DNA of 48,114 nucleotides, taken from positions 1-48,114 of IMG/VR virus record IMGVR_UViG_3300044971_001110. One strand, 5' to 3'. Position 1 is the stretch's first letter; each line of letters starts with the position of its first letter. A program made the translations under genes and the position numbers. Below are positions 1 to 48,114 of the stretch, piece by piece. Source of the stretch: a virus. The notes beneath the pieces were generated by a model, which searched no databases, had not been told where the DNA came from, and saw nothing but the letters and a program-made list of their open reading frames with translations.

Positions 1-665
1 CTTCAAATTTAACATTGAGTAGTGGTAGTAACTTATACATCTACAATGGTGGGTTTGCTGATATTAGTGGTTCTTTAAGATTAACTGGTTCATTGAGTGT
101 AGGATTCTCAGCAGGTACTTCGGAATTCCAAGTATTAAGTACTGGAGTAAATATTGGTAACATTTCAACGGATAGACATTTAATAACCGGTTCACTAATT
201 GTATCAGCATCAACGAATTTAACTGGTTCAGTAACAATAAACGAAAGTAGAATTGATACGGCTTGGACAGCATATACTCCGCAATGGACAGCAGCGTCTG
301 TAAACCCTGCAATTGGTAATGGAACAATAGAAGGTTACTACAAAGTAATTGGTAAGACTTGTTTCGTAAGAGGTAATATTGCTATGGGTAGTACAACAAC
401 ATTTGGTAGTGGAGAGTGGTATGTATCAATGCCATTTACGGCATCACATGCAGATGCTATCTTAATGAGTGCAACTTTATTGGATAATGGTTCTGCTTGG
501 TATAATGCAACAATGAATGGAGCAAGAGCCGGATTTAATCATAAAGCAGCTATACAATATCAACATAATTCAAATGGAACTGCGGTTGAATTAAACCCAA
601 CCCAACCATTTACTTGGGCAACAAGTGATAGATTTATTTGGAACGGAAGTTACGAAATAGCATAA
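1..665 (+). CDS. Fibre-like virion protein, C-terminal part (5' end cut by window)
   Basis: The reading frame is open from the first base, so the real start lies upstream; an in-frame TTG at 15 is not a convincing start. The visible N-terminal part has short beta-type repeats of the form ITGSLIVS and LTGSVTI, like other fibre proteins here; the pattern STDR..ITGS is shared with the small protein at 26423. From about base 262 comes a separate globular domain (WTAYTPQWTA, then NPAIGNGTIEGYY and GSTTTFGSGEW). I recognise this as a C-terminal domain common in phage tail and fibre proteins. It probably sits at the distal end of a fibre or appendage. The stop is one base before the next start, so the two genes are co-transcribed. 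The exact role is unknown. Confidence 0.75.
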   Translation, partial: SNLTLSSGSNLYIYNGGFADISGSLRLTGSLSVGFSAGTSEFQVLSTGVNIGNISTDRHLITGSLIVSASTNLTGSVTINESRIDTAWTAYTPQWTAASVNPAIGNGTIEGYYKVIGKTCFVRGNIAMGSTTTFGSGEWYVSMPFTASHADAILMSATLLDNGSAWYNATMNGARAGFNHKAAIQYQHNSNGTAVELNPTQPFTWATSDRFIWNGSYEIA

Positions 666-666
666 T

Positions 667-1404
667 ATGAGTATTACATTTGAGAACGGATTTAGTATAA
701 TTCCAACTGTTTCGTTAAGTATAATAACGGATTCATTATTCATGCATCTTGATGCAAGTGATTACACCACTGGGACTTGGAATGATAGAACGGCTAATGC
801 AAATAATGCAACCATAAGTGGGGCAACTTGGAGTTCAACTAATGGAGGTATTTTTGATTTAGATGGTACAAATGATACAATTAGTATTCCACATAATTCA
901 TCATTATCTTTAATAACAAGTGGTCAAAGAACTATTCAAGTTTGGGTTAAGTTTGATGTATTACCAGCATCAACTGCACAAGGACAACCTGTTTTTGGAA
1001 AATTATCATCATCATCTGGATTTGATGGATATTGGGGAGGATTATATTCTAATACAGGAAATACACGTGTAGTAACAAATGGCGCATCTACACAAAAGAT
1101 AACTGATTCAACAACAAATCCAATTTCAATAAACACTTGGTATTTATATACTTTTATATCTCAAATAACATCTACAACAAATACTACTAAAGTTTACATA
1201 AATGGAACGGAAGTTTCATCTACTGCTCATGGTTCGGATACTATTAGTGAAACAAACCCATTATATTTAGGATTTATAGGTGCTGGTGTTAGTTCTCCTT
1301 ATTTGAATGGTAAAATAGGAGCAGCTTATTTCTATACAAAAGGATTAAGTGCTACGGAAGTACTACAAAATTATAACGCAACTAAAACTCGTTATGGATT
1401 ATAA
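667..1404 (+). CDS. LamG/concanavalin A-like jellyroll protein, probable adhesin
   Basis: 245 residues. Residues about 20-240 read as a laminin-G-like (LamG/ConA) beta sandwich: the strand-turn pattern FDLDGTNDTISIPHNSSL near residue 62, the WVKFD strand near residue 92, then YLYTFISQ, KVYINGTEV and LYLGFIGAG, ending with a YFYTKGLSATEV helix. Such domains bind sugars or surface glycans and are frequent in phage appendages. The gene starts one base after the previous stop and ends the operon; an AT-rich box and a new operon follow. A host-surface binding role is inferred from the fold and the fibre neighbour. No signal peptide is visible, as expected for a virion protein. Confidence 0.7.
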   Translation: MSITFENGFSIIPTVSLSIITDSLFMHLDASDYTTGTWNDRTANANNATISGATWSSTNGGIFDLDGTNDTISIPHNSSLSLITSGQRTIQVWVKFDVLPASTAQGQPVFGKLSSSSGFDGYWGGLYSNTGNTRVVTNGASTQKITDSTTNPISINTWYLYTFISQITSTTNTTKVYINGTEVSSTAHGSDTISETNPLYLGFIGAGVSSPYLNGKIGAAYFYTKGLSATEVLQNYNATKTRYGL

Positions 1405-1436
1405 TCCCATTCCAAATACTATTCTTTTTATTCTTT

Positions 1437-1446
1437 ATATTTATAT
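1437..1446 (+). promoter_or_regulatory. Candidate late promoter box (ATATTTATAT)
   Basis: ATATTTATAT preceded by T and followed by GTAA, ending 26 bases before the ATG at 1473. It lies in the only gap between the LamG-like gene and the neck operon. The box recurs before seven other transcription units in this window. No TTTG -33 element is visible at suitable spacing. Confidence 0.6.
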
Positions 1447-1472
1447 GTAACATCAATTACGAAGACATATAA

Positions 1473-2627
1473 ATGGCACAAGAATTAATATATCCCGGTT
1501 CATCATCATTCTTTCCCGGTCAAACACCTTTTGAAATATATGATAATGATTATACATTTCAATCGGATGCTCCAAAGGTTGCTTTATGGTGTGCTAGAAG
1601 ATTAGGTTATCCAATCCAAAATGTGGAATTGGTAGATGAAAACTTCTACGCATGTTTTGAAGAGGCAACATCTGAATATGGAGCACAAGTTAATCAATTT
1701 AATATACGAAATAATCTGGAGACCTTAAAAGGTAAGGCGGCTGGAACAAACTATTCTCAAAAATTAGTAAATGGTAGTAATTTAGGACAATTAGTAACTA
1801 TTTCTGATGCCTATGGTACATTAGTTGGGGCAGGTGGTAAGACAGAATACAAAAAGGTAAAAATAATGTTGACTGGTTCACAGCAAGTCTACGATTTACA
1901 TCAATTGATTGCAGTTCCTGATGAAAATGGAGAACCAATTGATATAGCAAAAGTATATTTTGAAGTAACACCAGCAATCTCTCGTTTCTTTGACCCTTAT
2001 TCAGTAAGTGGACAAGGTACATTGAACTTAATTGATGAATTTGGTTTTGGTTCATTCTCTCCGGCTGCACAATTTGTGTTAATGCCAATATTTGAGGATT
2101 TACTTCGTATTCAACAAATAGAATTCAATGACCTGATAAGAAAATCCGCACATACATTCAATATTGTGGATAATAAATTGACAATATTCCCAAGACCAGC
2201 AGCATCAACTATAAAAGAACTTTGGATAGACTATTATGTGAGAAAAGATTTTATAGAAAATTCAGTTGGTGTACAATCGGATGTAGTTGCAGATTATTCA
2301 AATGTAGGATATGATTTTATTCAATATTCTGATATCAATGATGTAGGTAAACAATGGATTAGAAAATATACTCTTTCATTAGTTAAAGAATTGTTGGGAG
2401 CAGTTAGAGAAAAGTATTCTACTATACCCATACCCGGTTCCGAAGTATCATTGGATGGTGCGGCATTGAGAGCAGAAGCCCAAACGGAGAAAGAAGCTCT
2501 AATGACTCAATTAAGAGAAAATTTAGAAGAGTTGAGCAGAAAAGTTCAATTTGAAAATAGAAATAATGAGGCAAATCAACATCAAGAAATGTTGAGAAAA
2601 GTACCATTAGCAATTTATATCGGATAA
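1473..2627 (+). CDS. Neck / head-completion protein, gp13-like
   Basis: 384 residues. The motif APKVALWCARRLGYP (about residues 33-47) followed by ENFYACFEEATSEYGAQVN matches the helical N-terminal pattern I associate with T4-type neck/head-completion proteins and adaptor-like proteins of marine T4 relatives, where an RRLGxP motif precedes an acidic helix. A glutamate-rich, probably coiled-coil segment lies near the C terminus (about residues 325-375). It heads an operon with gp14-like and gp15-like genes in T4 order, which is the main support for the call. The likely role is sealing the filled head and forming the neck to which the tail docks. T4 gp13 is somewhat shorter (about 310 residues). 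An alternative is another head-tail connector protein. Confidence 0.55.
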   Translation: MAQELIYPGSSSFFPGQTPFEIYDNDYTFQSDAPKVALWCARRLGYPIQNVELVDENFYACFEEATSEYGAQVNQFNIRNNLETLKGKAAGTNYSQKLVNGSNLGQLVTISDAYGTLVGAGGKTEYKKVKIMLTGSQQVYDLHQLIAVPDENGEPIDIAKVYFEVTPAISRFFDPYSVSGQGTLNLIDEFGFGSFSPAAQFVLMPIFEDLLRIQQIEFNDLIRKSAHTFNIVDNKLTIFPRPAASTIKELWIDYYVRKDFIENSVGVQSDVVADYSNVGYDFIQYSDINDVGKQWIRKYTLSLVKELLGAVREKYSTIPIPGSEVSLDGAALRAEAQTEKEALMTQLRENLEELSRKVQFENRNNEANQHQEMLRKVPLAIYIG

Positions 2628-2630
2628 AAT

Positions 2631-3092
2631 ATGGCTCGCTTTACACTTCAACGTGATATAAATTTTTTCGAGGGAATATCAAGAGAATTAGTAGATGCAG
2701 TTGTAACTACGGCTGTTGTACTATATAAACTTGTCATAGAAAATTCAAAAACAAATCTTTATGGAGAATCACTTTCCAAAACCTATTATTCGGGTGTTGA
2801 ATGTAACGCTATGATTGAAAGACAGGATACAACTGCAACTTATGAAGGATTTGGTTCTGACCAGGGGCAAACTGTAGATTTTCGTTTTAATAGATTTACA
2901 TTGAAAGATACTGGATTTTATCCTGAAATTGGAGATATTATTTTTCATAATGATGCTTACTTTGAAATTGATAATGTGAGAGAAGACCAATTGATAGGTG
3001 GTAGAACTGGTGACCAGGAACATTTCTCAATTATTTGTTCAACATTTATGAGTAGAAAAAGTTCAATTCAAACCGAAATGAGGGTAGTATAA
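2631..3092 (+). CDS. Neck protein, gp14-like
   Basis: 153 residues, starting 3 bases after the upstream stop. The central segment FTLKDTGFYPEIGDIIFHND (about residues 88-107) followed by YFEIDNVREDQ is typical of the short gp14-like head-closure proteins of marine T4 relatives: a beta-barrel strand that defines a port ring, then a strand-turn motif. The end (HFSIICSTFMSRKSSIQ) also fits. It probably forms the neck ring with the upstream gp13-like protein. It is shorter than T4 gp14 (about 256 residues), so only the core fold would be kept. The stop overlaps the next start by one base (TAATG), suggesting translational coupling. Confidence 0.55.
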   Translation: MARFTLQRDINFFEGISRELVDAVVTTAVVLYKLVIENSKTNLYGESLSKTYYSGVECNAMIERQDTTATYEGFGSDQGQTVDFRFNRFTLKDTGFYPEIGDIIFHNDAYFEIDNVREDQLIGGRTGDQEHFSIICSTFMSRKSSIQTEMRVV

Positions 3093-4156
3093 TGGACATA
3101 CGAGAAACAAATAGAGCAAATCAAATTCCAATAGAAAAAGAAGTTCAAAGAAGTGTAAACTTAATTGATATTGATACTACTATTGCCGATTATATGGTTA
3201 ATACAATTATACCTGAATTGGAAGAAAATGGTTCTCCTATAAAAGTTCCATTAATATATGGTAATTCGGAAAGATGGAATAATGCTAGAAAGGACGGGTA
3301 TTTAAGAGATGTTAGAGGTAGAATACAAATACCATTAGTAATGTTTAAAAGAAACTCAATTGAAAGAGATTCATCTATTACTAATTTTAAAGATGGTGTA
3401 TCGATGCCATCTATACAAAAATATTCAAAAAGAAATAGATACGAAAGATTTAGTTTACAAAATAATGCAAATCCATCGTATGAACAATATGATGTTGCAA
3501 TGCCATCTTATGTTACTGTGACATATGAAGTAATGATTTGGACATCATTTACGGAACATATGAATCAAATAGTAGAACAATTTCAATATGCAACTGATAG
3601 ATATTGGGGAAGTAAAGATGGATATAAATTTAGAACCCGAATAGATTCATTTGATAATCAACAAGAAGTTGGGGATGGTACTGAAAGAATAATTCGTACT
3701 GTATTTACTATGGTAGTAAATGCATATCTATTACCTGCCGAACATTCCAATAAACCAACTGTTAAAAAATCATTTACTGCTAAAAAAGTGGTATTTGGGA
3801 TTGAGACAGATTTAACCGGTGGTATATTAGGAAGTCAACCATCTCTTTATAATGAATATGCACAGGTAATTGATTTTGTAGCAGTTAGAGGTTCACAAAT
3901 GGCAGAATTTGTAAATGGTACTACCGTTAAATTGACTAATGTTAGAAAACCAATACTTCCATCCGAATTAATTGGTGTGTTTGATATTGTAAATTGGTTT
4001 AGAATTTATATAAATGGTGATTTTATTTCCCCATCTGCTTATACATATTCATATAATGGGGCAACTAAAGAAATAATATTTACGTTTACTGCATTATCAT
4101 TTACATTAGATTCTCAAGACGAAGTTGCTATAACTGGTAAATTCCAAGAACTATGA
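3092..4156 (+). CDS. gp15: Tail completion / proximal sheath stabiliser, gp15-like
   Basis: 354 residues. The pattern IKVPLIYGNSERWNNARKDG, then an IQIPLVMFKR strand and FSLQNNANPSYEQYDVAMPS, matches the T4 gp15-type tail terminator: a VPLxYG motif followed by a P-containing beta strand and a long YEVMIWTSFTEHMNQIVEQF helix. gp15 caps the tail tube and sheath end and joins them to the neck. Residues about 1-240 form this core. The rest is an extra C-terminal extension (WFRIYINGDFISPSAYTYSY to AITGKFQEL) that resembles parts of the two following small genes. T4 gp15 is about 272 residues, so the extension is real added length. The stop overlaps the next ATG (ATGA). Confidence 0.62.
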   Translation: MDIRETNRANQIPIEKEVQRSVNLIDIDTTIADYMVNTIIPELEENGSPIKVPLIYGNSERWNNARKDGYLRDVRGRIQIPLVMFKRNSIERDSSITNFKDGVSMPSIQKYSKRNRYERFSLQNNANPSYEQYDVAMPSYVTVTYEVMIWTSFTEHMNQIVEQFQYATDRYWGSKDGYKFRTRIDSFDNQQEVGDGTERIIRTVFTMVVNAYLLPAEHSNKPTVKKSFTAKKVVFGIETDLTGGILGSQPSLYNEYAQVIDFVAVRGSQMAEFVNGTTVKLTNVRKPILPSELIGVFDIVNWFRIYINGDFISPSAYTYSYNGATKEIIFTFTALSFTLDSQDEVAITGKFQEL

Positions 4157-4509
4157 ACATAACACAATTAAAAAACATAATGAAAGAAGTCAATGCTCCA
4201 AATGAGTTTGAATTATTTGCTTATGATTTAGAACATCCCTTTTATTGGATTTTTAAAGTAGATGGCGTTAGAGTAAAAACTTTATTTTCAAAATTAGAAA
4301 ATTTAAGAAAGCCATCCGCAAGATTTGATGTTTTTATAAATGGATTATTTATAAGAGATACTGATTATATTTTTGGAATGATTGGAAACGATTTTTATAT
4401 AAAATTTATAAGAACTCAATTTCCAGAATTAGATAGGTTTGGTGACCCATATACTATCGATGAAACTGATGAAGTTAAAATAAACGGAGACGTAGAAAAA
4501 TTCAAATGA
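4153..4509 (+). CDS. Small structural protein sharing the gp15 C-terminal module
   Basis: 118 residues, translationally coupled on both sides through ATGA overlaps. I do not recognise a named family. The C-terminal half (RFDVFINGLFIRDTDYIFGM, then NDFYIKFIR and DEVKINGDVEKFK) follows the same strand order as the C terminus of the upstream gp15-like protein and of the next gene: a V.I.G strand, a DY turn, an I.F strand, then a DEV.I.G strand. This suggests a small beta-sandwich module used at the neck or in the appendage joined there. It may mediate attachment of the giant repeat protein encoded just downstream; that is inference from position only. Confidence 0.7.
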   Translation: MNITQLKNIMKEVNAPNEFELFAYDLEHPFYWIFKVDGVRVKTLFSKLENLRKPSARFDVFINGLFIRDTDYIFGMIGNDFYIKFIRTQFPELDRFGDPYTIDETDEVKINGDVEKFK

Positions 4510-4889
4510 GCAGAAAAGTACCAAATATTGATTTAGGAACAACTCTTAAAAGGAGAGATAGGTTAGGATTTAAAGATTTTGTATTAAAAGTTAATACAGA
4601 CACATTTACATATAGTTATTTTCCAACCGATATAGTATTAACGGATGGCATTTATTTTACACTAAGTTTGAGAAGTAAAAGATTTATTTTTGATATTTTG
4701 GAAGTTGATAATGTAAAAGATTATGTTGATGTGTATTTATATGGAGTAAAACAACCACAAGATAGATATAATATAATTGCAAATAATAATGATATAATAA
4801 TAACATTTATAGCTGATATAACAAGAGTACCAGCTGATGTTAGAGCAATAGATTTTGAAGTTAAAGGAAAAATAGCAGAAATAGTATAA
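4506..4889 (+). CDS. Small structural protein, second copy of the linked module
   Basis: 127 residues, starting inside the previous stop (ATGA) and overlapping the next start by one base (TAATG). No named family recognised. The N-terminal half (LKRRDRLGFKDFVLKVNTDT) differs from its neighbour. The C-terminal half (YVDVYLYGVKQPQDRYNIIA, NDIIITFIAD, then FEVKGKIAEIV) repeats the strand order seen at the C termini of the two preceding proteins. Tight coupling to the 3067-residue gene suggests equal or ordered synthesis with it, so a connector or adaptor for that protein is plausible but unproven. Confidence 0.7.
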   Translation: MSRKVPNIDLGTTLKRRDRLGFKDFVLKVNTDTFTYSYFPTDIVLTDGIYFTLSLRSKRFIFDILEVDNVKDYVDVYLYGVKQPQDRYNIIANNNDIIITFIADITRVPADVRAIDFEVKGKIAEIV

Positions 4890-7800
4890 TGGCAAGATTA
4901 ATACCTCGTAAACAAATTGAAGAACAACAAGACCTATCCGGTTCATTACGAATTGGTGGAGATTTAATTGTTACTGGAAGTGCCCTATTTAGTAGTTCTT
5001 TACAGGTTGATAATGATTTCTTTTTAGGAAATGAATTAACTGATAGGGGTGAAATTACTGGTTCGGTTTTTCTTACAGGTTCTTTAATTATTGATGGTGA
5101 ATTAAATCTTGCTAACTTAACGTTATTATCTGCAACTGCATCTAACGCATTATTAGCAGAAGATACTATATTGTACGATGGGATTCGTTCTAGAGATTTT
5201 GGTGCAAATTTACCTACACTTTATGTATCTTCAACCGATGGAGATGATTCAAATGATGGTAGAAGTATTCAATACCCACTTCGTACAATTAAAAAAGCAG
5301 CATCATTAGCAACACCTGGTTATGATGGTAGATATGGTTTTGATACTGGTTCTGTATTTAATGGATATGTAATTAAAGTACAAGCAGGAACATATTTGGA
5401 AGATAATCCTGTAATACTTCCAAAAAACACAAGTATTTGGGGTGCTGGTTTGCGTATTACTAAAATTAACGCTAAAAGTCCAACAGAAGACCTATTTCAT
5501 GTAAACTCTGGATGTTATATTGCAGAGGTAACTATGGGTGGTTTGAGATTATTCCCAGACCAAATAAATCCTGAAAGAGGATTTGCTGTGGCATTTCAAC
5601 CAGGAGCGTTCATAACAACTTCCCCATACATTCAGAACTGCTCGCAGATTTCGAATCAGGAGAACTCATTTACGGAACTCTATGAGGATATTCCACCGGG
5701 TGGTGGTGGTCTTTATGTTAATGGTGATGTGGTAGACCCAGATTCACCATTGGCTTCAATGGTATTAGATGCCTACACTCAAATTTCTCCAAACGGAGTT
5801 GGGTGTTTGGTTAATGGTAGAGGTTTTATTCAGTTGGTATCTTTCTTTAATAACTTTTCATACTATTCTATTAGAGTAAACAATGGTGGACATGCTACAC
5901 TAAACAACTCAAATATTTCATTTGGTTTGTATGGTATGTATGCATCTGGTTCTCGTTTTATTTCTGGCAGTGGTGGTAACATTGCAGCTAGAGATAGTGT
6001 AAGAGGAACTTGGAGTTGTGTTGTTGATGTTCTTAACAAAGGATTGGAAAACGGATTACCAACCATAACAAAATTAAATACTGATGAGGGTATTCGTTTA
6101 ACTTCACCTGTATTATACACACAAAGTAGAGTACCGGCAACAACAACATTATCAACTGCTGCCGCAGATGAAATATCTTCGGATTATAAATTAATAAGTG
6201 AAATTGTTGATAAAGGTGTATCTAATTTCCCAACTTTATTAGCAAAAAGTTCTATAAAAGGATATGGATTTGATTCTCCATATAATATTTTAGGAGCACA
6301 ACAAATAACATCATCAATATCAGCTACTCAACATGATTTAAATACTACAAGTGCATCATATGCAGCTTTGTTAAGTATATTAGCAAATGGTACTGGTTCA
6401 TTTAACTTTAAATCTAACACTAGTGCTAGTAGAAAAATTGGTAACGATACGATTCAACCAATAGCAAATGAATCTCCACTTACGTCAAGTGTAAGTTCAT
6501 CATTTGGTACAGTACTTAATATTATTACAAAGGGTGTTTCTGTTAAACCAACTTATGTAGCAAATGCAAGTGGTAGTATAAAGGGGGGAACTACCGACCA
6601 AACCATGCTTGGTGTAACATCATCTTTAGCAACAATAAATTCCGTAAGTGCAAGTTTTAGCATTGTTTATAATATTTTAGCAAATGGTACTGGTAGTAAT
6701 ATTTTACCAATACCGGCTAATCACCAAAAATCTTTTGTAATAACAAATAATAATAGTTCTTCATTTAATTTTGAAGGAATTGGCAATAATCCTACATTAA
6801 CTTTATTTAGAGGAGAAACCTACAAATTTAACGTAGATGCGATAGAAGATTTTGGTGGAATTGAATATCCTTTTTGGATTAGAACAGAACAATTAGAAGG
6901 TATTACTGAAAAATATGATTATAATATTGGTATGGTAAATAATGGTGATAGTAGAGGTACAATAACATTTACAGTACCTTATAACGCACCAAATAGATTA
7001 TATTATGTATCGCAGAATAGAAGTTCAATGGGGGGTACGATTGATATAATAAATTCATCCACAACACCATTTGACTTAATTAAGAATACATTAACATATC
7101 CAGCTACAATACAAAGTAGTTCAATAGCTAAAACAAACATTGATGTTGTAACAGCATATGAAATATTAGTAAATAACAAAGAATTTATCAAAGATGAGGT
7201 AATACAATTCGTATCATCGTCTTGGAGTGGGTTTTCATATTTGGAAGAAACCTGTAAAAGAGATGTTGGATATATTGTAGATGGTGTAGCAAAAGACCTA
7301 CTTTTTGGAGGTAACGAAGAAAGTATTAGAAATGGTTTATTTTATTATCAATTTCCATCCGAAGCAATAACTACACAATTAGGACCAACATTAACTGCTA
7401 TGAAACATGCAGCCGGAGTGTCACTAAATTTAATTAGAGGTAAAGTTTATACAGAACCATCAACGGAAGCAGATGATGTTTGGGATACTATTAGAGATAA
7501 CAAAACATTTGTACAAAATGAAGTAATAACTTATTTATCATCATCTTGGTCTAATTTTTATTATAATGAGGAAAAATGTAGACGTGATGTTGGGTACATT
7601 TTAGATGCAGTAGCAACTGATGCAAAATATGGTGGAAATGAAAGAAGTATAATTGCTGGTGAGTACTATTATCAATTTCCATCATTGGCAATCGTACGAG
7701 GTGATGGTGATGGTGTTGGACAATTAGGACAAACTGCGGATGGTATTAGATATGCTGGTGGATTGATTAATAATTTATTAAAACAAAAACCATTTACAGC

Positions 7801-10800
7801 TCCCGATGCAACAACATTATCTGCATACAACAATTTAATAAACAATAAAGAATTAATTCAAAACGAAACAATTCAATTTATTAATGTTTCATTTCCAAAC
7901 TTAAAATATAATCAAGCAACTTGTAAAAGAGATGTTGGGTATATTGTTGATAATATAGCAACCGATTTATTATATGGTGGAATTGAAAGAGGTGTAACTG
8001 CTGGTAGATATTATTACGATTATCCATCTTTAGCAACTACAACTCAAAGAACATCAACTATTGCTGGTATTAGATATGCAAAAATTATTGGAGATACTAT
8101 TGTTCAAAATCAAATATTAGATACCCCACGTATTGTTTTTAATGATGAGAAGAATTTTAGATTATCATCTTTAACAAATCAAACATCATCTTTTAGTGGA
8201 AGTGTGACTCAACAAAATTATGTTAGTAGTTCGTTTACTATAATAGAATCAATTGTAAAAAGAGGTATTTCGGTAATACCTTCAATTTTAGCACAAAATA
8301 ATGGACAAAATTGGAGTAATACAAATCCATTAAATATTACAAATGGTGTTCAAATAACATCAACAACATCTTCTGCTAATTTAACATCTTCAATTAATAC
8401 TAAATTTGATATAATTACTTCAATTATTCAAAGTGGAAGTTCAACATCACCTGCTATAACTTCATCTCAATCTGATTTGATTATTGTAAGTGGTTTAACT
8501 TTAACAACCGCCTCATCCGCAACTCAAGCAGAAGCTAATTTAATTAGTTCTTCTATTGGTACAATTATAAACATTGTACAAAATGGAACAGGTTCAATAC
8601 CTACATTTCAATCAAATACATCACAAAGTATTAAAGTTACAAATGTAACTCAATGGACTGGTAGTAATGCAACTCAAACACAAGCAACTGCAATTAGTTC
8701 ATCGGTTGAAACAATTAAAAATATTATTAAAAATGGGTTAGGTGTAGTTCCTACAATTACCCTAAATACATCACAAAGTATTAAAGTAACGAATACACCA
8801 CAATACATTTCATCATCATTTAGTGGTACATCTGCTGAAGCAACTTTAATATCAGCATCAATATCATTGGTAGTTGATATTTTAAGTGGAAATAGTGGAG
8901 TAACATCATCATTATTATTACCAACATCATCATATGTATCCGCATCTAATAATATAGTTGTATATTATGCATATAATTTATTAAAACAAAACATTCCATT
9001 TATTCAGGCAGAAACTATTGCTTATCTATCTTCTTCTTGGAATGGGTTTGTATTTAATGATGTAAGTTGTAGTAGAGATATTGGTTTAATTGTAAATGGA
9101 GCAGCGGAAGATTTATTATATAATTCATATTCAGCATCATTAGTAAATGGAAAATACTATTTAGAATATCCATCAGCAGCAACTGGTTCTCAATTAAATC
9201 AAACTGTAGATGGTATAAAGTATGCTAGTAAATTAGCACAAAAAACTTTACAAAATATAGTTTATTCTTTTGCAAATACCGAAGTACAAAATGCATCATT
9301 ACAATTAAAAAACAATAGAGAATTTATTCAAAGTGAAACTATTGCTTACTTATCATCTTCGTGGGGTAATTTTGATTATAATGATGTTAAGTGTAAGAGA
9401 GATATTGGACACGTAATTGATGCAGTAAGAACGGATTTAGTATATGGTGGAAATGAGAGAAGTGTAACGGCTGGTGCATTTTATTATTTATACCCATCCC
9501 AAGCAACTGGTTCTCAATTAATACAAACAATTGATGGTATCGATTACGCAAGTAGAATAACACAAAAAGTTGTTGTTGGTACTACTTTTGTAACTGCTTC
9601 ACAAAACAAAACAAATGCTAGTAATTTATTATCGTTAAATAAAAATTTAATTTCTGAAGAAGTGGTTGCTTATGTAAGTTCTTCTTGGAGAGGTGTTCAA
9701 TATGATGAGATTAAATGTAAGAGAGATGTAAAATATATTATTGATGCAGTAAGAACCGATTTGGTATATGGTGGTAACGAAAGAACAATAACTGCCGGTA
9801 GATTCTATTACTTATATCCATCGGCAGCAACTGTTGGTGGTGTTCCTTCTGTAACAAATCAATTAGACCCAACAATTACTGGTATTAAGTATGGTAGTGG
9901 TTTGGCTCAAAAAATTGTATTAGGTAATACATTTGTAACTGCTTCAAACGAAAAATTAAATGTAAGAAATTTAGTACAAGCAAATAGAGAGTTTATCCAA
10001 ACAGAAACTATTCAATACACTAACGCATTTTATCCTAATTTGGTATATAACCAAGCTTCTTGTAGTAGAGATGTTGGATTTATTGTAGATAGTGTAGCAA
10101 CTGATATTGTTTATGGTGGAAACGAACGTAGTGTGGAATCTGGTGTATATTATTACAAATTCCCATCAAAAGCAACTTCGGTAGAGCAAAAAGGACAAAC
10201 AATAGATTCAATAGATTATGCAAATAGTTTAGTGAACAAATTAGTATCAAATATTACATTAGATACAATTAATTTTGGTAAAAATACGGATGGTAACATA
10301 AAAGTATCTGATGTAATTCAATTAACATCTGCCAATAGTGGAAGTTCTACTGAAGTAACAAATGTTTCTTCATCATTTAGTATTGTAACTAAAATTATTG
10401 AGGGTGGTGTTGAAGTAAAACCATCAATTGTATCAAATGTTGAAAGTAGAATAAAAGTAAATAACATTTTTCCAATCACAGCATCTAATTCAGCTAGTGG
10501 TAGTGAAATTGGTTTAATTACTGCTTCATTTAATTTGATTACTGATATTATTGAGAATGGTTCATCATCTTTACCTGATTCATTAGTTTCTAATTTTCCA
10601 TCGTTATATGGATTTAATCTAAATAATCCAAACTTATGGAATATTAGTTCAGATTCTCAAATAATTGGAATTGGAACATATCCAACCGAAACAAATGTTG
10701 TAAGTTCTTCATTTGGAACTGTAGTTAATATAATTGCAAATGGTACTGGTTCAATTCCTACATTGGTAACAAATGCCAGTGGTTCAATTACAAAGACGGG

Positions 10801-13800
10801 ATTACTACCAACTGCAAATACACAAACTGCTGGGCAATTTGAAATAAATAAAGTATCATCTGGTTTTGGAATTGTTTTGGATATTGTAGAAAATGGAACA
10901 TCGTTACTTCCAACAATTGTATCAAATACATCGGCAAGTATTAAGATAACCAACACACCACAAATTATAAGTGGAAGTGGTGGAGCAAGATTGCAAGGTA
11001 AATTAATATCAGCATCCTTATCTTTAGTAATTGATGTGTTATTGAACAATGGTACAAGCTCAATTGGATTTAGACCATCAACATTCCCAATAGCAAATAC
11101 AAATACAAAAATAAATTCGGCATATAATCTATTAGTAAGTAACTCTAAATTCATAGTTGATGAAACTATTGCTTATATGAGTTCATCTTGGAGTGGATTT
11201 GCATATACTCAAAGTAAGTGTGAGAGAGATTTGACAGGAATCCTTAGTGGTTCTGCATTTGACCTTTTATATGGTGGTAATTCGGCATCGTTGTTTAATG
11301 GTAAGTTCTATTTTGATTTCCCATCACAGGCTACCGGTTCACAATTAGACCAAACAATTACCGCAATCAAATACGCAAGTGGTGTGGCTGAGAAGGTTGT
11401 ACAAAATATTGTATTAACTCACATATCAGCATCAGCAACTATTTCGGCATCTTATGTAGCACTAACTAAAAATAAAGGATTTATTCAAAGTGAAAGTATA
11501 GCTTATGTAAGTTCTTCTTGGAGTGAGTTTGGATATGATGAAATTAAGTGTGCTAGAGATATTGGATACATAGTAGATGCGGTAAGAACTGATTTATTAT
11601 ATGGTGGAAATGAAAGAAGTATTATAGCTGGAAAATATTATTATGATTTCCCATCTCAAGCTACCGATTCTCAATTAGAACCAACTTTAACTGGTGTTAG
11701 ATATGCAAAAGGATTGGCATTGAATGTAATTAAGAATGCACAATTCTATGTAACTTCATCAATTGCATATGATTCAATCAGAAGTAATAAGAAGTTTATC
11801 CAAAGTGAAAGTGTTGCATATATAAACGCTAAATACCCTGATTTCTATTACAATGAAGAAACTTGTAAGAGAGATGTTGGATATATCTTAGATGCAGTTT
11901 CAACTGATTTATTATATGGTGGAAATGAGAGAAGTTCTAAAGCTGGTGAGTTCTATTACTTATATCCATCGGAGGCTACTGATACTCAATTAACTGAAAC
12001 AATAGATGGAATCAAATACGCAGCTAGATTAGTATCTGCTTCTATAAACAATTGGTTGATACCTACACCTGTATCTCAATCTACTGGTTTAACTCCATCA
12101 AACGATTTATCAAAGATTGCTGCATACGATTTATTAACTCAAAACATAGGATTTATCCAAAGTGAGAGTATATCATTCTTATCATCTTCTTGGAGTGGAT
12201 TTGAGTACAATTCAACAACTTGTTCTAGAGATATTAGATATATTGTTGAGGCAGTAGCTGGTGATATTCTTTATGGTGGAAATCATAGTAGTTCTTTAGC
12301 TGGAATTGCATATTGGGAGGCTCCATCAAAAGTAACTGGTTCTCAATTAGACCCAACTGTAACCGCAATTGATTACGCAAAAGGTTTAGCAACTAAATTA
12401 GTTCAAAATCTTTCATTCAATACTGCTTCATTGGTTGTTTCATCATCCGTAGCATTATTAAGAAACAATAGAACATTTATTGTAAGTGAAAGTATGGCTT
12501 ACTTAACTGCAAGTTGGAGTAATTTTGAATATGATAAGATAAAATGTGCTAGAGATTTAGGATACATATTAGATGCAGCAACTACTGATTTATTATACGG
12601 AGGAAACGAAAGAAGTGTAGTAGCTGGTGATTTCTATTACAAATATCCATCAAAAGCAATCTTATTGGGAGATGGTGATGGTGTAGGACAATTAGGACAA
12701 ACAATTGATGGTATAAATTACGCAAGTAGAATAGCACAAAAAATTGTAAGTGGTACTACATTTGTAACAGCTTCATTAGAGGCATCTGCATCATTTGATT
12801 TATTAAGAAAGAATAAAGCATTTATAGCAGAAGAAACTATCGCATATGTATCTTCTTCTTGGAGTAGTGTATATTATAACGAAGCAACTTGTAAAAGAGA
12901 TGTTGGATACTTAATAGATGCGGCAGCAACGGATGTATTATATGGTGGAACTGAAAGAAGTGTGATAGCTGGGCAGTATTATTACTTATATCCATCGAAT
13001 GCAACTAATAAGGGAGTTCCATCTACACAAAATCAATCAGACCCAACACTTACTGGTATCAGATATGCCGGAAGGGTATCTAAAAAGGTAATAACTAACC
13101 CAACATATTTAGTACCATCGGCATCATTATTGACAACCGCAAAATTATTGACAGATAACAAACAATTAATACAAAAAGAAACTATAACGTTCTTATCTGC
13201 ATCTTGGAGTGGTTTAAAATACAATGAAGTGAGTTGTTCTAGAGATTTAGGATTTATTATAGATGCAATTAGAACGGATTTAGTTTATGGTGGTAATGAA
13301 AGAAGTATTGAGGCAGGTTCTTACTACTATAAATTCCCATCAGTAGCAATTTTGGAAAGTTATGGTGATAATAACGGACAGAAAAAACAAACGGTAGATG
13401 GTATAAACTTCGCAAGAGGACTTTCTGAAAAAATAGTAGCAAATACGCTATTAACTTACTTAGCACCAACTACATTAAGAAGACAAGCAGCTGAAAGATT
13501 AAAAGGTGGTAAAGAAGAATTAAAACAAAGAGCAATTGGATACACAAATGGAGCTTTTCCATATTTAGTATATAATGAGGCAAGTTGTTCGCGTGATACT
13601 GGATTTATTGTAGATGCGGCTGTAACTGATTTATTATATGGTGGAAACGAAAGAGGAATCAGAGCAGCATCATCATACTATGATGGTCAATATGGAAGTG
13701 CAATAGCTGTGACTAGAGACCAATTATTGGAAACTTTGGAAACAAATAGATATTTAAGAACTAGAGCAGAGTTTATAGCAGCAGGTGCACCTTTGGAATC

Positions 13801-14092
13801 ATTTGGTTCACTAATTGTGGCAACTGGTATTGACTACTCTTACAATGGTAGTGGTGTTACATTTAAAGCACTTCCCCCAAATCAGGGTGGTAGTGGTGTT
13901 CCAAATCCAATATTTGAAATTACTGAATTAGGTGGTGGTAGAATATTCTTTACCTCTGGAAATCAGGATGGTGACTTTAGAATTGGTACTGGTTTAAGTA
14001 TCAATCAAGCTACTGGAACTTTGGTTGGTAGAACATTTAGTAAATCATTGTTCTCATTAGTAACTCCGTTCTCATTGGCACTACAAATTTAA
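4889..14092 (+). CDS. Giant virion repeat protein with beta-helix head, 3067 residues
   Basis: Residues 1-100 are fibre-type beta repeats (SLRIGGDLIVTGSA). Residues about 105-375 look like a pectate-lyase-type right-handed beta-helix, opening with LYVSSTDGDDSNDGRSIQYP and an RTIKKA helix. Short B repeats follow (about 420-610), then a cupredoxin-like domain without copper ligands (about 614-721). From about 750 to 2940 there are 15 copies of a 108-117 residue A repeat centred on C.RDVGYI.DAV.TDLLYGGN and ending YYY.YPS.A, in arrays of 3, 4 and 8 separated by B-repeat blocks. The end (GRIFFTSGNQDGDFRIGTGL, INQATGTL) is like the C terminus of long structural proteins I recall from marine T4-like phages. 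All cysteines after about residue 375 lie in the A-repeat motif. It is probably a long appendage, whisker or fibre. Enzymatic activity of the beta-helix is not shown. Confidence 0.8.
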   Translation: MARLIPRKQIEEQQDLSGSLRIGGDLIVTGSALFSSSLQVDNDFFLGNELTDRGEITGSVFLTGSLIIDGELNLANLTLLSATASNALLAEDTILYDGIRSRDFGANLPTLYVSSTDGDDSNDGRSIQYPLRTIKKAASLATPGYDGRYGFDTGSVFNGYVIKVQAGTYLEDNPVILPKNTSIWGAGLRITKINAKSPTEDLFHVNSGCYIAEVTMGGLRLFPDQINPERGFAVAFQPGAFITTSPYIQNCSQISNQENSFTELYEDIPPGGGGLYVNGDVVDPDSPLASMVLDAYTQISPNGVGCLVNGRGFIQLVSFFNNFSYYSIRVNNGGHATLNNSNISFGLYGMYASGSRFISGSGGNIAARDSVRGTWSCVVDVLNKGLENGLPTITKLNTDEGIRLTSPVLYTQSRVPATTTLSTAAADEISSDYKLISEIVDKGVSNFPTLLAKSSIKGYGFDSPYNILGAQQITSSISATQHDLNTTSASYAALLSILANGTGSFNFKSNTSASRKIGNDTIQPIANESPLTSSVSSSFGTVLNIITKGVSVKPTYVANASGSIKGGTTDQTMLGVTSSLATINSVSASFSIVYNILANGTGSNILPIPANHQKSFVITNNNSSSFNFEGIGNNPTLTLFRGETYKFNVDAIEDFGGIEYPFWIRTEQLEGITEKYDYNIGMVNNGDSRGTITFTVPYNAPNRLYYVSQNRSSMGGTIDIINSSTTPFDLIKNTLTYPATIQSSSIAKTNIDVVTAYEILVNNKEFIKDEVIQFVSSSWSGFSYLEETCKRDVGYIVDGVAKDLLFGGNEESIRNGLFYYQFPSEAITTQLGPTLTAMKHAAGVSLNLIRGKVYTEPSTEADDVWDTIRDNKTFVQNEVITYLSSSWSNFYYNEEKCRRDVGYILDAVATDAKYGGNERSIIAGEYYYQFPSLAIVRGDGDGVGQLGQTADGIRYAGGLINNLLKQKPFTAPDATTLSAYNNLINNKELIQNETIQFINVSFPNLKYNQATCKRDVGYIVDNIATDLLYGGIERGVTAGRYYYDYPSLATTTQRTSTIAGIRYAKIIGDTIVQNQILDTPRIVFNDEKNFRLSSLTNQTSSFSGSVTQQNYVSSSFTIIESIVKRGISVIPSILAQNNGQNWSNTNPLNITNGVQITSTTSSANLTSSINTKFDIITSIIQSGSSTSPAITSSQSDLIIVSGLTLTTASSATQAEANLISSSIGTIINIVQNGTGSIPTFQSNTSQSIKVTNVTQWTGSNATQTQATAISSSVETIKNIIKNGLGVVPTITLNTSQSIKVTNTPQYISSSFSGTSAEATLISASISLVVDILSGNSGVTSSLLLPTSSYVSASNNIVVYYAYNLLKQNIPFIQAETIAYLSSSWNGFVFNDVSCSRDIGLIVNGAAEDLLYNSYSASLVNGKYYLEYPSAATGSQLNQTVDGIKYASKLAQKTLQNIVYSFANTEVQNASLQLKNNREFIQSETIAYLSSSWGNFDYNDVKCKRDIGHVIDAVRTDLVYGGNERSVTAGAFYYLYPSQATGSQLIQTIDGIDYASRITQKVVVGTTFVTASQNKTNASNLLSLNKNLISEEVVAYVSSSWRGVQYDEIKCKRDVKYIIDAVRTDLVYGGNERTITAGRFYYLYPSAATVGGVPSVTNQLDPTITGIKYGSGLAQKIVLGNTFVTASNEKLNVRNLVQANREFIQTETIQYTNAFYPNLVYNQASCSRDVGFIVDSVATDIVYGGNERSVESGVYYYKFPSKATSVEQKGQTIDSIDYANSLVNKLVSNITLDTINFGKNTDGNIKVSDVIQLTSANSGSSTEVTNVSSSFSIVTKIIEGGVEVKPSIVSNVESRIKVNNIFPITASNSASGSEIGLITASFNLITDIIENGSSSLPDSLVSNFPSLYGFNLNNPNLWNISSDSQIIGIGTYPTETNVVSSSFGTVVNIIANGTGSIPTLVTNASGSITKTGLLPTANTQTAGQFEINKVSSGFGIVLDIVENGTSLLPTIVSNTSASIKITNTPQIISGSGGARLQGKLISASLSLVIDVLLNNGTSSIGFRPSTFPIANTNTKINSAYNLLVSNSKFIVDETIAYMSSSWSGFAYTQSKCERDLTGILSGSAFDLLYGGNSASLFNGKFYFDFPSQATGSQLDQTITAIKYASGVAEKVVQNIVLTHISASATISASYVALTKNKGFIQSESIAYVSSSWSEFGYDEIKCARDIGYIVDAVRTDLLYGGNERSIIAGKYYYDFPSQATDSQLEPTLTGVRYAKGLALNVIKNAQFYVTSSIAYDSIRSNKKFIQSESVAYINAKYPDFYYNEETCKRDVGYILDAVSTDLLYGGNERSSKAGEFYYLYPSEATDTQLTETIDGIKYAARLVSASINNWLIPTPVSQSTGLTPSNDLSKIAAYDLLTQNIGFIQSESISFLSSSWSGFEYNSTTCSRDIRYIVEAVAGDILYGGNHSSSLAGIAYWEAPSKVTGSQLDPTVTAIDYAKGLATKLVQNLSFNTASLVVSSSVALLRNNRTFIVSESMAYLTASWSNFEYDKIKCARDLGYILDAATTDLLYGGNERSVVAGDFYYKYPSKAILLGDGDGVGQLGQTIDGINYASRIAQKIVSGTTFVTASLEASASFDLLRKNKAFIAEETIAYVSSSWSSVYYNEATCKRDVGYLIDAAATDVLYGGTERSVIAGQYYYLYPSNATNKGVPSTQNQSDPTLTGIRYAGRVSKKVITNPTYLVPSASLLTTAKLLTDNKQLIQKETITFLSASWSGLKYNEVSCSRDLGFIIDAIRTDLVYGGNERSIEAGSYYYKFPSVAILESYGDNNGQKKQTVDGINFARGLSEKIVANTLLTYLAPTTLRRQAAERLKGGKEELKQRAIGYTNGAFPYLVYNEASCSRDTGFIVDAAVTDLLYGGNERGIRAASSYYDGQYGSAIAVTRDQLLETLETNRYLRTRAEFIAAGAPLESFGSLIVATGIDYSYNGSGVTFKALPPNQGGSGVPNPIFEITELGGGRIFFTSGNQDGDFRIGTGLSINQATGTLVGRTFSKSLFSLVTPFSLALQI
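6150..6715 (+). repeat. B repeats, first block (about 4 copies)
   Basis: Within the 3067-residue protein, units of about 35-70 residues follow the pattern SSSFGTVLNII.NGTGSIPT: a short Ser-rich turn, an amphipathic helix-like I..I segment and a G-containing loop. This block precedes the cupredoxin-like domain. Confidence 0.6.
7150..8115 (+). repeat. A repeats, array 1 (3 copies)
   Basis: Three tandem copies with conserved Cys codons at 7253, 7577 and 7922 (spacings 324 and 345 bases). Each unit runs from an NK.FIQ.E helix and SSSW motif through C.RDVGYI.D, LLYGGN and YYYQFPS to a Q..DGI.YA helix. Confidence 0.8.
8160..8935 (+). repeat. B repeats, second block (about 5 copies)
   Basis: About five copies of the helix-loop B unit (for example SSSIGTIINIVQNGTGSIPT), separating A arrays 1 and 2. 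The Cys-to-Cys interval across it is 1146 bases, nearly the same as across the third block (1158). Confidence 0.65.
8960..10265 (+). repeat. A repeats, array 2 (4 copies)
   Basis: Four tandem copies with Cys codons at 9068, 9392, 9716 and 10061 (spacings 324, 324 and 345). The first copy is degenerate: DLLYNSYSASL replaces the usual LLYGGNERS. Confidence 0.8.
10280..11065 (+). repeat. B repeats, third block (about 5 copies)
   Basis: About five B units (for example SSSFGTVVNIIANGTGSIPT) between A arrays 2 and 3. It has the same length and position as the second block, which suggests that a block of A plus B units was duplicated as a whole. Confidence 0.65.
11110..13725 (+). repeat. A repeats, array 3 (8 copies)
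   Basis: Eight tandem copies with Cys codons near 11219, 11549, 11874, 12221, 12545, 12890, 13235 and 13586. Spacings are about 324-351 bases. The first copy (ERDLTGILSGSAFDLLYGGN) resembles the degenerate first copy of array 2, and the last copy grades into the unique C-terminal domain. Confidence 0.8.
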
Positions 14093-14117
14093 AAAAAAGA
14101 AATAAAAATAAAAAGAA

Positions 14118-14990
14118 ATGGCAGAAGTTTTTGTACCCTTAAATAGATTCCAGTCCGTAGTAGCAACTCTGACTGGTGAGCAAGATGAAATATATGCAAC
14201 TCCCGCTGGAGTTTCATCAATTGTACTATCTTGTCAAATTACAAACAATAGTGTTTCAAATCAACCTGTAACTATTTTTGTAACATCAAATAAAGAATTA
14301 CCTGCACCAAATTTTGCTGGAATTGAAGCAACTGGAAGTTATGTATCAGCATCTGCTTTATTAACACTTAACAGACAATTTATAAGAAAAGAAACAGCTG
14401 CATATATTCAAAATCAAAATGGTTTATCCGAAACTCCATTTACATTTGTATCATCTTTATTTGAAGGATATGCTTTGGACCAAGTTGATGCATTTGCATA
14501 TGATATAAAAAATAATACAACAATTAGAACAGATAAATACGCAAAATCATTCTTTACAAAAAATGGTGTTAGTGTAATTGATTCTACCGAATATAGCGCA
14601 TCTTTACTTACAATAGAATATGCAAATATATTGGCTCAACAAGTTATTAAAAATCAATCAATAACTGGTTCAACATTAGTTGATACAATATATCAAAATA
14701 CAGTTACTCAATCGTTTAACACATCAATTACACCAACTGATTTAGAACTTAGTGGTTCATCTTATTTATTAGAAAGGTTTACCGATGTTGTTATAAATAC
14801 AATTGAAAATCCTACATTAGTTGCACAACCCCCAATACAATTAGTTACTAATGTTTTAATACCTCCTGCTGATTCACTATCACCGGTAGTTTCTGGTAAG
14901 TTGGTATTGGAAGAAACATATGGTTTTATAGTTTCTGGCTCAACTCAATTAAGTGTAATTCTTTCTTTATTAGAGAGTGCAAACGAATAA
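14118..14990 (+). CDS. Small virion protein related to the giant repeat protein
   Basis: 290 residues, 25 bases after the giant gene behind an A-rich leader without Shine-Dalgarno sequence. Residues about 1-65 (VPLNRFQSVVATLTGEQDEI to FVTSNKEL) look like a small beta-sandwich. Residues about 75-185 read as a degenerate A repeat: LLTLNRQFIRKETAAYIQ at its start, AFAYDIKNNT where C.RD..YIVDAV is expected, and LTIEYANILAQQVIKNQSI at its end. The signature Cys and LLYGGN are gone. The C-terminal part (IPPADSLSPVVSGKLVLEE) looks like a final beta domain. It may cap or anchor the giant protein. It ends the operon; a promoter-like region follows. Confidence 0.7.
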   Translation: MAEVFVPLNRFQSVVATLTGEQDEIYATPAGVSSIVLSCQITNNSVSNQPVTIFVTSNKELPAPNFAGIEATGSYVSASALLTLNRQFIRKETAAYIQNQNGLSETPFTFVSSLFEGYALDQVDAFAYDIKNNTTIRTDKYAKSFFTKNGVSVIDSTEYSASLLTIEYANILAQQVIKNQSITGSTLVDTIYQNTVTQSFNTSITPTDLELSGSSYLLERFTDVVINTIENPTLVAQPPIQLVTNVLIPPADSLSPVVSGKLVLEETYGFIVSGSTQLSVILSLLESANE

Positions 14991-15002
14991 CGATTATATT
15001 TT

Positions 15003-15036
15003 TCAATTATATTTATATGTAATTGAATATTTATAT
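15003..15036 (+). promoter_or_regulatory. Candidate late promoter region with two boxes and an inverted repeat
   Basis: Two ATATTTATAT boxes at 15009-15018 and 15027-15036, 18 bases apart, before the ATG at 15055. The first box lies between perfect 7-base inverted arms (TCAATTA at 15003-15009 and TAATTGA at 15020-15026). This is the only transcription start in the window with a doubled box, and it precedes the largest gene. Confidence 0.6.
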
Positions 15037-15054
15037 CAAAGCTAGAAAGTACTA

Positions 15055-18000
15055 ATGGCAATAAGCAACCTATTAAGTGGTAGAGTTCGATTAAAAGGAC
15101 CTAAAAATGTAACATCAGATAGATACGAATTTGTAGATTTATCCCAAGTTGAACCAAACTTTGGTGTTCCTTCATTTTCGGCATCTTTAGAATCCAATCC
15201 GGCTATTTTAATTACGGATAGTGAGGGTAATAGAGGATTTGCACAAAAAATTGTATTAAATGAAATAACATCTTCATTTAAAGGTATTGCTGACCTTTCT
15301 GGTTCATTTAGTGGTTCATTTTTAGGAAATTTTGTAGGAGATGGTAGTGGTTTAGTAAACGTACCATCCGTAGTTGCACCATTTATTGCAAGTGGTTCGC
15401 AAACTGCATCATTTGATGGTACTTCATTAGTTGTAAATACTAATGCAATAATTCAAGGTAATACATCAATTGAAGGTAATTTATATGTATCAAAATCAAT
15501 ATATGCGGAATCTCTTATAGTAACGTATATATCATCATCAATAATTTATTCATCAGGTTCTAACATATTTGGAGATAGTGGGTTTGATAACCAACAACTA
15601 ACAGGTTCGGTTGGAATTAGAGATATTTTAACGGTAAATAGTGCAACTGGTTCATTTAGTGGTTCATTTATAGGAAGTGTAATTGCAACTGGTTCATTTA
15701 CTGGTTCATTTAGTGGTTCATTTTTTGGAGATGGTAGTGGACTAACAAATATACCAGCATTAACCGCAACTTTAATAGCAAGTGGTTCTACAACTGCTTC
15801 AATTGCACCAAATACTGGTTTGGTAGTAAACACATTTGCTAATTTTGAATATTCGGTATCTGCATCAATGTTTACTGGTAGTGGTGCTGGTTTATTTGAC
15901 ATACCTCGTTCTGCTTTAACACCGGATGCATTAACTTCGAATAGAATTGCTAGTGGTTCGGCAACTGCATCAATTCAAGATAGTACTGGATTGTTGGTAA
16001 ATGTACCCGCATTCTTTGAATATTCAGTATCAGCATCAATGTTTAGTGGTAGTGGTAGAGGATTATTTGATATTCCTATTTCAAATCTATCTGGTGATGC
16101 TAGTAGAATTGCAAGTGGTAGTGTAACTGCATCGGTAAGTCCTGATACGGGATTTGTGGTTCAATCATTAGAAAGTGGTTCTCAATTTACTGGTTCATTA
16201 TTTGTAAGTGGTGGAATTGAATTAAGTTCTGGTTCATCATTTAGTGGTAGTGGAGCTAGATTGTTTGATATACCTCGTTCAGCATTAACACAGGATGCAT
16301 TAATATCAACCGAAATAAAATCAGGTTCAGTAACTGCTTCGGTTTCACCTGATACCGGATTTTTAGTAACTTCAATAGATAGTGGTTCTACATTTAGCGG
16401 AAGCTTAATTGTTAGTGGAAATATAGTAATACCCACCGGTAGTGGATTTTTTAGTGGTAGTGGTGCTGGTTTAACCGATATACCTCGTTCAGCATTAACA
16501 TTTGATGCTTTACTAACAACTGAAATTAAATCTGGTTCTGTGACAGCATCGGTGTCACCTGATGGTGGATTTGTTGTAACATCTTTAGAAAGTGGTTCTA
16601 CATTTATTGGGAATGTGGTTGTTAGTGGTAGTGTATCATCATCATTTTTTATTGGAGATGGTTCTCAATTGTTTAATATACCGGCATTAACCGCAACTTT
16701 AATAGAAAGTGGTAGTGTGATTGCTTCCGTTAGTCCAAATAAAGGATTTGTAGTAACTTCAGTAGCAAGTGGTAGTACATTTAGTGGAAGTTTAATTGTT
16801 AGTGGTAATATACAGGTTGAAACTGGTTCATTCTTTAGTGGTAGTGGTGCTGGTTTAAAAGACATACCTCGTTCGGCATTATCGGTAGATGCTTTAGTAT
16901 CAACTGAAATTAAATCAGGTTCGGTAACTGCTTCGGTAGCACCAAATACTGGTTTTGTAGTAACTTCGGTAGTAAGTGGTTCAACATTTAGTGGAAGTTT
17001 ATTTGTAAGTGGTGGTATTCAAATAACAACTGGTTCATTCTTTAGTGGTAGTGGTAAAGGATTGTTTGAAATACCACAATCAGCTTTAGCATTTGAAATT
17101 AATAAAATAGCAAGTGGTTCAGCAACCGCATCTATATCTCCTGTTGACGGATTTATAGTAAATGTACCTGCTAATTTTGAATATACGGTATCGGCATCTA
17201 TGTTTACTGGTAGTGGTGCTGGTTTATTTGATTTACCATTATCGGCATTATCACAAGAAGTATTTAGAATAGCATCTGGTTCAGTAACCGCATCCGCAAT
17301 ACCTGATAGAGGATTTGTTGTAGAATCGGTTGAAAACGGAACTAAAATAAGTGGAAGCGTTGATGTAAGTGGTAGTGTAACTATTAATAGTAGTTCATTT
17401 TTCATTGGAGATGGTAGATTCCTTTCAAACATAACACTTGCTAACTTAGCAATTGATTCAACAAAGATATTTAGTGGAAGTGCTACGGCATCAATCTCAC
17501 CATCGGAAGGATTTAATGTAAATGTACCTGCATTCTTTACAAATACTGTATCTGCATCCATTTTTAGTGGAAGTGGTAAAGGATTATTTGATATTCCACA
17601 ATCTGCATTAGCAACCGAAGCATATAGAGTAGCAAGTGGTAGTGTAACTGCATCAGCTGACCCATTGACTGGATTTGGTATAAACGCAATTACAACAATT
17701 AGTGGTAGTTTAATAGTATCATCATCTGGTTGGGAATTATCAACATCTTCATTAGATACTACATTTAATGTGGTAAATGCTGGTAGTGGAGAATATGTAT
17801 TTAGTGGAGCGGCTAGTGGTTCAAATCCTACTTTAGTTTTATATCAAAATGTACCATATACATTTAATATTGCAGCAACAGGTCACCCTTTTTGGATAAA
17901 GACCACTAAAACAACTGGAACTTTAGATACATATGATATTGGTGTAGTAAATAATGGAGCTTCAAATGCCACAATAACATTTACACCACCAACTGGTTCT

Positions 18001-21000
18001 CCTAATATTTTATATTATAATTGTCAATTCCATAGTTCAATGGCAGGTACAATTATTATAAAAGAAAAATATCAAATTGACCCTACTATTAAATTTATAG
18101 GGGATACTATTGTAAGTGGTAATTTATATGTACCTAGTTCTTCATATTTTATTGGAGATGGTAGATATCTTTCTAATATTACTCTTGCCAACTTAGCAAT
18201 TGATTCAACAAAGATATTTAGTGGTACGGCAACTGCATCTATTTCACCTGTTGATGGATTTGTAGTTAATACATTTTCAACATTCGAATTTCCTGTTTCC
18301 GCATCAATGTTTAGTGGTAGTGGTAGAGGATTATTTGATATACCTCAATCAGCATTAGCAAGTGAAGTATTCCGTATTGCTAGTGGTAGTGTAACTGCTT
18401 CAGTAGCACCCAATACTGGTTTATTAGTAACTTCAATAGTAAGTGGTTCAATTTTTAGTGGTAGTATTTCGGTAAGTGGTTCGATAACAATACCAAGCGG
18501 TAGTGGATTTTTTAGTGGTAGTGGGGCCGGATTATCAGATATTCCTCGTTCTGCTTTAACTATTGATGCACTAATTTCTAATAAAATAACAAGTGGTTCA
18601 GCTACGGCATCGATTTCACCAAATAAAGGATTGGTTGTAAACACATTTACTACCATTAGTGGTAGTTTTGTAGTTTCATCATCGGCTAGACCTACTCCAT
18701 TGGATGAATTACCAAATACATTTGATGTAGTAAACGATGGAAGTTCTGCATATTGGTTTAGTGGAGCAGCTAGTGGTTCAAATGTAAATTTAACATTAGT
18801 AAGAGGTAATTCTTATATTTTTAACGTAGATGCGGTAGGATATTCATTTTGGATTAATAGTGCTAGTGCAATTGGTAATCAAAACGGATATGATAGTTGG
18901 GTAACTAATAATGGTGAAGATAACGGAACTATATCGTTCTTAGTTTCAAGTAGTGCACCTGATACTCTTTATTACAATAATGAGAATAATGTTGCAATGG
19001 CTGGTACTATTAATGTAGTAGATGCCATCTATATCCCATCGGAAATAAAATTAGTTGGTGATACTAAAGTTGTTGGTGTAGTAACTGCATCGGTATTTAG
19101 TGGTAGTGGTGCTGGTTTATTTGATATCCCTCGTTCAGCTTTAACACCTGATGCATTGGTAGCAACATTAATAGCATCAGGTTCGGTAACTGCTTCAGTA
19201 GACCCTGCATATGGATTCAAAGTAATATCAAATGATTATAGTGGTTCGGAAGTTAGTGGTTATGGTATAATTCTTAGTGGAAGTACTGTTGTAAGTGGTT
19301 CGGTAGCTGCATTTACATTTATTGGAGATGGTTCTCAATTACAAAATGTAGTAGCAGCGGCATCACCAAGAATTCAAAGTGGTTCGGTAACTGCTTCGGT
19401 TTCACCTAATACTGGATTTTTAGTAACTTCAGTAGCAAGTGGTTCTACATTTAGTGGAAGTGTTGTAGTAAGTGGTTCAGTAAGAGCAACAACTTATTTT
19501 GGAGATGGTTCTCAATTGACCGGTGTAATTGCTGAAATTTCCGGAGATGCACCTCGTATTGCTAGTGGTAGTGCAACCGCATCAATATCACCAAATAATG
19601 GACTGATATCAAATGTACCTTTAACAATTCAAAGAAATGCAAACTTTAGTTCTAGTTTAGTTGTTAGTGGTAGTACATTATTAAGTGGTTCGATATCGGC
19701 ATCATTTTATAGAGGAGATGGTGGTGGACTATTTAACATTCCAGCTGAAGCATTGACAAATCTAGAATTGGATAGACTAGTTTCCGGCTCTGCTTTAGCT
19801 ATATTAGACCCACAAAAATTAAATGTAAACGTAACGGTAACTGCATCATTTTTTGCTGGAGATGGTGGTGGGTTATTTAACATTCCTGCTGAATCATTAC
19901 AAGACCTTCAATTAGATAGAATTCAATCGGGTTCTGTTGAAGCTGTCATATCTCCAAACAGAGGATTGGAAATAAATACCGATACTTCAATTGAAAGTGG
20001 TTCGTTGCATGTAACTGGTTCAATTATTGTTCAAAGTGGTTCAATTATTGTTCAAAGTGGTAGTAGATTTGTTGGAGATGGTAGTGGTTTGAATAATATC
20101 AACATTGCAAATCTATCATTTGAAACATTTATAATGAAATCGGGCTCATTTACGGCATCGATTTCACCTGATAATGGTTTTGTTGTTAATACATCGGCAA
20201 GTATCTATGGTAGAACTTATTCTGATTTTATAACAACGCCTGAATTAACCGCAAGTTTTGCATATTCTCCATTCTTTAGTGGTTCATTTAATGGTACATA
20301 TACATTTAATGGAGCTGGTATCGAAGCATCTGCGGAATACAATACTTTAAGATATGATGAGAATAGGGGATACTATATTCCTCAACCCGAAACTTCATTA
20401 ACGGAGACTGTACCATTTAGTAACGCAAGTTCGGTAACGATTGTACATAATTTGGATATTAGATACCCAATGGTACAGGTGTATGGAACTGGTTCGCAAG
20501 ATGAAATGATTCTTCCTGCATCTATTTTAGCAATCGATAATAACACTGTTCAAGTAACATTTAGTGGATTGACAAGTGGACATATCGTAATTGGTAGTGG
20601 TGGTTCGTTAATAAATGGTACAATTCAGGCGGATAGAGTAATTGGAACGGTACTTTCCTCATCACATGCGGTAAACGCTAATTTTGCAACCATAGCTGGC
20701 AGTGTAATAGGATTAAATACGGCATCTTTAGAAGCATTAATATCAGCATCGGTAAATGCTGGTGAATTTGTGTTAAATTCACAAACCGCATCGATGACAG
20801 TATTAAGTGCATCGTTTGCTAGAACTGCTTCTTACGCATTATTTGCACAAAACGCATCAAATGTTGATACTGCTAACTTTGTACAAAATGCACAAACCGC
20901 ATCAATGTTGGTTGGTACTGCTTCATTAGCAGTTTCCGCATCTTACGCACTAACCGCATCTCATGTATTAGGTGGGGTATTATCTGCGGAAGGATTTATT

Positions 21001-24000
21001 ACAAATGCACAAACTGCATCGATGACAGTATTTAGTTCATCATTTGCAAGTATTGCACAATTTGCATTAAATGCACAAAGTATAGATACATCATCATTCT
21101 TACTAAATTCAGGTAATCAAAGATTTAGTGGTAGTTTGGTAATAACTGGTAGTTTAGATATTACTGGTAGTGTATATATACAACAATTTTATACATCATC
21201 AGCCTCTCAATTGGTTGTAACTTGGGACCCTACTACTAAAAAATTAGAAACAAGAGATGTTCAGCAGGCAGCCGGTACTTCTGGTACTTCTGGTACTTCT
21301 GGTACTTCTGGTACAAATGGTACGGATGGTACTTCTGGAACAAGCGGAACATCTGGTACAAGCGGTACTTCGGGAACAAGTGGAATTGATGGTACTTCGG
21401 GAACATCTGGAACATCTGGAACATCTGGAACAAGTGGTTCATCAGGTTCATCTGGTAGTAGCGGTTCAAGTGGTTCATCTGGTACAAGCGGAACTTCTGG
21501 AACTTCTGGAACAAGCGGTAGTAGTGGTACAACTGGTTCGGACGGTACTTCTGGAACAAGCGGTAGTAGTGGTACAACTGGTTCGGATGGAACATCTGGA
21601 ACATCTGGAACTTCTGGAACTTCTGGTACATCTGGAAGTGGGGGAACATCTGGAACATCTGGAACTGCTGGTACAAGCGGAACATCTGGTACTAGTGGAA
21701 CATCAGGTACATCCGCAACATCTGGAACAAGTGGAAGTAGTGGCACACGTGGTACAAGTGGAACAAGCGGTACAAGTGGTACAAATGGAACTGCTGGTAC
21801 TGCTGGTAGTGGTGGAACATCTGGTTCTTCTGGTACTTCGGGTACTTCTGGTGTAAACGGATTAAATGGTACATCGGGAACATCTGGTACGTCTGGTTCA
21901 TCAGGAACAAGCGGAACATCTGGAGCAAAAGGTTCGGATGGAATAGATGGTAGTGCAGGTAGTGGGGGTACTTCTGGTACAAGTGGAACATCTGGTAGTG
22001 ATGGAGCTGATGGTTCTGATGGAACTTCTGGCACATCTGGTACATCGGGCACATCTGGTTCCGGTGGTTTATCTGGTACTTCTGGTACTTCTGGTACTTC
22101 TGGTACAAATGGTACTTCTGGAACTTCTGGTACTTCTGGAACAAGTGGTATAAGTGGAACAAGCGGAACAAGTGGTACATCGGGAACTTCTGGGTTAAAT
22201 GGTACTTCTGGTACAAGCGGTACTTCTGGTACAAGCGGTACATCTGGTACAAGCGGTACATCTGGTACAAGCGGTACAAGCGGTACTTCTGGTACTTCAG
22301 GAACCGATGGAACAAGCGGTACTTCTGGTAGTAGTGGTACAACTGGTTCGGATGGTACATCTGGTACAAGCGGTACATCTGGTACAAGCGGTACTTCTGG
22401 TACAAGCGGAACTGATGGTACATCTGGTACAAGCGGAAGTAGTGGTACAACTGGTTCGGATGGTACATCTGGTACAAGCGGTACTTCTGGAACAGATGGG
22501 ACAAGTGGAACTTCTGGAACTGATGGTACTTCCGGTTCATCTGGAACTTCTGGTGTTGGGACTGATGGTACATCTGGTACAAGCGGTACATCTGGTACAA
22601 GCGGTACGGATGGTACATCTGGTACAAGCGGAACTGATGGTACATCTGGTACAAGCGGTTCATCTGGTACAAGCGGAACTTCTGGAACTTCGGGAATCGA
22701 TGGTACATCGGGTACAAGCGGAACTGATGGTACATCGGGTACAAGCGGAACTGATGGTACATCAGGTACAAGTGGTACTTCTGGAACAAGCGGAACAAGC
22801 GGAACTTCTGGAAGTGATGGTACAAGTGGGACAAGTGGTACAAATGGTACAAGTGGTAGTGATGGAACATCTGGTACAAGTGGTAGTAGTGGTACATCGG
22901 CTGAAGGTTCATCTGGTACAAGCGGAACATCTGGTACAAGTGGTAGTGATGGTAGTTCTGGAACAAGCGGAACTTCTGGAACTGATGGAACATCTGGTAC
23001 TTCGGGTACAAGCGGTACTTCAGGTATATCAGGTACATCTGGTACAAGCGGTATTGATGGAACTTCTGGTACTTCGGGTACCGATGGAACATCTGGTACA
23101 TCTGGAACAAGTGGATTAGATGGAACTTTATTTGGTTCATCTGGTACTTCAGGCACAAGTGGTACATCTGGTACTTCAGGCACAAGTGGTACATCTGGAA
23201 CAAGCGGAACAAGTGGTGAAAGTGGTACATCTGGTACTAGCGGTACTGATGGAACTTCTGGTACTGATGGAACTTCTGGTACATCTGGGACCGATGGTAC
23301 ATCTGGAACTTCTGGGACTTCTGGTACTTCTGGTTTAGATGGAACATTGTTTGGCTCATCTGGAACAAGTGGGACAAGTGGAGAAAGTGGTACAAACGGT
23401 ATTTCTGGGACTGATGGAACTTCTGGTACATCGGGTACAAGCGGTACTTCTGGTTTAGATGGAACATTCTTTGGTTCATCTGGTACAAGTGGAGAAAGCG
23501 GTACTTCTGGTTCATCTGGTGTTAGTGGTACTGATGGTATATCTGGTACAAGCGGTACTTCTGGTTTAAATGGAACATTCTTTGGCTCATCTGGTACAAG
23601 TGGAGAAAGCGGTTCATCTGGTACAAGTGGAGAAAGCGGTTCATCTGGTACAAGTGGCGAAAGTGGTACATCTGGTACAAGTGGTGTAGATGGTACATTC
23701 TTTGGTTCATCTGGTACAAGCGGAACTTCTGGTTCATCTGGTGTTGGGACCGATGGTACAAGCGGAACGAGTGGTACATCTGGTACAAGTGGACAAGATG
23801 GAACTTTTTTTGGAACAAATGGTACATCTGGTACATCTGGAACATCTGGTTTAGATGCTACCAATGGAACTTCTGGTACATCGGGTACATCTGGTACAAG
23901 TGGACAAGACGGAACTTTCTTTGGAACTTCTGGAACAAGTGGTACATCTGGAACATCTGGAATTGATGCTACTGATGGAACTTCTGGCACATCTGGAACT

Positions 24001-25023
24001 TCTGGCACATCTGGTTTAGATGGTACATATTTTGGTTCGTCTGGAACATCTGGAACAAGTGGTACTTCGGGTACATCTGGGACAGATGGCACATCTGGAA
24101 CTTCTGGAACTTCTGGGACTTCTGGTTTAGATGGAACATTCTTTGGTTCGTCTGGTACAAGTGGTACATCAGGAACGTCTGGTACATCTGGTTCAACTGG
24201 AACAGATGGTACATCGGGAACGTCTGGTACATCTGGTTTAGATGGAACTTTATTTGGTAGTAGTGGTACATCAGGAACGTCTGGAACGTCTGGAACATCT
24301 GGTGAAGGTACAAATGGTACATCTGGAACTTCTGGTTCATCTGGATTAGATGGAACAAATTTTGGTTCATCTGGAACTTCTGGAACATCGGGTACATCTG
24401 GAGCTGGAACATCTGGTTCGTCTGGTTTAAGTGGTTTCTTAGCATTGACAGGAACTACTGATAATGGTGTTATCACATTAGATGGTACTGCACCAAATGG
24501 ACGGGTTGAAAGTAATTTAACTTTTGATGGTAGTACATTAACTGTAACTGGTACAATTCAAGCAACTGGACCCGTATCCGCATCAGCATTTAACATTTAT
24601 ACCGGTGGAACTCCTAATTTGACTTCACCCACATCTTTAAACATAATTGCAACAAATGGTGTAAATCTATCAACTAGTTTATCTACAACTGGATTTACAA
24701 CATCAACAACTTTCAGAGAAACTTTCTCTGATTTAGGAAGTGGTAGTGGTGCATCAATTGATTTATCAACTGCTAACAACTTTAAGAGAACTTTTACTGG
24801 AAATGGTTCAATATCATTCTCAAATGCACCTGCTGGAAAAGCATTTGGATTTACATTATTAGCAGTAAACGCAGGAGCACATTCATTAGCTTGGAGTGGT
24901 GTAAATTGGGTAGGTGGTACACCTCCAATTTTAACTTCATCTGGTGAGGATATATTAGTATTTTACACATTTGATGGGGGCTCATCTTATTATGGATTTG
25001 TGACCGGATTAAACATGAATTAA
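15055..25023 (+). CDS. Giant collagen-like tail fibre, 3322 residues
   Basis: Residues about 60-1720 contain about 21 copies of a 45-75 residue beta unit ([16 protein letters not shown], then IASGS.TAS.SP..GF.V). Two cupredoxin-like domains interrupt them at about 903-1005 and 1223-1323; the first keeps His944, Cys990, His993 and Met996, the second has lost them except Met1315. A beta domain near 1760-1850 ([18 protein letters not shown]) is common in phage fibres. Next come ASFA..ASYAL repeats (about 1880-2020) and a Pro-free Gly-Thr-Ser tract (2074-3127). A cap ([19 protein letters not shown]) and a C-terminal domain ending [16 protein letters not shown] complete it. Probably a trimeric long fibre used for host contact. 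It shares repeats, cap and linkers with the fibre at 27111. Cys990 is the only cysteine I can find. Confidence 0.85.
17761..18066 (+). other. Cupredoxin-like domain with intact type-1 copper ligand set
   Basis: Residues about 903-1005 of the large fibre. GHPFWI supplies His944 and [12 protein letters not shown] supplies Cys990, His993 and Met996, the order His...Cys-x2-His-xn-Met expected of a mononuclear cupredoxin copper site. A strand pattern ([15 protein letters not shown], then ATITFTPP) fits the Greek-key fold. The His-to-Met spacing is shorter than in plastocyanin, so metal binding is a prediction. Confidence 0.65.
18721..19026 (+). other. Cupredoxin-like domain, ligands lost
   Basis: Second copy in the same fibre (about 1223-1323) with the same strand order and GAASGSN linker. 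The ligand positions read Tyr1263, Asn1309, Asn1312 and Met1315 instead of His, Cys, His and Met, so it should not bind copper in the type-1 manner. Confidence 0.6.
21274..24435 (+). repeat. Collagen-like Gly-Thr-Ser tract, 1054 residues
   Basis: Gly at every third residue, mostly GTS with GTD, GSS, GSD and GTN variants, residues 2074-3127. No proline or cysteine is present and lysine is almost absent (one GAKG). Breaks in the triplet register include GTSATSG, SAEGSSG, GVGTDG and eleven (L/F)FGSSG-type insertions in the last third. Either a collagen triple helix or polyglycine-II-like packing is possible. Confidence 0.9.
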
Positions 25024-25028
25024 AAGTT

Positions 25029-25931
25029 ATGGGAATATTTAGAAGATTAACATCATCGGGTGAAGGTAGTGAATTGTTTCCATTTAAGGTTACAATAACA
25101 ACTACAACTGCCAACAGAGCATTTAGATTACCTATTTTTGATTATGAGGGATTGACTCCAAATTTTGTTGTCGATTGGGGAGATGGTAGTAGTGATGTAA
25201 TAACATCATCATCGGATATAGCATTAACACATAATTATGTATCCATAGGTTCATATACAATAAGTATAAGTGGGTTTATGCCCGCATTTACTGTGAATAA
25301 TAGTGTATCTAATCGTGGTTTATACACTTCCATTGTACAATTTGGTATAAATGGATTAAGAAGATTAAACTTTCAAGGATGTAATCTTTTAACATCAATT
25401 CCATCCTCCGCATCTTTATCTGCAGTTGGTGGATATGATGGTTTAGATGAAATGATTGATTGGACGGGATTTATGTCAAGAACTGGATTAACATCAATTC
25501 CATCTGATATGTTTAATTTTTCACCTAATGCACAAATATTTAGTAGTGCATTTTCATTTACCCAAATAACTTCAGTTCCTTCTGGATTGTTTAATAATGT
25601 ACCTTTAGCAACTGATTTTACATCTACATTTTACGGATGTGTATCATTAACAACCGTACCTTTGACTTTATTTGATTTATGTCCTGATGTAGTAAACTTT
25701 TCACAAACATTTAGACAATGTGCAGCAATAACATCTGGTGTAATTCAATTTACCTTTAATACAGCGGTTTCAACTTTTCAAAATGTGTATTATATGACAT
25801 CTACAACAAATAGTATTAGTGGAACTGCTCCTACAATTTGGTTAAGAACGCCAACACCTTTTGGAACTGGTGCATTTAGAAATTGTACTGGATTAACTAA
25901 CTTTGCATCAATACCATCAACTTTCAAATAA
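25029..25931 (+). CDS. PKD-like plus BspA-type LRR protein, probable receptor-binding protein
   Basis: 300 residues, 5 bases after the giant fibre. Residues about 20-85 resemble a PKD/Ig-like domain (NFVVDWGDGSSDV, then ALTHNYVSIGSYTISISG). Residues about 100-300 carry BspA-type (DUF285-like) leucine-rich repeats of about 25 residues: LTSIPSDMF, ITSVPSGLFNNVP, STFYGCVSLTTVP, QTFRQCAAIT. Such repeats are typical of surface proteins in Bacteroidota and spirochaetes and mediate binding. It lies between the long fibre and a fibre chaperone, as fibre tips and adhesins often do. A receptor-binding tip is the best guess. The leader AAAAGTT lacks a Shine-Dalgarno sequence. Possible host-derived origin is suggested by the fold only. 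Confidence 0.7.
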   Translation: MGIFRRLTSSGEGSELFPFKVTITTTTANRAFRLPIFDYEGLTPNFVVDWGDGSSDVITSSSDIALTHNYVSIGSYTISISGFMPAFTVNNSVSNRGLYTSIVQFGINGLRRLNFQGCNLLTSIPSSASLSAVGGYDGLDEMIDWTGFMSRTGLTSIPSDMFNFSPNAQIFSSAFSFTQITSVPSGLFNNVPLATDFTSTFYGCVSLTTVPLTLFDLCPDVVNFSQTFRQCAAITSGVIQFTFNTAVSTFQNVYYMTSTTNSISGTAPTIWLRTPTPFGTGAFRNCTGLTNFASIPSTFK

Positions 25932-25932
25932 T

Positions 25933-26376
25933 ATGTATTTAAGAATAATAGATAATGAAATAACATACCCATACTCTTTAAAACAATTTAGAGTGGATAA
26001 TAAAACTTATACATTTCCGTTAAACATACCAACTGAAATATTAAGTGATTTTGGTGTATTTGAAGTAACTCAAACCCAAAAACCAAACGATTATACTAAA
26101 AACATATCCGAAGGTACTCCAACTTTAACGGATGGTATATATTATCAAAATTGGGTACAAATAGATGCTTCTAATTCTGAAAAAGAATTAAGATTAGCAA
26201 TAAAATGGAGTGAAATTAGAGAATTAAGAAATCAGTTATTATCAGAGTGTGATTGGACACAATTATCGGATGTTTCTGAAAGTATTAAAACTTCCTACCA
26301 ATCATATAGACAAGATTTGAGAGATATTACAAATCAATCAGACCCTTTCAGTATAGTTTGGCCGGAGAAACCATAA
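25933..26376 (+). CDS. Tail fibre assembly chaperone (Phage_tail_APC-like)
   Basis: 147 residues. I chose ATG 25933, one base after the upstream stop; the frame extends to 25903, but that would overlap the LRR gene and add a non-conserved leader. Residues about 95-147 carry the hallmark RNQLLSECDWTQL, then YRQDLRDITNQSDPF and a terminal WPEKP. This is the C-terminal motif of the phage tail assembly chaperone family found beside tail fibre genes. Such proteins help fibres trimerise or attach and are usually absent from, or minor in, the finished particle. The position right after a giant fibre and adhesin supports this. It ends its operon; a promoter box follows within 20 bases. Confidence 0.82.
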   Translation: MYLRIIDNEITYPYSLKQFRVDNKTYTFPLNIPTEILSDFGVFEVTQTQKPNDYTKNISEGTPTLTDGIYYQNWVQIDASNSEKELRLAIKWSEIRELRNQLLSECDWTQLSDVSESIKTSYQSYRQDLRDITNQSDPFSIVWPEKP

Positions 26377-26390
26377 AAGATAGATAACTT

Positions 26391-26400
26391 ATATTTATAT
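26391..26400 (+). promoter_or_regulatory. Candidate late promoter box (ATATTTATAT)
   Basis: Perfect ATATTTATAT, 22 bases before the ATG at 26423, in the short gap after the fibre chaperone gene. The same core and spacing occur at the other boxes. Confidence 0.6.
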
Positions 26401-26422
26401 CTATAACATTACAAACTATTAA

Positions 26423-26752
26423 ATGAAAATACAAAGTCCCATATTTTCGGGTTCGATAATTCAATCGGCAAATGCCTATGCAAATTTAAGTGGTTCATTC
26501 ACTGGGTCTTTTACTGGTTCATTTAAAGGTCAAATTGAAGTAAATACTGCTACTTTTGAAAACTTAACAGTTACAAGAACAATAACTGTTGGTACATTAT
26601 CAACGGATAGACAAAGAATTACTGGTTCTGTGTTTATAAGTGGTTCGGAGCAAGTTCAAGGTAGTATAAATGTAATTGATGGAGGACAATTTCAAGTAGA
26701 TGGTGTAAACGTATTAGATACCGCATTAGCTTTTGCTATTGCATTAGGATAA
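26423..26752 (+). CDS. Small fibre-type structural protein
   Basis: 109 residues. It begins with [17 protein letters not shown]-type repeats and continues TITVGTLSTDRQRITGSVFI, the same pattern as the left-truncated protein at the start of the window. It ends with a short hydrophobic segment (VLDTALAFAIALG). There are no enzymatic motifs. It may be a short fibre segment, an adaptor, or the remnant of a longer fibre gene, since it looks like the N-terminal part of one. First gene of an operon with the next two. Confidence 0.65.
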   Translation: MKIQSPIFSGSIIQSANAYANLSGSFTGSFTGSFKGQIEVNTATFENLTVTRTITVGTLSTDRQRITGSVFISGSEQVQGSINVIDGGQFQVDGVNVLDTALAFAIALG

Positions 26753-26758
26753 AAAAAG

Positions 26759-27091
26759 ATGGCAAATATATTTAAAAATAGTATAACTGGTTCAATTGGT
26801 TCAACGGGAGTTGGGGTGTACACTGTACCATCTGCAACTACAACAACGGTAATTGGTGTAAATGTGGCTAATGTAGCTTCACAAAACATATCGGTTAGTG
26901 TAATGTTGAGAGATACTTCGGCAAATAAAGCAGTATTTTTAGTAAAAGATGCTTTAATTGTACAGGGTGGTTCAACGGTATTAGTTGGTGGAGAACAAAA
27001 AGTGGTAATGGAAGCAAATGATTTACTTTCGGTAACATCCTCATTAGCTAATTCAGCAGATGTGATTGTTTCAATATTAGAATTGACATAA
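26759..27091 (+). CDS. Small beta-sandwich virion protein
   Basis: 110 residues, starting 6 bases after the previous stop. The pattern FKNSITGSIGSTGVGVYTVP, then TTTVIGVNVAN, VFLVKDALIVQGGSTVLVGG and a final DVIVSILEL resembles a small structural protein I recall from marine T4-like phage genomes, usually near tail fibre genes. It reads as one beta sandwich. Its function is not established; an adaptor or decoration role is inferred from the neighbours. Confidence 0.65.
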   Translation: MANIFKNSITGSIGSTGVGVYTVPSATTTTVIGVNVANVASQNISVSVMLRDTSANKAVFLVKDALIVQGGSTVLVGGEQKVVMEANDLLSVTSSLANSADVIVSILELT

Positions 27092-27110
27092 AATAAAAAA
27101 ACATAATTGA

Positions 27111-30100
27111 ATGGAGTTCAACGGTAAAAGTCCCAATGGGTTAAATCAAAATAGTGTAAATAGTGTATCACTTTTTGTAAGTGGTTCATCTATTTTAACT
27201 GCTACTTCAGAATCGGTAAGTGTTGTTGGTAAACTAAGTGGTTCGGCCGTACAAACTTATCAAATTGGGACTCCAAACGGAGCAACATTACAAATAAATG
27301 CAAATTCACAATTTAGTGGTTCAGTATCGGCATCATTATTTACAGGAAATGGTAGTGGTTTAACGAATATCAATGCATCTTCAATTGGTGATTTGGATAG
27401 AATTAAATCAGGTTCAGCACAAGCAGTAATTTCACCAAATTTAGGATTAGTTGTAAATACAAATACAACGATAAGTGGTTCATTAAATATTAGTGGTAGT
27501 GAAAACATAAATGGTGGAAATTTAAACATAGTTAGTGGTGGTATTAATGTAAACGCACCCGATACTTCAATTTCAATAACCGCAACTACTAATGGTAGAA
27601 CAATTGCAATTACACCATCTAATGGTAGAATAGATTCAACAAATGTAGATTTATATCTTAATAGGGCATCAACATCTAATGTAATTTTAGCAAATGGTGG
27701 TGGAAATGTTGGTATAAGAAAAACACCAACAACTCAATTTGATATAAGTGGTTCAACTTTTATATCTGGTGCACTAAGAATAACTGGTTCTCAAACTTTA
27801 GTGGGTAATTCAAGTGTGATTGGAAATCAAACCATCACTGGTAATGAAACAATAACTGGAAATTTAAGTGTTGGTGGTACAATAAACGCAACTGAATTAA
27901 AAGTAACTTATATATCATCATCAATTATTTTTTCATCTGGTTCAAACAAATTTGGTGATGCAAGTAACGATAAACAAGAAATAACAGGTTCGTTAGGTAT
28001 AAGTGGTAGTTTAGCAGTTTCTGGTAGTGTTAGATTTGATAATACCAATGTAACTACCGATAATACAACGCAAGAATTCTTAGTACTTAATACAACTACT
28101 GGTGTGGTTGGTAGAAGAACTGCAGCTGCATCATCTGGTACTTCTGGTACTTCTGGAACATCTGGAACAAGCGGTAGTGGTGGTTCATCTGGTACAAGCG
28201 GTAGTGGTGGTACAAGCGGTAGTGGTGGTTCATCTGGTTCATCTGGTTCATCTGGTACGGATGGTTCGTCTGGTAGTGGTGGTACATCTGGTAGTGGGGG
28301 TTCTTCTGGAACAAGCGGAACTTCTGGTACTTCTGGTACTTCTGGAACAAGCGGTAGTAGTGGTACAAGAGGAACTGCTGGTAGTGGTGGTACATCTGGT
28401 TCATCTGGTTCATCTGGTTCATCTGGTTCTTCTGGTACATCTGGTAGTGGAGGTACTTCTGGAACTTCTGGTTCAAGTGGTAGTAGTGGTACTACTGGTT
28501 CATCTGGTACATCTGGTAGTGGTGGAACAACTGGTTCATCTGGTACAACTGGCTCTTCTGGAACGAGTGGTACATCCGCAACTTCTGGAACATCTGGTAC
28601 AAGTGGAACATCTGGTACTTCCGGTACAAGTGGTATAACTGGAGCTGGTGGTTCATCTGGTAGTAGTGGTTCATCTGGTAGTAGTGGTTCTTCGGGAACT
28701 GCTGGTACTTCGGGTACATCAGGTACTTCTGGTTCTTCTGGAACTGTAGGTACTTCGGGTTCATCAGGTAGTAGTGGTTCTTCTGGAACTACTGGTTCAA
28801 GTGGAACATCTGGAACATCTGGAACGAGTGGTAGTAGTGGTGTAACTGGAGCTGGTGGTGGTAGTGGAACTGCTGGTAGTGGGGGTTCTTCTGGAACATC
28901 TGGAACAAGTGGTACATCTGGTACACGCGGAACAAGTGGAACAAGCGGAACATCTGGTTCATCTGGTTCTTCTGGTTCTTCTGGAACAAACGGAACTGCA
29001 GGAAGTGGAGGTTCATCTGGAACATCTGGTTCAAGCGGAACATCTGGTAGTAGTGGTTCAAGCGGAAGTAGTGGTTCATCGGGTTCAAGTGGAACAAACG
29101 GAACTGCTGGTAGTGGAGGTTCTTCGGGTACAAGTGGTACATCTGGTACTAGCGGTACAAGCGGAACATCTGGTACTTCTGGAGCATTATCTATAAGTGG
29201 TACAACCGATAATGGTGTAATTACTCTTAATGGTGCATCTCCAAACGTAACTGCGGAGGCTAATCTTAGATTCGATGGTACTACTTTAACGGTAACTGGA
29301 AATGAAACCCTTAGTGGCAACTTAACGGTTGGTGGTACAATCAGAGCACAACAAATATTAGTACAATATATTTCATCATCATTAATATACGCAAGTGGGA
29401 GTAACAAATTTGGTGATGCAACAAATGATACACAAGAATTCACTGGTTCGGTAGATATTAGTGGTTCATTAAGAATTCCAGCATATCCATCAAACCCAAC
29501 GGGAACAAAAGCTGGACAAATATATTATAACACAGCTGATACAAACATATATCGATACAATGGTACAACTTGGTTAGCAGCAGCCGGAACATCTGGTAGT
29601 GGGGGTACAAGTGGTACTTCTGGAACAAGCGGTAGTAGTGGTACTTCCGGCACAAGTGGAACATCTGGTACTTCTGGAACATCTGGTTCAAGTGGTACAA
29701 TGGGAACTGCTGGTACTGGTGGTACAAGCGGTACATCTGGAACTTCTGGAACATCTGGGACACGAGGTACTTCTGGAACAAGCGGTAGTAGTGGTTCATC
29801 TGGAAGTAGTGGTTCTTCTGGAAGTAGTGGTTCTTCTGGAGCAACTGGTGCTAGTGGAACAAGCGGTACTTCTGGAACTTCTGGAACAAGCGGTACTTCT
29901 GGAACATCCGGAACATCTGGGACACGAGGTACTTCCGGAACAAGCGGTAGTAGTGGTTCTTCTGGAAGTAGTGGTTCATCTGGAACAAGCGGTACAAGCG
30001 GTACATCTGGTTCTTCTGGTTCTTCTGGTTTACTTTCATTGACAGGTACAACTGATAATGGTGTAATTACATTAAACGGAACTGCTCCAAACGCAAGTGT

Positions 30101-33100
30101 TGAGGCAAACTTAACATTTAATGGTACAACTCTTGCGGTAACTGGAAACGAAACCATTAGTGGTAACTTAACCGTTGGTTCAACTGTAAATGGTGGATTT
30201 ACATTAGATGTTAGTGGTTCTACTAGATTACGAAATGATGTAACAATAATCAGAGGTATAACTGGTGAGTACATTAGAGGTGGTAATGTTTATAATACAA
30301 AATTAACATTAGTTAGAAATCCCGGAGACCCCGCTGCTTATATAAGAATACATAATTCATACACAACTTATGGTCAACAAACATTATCAACTTATATTGA
30401 AAGTAGTTGGGATAATAATGGATATGGTGGTGAAGTGACTTTTATAGTGGGGGCATATAATCAGGGAACTGATATAATTGTACATCCATATAGTAGATTA
30501 AATAATACAACTATAAATAGTTTTATAGTAGGTGATACTGCAAGTGCAACTAATCCTGAAATATGGGTGTTTGTGCAGGCTTGTACTAGTGCTGCCGGAA
30601 CTTTTAATGTATATTTGACAAGAGGTAGTTCAGTTACAACACTAACTGCACAAGCAACCCAACCAACATCTTTATTAAATAATACTAATTTAAAGAAAGT
30701 TGATATTATTGGTGGTAGAAATACTGTAATATCAACCGCACATACAATAATTACTGGTAGTTTAGGTATAAATCAAAACCCATCAACAACATTTGCATTA
30801 GATGTAAGTGGTAGTACTAGAGTTCAAAACTTAAATGTTATTGGAACTCAAACTTTAGTGGGTAATTCTACTATTACTGGAAACGAAACCCTTAGTGGTA
30901 ACTTAACTGTTGGTGGTACAATCCGAGCACAACAAATATTAGTACAATTTATTTCATCATCTTTAATTTACTCATCTGGTTCAAATAAATTTGGTGATGC
31001 AACAAATGATACACAAGAATTTACTGGTTCGGTGGATATAAGTGGTTCATTGAGAATTCCAGCATTCGCAACAAATCCTGTTGGTACAAAAGCTGGACAA
31101 ATATATTACAATACTTCAGATACAAACATATATCGATATAATGGTTCAGCTTGGTTAGCCGCAGCTGGTACTTCTGGTTCTGGTGGTACTTCTGGTTCAT
31201 CCGGAACTTCTGGTTCATCCGGAACTTCTGGTACAAGTGGTACTTCAGGCACATCAGGTACGTCTGGTACACGTGGTACAAGTGGTAGTAGTGGTGCATC
31301 CGGCGCATCTGGTTCTTCTGGAAGTAGTGGAAGTAGTGGTACTTCTGGTGCATCCGGCGCATCTGGTTCATCCGGCGCATCTGGTTCATCTGGAAGTAGT
31401 GGTACATCTGGTGCTGGTACATCTGGTACGTCTGGAACATCTGGCGCTGGTACATCTGGTACGTCTGGAGTACTTGCTTTAACCGGTACAACCGATAATG
31501 GTGTAATTACATTAAACGGAACTGCACCAAACGCAACAGTTGAAAGTAATCTTACATTTGATGGTACTACACTAACAATAGCTGGTAATATTAACACAGG
31601 TCCTGGTGCAACTGAAGTTCATTTAATGAATCAAAATATTCAAACAACCGATTCTCCAACATTTGCTACATTAAATTTAACAAACGCTGGTAATGCAATA
31701 AACTTTAGTAATGCAAATGAAGTAATATTAGAGCACACATCAAATTCGACACCTGTTGCGTTTGATATGAGAAAAGGTGGAACTTCATTTAGTGATGATG
31801 GTACATATGGTACATTACATTTAACAAGAACAAATCACAATAACTCAGCAACATCAGTAGGTTCTAATTTACATTTCCAACTAAAAGATAGTGGTGGAAC
31901 AATTAGAGAATATGCTGGTATTGGTGGCAGAAAAACTGAAGCTGGTGCAGCTGGAGGAGCATTACATTTCTATCGTTATAATAGAGCTGAATTAGGATAT
32001 TGGAACGCTACTGGATTATATGCAACTGCGTTTTATGATTCGGCAAATACTGCTTATTATGTAGACCCTGCAACATTTACCGAATTATTTGGTGGTATAA
32101 GAAATAGTGGAGCACATGCTACTTCTCAAATAATTAATAGATTACCTGCTGCAAATAATGGAAATGGTACTGGTATTGTACAACTGCAAATGTGGTGTTC
32201 TGAACCTAATGTAAGTTGGGAAGGAGCTGGATTTGGATATAACGTAACAAACGATGGTGGTTCTCCTTCTGGATTTGGTAGACTAAATACTTCGTTTGGA
32301 CAAGGTTATATGAGATTCGCTTCATCTGGGGATATATATTTCTACAATACTAACACATCTGGTACTAGAGTTACTAATATGGAGTTGTATCCAAACAATA
32401 CTGTATTATTTAACAATTACGCAACGGGTGGTAACTCATTAAGAGCACCAATATTCTACGATAGTAACGATACCGGTTATTATACAGACCCTCGTTCAAC
32501 ATCTGTTCTTTGGGATTTAACTATTACCGGTGCATCAAACAAATACCTTTATATCAATCCAGGAAATGGATACGAAGCTATGGTTCGTTATAATGGTGGT
32601 AGTGGTAGTGGTTGGTATGTTGGTAAAAGAGTAACATCGCAATTAGTGGGAACTGAATCTTTCCATTTTTATTCGGAAGCTGCAGGTCAAACGGTTGGTG
32701 GTATAGATACTTCTGGTAATATGTTTGCTAGAGATTCGATGAGAGCACCAATATTTTATGATAGAGATAATACTGGATATTACGCAGACCCGTTATCTAC
32801 ATCTATATTTAATCAACTAAGATTTGGTACATCAACTAATACTGGTAGATTTGATGGGGAAAGTACATGGGGAGTTAGATTTAGAACAAATGATGGATAT
32901 ATTTGGTTTGGACCTGCGAATAGTGGACATGCACACATGTACACTGATAGACCTAATTTTTACTTTAACGTACCATTAACCGTAAACGATGGTTCATACA
33001 TTAATACGGGAGATATTCGCTCAGCTATATTTTATGACAGAAGTGATACCGGATTCTATTTTGATGGAAATGGTACTACTAGATGGCAAGGAACTGATGA

Positions 33101-33839
33101 TTACTCTAAAATGAGAATTGGTTTGACAGCCAAAGGTAACTTTAGAAGAAACGATTATACTGGAGATTCTAACTATTGGGTAGGTACAATGGGTTGGGGT
33201 ACAACCGATTTTATTTCTGCATTTGGTTGGGGGTCTGGATTTATTGATACTTGGGGTGGTATTCCAAACTCTCCTGGTGATACATCTCACTATGTAGGTG
33301 TTCAGGCCCATCACTATGTAGCTGGGTATAATAACGGATATGGTATCCAAATAGTTGGTGGACCTATTCAAGGTTTATGGCATACATCTTATTGGAATAC
33401 AAAACGTGCTTGGTATAAAATAGCAATGTATGGCTTGAACGAAAGTTCAGGTGTATTCTGGTCAACTATAATTTATGATTCAAATAATAGTGGGTATTAT
33501 TGTGACCCGGATGGTACAACAAACTTAAATGTACTGAATTGTATATCATTGACAGAAACATCATCTATTAGATATAAAGAAAATGTAGTTAGTTTAAATA
33601 AATCATTGGATAAAGTATTATTATTAAGAGGTGTAACTTACAATAGAAAAGGTTCGGATGATACTGAAATTGGTGTAATTGCGGAAGAAGTTGCAGATAT
33701 TGTTCCTGAAATTATTAACTTTACAAAATCTGGAGAAGCAGATTCGGTATCTTATGGAAGAATAACGGCATTACTAATTGAGGCAATAAAAGAACAACAA
33801 CAACAAATAAATGAATTAAAGGCATTATTGGGTAAGTAA
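27111..33839 (+). CDS. Collagen-like tail fibre with S74 self-cleaving chaperone, 2242 residues
   Basis: Residues 1-340: fibre beta repeats including one [10 protein letters not shown] unit and a [17 protein letters not shown] module. Three Pro-free Gly-Ser/Thr tracts follow at about 341-691, 826-973 and 1353-1453. Each is followed by the cap [17 protein letters not shown] and a [12 protein letters not shown]-type linker or relative of it. After about residue 1490 comes a globular shaft region with five YD..(N/D)TGYY.DP repeats (about 1640-2130). The C terminus is an intramolecular chaperone/peptidase S74 domain: SSIRYKEN with candidate Ser2151 and Lys2156, [30 protein letters not shown], then a Gln-rich coiled coil. 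It probably trimerises and cleaves before Ser2151, releasing about 92 residues. Likely role is host binding. Confidence 0.88.
28131..29183 (+). repeat. Collagen-like tract 1 of the second fibre (351 residues)
   Basis: Gly at every third residue with mainly GSS, GTS, GSG and GTA triplets and no proline. It is preceded by [12 protein letters not shown] and followed by the [19 protein letters not shown] cap. GSG triplets are more frequent than in the tract at 21274. Confidence 0.88.
29298..29597 (+). repeat. Linker duplication, copy 1
   Basis: A 300-base coding segment ([20 protein letters not shown] to [15 protein letters not shown]) that recurs without indels 1581 bases downstream. The two 100-residue products differ at about nine positions. 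Confidence 0.8.
29586..30029 (+). repeat. Collagen-like tract 2 of the second fibre (148 residues)
   Basis: Gly-x-x triplets, mainly GTS and GSS, without proline. It follows the [13 protein letters not shown] linker and is closed by [20 protein letters not shown]. Confidence 0.88.
30879..31178 (+). repeat. Linker duplication, copy 2
   Basis: Second copy of the 300-base segment at 29298. The N-terminal half is nearly unchanged ([20 protein letters not shown] is identical); differences cluster around PAFATNPVG. Confidence 0.8.
31167..31469 (+). repeat. Collagen-like tract 3 of the second fibre (101 residues)
   Basis: Gly-x-x triplets including GAS and GAG variants, no proline, followed by the [20 protein letters not shown] cap. 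Confidence 0.88.
32030..33515 (+). repeat. Five YD..NTGYY.DP repeats
   Basis: [56 protein letters not shown] and [14 protein letters not shown], spaced irregularly (about 270-450 bases), each usually followed by a Thr/Ser-rich strand. They mark successive beta domains of the shaft. Confidence 0.8.
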
Positions 33840-33866
33840 TGTTTACAATAAAAATAAAAAATAACT

Positions 33867-33876
33867 ATATTTATAA
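33867..33876 (+). promoter_or_regulatory. Candidate late promoter box (ATATTTATAA)
   Basis: ATATTTATAA, preceded by CT, 22 bases before the ATG at 33899 in the 59-base gap after the second fibre gene. It starts the small-protein operon. Confidence 0.55.
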
Positions 33877-33898
33877 TATATAATAAACGAATAAAATT

Positions 33899-34297
33899 AT
33901 GGGATATACCTACGAATGGTCTGTAACAGGTATTAAAAAAGCAACTTCCGATAGTATCAATGATGCTGTTATTGGAACTAGATGGAAAGTGATTTGTACC
34001 GATATGGATGGAAATACTGGTGAATTTAGTGGAGCAACTCCATTTGATTTAAAAACAATTGATACGGGTAGTTTCATTGAATATGCTAATTTAACTGAAA
34101 CTCAAGTATTAGGGTGGATTAAACATACGGTAAGTAGTTCGGCTGTAACAAATTATTGGGACCATATTCAAGGACAAATGGATAAACAAATCAATAGAAG
34201 TAAATTGTCTATTGCGGAAGTTAGTGATGTTAATTTACCATGGTCACCAACAAGCGGTTCTAGTGTAACACCACAACCACTAACACCAACTAATTAA
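33899..34297 (+). CDS. Small protein of the DUF7936 type
   Basis: 132 residues. The pattern YTYEWSVTGIKK, WKVICTDMDGNTGEFSGATP, LTETQVLGWIKHTV, YWDHIQGQMDKQIN and NLPWSP matches a small domain family I know from T4-like marine phages (recalled as DUF7936) near fibre genes. No catalytic residues are evident; it reads as a compact beta-plus-helix fold. The C-terminal tail is Pro/Thr-rich. The next gene is a divergent relative. It may be a virion or fibre-associated protein; function is unknown. Confidence 0.7.
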   Translation: MGYTYEWSVTGIKKATSDSINDAVIGTRWKVICTDMDGNTGEFSGATPFDLKTIDTGSFIEYANLTETQVLGWIKHTVSSSAVTNYWDHIQGQMDKQINRSKLSIAEVSDVNLPWSPTSGSSVTPQPLTPTN

Positions 34298-34303
34298 TAA
34301 AAT

Positions 34304-34660
34304 ATGCAAATAAATTATTCATACACACTTGTTGGAATCAAGAAAGTAAAATCATTTGATGGATTGGAGGATATTGTAGTAAGTGCTGATTTTATTGTTA
34401 GTGCGGAAATTGCAGGATTACCAAAGTTTGATTGGGCATTAGCAGATGTGCCGGTTGATACACCAAATGTTGAAAACTTTAAACCCTACGATGAACTAAC
34501 CGAAGAAGAAATTATAAGTTGGGTAGAAAACTGCGAACCTATGGCTAATGTAAAGGCTAGTTTAAGAAGAGCTATTAATGAACAATTTACTAATAGAGAA
34601 TATGTAGCATGGAATGGTTTGCCTACCTTAATGGAAACGCAAGACCCAATTATACCATAA
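34304..34660 (+). CDS. Small protein, divergent relative of the preceding gene
   Basis: 118 residues, 6 bases after the previous stop. It shares the opening YSYTLVGIKKVKS, the helix LTEEEIISWVENC (compare LTETQVLGWIKHTV) and a basic amphipathic helix (LRRAINEQF). It lacks the GEFSGATP loop and the NLPWSP end, having WNGLPTLM in the same region. The pair probably arose by duplication. Function is unknown. Confidence 0.68.
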   Translation: MQINYSYTLVGIKKVKSFDGLEDIVVSADFIVSAEIAGLPKFDWALADVPVDTPNVENFKPYDELTEEEIISWVENCEPMANVKASLRRAINEQFTNREYVAWNGLPTLMETQDPIIP

Positions 34661-34663
34661 ACT

Positions 34664-35125
34664 ATGAGATTATTAAACAGACAATTACACGGTATTACAC
34701 GTACCCAATCTGCAACACGCGGATGGAAAGAATGTGTTTGTGGAAAAAGTAATGGAGGTTCATATCAAACTGTTGGTAGTTTAAGATTAGAAGTATCCGG
34801 TGGAAATCCTGAATTTTATTTTTCAACACTACAAGAGGAAACTGTTACCCATAATAATGGGGCTGATATACGATGGATAGCTTTTGCGCATGGATGGAGA
34901 GTTCAATCAAATGGTAATATTGATAACCCAACAGGTAATGGTGCTGCAAATTTTGTTGCATATCAACTAGAATTTAATGCTGGTAGTACAGATTGGTCTT
35001 ATTGGGATGTAGGAAATAGAACAATAACGTGGAGAGCGTCAAGTGCAGCTGGAGTATCAACTACTATACATCGTGTGATGGTATATAGTGAAAGGATAGA
35101 TTTAATAACATTATATTGCGTATAA
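34664..35125 (+). CDS. Small beta-rich protein, possible adhesin (triplet member 1)
   Basis: 153 residues; no named family recognised. It begins LLNRQLHGITRTQSATRGWK and continues VGSLRLEVSGGNPEFYFST, a pattern shared loosely with the next two genes: a short N-terminal loop, Gly/Asn/Ser turn, then VSGGNP. It is rich in Trp, Tyr and Asn and low in charge, typical of beta-sandwich tip proteins. It starts 3 bases after the previous stop. Confidence 0.65.
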   Translation: MRLLNRQLHGITRTQSATRGWKECVCGKSNGGSYQTVGSLRLEVSGGNPEFYFSTLQEETVTHNNGADIRWIAFAHGWRVQSNGNIDNPTGNGAANFVAYQLEFNAGSTDWSYWDVGNRTITWRASSAAGVSTTIHRVMVYSERIDLITLYCV

Positions 35126-35126
35126 T

Positions 35127-35588
35127 ATGGCAGTTTTACGTTCACTCGAAGGTATAAGAATAGATAGTAGTAACAACAACCAATGGGGGTCTAGAGTATA
35201 TACCTCAACTAGAACTTGGGCACCGTATCAGTCTAATATTAATATGATACAAATGTATCAAAGTGGTGGAACAGGCACAAGAGAAGAAGTATCAGTACAA
35301 TTAAGATGGGCAGCAATAAGAACGGAAGGTTCAAAAACAGAATTACCTATTCTTTACGCATCTGCAAGATTTTCTATGCAAACATATGGTGAAGTTGAAA
35401 TGCGTTCTGGATTAGATTGGCATAGTTGGGGAGGTAATGGGATATTATTCCCATATGTAGGAAAAGGTGGTGCATCTATATTTATAGGGGCAAATAGTGG
35501 TATGGCTACGGGAGTAATTGGTTCGGTTTGGATAAATATATGTACTATGTCATTTTCAAATTTAGTAGTAAACGTTTTTAGTGATTAA
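35127..35588 (+). CDS. Small beta-rich protein, possible adhesin (triplet member 2)
   Basis: 153 residues, one base after the previous stop. It opens VLRSLEGIRIDSSNNNQWGS and RVYTSTRTWAPYQ, close in pattern to the third member (GLIMNQSNNNSYMRVYSRG). It then diverges (VQLRWAAIRTEGSK, DWHSWGGNGILFPYVG). There is no signal peptide or catalytic motif. It is probably a structural or receptor-binding subunit. Confidence 0.65.
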   Translation: MAVLRSLEGIRIDSSNNNQWGSRVYTSTRTWAPYQSNINMIQMYQSGGTGTREEVSVQLRWAAIRTEGSKTELPILYASARFSMQTYGEVEMRSGLDWHSWGGNGILFPYVGKGGASIFIGANSGMATGVIGSVWINICTMSFSNLVVNVFSD

Positions 35589-35594
35589 ATAATT

Positions 35595-36026
35595 ATGGCA
35601 AGAATAACAGGGAATCAGGGATTAATTATGAATCAATCGAATAATAACTCTTATATGAGAGTATATTCACGCGGTAAAAATAATGTTGGTCCTTACCTTC
35701 GATTTAATATTTCTGGAGGAAATCCGCATCTACACATTATTGTTAAAACTTATATGTCATTTGTTCAAACAAATGGTTCTTCTGATTTTAATTCAGCATT
35801 GACAATATGGAATGCGTTATGGGTTGATACTGGTGGAAACACTTATGGTTTCAATGCTGGAAGTTGGACAAGTGGTGCAAATATAGATAGGGGTTGGAGT
35901 ACATCATTTAGACAAGCCGACCTTTGGTTTCAGAGTCCTAGCAATGGTGGTTGGCCAGGGAGAGCAAGTATATCTTCCGAAATATTTTGTGATAGATGGG
36001 AGTTTGTAAGTATATCTAATCCATAA
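35595..36026 (+). CDS. Small beta-rich protein, possible adhesin (triplet member 3)
   Basis: 143 residues. It opens ITGNQGLIMNQSNNNSYMRV, then YSRGKNNVGPYLRFNISGGN and HLHIIVKT, matching member 1 at SGGNP and member 2 at SNNN and RVY. The C-terminal half is Trp-rich (IWNALWVDTGGNTYGFNAGS). It is the last gene before a hairpin terminator, so these small genes form the end of the fibre cluster. Confidence 0.65.
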   Translation: MARITGNQGLIMNQSNNNSYMRVYSRGKNNVGPYLRFNISGGNPHLHIIVKTYMSFVQTNGSSDFNSALTIWNALWVDTGGNTYGFNAGSWTSGANIDRGWSTSFRQADLWFQSPSNGGWPGRASISSEIFCDRWEFVSISNP

Positions 36027-36064
36027 TAGGTATCATTTAAAACAATAAAACAATAGTAAAACAT

Positions 36065-36110
36065 CCCAAAATATATTTTTAATATAAAATTTATGTTTTG
36101 GGTATTTTGT
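36065..36110 (+). terminator. Hairpin terminator after the fibre cluster
   Basis: Stem CCCAAAATATA (36065-36075) pairs with TATGTTTTGGG (36092-36102) with one G-T pair, followed by TATTTTGTTT. It separates the fibre cluster from the sheath operon. The T run is interrupted, so efficiency is uncertain. Confidence 0.6.
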
Positions 36111-36112
36111 TT

Positions 36113-36122
36113 ATATTTATAT
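36113..36122 (+). promoter_or_regulatory. Candidate late promoter box (ATATTTATAT), sheath
   Basis: ATATTTATAT followed by GTGTAA, just after the hairpin and 57 bases before the sheath ATG at 36180. This is the longest leader of the eight boxes. Confidence 0.6.
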
Positions 36123-36179
36123 GTGTAAATTGGAATACTTTTTACAAAATAACAAACATAGAATTTTAGAGATAAAAAA

Positions 36180-38498
36180 ATGGCAGAAAGAATTGTATCA
36201 CCCGGTGTATTCACAAGAGAAAACGATTTATCCTTCTTAGCGCAAGGAATCGGTGAAATCGGAGCAGCATTTATAGGACCTTTTAAGCAAGGACCGGCAT
36301 TCGTACCAACGATTGTAAGAACTCAATCAGAATTTGAAGATATCTTCGGTACACCTGATGGGACATATTATACTGAATATGCAGTACAAAACTACCTTAG
36401 AGAAGCTGGTTCAGCAACTATTGTAAGGGTAGCTGGTACTGCTGGATATTCTCAAGTAGCACCTTTAGCAATATTTGCTTCTGGTTCATCGGCACAATCA
36501 GTAGGAACTAAACTAATTGGTGTATTACACTCAACTGCAGCTGGTGATGAGGGTGTTGGATTTACTGGAGCAAGTATAGTTAGTAATGATGCATTAGATG
36601 GTTCTTTTGTAATCAATGCATTGGTTGCTGGTACAAACGTATCCGCATCAATATTACCAACCGCAACAAACGATTTAGCTGATGTATTTGGTGAATCACC
36701 ATTTGGAAGTAAAGCAGCATATGTACATTCTTATTTTGAGAATTTGGCATCATTCTACACAGGTTCTGCTGGAAATAACATTGTAATAACTAGAGTTGTA
36801 TTACCAACTCAAGATTATGCATATGAGGCAAGTGTAGCATCAACACCATTTGTAGTATCTCAAGATATTAGTGGTGTTAGATATCCTCTATTCAGTTTCC
36901 ACACATTAGGACATGGTAATGTTTATAATACTAAATTTAAAATTGGTATCTCTAATGTTAAGGCAGCTGGCGAAGATGGAGCAACGGATTATTCAACATT
37001 TACTGTAACTGTTCGTTCATACTCTGATACTGATAAAAGAAAAGTAGTTTTTGAAACATTTAATAATGTAAACTTAGACCCTGCTTCTACAAATTATATT
37101 GCAAGAAGAATTGGTGATAGATTTATTACATTAAATCAAGATGGTAAAATTACTGAAAATGGTGATTACCAAAATCGTTCAAAATATATTAGAGTTGAAG
37201 TAGCAGCTCAGGGTTCATTCCCTATATCAGCAGCACCTTTTGGACATGGGGCATATACAAACCCAATTACAGCAACAAATGCTGCAGAATCGTTATTAGT
37301 ACCTGCTATAACATTACAAACAAGCTCAACTGGAAATACATCATCATCTCCATTATATTATTCTGGATTTGATTTTGAAACTGTTGGTGTGGCAATTGAT
37401 AACAAACAATATTTAAAACCACTTCCTGCAAATGCACAAACTGGTTCTAACGTAACATTTGCGTTTGATTCTCAATTAAATTATCAAATGACGGGCTCAA
37501 ATTCGGCAGATATGGTTAAAAGACAGTTTGTATTAGCATTGCAAGGTGGATACGATGGTATGAACCCAACGGTAGCTAAAGCACTTGGAACTGATATCAC
37601 TCAACAAAATACGCAAGGATTTGATTGTTCAAATGGAGCATCATCTGGTACAACTGCATATTTCAAAGCAATAAACGCTGTATCTAATCCGGATGAGTAT
37701 GATATTAACTTAGTTGTAACTCCTGGTATCATTCGTTCTCTACACCCATCGGTAACTACTAAGGTTATTGATATGGTTGAAGATAGACAAGATACATTCT
37801 ACATAGCTGACTTTAGTGAAGCTGATTCCGATATAGCAGATACTACTTTACAATCTAATTCAGTAGATTCAAACTATGTAGCAACTTACTACCCTTGGGT
37901 TAAGACAATTGACAATAATAATAATAAAATAATGAGTGTTCCACCTTCAGTATTATTACCTGGAGTGTTTGCAGCTAATGATAGATTGGCAGCAGAATGG
38001 TTCGCACCTGCTGGTTTAAATAGAGGTGGTATCACTGGAGCAATTAGTGTATTGAATAGATTAACACATTCTGAAAGAGATACTTTATACGAAAACAAAG
38101 TTAATCCAATCGCTTCATTCCCTGGACAAGGTATTGTAGCATTCGGACAGAAGACATTGCAAGATAAAGCATCAGCATTGGATAGAATCAACGTAAGAAG
38201 ATTATTAATCACTGTTAAGAAATTCATCGCATCTACGTCTCGTTACCTATTGTTTGAACAAAACACTACAACGACTAGAAATAGATTCTTAAACACTGTA
38301 AACCCTTATTTCGAAGCAATTCAACAAAGACAAGGTTTATACGCATTCAAAGTAGTGATGGATGAAACTAACAATACTCCTGATGTAATAGATAGAAATG
38401 TATTAGCAGGACAAATATTTTTACAACCGGCTAAGACAGCTGAATTCATCGTAATTGATTTCAACATCTTACCAACTGGAGCATCGTTTAACGCTTAA
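36180..38498 (+). CDS. gp18: Tail sheath protein, gp18-like
   Basis: 772 residues. The N terminus RIVSPGVFTRENDLSF and IGAAFIGPFKQGPAFVPT is the classic opening of T4-type sheath proteins. The C-terminal domain (about residues 540-772) has GLNRGGITGAISVLNRLTHS, DTLYENKVNPIASFPGQGIV, INVRRLLITVKKFIASTSRY, LFEQNTTTTRNRFL and FIVIDFNILPTGASF, which form the conserved polymerising core with its N- and C-terminal linking strands. The middle holds variable surface domains, making it longer than T4 gp18 (659 residues). It polymerises around the tube and contracts to drive injection. It has its own leader and is directly followed by the tube gene. Confidence 0.96.
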   Translation: MAERIVSPGVFTRENDLSFLAQGIGEIGAAFIGPFKQGPAFVPTIVRTQSEFEDIFGTPDGTYYTEYAVQNYLREAGSATIVRVAGTAGYSQVAPLAIFASGSSAQSVGTKLIGVLHSTAAGDEGVGFTGASIVSNDALDGSFVINALVAGTNVSASILPTATNDLADVFGESPFGSKAAYVHSYFENLASFYTGSAGNNIVITRVVLPTQDYAYEASVASTPFVVSQDISGVRYPLFSFHTLGHGNVYNTKFKIGISNVKAAGEDGATDYSTFTVTVRSYSDTDKRKVVFETFNNVNLDPASTNYIARRIGDRFITLNQDGKITENGDYQNRSKYIRVEVAAQGSFPISAAPFGHGAYTNPITATNAAESLLVPAITLQTSSTGNTSSSPLYYSGFDFETVGVAIDNKQYLKPLPANAQTGSNVTFAFDSQLNYQMTGSNSADMVKRQFVLALQGGYDGMNPTVAKALGTDITQQNTQGFDCSNGASSGTTAYFKAINAVSNPDEYDINLVVTPGIIRSLHPSVTTKVIDMVEDRQDTFYIADFSEADSDIADTTLQSNSVDSNYVATYYPWVKTIDNNNNKIMSVPPSVLLPGVFAANDRLAAEWFAPAGLNRGGITGAISVLNRLTHSERDTLYENKVNPIASFPGQGIVAFGQKTLQDKASALDRINVRRLLITVKKFIASTSRYLLFEQNTTTTRNRFLNTVNPYFEAIQQRQGLYAFKVVMDETNNTPDVIDRNVLAGQIFLQPAKTAEFIVIDFNILPTGASFNA

Positions 38499-38520
38499 TT
38501 AAGAAAAAAACGAAAAACCA

Positions 38521-38530
38521 ATATTTATTA
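38521..38530 (+). promoter_or_regulatory. Candidate late promoter box (ATATTTATTA), tube
   Basis: ATATTTATTA, 25 bases before the tube ATG at 38556, in the 57-base gap after the sheath gene. A separate promoter would allow high tube protein synthesis. Confidence 0.5.
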
Positions 38531-38555
38531 ATAACAAAATAGAAATTAAAAAAAA

Positions 38556-39047
38556 ATGGCAGAGATACTAGAGTTTGACAAGATGTTCTATACGAACTTC
38601 GAACCTAAAATGAAGCATCGTTTTACAATTGATGTAGACGGGCTTCAAGCATATACTATTAAAGTGGCGCAAAGACCGACTATTGCATTTGAAACGGTAA
38701 CATTAGACCATATTAATATAAAAAGAAAGTTGCAAGGAAAGGGTGAGTGGTCTAACGTAACATTTACACTTATTGACCCTATTGTTCCATCTGCGGCTCA
38801 AGCTGTAATGGAGTGGGTACGTTTAGGACACGAATCAATCACTGGTAGAAGAGGTTATGCTGATTTTTACAAAAAAGATATAACTTGTAAAATGTTAGGA
38901 CCTGTTGGTGATGTAATTGAACAATGGACTCTTAAAGGAGCATTTATAGTAAATGCAAATTTTGGAGACTTGGATTGGTCAAACGCTACTGACCCTGCCG
39001 ATATTACATTAGAAATAGCTTACGATTACGCTATTTTGGAATATTAA
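38556..39047 (+). CDS. gp19: Tail tube protein, gp19-like
   Basis: 163 residues, the same length as T4 gp19 by recollection. The N-terminal strand (FDKMFYTNFEPKMKHRFTID), then VAQRPTIAFETVTLDHINIK, FTLIDPIVPSAAQAVMEW, a GRRGYADFYKKDITCKMLG segment and the end NATDPADITLEIAYDYAILEY are characteristic of the T4-type tube fold. Hexamer rings stack to form the channel for DNA. The leader is a run of A before ATGGC with no Shine-Dalgarno sequence. A strong hairpin terminator follows. Confidence 0.95.
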   Translation: MAEILEFDKMFYTNFEPKMKHRFTIDVDGLQAYTIKVAQRPTIAFETVTLDHINIKRKLQGKGEWSNVTFTLIDPIVPSAAQAVMEWVRLGHESITGRRGYADFYKKDITCKMLGPVGDVIEQWTLKGAFIVNANFGDLDWSNATDPADITLEIAYDYAILEY

Positions 39048-39066
39048 TAATATCTACTACAATATT

Positions 39067-39099
39067 AAAAAGGGATTTCCGAAAGGTTATCCCTTTTTT
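39067..39099 (+). terminator. Rho-independent terminator after the tube gene
   Basis: A 10-base stem (AAAAAGGGAT, 39067-39076, with ATCCCTTTTT, 39089-39098) with an inner CC-GAAA-GG loop and a run of T. It has the strongest hairpin in the window and cleanly closes the sheath-tube unit. Confidence 0.88.
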
Positions 39100-39122
39100 A
39101 TTTCTAATTTTTTTATTTTGAT

Positions 39123-39132
39123 GTATTTATAT
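39123..39132 (+). promoter_or_regulatory. Candidate late promoter box (GTATTTATAT)
   Basis: GTATTTATATATATATAA begins at 39123, ending its core 26 bases before the ATG at 39159. It lies directly downstream of the terminator, as expected for a new transcription unit. Confidence 0.55.
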
Positions 39133-39158
39133 ATATATAAAACTAAATTATTAAAGTT

Positions 39159-39950
39159 ATGGCAGAAAGTGCAAATGCAACTACAAGTAAATTTGAATTT
39201 CCAACCGAAATTATAGAATTACCATCAAGAGGATTGGTATATTCAAAAGATAACCCTTTGAGTAAAGGAACGGTTGAAATAAAATATATGACAGCAAGAG
39301 AAGAAGATATCTTAGCATCTCAAAATTTAATTAAAAAAGGTATTGTGTTAGATAAGTTATTTGAATCGGTTGTTGTTGAACCTGGTGTAAATATAAATGA
39401 TATTTTCATTGGTGATAAAAACGCAATTCTATTGGCTACTCGTATTTTAGGATATGGGGCTGATTATACGGTTGAAATTACTGACCCATTTACATCCGAA
39501 AAGCAAGAAGTTACAATTGATTTATCAAAAGTACAAACAAAAGATGTTGATGAATCTGTATTAAACGCCGAAAATGTGTACAAATTTACATTACCACAAA
39601 GTAAAAAGGTAATTGAATTTAAGTTATTAACGCATGGTGATGAGCAGGATATTAATAAAGATAATCAAGCATTGGAAAGAGTAAATAAAACAAAAAACAC
39701 AACATCTTTTGATGTAACTACTCGGTTTAGATATATGATTTTATCAGTAGATGGTAATAAGGATGGTGGATTTATTAACAAATGGATTCAAAATGGATTT
39801 TTAGCATTAGATACAAAAGCATTTAGAAAATATGTTAGAGAAATTAGTCCAGATTTAGACTTAAAATTCGAATTTACATCAGATATAACAGGCGAAACGG
39901 AGGCGTTAGATATCCCATTTGGGGTTAGCTTTTTTTACCCTGCCAATTGA
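39159..39950 (+). CDS. Baseplate hub / tail assembly protein, gp26-like
   Basis: 263 residues. The opening FPTEIIELPSRGLVYSKDNP, then GTVEIKYMTAREEDILASQN, matches the T4_baseplate (gp26-like) family of T4-type phages. The middle and end (VDGNKDGGFINKWIQNGFLA, YVREISPDLDLKFEFTSD, DIPFGVSFFYP) fit the same family. The position between tube and tape measure, with a short overlapping ORF at its 3' end, is that of the tail assembly chaperone pair (gpG/gpGT) of other tailed phages. The last codons run through seven T residues (39930-39936). The leader AAAGTT before ATG recurs at two other genes. It may act as a chaperone for the tape measure rather than as a baseplate part. Confidence 0.75.
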   Translation: MAESANATTSKFEFPTEIIELPSRGLVYSKDNPLSKGTVEIKYMTAREEDILASQNLIKKGIVLDKLFESVVVEPGVNINDIFIGDKNAILLATRILGYGADYTVEITDPFTSEKQEVTIDLSKVQTKDVDESVLNAENVYKFTLPQSKKVIEFKLLTHGDEQDINKDNQALERVNKTKNTTSFDVTTRFRYMILSVDGNKDGGFINKWIQNGFLALDTKAFRKYVREISPDLDLKFEFTSDITGETEALDIPFGVSFFYPAN

Positions 39951-40149
39951 TTATAAAACAACACTTCATAATCAAATTTGGGAAATGGTTCATTTTGGTA
40001 ATGGATTCAATTGGACAGAAGTTTATACGATGCCAATACATCTTAGAAAATTTTATTTTAAAAAATTAGTTGATATCAAAAAGAAAGAAGCAGATGAAAT
40101 GAAAGCTGCACAAAGTAAATCAAAAGCAGGAAAAGTGAGGATGAGATAA
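39919..40149 (+). CDS. Short overlapping ORF, likely expressed by frameshift or TTG start
   Basis: 76 codons in the +1 frame of the gp26-like gene. The frame opens after a stop at 39907 and overlaps the upstream gene by 32 bases. There is no ATG before base 39985; TTG at 39919 is the only usual alternative start. The product from about residue 10 (YKTTLHNQIWEMVHFGNGFN, then WTEVYTMPIHLRKFYFKKL) looks like a genuine conserved small helical protein, similar to short proteins next to gp26 in marine T4-like phages; a gp51-like assembly role is possible. The conserved part begins before the first ATG, which favours a frameshift or the TTG start. The stop codon lies within the loop of a terminator. 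The C-terminal tail is Lys-rich. Confidence 0.65.
   Translation: MGLAFFTLPIDYKTTLHNQIWEMVHFGNGFNWTEVYTMPIHLRKFYFKKLVDIKKKEADEMKAAQSKSKAGKVRMR
39930..39936 (+). promoter_or_regulatory. Candidate programmed frameshift site (T7 run)
   Basis: Seven T residues read as TTT TTT T in the gp26-like frame. The tRNA-Phe on the second TTT can re-pair with TTT one base downstream (+1) or two bases upstream (-2); both lead into the frame of the short ORF, 14 bases before the upstream stop codon. A fusion of about 330 residues would result. Confidence 0.5.
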
Positions 40150-40165
40150 TCCTCACTTTTTTTTT
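40131..40165 (+). terminator. Rho-independent terminator overlapping the short ORF stop
   Basis: A 12-base stem (AAAAGTGAGGAT, 40131-40142, with ATCCTCACTTTT, 40149-40160) with a GAGATA loop and T tail to 40165. The TAA stop codon at 40147-40149 spans the loop and the first paired base of the 3' arm. Confidence 0.85.
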
Positions 40166-40170
40166 ATTCA

Positions 40171-40180
40171 ATATTTATTA
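40171..40180 (+). promoter_or_regulatory. Candidate late promoter box (ATATTTATTA)
   Basis: ATATTTATTATATATAA starts 5 bases after the terminator T run; the 10-base box ends 19 bases before the ATG at 40200. It would drive the tape measure and baseplate operon. Confidence 0.55.
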
Positions 40181-40199
40181 TATATAACCAACTGTACAA

Positions 40200-40391
40200 A
40201 TGGCAAAAAAATTAAACGAAGGAATTCTCAATAAATTTGTAGATGCTTTTTTTGATTCTTATAAAAAAGGATTGGACCAAACTTTTATAAATAAATCGGC
40301 AGAAAAGCATCCAGAAGTATCTAAAAAATTAGCAAATATAACAAATGATTTGGATGATTTAGTAAAATATTTAGATAAATACGCAAAATAA
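40200..40391 (+). CDS. Small helical protein preceding the tape measure
   Basis: 63 residues, strongly charged and helical (LNEGILNKFVDAFFDSYKKG, then PEVSKKLANITNDLDDLVKY). I recall similar short ORFs directly before the tape measure in marine T4-like phages, but no function is established. It starts its operon and the next gene begins 3 bases after its stop. It may be a chaperone or a minor tail protein. Confidence 0.7.
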   Translation: MAKKLNEGILNKFVDAFFDSYKKGLDQTFINKSAEKHPEVSKKLANITNDLDDLVKYLDKYAK

Positions 40392-40394
40392 TAA

Positions 40395-43247
40395 ATGGCA
40401 GATAAATCAAAATTAATTGATGCCGAAGCTAAAGCTATACAAAATTTAGCCAATTTGCAAGAAAAACTTGCAGAAGCAACTGCTGCGCAAGATTCTGCTC
40501 AAATAAGTGCTTTAGATAAAAAAATTAAAAAAATAAATGATTTTATTGGTAGAACAAAAGGAATTAGAGAATCGATTTCTAATTTTAAAGACTTAACAAC
40601 TCAAATGTCATTAGCTGGTAATGTTACATCCGATATGGGTAAAGAACTTACTCTTATGGCTAAGCAAGTTAATAAAATAGGTAGTATAAGTATTGATGTT
40701 GGTGATGTTGATGCTGCTAATTTTGTAAAAGATTTTATGGCAGGTGCTGATATGCTAACACAAGCCCAAAATGAGTTAATGCATGCATCTGCTAGTGGTG
40801 ATTCCGATGCAATGAAAGCGGCTACTGAAAATTTAGATATTGCAAAAAAAATGTATGTAGATTTAATAAAATCTAGCGATTCTGTTTTTAGTAATAATAA
40901 AGATATAGCAAGAGCAGTTCAGGATTTTGGTGCGGCACAAAGTAAAGTAAATAAAGCAATGCAGGCAACGATAGGTCTTACTGAAGATGAGTTAGATGCT
41001 TATAAAGAACTTACCGAAGAGGCAAATAGAATGCAAGCTAGGTTTAATGCAGTTGCTAACCAAATAACAACTGCATTAAAAAAACCACAAGTAGCAATTG
41101 GTTTGATGGTTATGGGAGTTGGTACATTTGTTAATAAATTAGGTGAAGTTCGTTCTCAATTGGGAGGATTAACAGAATTTGCAACAACTGGTTTGGCTTT
41201 CTTTGATGATAATGCAGTTGAAAACGCTAAAGCATTAGCTTCCGAATTCGGAGGTATGAATAATGTTAGTGGGGAATTACAAGCATCAACATCATTAATA
41301 TCCAAAAATATGGGTATTAGTGGAACTGAAGCAGCCGGATTATTGGGTTCTTTTAGTAGATTAAACGGAAATAGTGAAGAAGCTGCCCTAAATTTAACAA
41401 AATCAACACAAGAGTTTGCAAAACAAAATGGAATAATACCTGCAGCTTTAATGGCAGATTTAGCCGGTTCTGCTGAAGAATTTGCTTTATTTGGTAAAGA
41501 TGGCGGTGAGAATATAATAAAAGCAGCAGCAGCAGCAGCCAAAATGGGTGTTAGTTTAAAAACTATGACCGGTATTGCTGATAACCTTTTAGATTTTGAA
41601 ACATCAATAACTAAAGAATTGGAATTGGGTGCTTTAATGGGTAAGAATATCAATTTAGATAGAGCTAGAGCATTAGCATTTGAAGGTAAAATTGAAGAAG
41701 CTACACAAGAAACTTTAAATGCATTAGGTGGTGTGGATGCTTTTAATAAAATGGATTATTTCCAAAAGAAAGCAACTGCAGATTTATTAGGTATATCCGT
41801 AGCTGAACTTGGTAAAATGGCTGCTAATCAGGAGAATGCAACTACATTAACTGGACAAATGAATTCACAATTTAGTATGATAAATGAAACTATACAAGCT
41901 GGTATGAATACAGGATTGGGTTCATTTATACAATTGTTAGGTGGTGGAATAATGACAGGAGTTCAATTTGGAGGTGCATTAGGTCAAATGGGTGTTAAAT
42001 TTACAAAATTGGGTGAGTACGCAAAATCAATTGGTAGTACTATGGGTGGTTGGGTAAAAACATCAGCTGAATTTATAAAAAATATGGCATCTAATGTACT
42101 GCAAAAATTTATGGGTGGTGGAGCGGTATCAACGGCAACTCAATCAATAGCAGATGTAGCTGGAGGTAGTTTAGCGGATAAAGCAAAAGAAACTATACAA
42201 GATAAAGCAAGTGGTAAAGTAGAAGATTTAGTAGATAATAAAATAGATTCCGTAACATCACCTGAAGGTGTAGAACAAGCAACCGAATCTATGAATAAAG
42301 ATAAATCAATGGGTGATAAACTTAAAGATTTAGCTTCAGGATTAAAAGCAATGGGAAATCCAAAAGTATTATTTGGTGCTTTTAATTTAATACCAACTGG
42401 AATTGGTTTTGCATTAATGTCGGTAGGTTTACCAACATTATTTGTTTTATCAAAAATTGATATAAGTACGGTTGGTACTGGATTAAAATCATTAGCTAAA
42501 GGATTATCCGCATTTGGTGATGGTAAAGTATTAGCTGGTGCTGGTGTATTAGTAGTAGCTGGTTTGGCATTTGCAATTATGACAGTAGGTTCATTAGGTT
42601 TAGCTGCAATTGCATTGGGTGGAGAAGCCGCAGCAATTGGATTAGTTGCATTAGCTGGAGGATTGTCCGCATTTGGTGTTAGTGCACCGGCTGCATTAAT
42701 TGGAATTGGATTATTGGCATTATTTGGTGCATCATTAATACCATTAACATATGCATTGAGTTTGTTAGCACCATTAATTGAATCCATTGGTAAATCAATT
42801 GGTAGTGTAGTAGAATCAATTGGAAAGGGAATTGCATCGGTGGTGGGTAGTATAGGTGATTTAATGGTTAAAATATTACCATTGTTATCTATGGATGCAG
42901 CAGCCGCTTTATTTTCTATGGCAGGTGGATTTATTGCATTATCTGCTGCAATGGCATCGTTTGCAGTAGCTGGATTATTAGCAATACCTGCAATGTTAGC
43001 AGTTGGTACATTTTTAGAAATAGGTGGTGGTTCTGTTATAGAGGCACTAAGTGGTGGTGGAGAAGGTGGTGGTAAAGAAGCTGAAGATAAAAATGCTAAA
43101 ATGGATGAATTAATAAACGAAATAAAAGCATTACGAACAGATTTAAATTCTGGTAAAATATCAGTACATATGGATGGTAAAAAAGTAACATCTGGCGTTT
43201 CAAAAGTAGTATCTACTGTAACTTCAAATTCATACGCACTTAAATAA
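40395..43247 (+). CDS. Tail tape measure protein
   Basis: 950 residues. Residues 1-230 are coiled-coil rich with many Ala, Lys and Glu. Residues about 240-500 have the phage tape measure core (VRSQLGGLTEFATTGLAFFD, FGGMNNVSGELQASTSLISK, GIIPAALMADLAGSAEEFAL, ATADLLGISVAELGKMAANQ). From about 665 to 880 there is a series of long hydrophobic Gly/Ala-rich stretches (AGVLVVAGLAFAIMTVGSLG, LLALFGASLIPLTYALSLLA), which in such proteins may enter the host membrane. The end carries a Gly-rich linker and a helix (MDELINEIKALRTDL). At about 0.15 nm per residue it would set a tail near 140 nm (inference). It overlaps the next start by one base. Confidence 0.85.
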   Translation: MADKSKLIDAEAKAIQNLANLQEKLAEATAAQDSAQISALDKKIKKINDFIGRTKGIRESISNFKDLTTQMSLAGNVTSDMGKELTLMAKQVNKIGSISIDVGDVDAANFVKDFMAGADMLTQAQNELMHASASGDSDAMKAATENLDIAKKMYVDLIKSSDSVFSNNKDIARAVQDFGAAQSKVNKAMQATIGLTEDELDAYKELTEEANRMQARFNAVANQITTALKKPQVAIGLMVMGVGTFVNKLGEVRSQLGGLTEFATTGLAFFDDNAVENAKALASEFGGMNNVSGELQASTSLISKNMGISGTEAAGLLGSFSRLNGNSEEAALNLTKSTQEFAKQNGIIPAALMADLAGSAEEFALFGKDGGENIIKAAAAAAKMGVSLKTMTGIADNLLDFETSITKELELGALMGKNINLDRARALAFEGKIEEATQETLNALGGVDAFNKMDYFQKKATADLLGISVAELGKMAANQENATTLTGQMNSQFSMINETIQAGMNTGLGSFIQLLGGGIMTGVQFGGALGQMGVKFTKLGEYAKSIGSTMGGWVKTSAEFIKNMASNVLQKFMGGGAVSTATQSIADVAGGSLADKAKETIQDKASGKVEDLVDNKIDSVTSPEGVEQATESMNKDKSMGDKLKDLASGLKAMGNPKVLFGAFNLIPTGIGFALMSVGLPTLFVLSKIDISTVGTGLKSLAKGLSAFGDGKVLAGAGVLVVAGLAFAIMTVGSLGLAAIALGGEAAAIGLVALAGGLSAFGVSAPAALIGIGLLALFGASLIPLTYALSLLAPLIESIGKSIGSVVESIGKGIASVVGSIGDLMVKILPLLSMDAAAALFSMAGGFIALSAAMASFAVAGLLAIPAMLAVGTFLEIGGGSVIEALSGGGEGGGKEAEDKNAKMDELINEIKALRTDLNSGKISVHMDGKKVTSGVSKVVSTVTSNSYALK

Positions 43248-45889
43248 TGGGAAAAACTATATTAGAACTTTTTCAAACTAAAAAATTAAGCAACACACAA
43301 ACTGCTGAACAAAAATACGAAACCCGTAATAGTAAAGATATATCAATATCAACTCCAAATGGTGCTCTAAACGCAACTTCATTTCCGTTAGTAAATAAAT
43401 TGCGTAGAAGTAGAATAAGTGATAGAACGAGAGAAACTGTCATCGAAGAAGAATTATTAGGATTAAGACAATTACGTTTTTTATCACAGCCAATCATATA
43501 TGGTACGGATATTATCCGCTTAAATAGATTATCCACCAATATGTTGGATGATATGAAAGCTGGTGTAAATGGAAATGCGGGTAATAATGGTATAATTGGA
43601 AACTTATTAAACAAAGTAAAAGGAAAAGGATTAGAATTAGCATCAAAAATAGGTGTAGCATTTCCAGAAGAGATAATTCCATCTAGAGTAATATTAAAAA
43701 ATGATTTTAAAAATGGACTTGAACCAAATACAATGCAAACACTTGCTAAAATTAAAAAAGATGCAGGTGGGACATTGGTTGGTAAGTTTTTAGCACAAAA
43801 CGTAACAGGAACTCCTAGACAAATTGGAAACGCAGTGTTGGGTTCTGGTATTCAATTAGCAAAAGATAAAGTTCAAACTTATCTATTTGGTGCAAGAAAA
43901 AGTGGACAACAATTATTGGCAAAAAATGACCCTACATCACGTTTGTATTCAAGCGCAATGCCATATAAAGATACCGTAGATTATACAGGTACAGATTTAA
44001 AATTAAGAAATGATTTATCAACAATAAAAAATGAATTATCAACAATAAAAAAAGATGGACCTGCTAATTTAAGTGGTGAATATTTACGATTATCAAAAGA
44101 AAATAAACCAAATAATTTATTTAGTTCAATTGTAGGTGGTGGTGTATCAAATCCATTTAGTATAGGTGGTGGTGGTGTATCAAATCCATTTAGTATAGGC
44201 GGAGGCGGTGTATCAAACGTATTTAGTTTACCTAGTAAATCGGGAACTTCAAACGTATTTAATATACCAGTTAAGGGAGCAAATCAATCAAACGTATTTA
44301 CAATTCCAAAAGCAAATGCAAATAATTTAATTACGGGTAGAAAGGAAGGACAGCAAGTAATAGGTAAGGAATTATTAAAAGTAGGAACTGGTGAAGGTAT
44401 ATTAAAATACAATGCTGATAATACAATAACAAAATACTCAAATACAGTTGATGAAGAATCACTGGTAATTGAACAACGAAACGATTTATCTACAAGATTA
44501 CAACAAATTGGAGGTGTAGACCCTGCAAGTCTTGCATTAATAAATGCAACTACAAAGGATAAACAAAGTACAACATCAATAGGTTCTCAATTTGCTGGTT
44601 TAAATAAAAAAACTCAACAAGAAAAAAGTTTATTTAAAGCGTTGGCTGGTGAAAATGGGTTATCATTACCAAACGGTATAATAATACCCCCACCCGCAAA
44701 AGCAGAAGATTTATTAACTGCTAGAAAAGAAGGACAGCAAGAATTAGGTAGAAAAGTTCAAGAATCAAAAGGAAACGATTTATTAAAATATGACCCTAGA
44801 TTATCTGCAACTGCTTATTCAAATACGGTTGATGAAACAAATGATGATGAAAAAAGTAGAAATGATTTATCTACTTTATTAACTAAAATTCAAACTGTAG
44901 CTGAAACAAAATCTACTGGTAATGAATTAAATATAACCGGAATTGGTAATAATGGAATACCACAAAAAACCGATAAGTTAAAGTATAGTTCAGAAGAATT
45001 TGCTCGTAGTATTGAATCTAAAAAATCATTAGGAAATGCTGTAAATTTTTTAAATACAAAAAATCATTATACTGATACTGGAAATGATGTATTTGGGGAT
45101 TTGGATTTTATAACTGTGAAGTTTACATCCGTACCAAACAAAAAATCAGTTAATTTTACAGCTACAATTACTGGTATTAGTGAAAATGTATCACCTAGTT
45201 GGGATTCTGCTAAATTTTTAGGTTCTCCTTTTAATTATTATACATATTCGGGTATAGAACGAAGTGTTAGTTTTACACTTACATTATATTCTACAAATTC
45301 ACAAGAGCACGTAGCAATGTGGGAACGAATAAACTTCTTAACATCATTAGCATATCCTGCTGGATATCATAATGAAACTTATATAATTTCACCATTTACA
45401 AAAGTAACAATTGGTAATTTATATAAAGATAAAGAATGTATTATAGATAGTCTATCGTATACGGTAGATGATACTGCTGGTTGGGAAATTGGTGATAATA
45501 AATCATATGGTGGTAATGGTGGTAAAGTAAATATTGAAACTGATGGTAATACTGCCGAAGTAACAAAACCATTAAACGGATATAAACTTCCAATGGTAGT
45601 TAGTGTAAATATAAGTCTTAAATTTATAGAAAGTAGAAATAATACTGTAAATAATTTTTATGGATGGAATAGTACACTTCCTCAAAATGATATTGCTAAA
45701 AAACTCCAAGAGGTAAATCCACAAAAAAAGGCAGCATCCGTAACAAGCAAAACACCATCAGCGATATTAAGTAACGAAAATTTTAATAAACGTCAAACAG
45801 AAATACAACAAAAAATAGATAAAGATAATCCATTTAATAAATTTTTAAATAAAGGACGTGGTTCATTACTTGGTGGAGCGGGTCTCTAA
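43247..45889 (+). CDS. Baseplate protein with tube-like C-terminal domain and repeat linker
   Basis: 880 residues. The C-terminal domain (about 618-812: FITVKFTSVPNKKSVNFTAT, ISENVSPSWDSAKFLGSPFN, YYTYSGIERSVSFTLTLYS, WERINFLTSLAYPAG, IIDSLSYTVDDTAGWEI, LPMVVSVNISLKFIE) resembles the tube-type fold of baseplate-tube initiators (T4 gp48/gp54 type) or hub proteins. The N-terminal 200 residues are basic and helical. Between them lies a linker with three copies of an RK.GQQ...NDLST module and five SN(P/V)F repeats. It probably nucleates the tube at the baseplate. The assignment to a particular T4 protein is not possible by eye. Confidence 0.6.
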   Translation: MGKTILELFQTKKLSNTQTAEQKYETRNSKDISISTPNGALNATSFPLVNKLRRSRISDRTRETVIEEELLGLRQLRFLSQPIIYGTDIIRLNRLSTNMLDDMKAGVNGNAGNNGIIGNLLNKVKGKGLELASKIGVAFPEEIIPSRVILKNDFKNGLEPNTMQTLAKIKKDAGGTLVGKFLAQNVTGTPRQIGNAVLGSGIQLAKDKVQTYLFGARKSGQQLLAKNDPTSRLYSSAMPYKDTVDYTGTDLKLRNDLSTIKNELSTIKKDGPANLSGEYLRLSKENKPNNLFSSIVGGGVSNPFSIGGGGVSNPFSIGGGGVSNVFSLPSKSGTSNVFNIPVKGANQSNVFTIPKANANNLITGRKEGQQVIGKELLKVGTGEGILKYNADNTITKYSNTVDEESLVIEQRNDLSTRLQQIGGVDPASLALINATTKDKQSTTSIGSQFAGLNKKTQQEKSLFKALAGENGLSLPNGIIIPPPAKAEDLLTARKEGQQELGRKVQESKGNDLLKYDPRLSATAYSNTVDETNDDEKSRNDLSTLLTKIQTVAETKSTGNELNITGIGNNGIPQKTDKLKYSSEEFARSIESKKSLGNAVNFLNTKNHYTDTGNDVFGDLDFITVKFTSVPNKKSVNFTATITGISENVSPSWDSAKFLGSPFNYYTYSGIERSVSFTLTLYSTNSQEHVAMWERINFLTSLAYPAGYHNETYIISPFTKVTIGNLYKDKECIIDSLSYTVDDTAGWEIGDNKSYGGNGGKVNIETDGNTAEVTKPLNGYKLPMVVSVNISLKFIESRNNTVNNFYGWNSTLPQNDIAKKLQEVNPQKKAASVTSKTPSAILSNENFNKRQTEIQQKIDKDNPFNKFLNKGRGSLLGGAGL
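43890..44880 (+). repeat. Linker repeats (RK.GQQ...NDLST, three copies) with SN(P/V)F motifs
   Basis: Copies begin near 43892, 44335 and 44717. Each has (A/G)RK.GQQ, a variable stretch, a (D/S)NTVD or DTVD motif and RNDLST. Between copies 1 and 2, SNPFSI, SNPFSI, SNVFSL, SNVFNI and SNVFTI follow one another (about 44147-44302). Confidence 0.75.
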
Positions 45890-45902
45890 ATAAATAATTA
45901 AA

Positions 45903-46199
45903 ATGATAAGTAGATATTCAAATAACGAAACTAAAAAGACTGTTGATGGGAGAACTGTATATAAACCAAAAATATATCCAAACATACCATTGAGAGATGA
46001 TGATTTGTATGTTGCTACTGAAACCGGTGATAGGTTGGATACATTAGCATACGATTATTATAGAGATTCTACATTAGGTTGGATAATAGCATCGGCTAAT
46101 AACATACATAATGCGGTATTTGGATTTGAAGATGGTACAATATTAAGGATACCATTAAATTATATAGAAATAGTATCAAATCAAACTAAAATAAATTAA
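45903..46199 (+). CDS. gp53: Baseplate wedge protein, gp53/LysM-like
   Basis: 98 residues. ATETGDRLDTLAYDYYRDST then LGWIIASANNI and the end GTILRIPLNYIEIV form a LysM-like fold, as in the tail protein X and gp53 families: a GDRLD turn, a helix ending in YY.DSTLGW, and a final strand with RIP. In T4, gp53 joins wedges during baseplate assembly; LysM-like modules in tails may also bind peptidoglycan. The gene is short (T4 gp53 is about 196 residues), so only the LysM-like part is kept. It begins 14 bases after the previous stop. Confidence 0.72.
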   Translation: MISRYSNNETKKTVDGRTVYKPKIYPNIPLRDDDLYVATETGDRLDTLAYDYYRDSTLGWIIASANNIHNAVFGFEDGTILRIPLNYIEIVSNQTKIN

Positions 46200-46205
46200 A
46201 AAGTT

Positions 46206-48114
46206 ATGTCAGGATTTCCTAATTTTTCAAATGTTGCTCCATACGCTAGAGCGGAATTGGATAGAAGAATTGCAAACCCAATTGAAACTATTAGTGGTTT
46301 AAACGCTTGGGTTAGAATTGCTTCTGGTGTTGATTCTGGATTAATACTATATTCAAATCCTAATTTTACAATATTTGAAGCTGCTGGAGATAGGTCTATT
46401 GGTACTATATATGGTAATCAATCATCAAGTGGAACTATTGGAGTAACATGGGATGGTAGACCTTATATAGATTATAATGATTTAGCATTTAGACCAAAGC
46501 CAAATGTAACCTCAATAGAAATAGATGAGGGAGCTGGTAATCTTTCTAGAAAAGCAAAATTTACAATAACTGCATACACACCGGGTCAATTAAATGAATT
46601 ATGTAAATTTTTTTTAGAGCCTGGATTTACTATATTTTTAGAATGGGGGTGGAATGAAAGAAGAGCAATGAATGGGTTTGAGGCAATAAGTGTTCCTTAT
46701 GTTGCAAAAAATCAATCTTTTAAAAATGTAAATCAACGAAGAGAGGAAACTGGTGGTTTATATGATAATTATTTGGGATTTATAACAGGCGGTAGTATAG
46801 CTATAAGTGGACAATTTTGGGAAATAAGTGTAGAATGTACTGGATTTACGGAATTACCTGCATACTTTTTAGCCGCAGATAATACAAAACCAGACCAAAC
46901 ACCAGAAGAGTTAGAAGAAGCAGCAAATGAGTTTGACCCTGCTGAAATATCAGCTCAAACAGATTTAGGTTTAAAACGTTTTATGATGATGTATAATCAA
47001 CTACCATCAAATAGAAGAACGGATGCTGTATATGGTTTAATAAAAGATACGAAGGAAGTTGCACATGTAGTCAATTTTATAAATTTTGATGAATCGGTTA
47101 GAGAAGAAATGAACAATCAAACGGATGGTTGGGCATGGGGAATATTTGAAAATTCGGCAACAGTTGGTAGTGAATCTGTAAGTTTTCCATCTGGTACTGA
47201 AATAATTGGACCTGATAAATTTATTAGATTTGGTACATTAATGAAAATAATAAATGCAATAGGTATAGACCACTATGTTATTGGAGGAAAGAAAGTAAAA
47301 ATGCAAGTGAATACCGAACGAACTGTTGTAAGTGCATTTCCTAAAATATTTAGTTGTAATAAATCAAAATTATTCATTCCAAATCCAAAAACACCAAAAT
47401 TTGATTTATTGGCAGCTATAAAATCCAAAACGCCACAAAAAAAATATAAAGAAATTTTAAATAATAGTGTTATTGGGACAAGTGGTGGAAAGGCATTGGA
47501 TATACATTTCCCATCAAAAGGTGCTATAACTGATAATCAAACATATAAAGGTATTCTATCATATAAAGATTCTACAATTGAATCACTTAATGTTCCTGGT
47601 GAACATTGGGGATTTTTAGATGATTTGTATGTTAATTTTGATTTTGTAAAAGGTATATTAGAAACAAAAAATTTTTATGTTAAAGATGCTTTATATCAAA
47701 TCTTAAATGGAATGGCATCTGCGGCCGGTGGAATTTGGGATTATCAAATAATAGAGACAACAGACCCCAAAAATCCAGAAGTAACAGAATTAGTTGTAGT
47801 AGATTTAAATTTAAAAAATAATGCAGTTCCCGAATTACCAATTGCATTTGATGTATATGGTAATAAATCAATATTTATGGATGCATCTTTGGATTTAAAT
47901 ATATCAGGAGCTAAAATGAATCAAATTATAGGTCAACGATTATCAAATAATGTAAATTCATCACAACCACCTGTTACTGGTAAGCTTTTTGCAAAAAATT
48001 TAAAAGATAAAATACTAACTGAAATAAAAAGAGCTGAAGCATCACCATTTCCAAAAAAAACACCATCAACGGTTGCAGGTGATGAAGATGAGGAAAAATT
48101 AAAAGAAAAAAACT
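46206..48114 (+). CDS. Large baseplate or hub protein (3' end cut by window)
   Basis: Open frame from ATG 46206 to the last base (636 codons visible), so it is truncated on the right. It begins MSGFPNFSNVAPYARAELDR. The segment GAGNLSRKAKFTITAYTPGQ, LCKFFLEPGFTIFLEWGWN (about residues 110-155) and later FVKGILETKNFYVKDALYQI, MASAAGGIWDYQII (about 480-520) look like a baseplate or central-hub structural protein of T4-like marine phages. No exact counterpart is assigned. The last visible part is charged (DEDEEKLKEK). The leader TTAAAAAGTT before ATG matches two other genes. It continues the tape measure operon, 6 bases after the gp53-like gene. Confidence 0.72.
   Translation, partial: MSGFPNFSNVAPYARAELDRRIANPIETISGLNAWVRIASGVDSGLILYSNPNFTIFEAAGDRSIGTIYGNQSSSGTIGVTWDGRPYIDYNDLAFRPKPNVTSIEIDEGAGNLSRKAKFTITAYTPGQLNELCKFFLEPGFTIFLEWGWNERRAMNGFEAISVPYVAKNQSFKNVNQRREETGGLYDNYLGFITGGSIAISGQFWEISVECTGFTELPAYFLAADNTKPDQTPEELEEAANEFDPAEISAQTDLGLKRFMMMYNQLPSNRRTDAVYGLIKDTKEVAHVVNFINFDESVREEMNNQTDGWAWGIFENSATVGSESVSFPSGTEIIGPDKFIRFGTLMKIINAIGIDHYVIGGKKVKMQVNTERTVVSAFPKIFSCNKSKLFIPNPKTPKFDLLAAIKSKTPQKKYKEILNNSVIGTSGGKALDIHFPSKGAITDNQTYKGILSYKDSTIESLNVPGEHWGFLDDLYVNFDFVKGILETKNFYVKDALYQILNGMASAAGGIWDYQIIETTDPKNPEVTELVVVDLNLKNNAVPELPIAFDVYGNKSIFMDASLDLNISGAKMNQIIGQRLSNNVNSSQPPVTGKLFAKNLKDKILTEIKRAEASPFPKKTPSTVAGDEDEEKLKEKN

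Follow-up and report, generated by a model that had tools for sequence, protein, structure and literature searches.

A predicted cupredoxin module with a putative type-1-like metal site in tail fibre and baseplate proteins of T4-like phages

Results

The window analyzed here is a stretch of 48,114 nt, corresponding to positions 1 to 48,114 of the IMG/VR virus record IMGVR_UViG_3300044971_001110. The presence of a tail sheath gene indicates that it lies in the tail module of a contractile-tailed phage. Two of its ORFs encode giant proteins that together carry three copies of one domain, and in the larger of them a long collagen-like region begins at about residue 2030. The genes and features are as follows.

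3092..4156, + strand, T4 gp15-like tail sheath stabiliser
4889..14092, + strand, giant tail-fibre-like structural protein of 3067 aa, carrying copy 1
6728..7057, + strand, copy 1 (residues 614–723 of the preceding ORF), ligands gone (Tyr, Ser and Arg in their place), Met retained
15055..25023, + strand, giant tail fibre P0001 of 3322 aa, carrying copies 2 and 3
about 17755..18072, + strand, copy 2, predicted cupredoxin domain with a full His-Cys-His-Met set (residues about 901–1006 of P0001), delimited with AF2, Foldseek, VIA and homologues
17884..17886, + strand, His944, putative ligand
18022..18024, + strand, Cys990, putative ligand
18031..18033, + strand, His993, putative ligand
18040..18042, + strand, Met996, putative axial ligand
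18715..19026, + strand, copy 3 (residues 1221–1324 of P0001), fold predicted to be kept, ligands gone (Y1263, N1309 and N1312), M1315 retained
36180..38498, + strand, tail sheath protein

The original prediction had placed a cupredoxin-like domain at 17761–18066. The domain does lie there, its true extent being slightly longer at both ends, and copies 1 and 3 were absent from that prediction. An AlphaFold2 model of copy 2 has eight strands, with a mean pLDDT of 97.8 and a pTM of 0.89. When this model was compared to the PDB with Foldseek, 48 of the 50 matches listed were, by title, cupredoxins, nitrite reductases, laccases or other multicopper proteins, the best among them being rusticyanin (7.6e-6); of the remaining two, one was a chain of a caa3 oxidase and the other had no protein name in its title. 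VIA superposed copy 2 on the first domain of a three-domain nitrite reductase with a Z of 11.2 (1.9 A over 89 residues) and on a rusticyanin mutant with a Z of 10.5. According to this modelling, copy 2 is a cupredoxin fold, an eight-stranded beta-sandwich.

The four putative ligands of copy 2 follow the order of a type-1 (blue) copper site, as previously claimed, and their positions and C-x2-H-x2-M spacing agree with it. Their place on strands and loops also corresponds: His944 lies in the loop between model strands 34–39 and 45–48, and Cys990 is the final residue of model strand 84–89. This geometry was judged from the order of strands and loops in the predicted model. Counting over the whole ORF confirmed that Cys990 is the sole cysteine among the 3322 residues.

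At the sequence level the kinship to cupredoxins is faint. A PDB sequence search with the single domain returned weak matches alone (best E 0.25), and a profile of 34 sequences gave nothing under E 0.1. The weak matches of that profile include a copper nitrite reductase at E 0.17, with the ligand loop in register and Cys, His and Met aligned, and auracyanin B at E 0.85. When profiles were compared with those of true cupredoxins from bacterial genomes, 18 to 35 C-terminal columns aligned at a probability of 25 to 85%, an alignment that we used for register only; Cys and Met of the domain align with azurin-type proteins, again in a weak match.

Curated models gave a similar picture. Neither Pfam Copper-bind (PF00127) nor the NCBIfam amicyanin model (TIGR02657) matched copy 2 at E 1, and PF00127 had no match anywhere in the window. 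Among the 34 members of the domain, Copper-bind matches 3 (best 0.022), the amicyanin model 5 (best 0.029) and the rusticyanin model 1 (0.0024). Pfam At5g54830-like (PF25489) matches 20 of them weakly (best 2.1e-5); one bacterial protein reaches 23.7 bits against a cut-off of 27, and copy 1 of the window 14 bits. PF25489 may be kin to the animal Knickkopf/Skeletor proteins, a kinship on which our literature search found no paper. Since no model in our Pfam and NCBIfam scans claims the module at its cut-off, it goes unnoticed behind labels like “hypothetical protein” or “tail fiber”.

A phage family did match. Copy 2 alone hits phrog_677 at E 4.2e-20 (profile 302–410 of 412), a family not listed in the scan with the whole 3322-aa protein. 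phrog_677 is gp9, the “baseplate wedge tail fiber protein connector” of cyanomyoviruses, whose homologous C-terminal domain carries the same quartet. Its members have about 408 aa and a T4 gp9/10-type N-terminal domain, in contrast to the 3322-aa fibre with its two copies. The gp9/10-like N-terminal model PF07880 had no match at E 0.01 in residues 1–900 of the fibre or in the whole protein; 10 of 11 gp9-like proteins passed its cut-off. Judged by these comparisons, the fibre shares the domain with gp9 but is no gp9. The gp9 N-terminus matches T4 gp9, T4 gp10 and related baseplate proteins, the match to T4 gp9 being limited to the N-terminal part (query 3–114). By sequence, no solved relative was found for the gp9 C-terminal domain, nor any solved structure matching a podovirus protein with the domain.

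Of 50,697 phage records, 330 contain relatives of the domain at E <= 0.01, and among the 41 ORFs of at least 1900 aa that bear the domain, 36 have exactly as many cysteines as intact sites; together this is more than chance. The complete quartet is present in 162 of 171 distinct domains, though for most of their loci the fetch pattern itself contained ligand residues. When the fetch avoided the site motif, all 18 distinct fibres have at least one intact site, and all 51 distinct complete gp9-type proteins have one cysteine, at the ligand position (codon TGT in 35, TGC in 16). The latter count is weak on its own because gp9 is well conserved overall, its alignment having 120 invariant columns and 405 well-filled ones. 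All 35 distinct bacterial domains carry the quartet, a count biased by a fetch pattern that included the Cys position.

Free variation of the Cys and His was named beforehand as an observation that would speak against the site. What we observed is that they are kept or lost together: Cys and His993 are jointly present in 163 and jointly absent in 8 of the 171 domains, both histidines being retained in all 163 domains with Cys and His993 missing in all 8 without it. The 10 whole records present the same pattern, with His993 kept in 17/17 Cys domains and missing in 8/8 Cys-less ones; there, Cys, His993 and Met are kept in only 17 of 25 distinct domains. On a tree the coupling amounts to 5 changes with 2 supported independent pairs, too few for significance. 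A Fisher value of 6.5e-14 for this coupling was rejected, as it treats related rows as independent.

The losses have a place. Copies 1 and 3 lack the Cys and both His ligands, and ligand-less domains are common in the second class of giant proteins, that of copy 1, where none of 6 distinct domains in the 10 whole records has the site. Selection on the site, as originally proposed, finds support in the fibres, whereas the ligands are not conserved in the copy-1 class. Copy 3 models as a cupredoxin despite its missing ligands (pLDDT 94.4), with AcoP, nitrite reductase and rusticyanin on top of its PDB structure matches. This one fibre position offers a natural experiment: the relative L345 has an intact site there, L343 has lost only Cys and His993, and copy 3 retains the Met alone. 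The window's pair of ligand-less copies, together with the ligand-less rule in the copy-1 class, indicates that the fold is also in use where the site is missing, and a plain structural role therefore probably accounts for part of the answer. On the evidence of these sequences, the cupredoxin module is a tail building block that has retained its putative type-1-like metal site in fibres and gp9 but lost it in other places.

Discussion

Copy 2 shares its predicted fold and the H-C-H-M order of its putative ligands with amicyanin, rusticyanin, AcoP and plastocyanin. The ligands His53, Cys92, His95 and Met98 of amicyanin have the same C-x2-H-x2-M spacing (PMC12723479). Unlike amicyanin and other single-domain cupredoxins, copy 2 is barely detected by curated models, and unlike the soluble electron carriers it sits inside a giant fibre, with ligand-less paralogues in the same genome. 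A related C-terminal domain is found in lipoproteins that Flavobacteria and others secrete, several of which also have CHRD or Lipoprotein_15 repeats; these are cellular proteins, unlike the phage fibre. By title or abstract, among the matches listed in the open-access literature, we found no paper on such a domain in gp9 or in a fibre of a phage, and passages of two papers treat plastocyanin solely as the separate petE gene.

Our preferred reading, to which we give a little less than an even chance, is that fibre and baseplate proteins of T4-like phages contain a cupredoxin domain whose type-1-like mononuclear site binds a metal that stiffens the module. It is based on the sequence, the predicted fold, the conservation of the ligands in fibres and gp9, the joint loss of Cys and His993 and the near absence of other cysteines. 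The beta-sandwich module would be reused as a building block in these proteins. Synthesis of the fibre would take place in the cytoplasm, which has little free copper, and copper or another soft metal would be taken up on release or at the cell surface. The bound metal would fasten the loop with the C-terminal ligands to the one with the N-terminal His, so that the stiffened module may help the fibre, or the fibre-baseplate joint, to hold its shape. Copies no longer needing metal would have swapped Cys and His and persisted as plain structural modules. No redox partner would be required. By analogy, stiffening is our best guess for the use of the putative metal.

The four residues could instead be kept for loop packing and hydrogen bonds in a domain that is metal-free in the virion. 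Of the 8 Cys-less domains in the 171-domain set, 7 retain the Met, as do 5 of the 8 from whole records, which suggests a structural use; the Cys is replaced by Ser in 7 of the former 8, and 5 of these 8 variants pair Ser with Asp, Asn or Gln, which could hydrogen-bond. The scarcity of free copper in the cytoplasm and the fold retained by ligand-less copy 3 also agree with such a domain. However, Cys, His, His and Met stand in type-1 order and spacing in phage fibres, gp9 and bacterial lipoproteins alike, and the rarity of every other cysteine would be odd if the thiol were idle. We consider a metal-free domain rather unlikely. The site could also have a redox role. Cupredoxins are mainly electron carriers (PMC4059628), and the hosts named in reference records with domain relatives are Synechococcus and Prochlorococcus, in line with an electron-transfer or redox-sensing centre acting at the host surface. 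Yet the window yielded neither a partner nor a second redox centre, and the reaction-centre family PF00124 matched none of the 9 related viral records tested, which may be fragments, while a tenth record, P-SSM2, has a match. A cyanobacterial host is hence unproven for this phage, and we regard a redox centre as improbable.

Type-1 sites bury their metal, which speaks against a metal-loaded fibre that docks as a decoy on metal-uptake receptors. This would be a copper version of the Ferrojan horse, in which tail fibres are proposed to act in that way through iron bound to their HxH motifs (PMC11705849). The HxH sites of T4-type tail fibres are likewise metal sites in a fibre with a proposed role at the host surface, and the location of the domain in fibre and fibre connector fits; HxH sites are, however, His-only octahedral iron sites, whereas copy 2 has a cupredoxin-type site in a separate domain. 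Receptor evidence is absent, the domain lies at residues 902–1005 of 3322, away from the C-terminal end, and the gp9 copies sit in the baseplate connector; a decoy seems decidedly improbable. The Cys might also join chains covalently and in this way hold or release the tail. In phage Milano the tail is locked by disulfides (PMC10811340), and Cys555 of T4 gp10 has been discussed as a possible covalent link (PMC3004832). One Cys per protein, set amid two His and a Met in ligand order, argues against a link, and its joint loss with His993 is not predicted by a disulfide; we give this explanation hardly any probability.

The T4 study also reports that gp9 binds the long tail fibre through its C-terminal domain, and it gives 18 as the copy number of gp9 (PMC3004832); with that number, cyanophages such as Syn19 and P-SSM7, which have the gp9 described here, would carry up to 18 copper atoms on it. 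A bolder form of the stiffening model would place copper at the fibre-baseplate joint and in the fibres of T4-like phages, its loading or redox state setting the stiffness of the joint, so that metal at the host surface would help to decide baseplate firing; we hold this to be very improbable.

If the sites hold metal, cyanomyovirus gp9 and many giant phage fibres would be unrecognised copper proteins. Phage infection would then be tied to copper chemistry, and the copper atoms per virion could simply be measured.

A tail module with three domain copies

The window, a record of 48,114 bases, is the tail module of a T4-like phage with a contractile tail; it also encodes several giant structural proteins. 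A search of the record found three places for the domain: the one in the original prediction (copy 2) and two additional ones (copies 1 and 3).

Features of the window discussed here
3092-4156, T4 gp15-like sheath stabiliser
4889-14092, 3067-residue protein upstream of the fibre
6728-7057, copy 1, in the 3067-residue protein
15055-25023, ORF of the giant fibre, 3322 residues
17755-18072, copy 2, in the fibre
18715-19026, copy 3, same fibre, about 320 residues beyond copy 2
36180-38498, tail sheath

His944, His993 and Met996 were all found in the fibre where the original prediction had placed them, and residue 990 is indeed its only cysteine. In copy 3 Tyr, Asn and Asn replace His, Cys and His, and in copy 1 Tyr, Ser and Arg do so; both keep the Met. 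Three viral contigs, 34, 81 and 207 kb long, carry the fibre domain at 100% identity. The 3067-residue protein has repeated units that all contain a Cys-Arg-Asp motif (YNExxCxRDVGYI and similar); it has 19 cysteines in all, whereas its neighbours are Cys-poor. The fibre part at 19027-21000 passes the cut-off of PF06598 (Chlorovirus glycoprotein repeat; 28.2 against 27 bits), and a 2242-residue protein at 27111-33839 carries collagen repeats and a C-terminal Peptidase_S74 domain (endosialidase-type chaperone).

Predicted fold and ligand arrangement

An AlphaFold2 model built from an alignment of 34 domains reached a mean pLDDT of 97.8 and a pTM of 0.89. Among the Foldseek matches listed against the PDB, 48 of 50 carry titles of cupredoxins or of multicopper proteins. 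The remaining pair consists of 2yev_B, a caa3 oxidase chain, and 3cvd_A, whose title gives no protein name. In VIA-align, a three-domain nitrite reductase (its residues 27-133) scored Z 11.2 over 89 residues at 1.9 A, and a rusticyanin mutant scored Z 10.5. The cupredoxin-like domain originally proposed is thus almost certainly a genuine cupredoxin fold. Ligand-less copy 3 was also modelled as a cupredoxin (pLDDT 94.4), with AcoP, nitrite reductase and rusticyanin as first matches.

In the model, His944 sits in loop 40-44, Cys990 ends strand 84-89, and the loop preceding strand 96-102 contains His993 and Met996. A His loop, a Cys at a strand end and His and Met in the next loop are the cupredoxin arrangement. 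The Cys990-x2-His993-x2-Met996 spacing equals that of Cys92, His95 and Met98 in amicyanin, whose fourth ligand is His53 (PMC12723479).

Distribution of the domain

A tblastn search of 50,697 phage records found the domain in 330. Of those, 324 bear the name Synechococcus, Prochlorococcus or Cyanophage, and many of the matches listed are annotated as baseplate wedge tail fiber connector (gp9). The T4_gp9_10_N cut-off was passed by 10 of 11 scanned gp9-like proteins, with S-RIM14 (L200) just below. Cyanomyovirus gp9 (loci L196, L197, L199-L207 and L249-L328) ends in a cupredoxin domain. PMC3004832 describes how the long fibre of T4 attaches to the gp9 C-terminal domain, which swivels and is involved in the rearrangements that unlock the baseplate. 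Since the T4 long fibre attaches there, the cyanophage module would lie at the fibre-baseplate joint if the T4 layout holds, and gp9 possibly places a putative copper site at the fibre connector.

In phage S-SCSM2R, a gene annotated PetE carries the domain (L192:2276-2779) beside a peptidase S8 gene; its product is perhaps a structural protein rather than plastocyanin. In an actinobacterial phage (L191:1628-2995) the domain is fused behind a YHYH domain, for which PMC7824862 gives a predicted metal site. Bacterial proteins with CHRD (L092, L095) or Lipoprotein_15 repeats (L090, L100) carry the cupredoxin domain at their C-terminal end, and it makes up most of a 146-residue protein (L104); N-termini suggest that the bacterial proteins are lipoproteins. 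In the 34-domain alignment, 20 domains weakly match PF25489 (At5g54830-like domain), and a distant kinship with eukaryotic proteins is possible.

Conservation of the ligands

Among 171 distinct domains from 206 loci, window included, 162 have the H/C/H/M quartet, a count inflated because many loci were found by patterns containing the site. The quartet is intact in all 35 bacterial and all 21 reference-phage domains (20 records). One domain has Asn for Met and eight are without Cys; all eight also lack His993, while four keep His944 and seven the Met. One pattern group accepted any combination of Cys or Ser with His, Asn or Asp and hence did not force this coupling.

We then consider sets fetched without the motif. 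Using the first 105 fibre residues as query, 29 loci plus the window gave 19 distinct fibres, of which one is truncated within the domain. Each of the other 18 has one intact site or more, and three of them (window, L236, L237) carry a dead copy beside it. There are as many Cys as intact sites in 14 of the 18, with downstream Cys uncounted in the eight of the 18 ORFs that extend past the 3' end of their locus. The exceptions are L219, with one extra Cys (its ORF stops at residue 1656), and L221, L222 and L225, with four each. These four are spaced by about 20 residues around positions 3218-3341 of fibres that are otherwise nearly free of Cys. When residues 1-146 of a cyanophage gp9 served as query, the best 80 of 391 loci (L249-L328) yielded 56 distinct proteins, five of them cut. 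Each of the 51 complete proteins contains a single Cys, inside the ligand motif, and both Cys codons occur across the set. This result alone is modest, since gp9 as a whole is well conserved (median pairwise identity 71%).

Cys count exactly matches intact sites in 36 of 41 domain-bearing ORFs of 1900 residues or more, some cut by locus ends; the exceptions are L033, L074, L076, L118 and the window copy-1 protein (19 Cys, no intact site). Eight of the 41 contain a dead copy, seven together with an intact one. Extra Cys are frequent in shorter domain-bearing ORFs. Selection probably keeps the site as a unit in fibres and gp9.

Loss of the site and a ligand-less class

A profile search of 10 whole records, with all domains in the fetched stretches read, yielded 25 distinct domains. 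Cys, His993 and Met are all retained in 17; the other eight lack both Cys and His993. The coupling holds in all 25 and in the eight Cys-less domains among the 171. In these sets Cys and His993 do not vary freely; free variation would have counted against the original prediction. With the ligand columns left out of the tree (few columns for 171 rows), parsimony counted five changes for Cys, five for His993 and four for His944. Support extends to only two independent pairs, and the coupled loss can therefore not be called significant. In a supported clade of four rows at the copy-3 place, the site is intact in L007 and L008, Cys and His993 are lost in a third phage (L010, L343), and the window has Y/N/N. 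Across related fibres this place reads HCHM (L345), HSDM (L343) and YNNM (window 18715-19026).

Two of the eight Cys-less domains are of copy-3 type (window, L343). The other six (L347, L348, L349, L352, L353, L355/L356) occur in ORFs some 3000 to 4700 residues long, like the window copy-1 protein. All six lack Cys, His944 and His993, and in three the Met is gone too; there is therefore a giant-protein class with a ligand-less domain beside the site-keeping fibre and gp9 classes. This class is a result against the simple story.

A putative metal site in phage adhesion

On balance we favour binding of copper or a similar metal by the site in the virion. The full reading, a cupredoxin module with a kept, type-1-like putative metal site whose metal would stiffen the module, stands slightly short of an even chance. 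The fold and the site are themselves of known kinds; what is new is that phage adhesion machinery would have an intact type-1-like site among its standard components.
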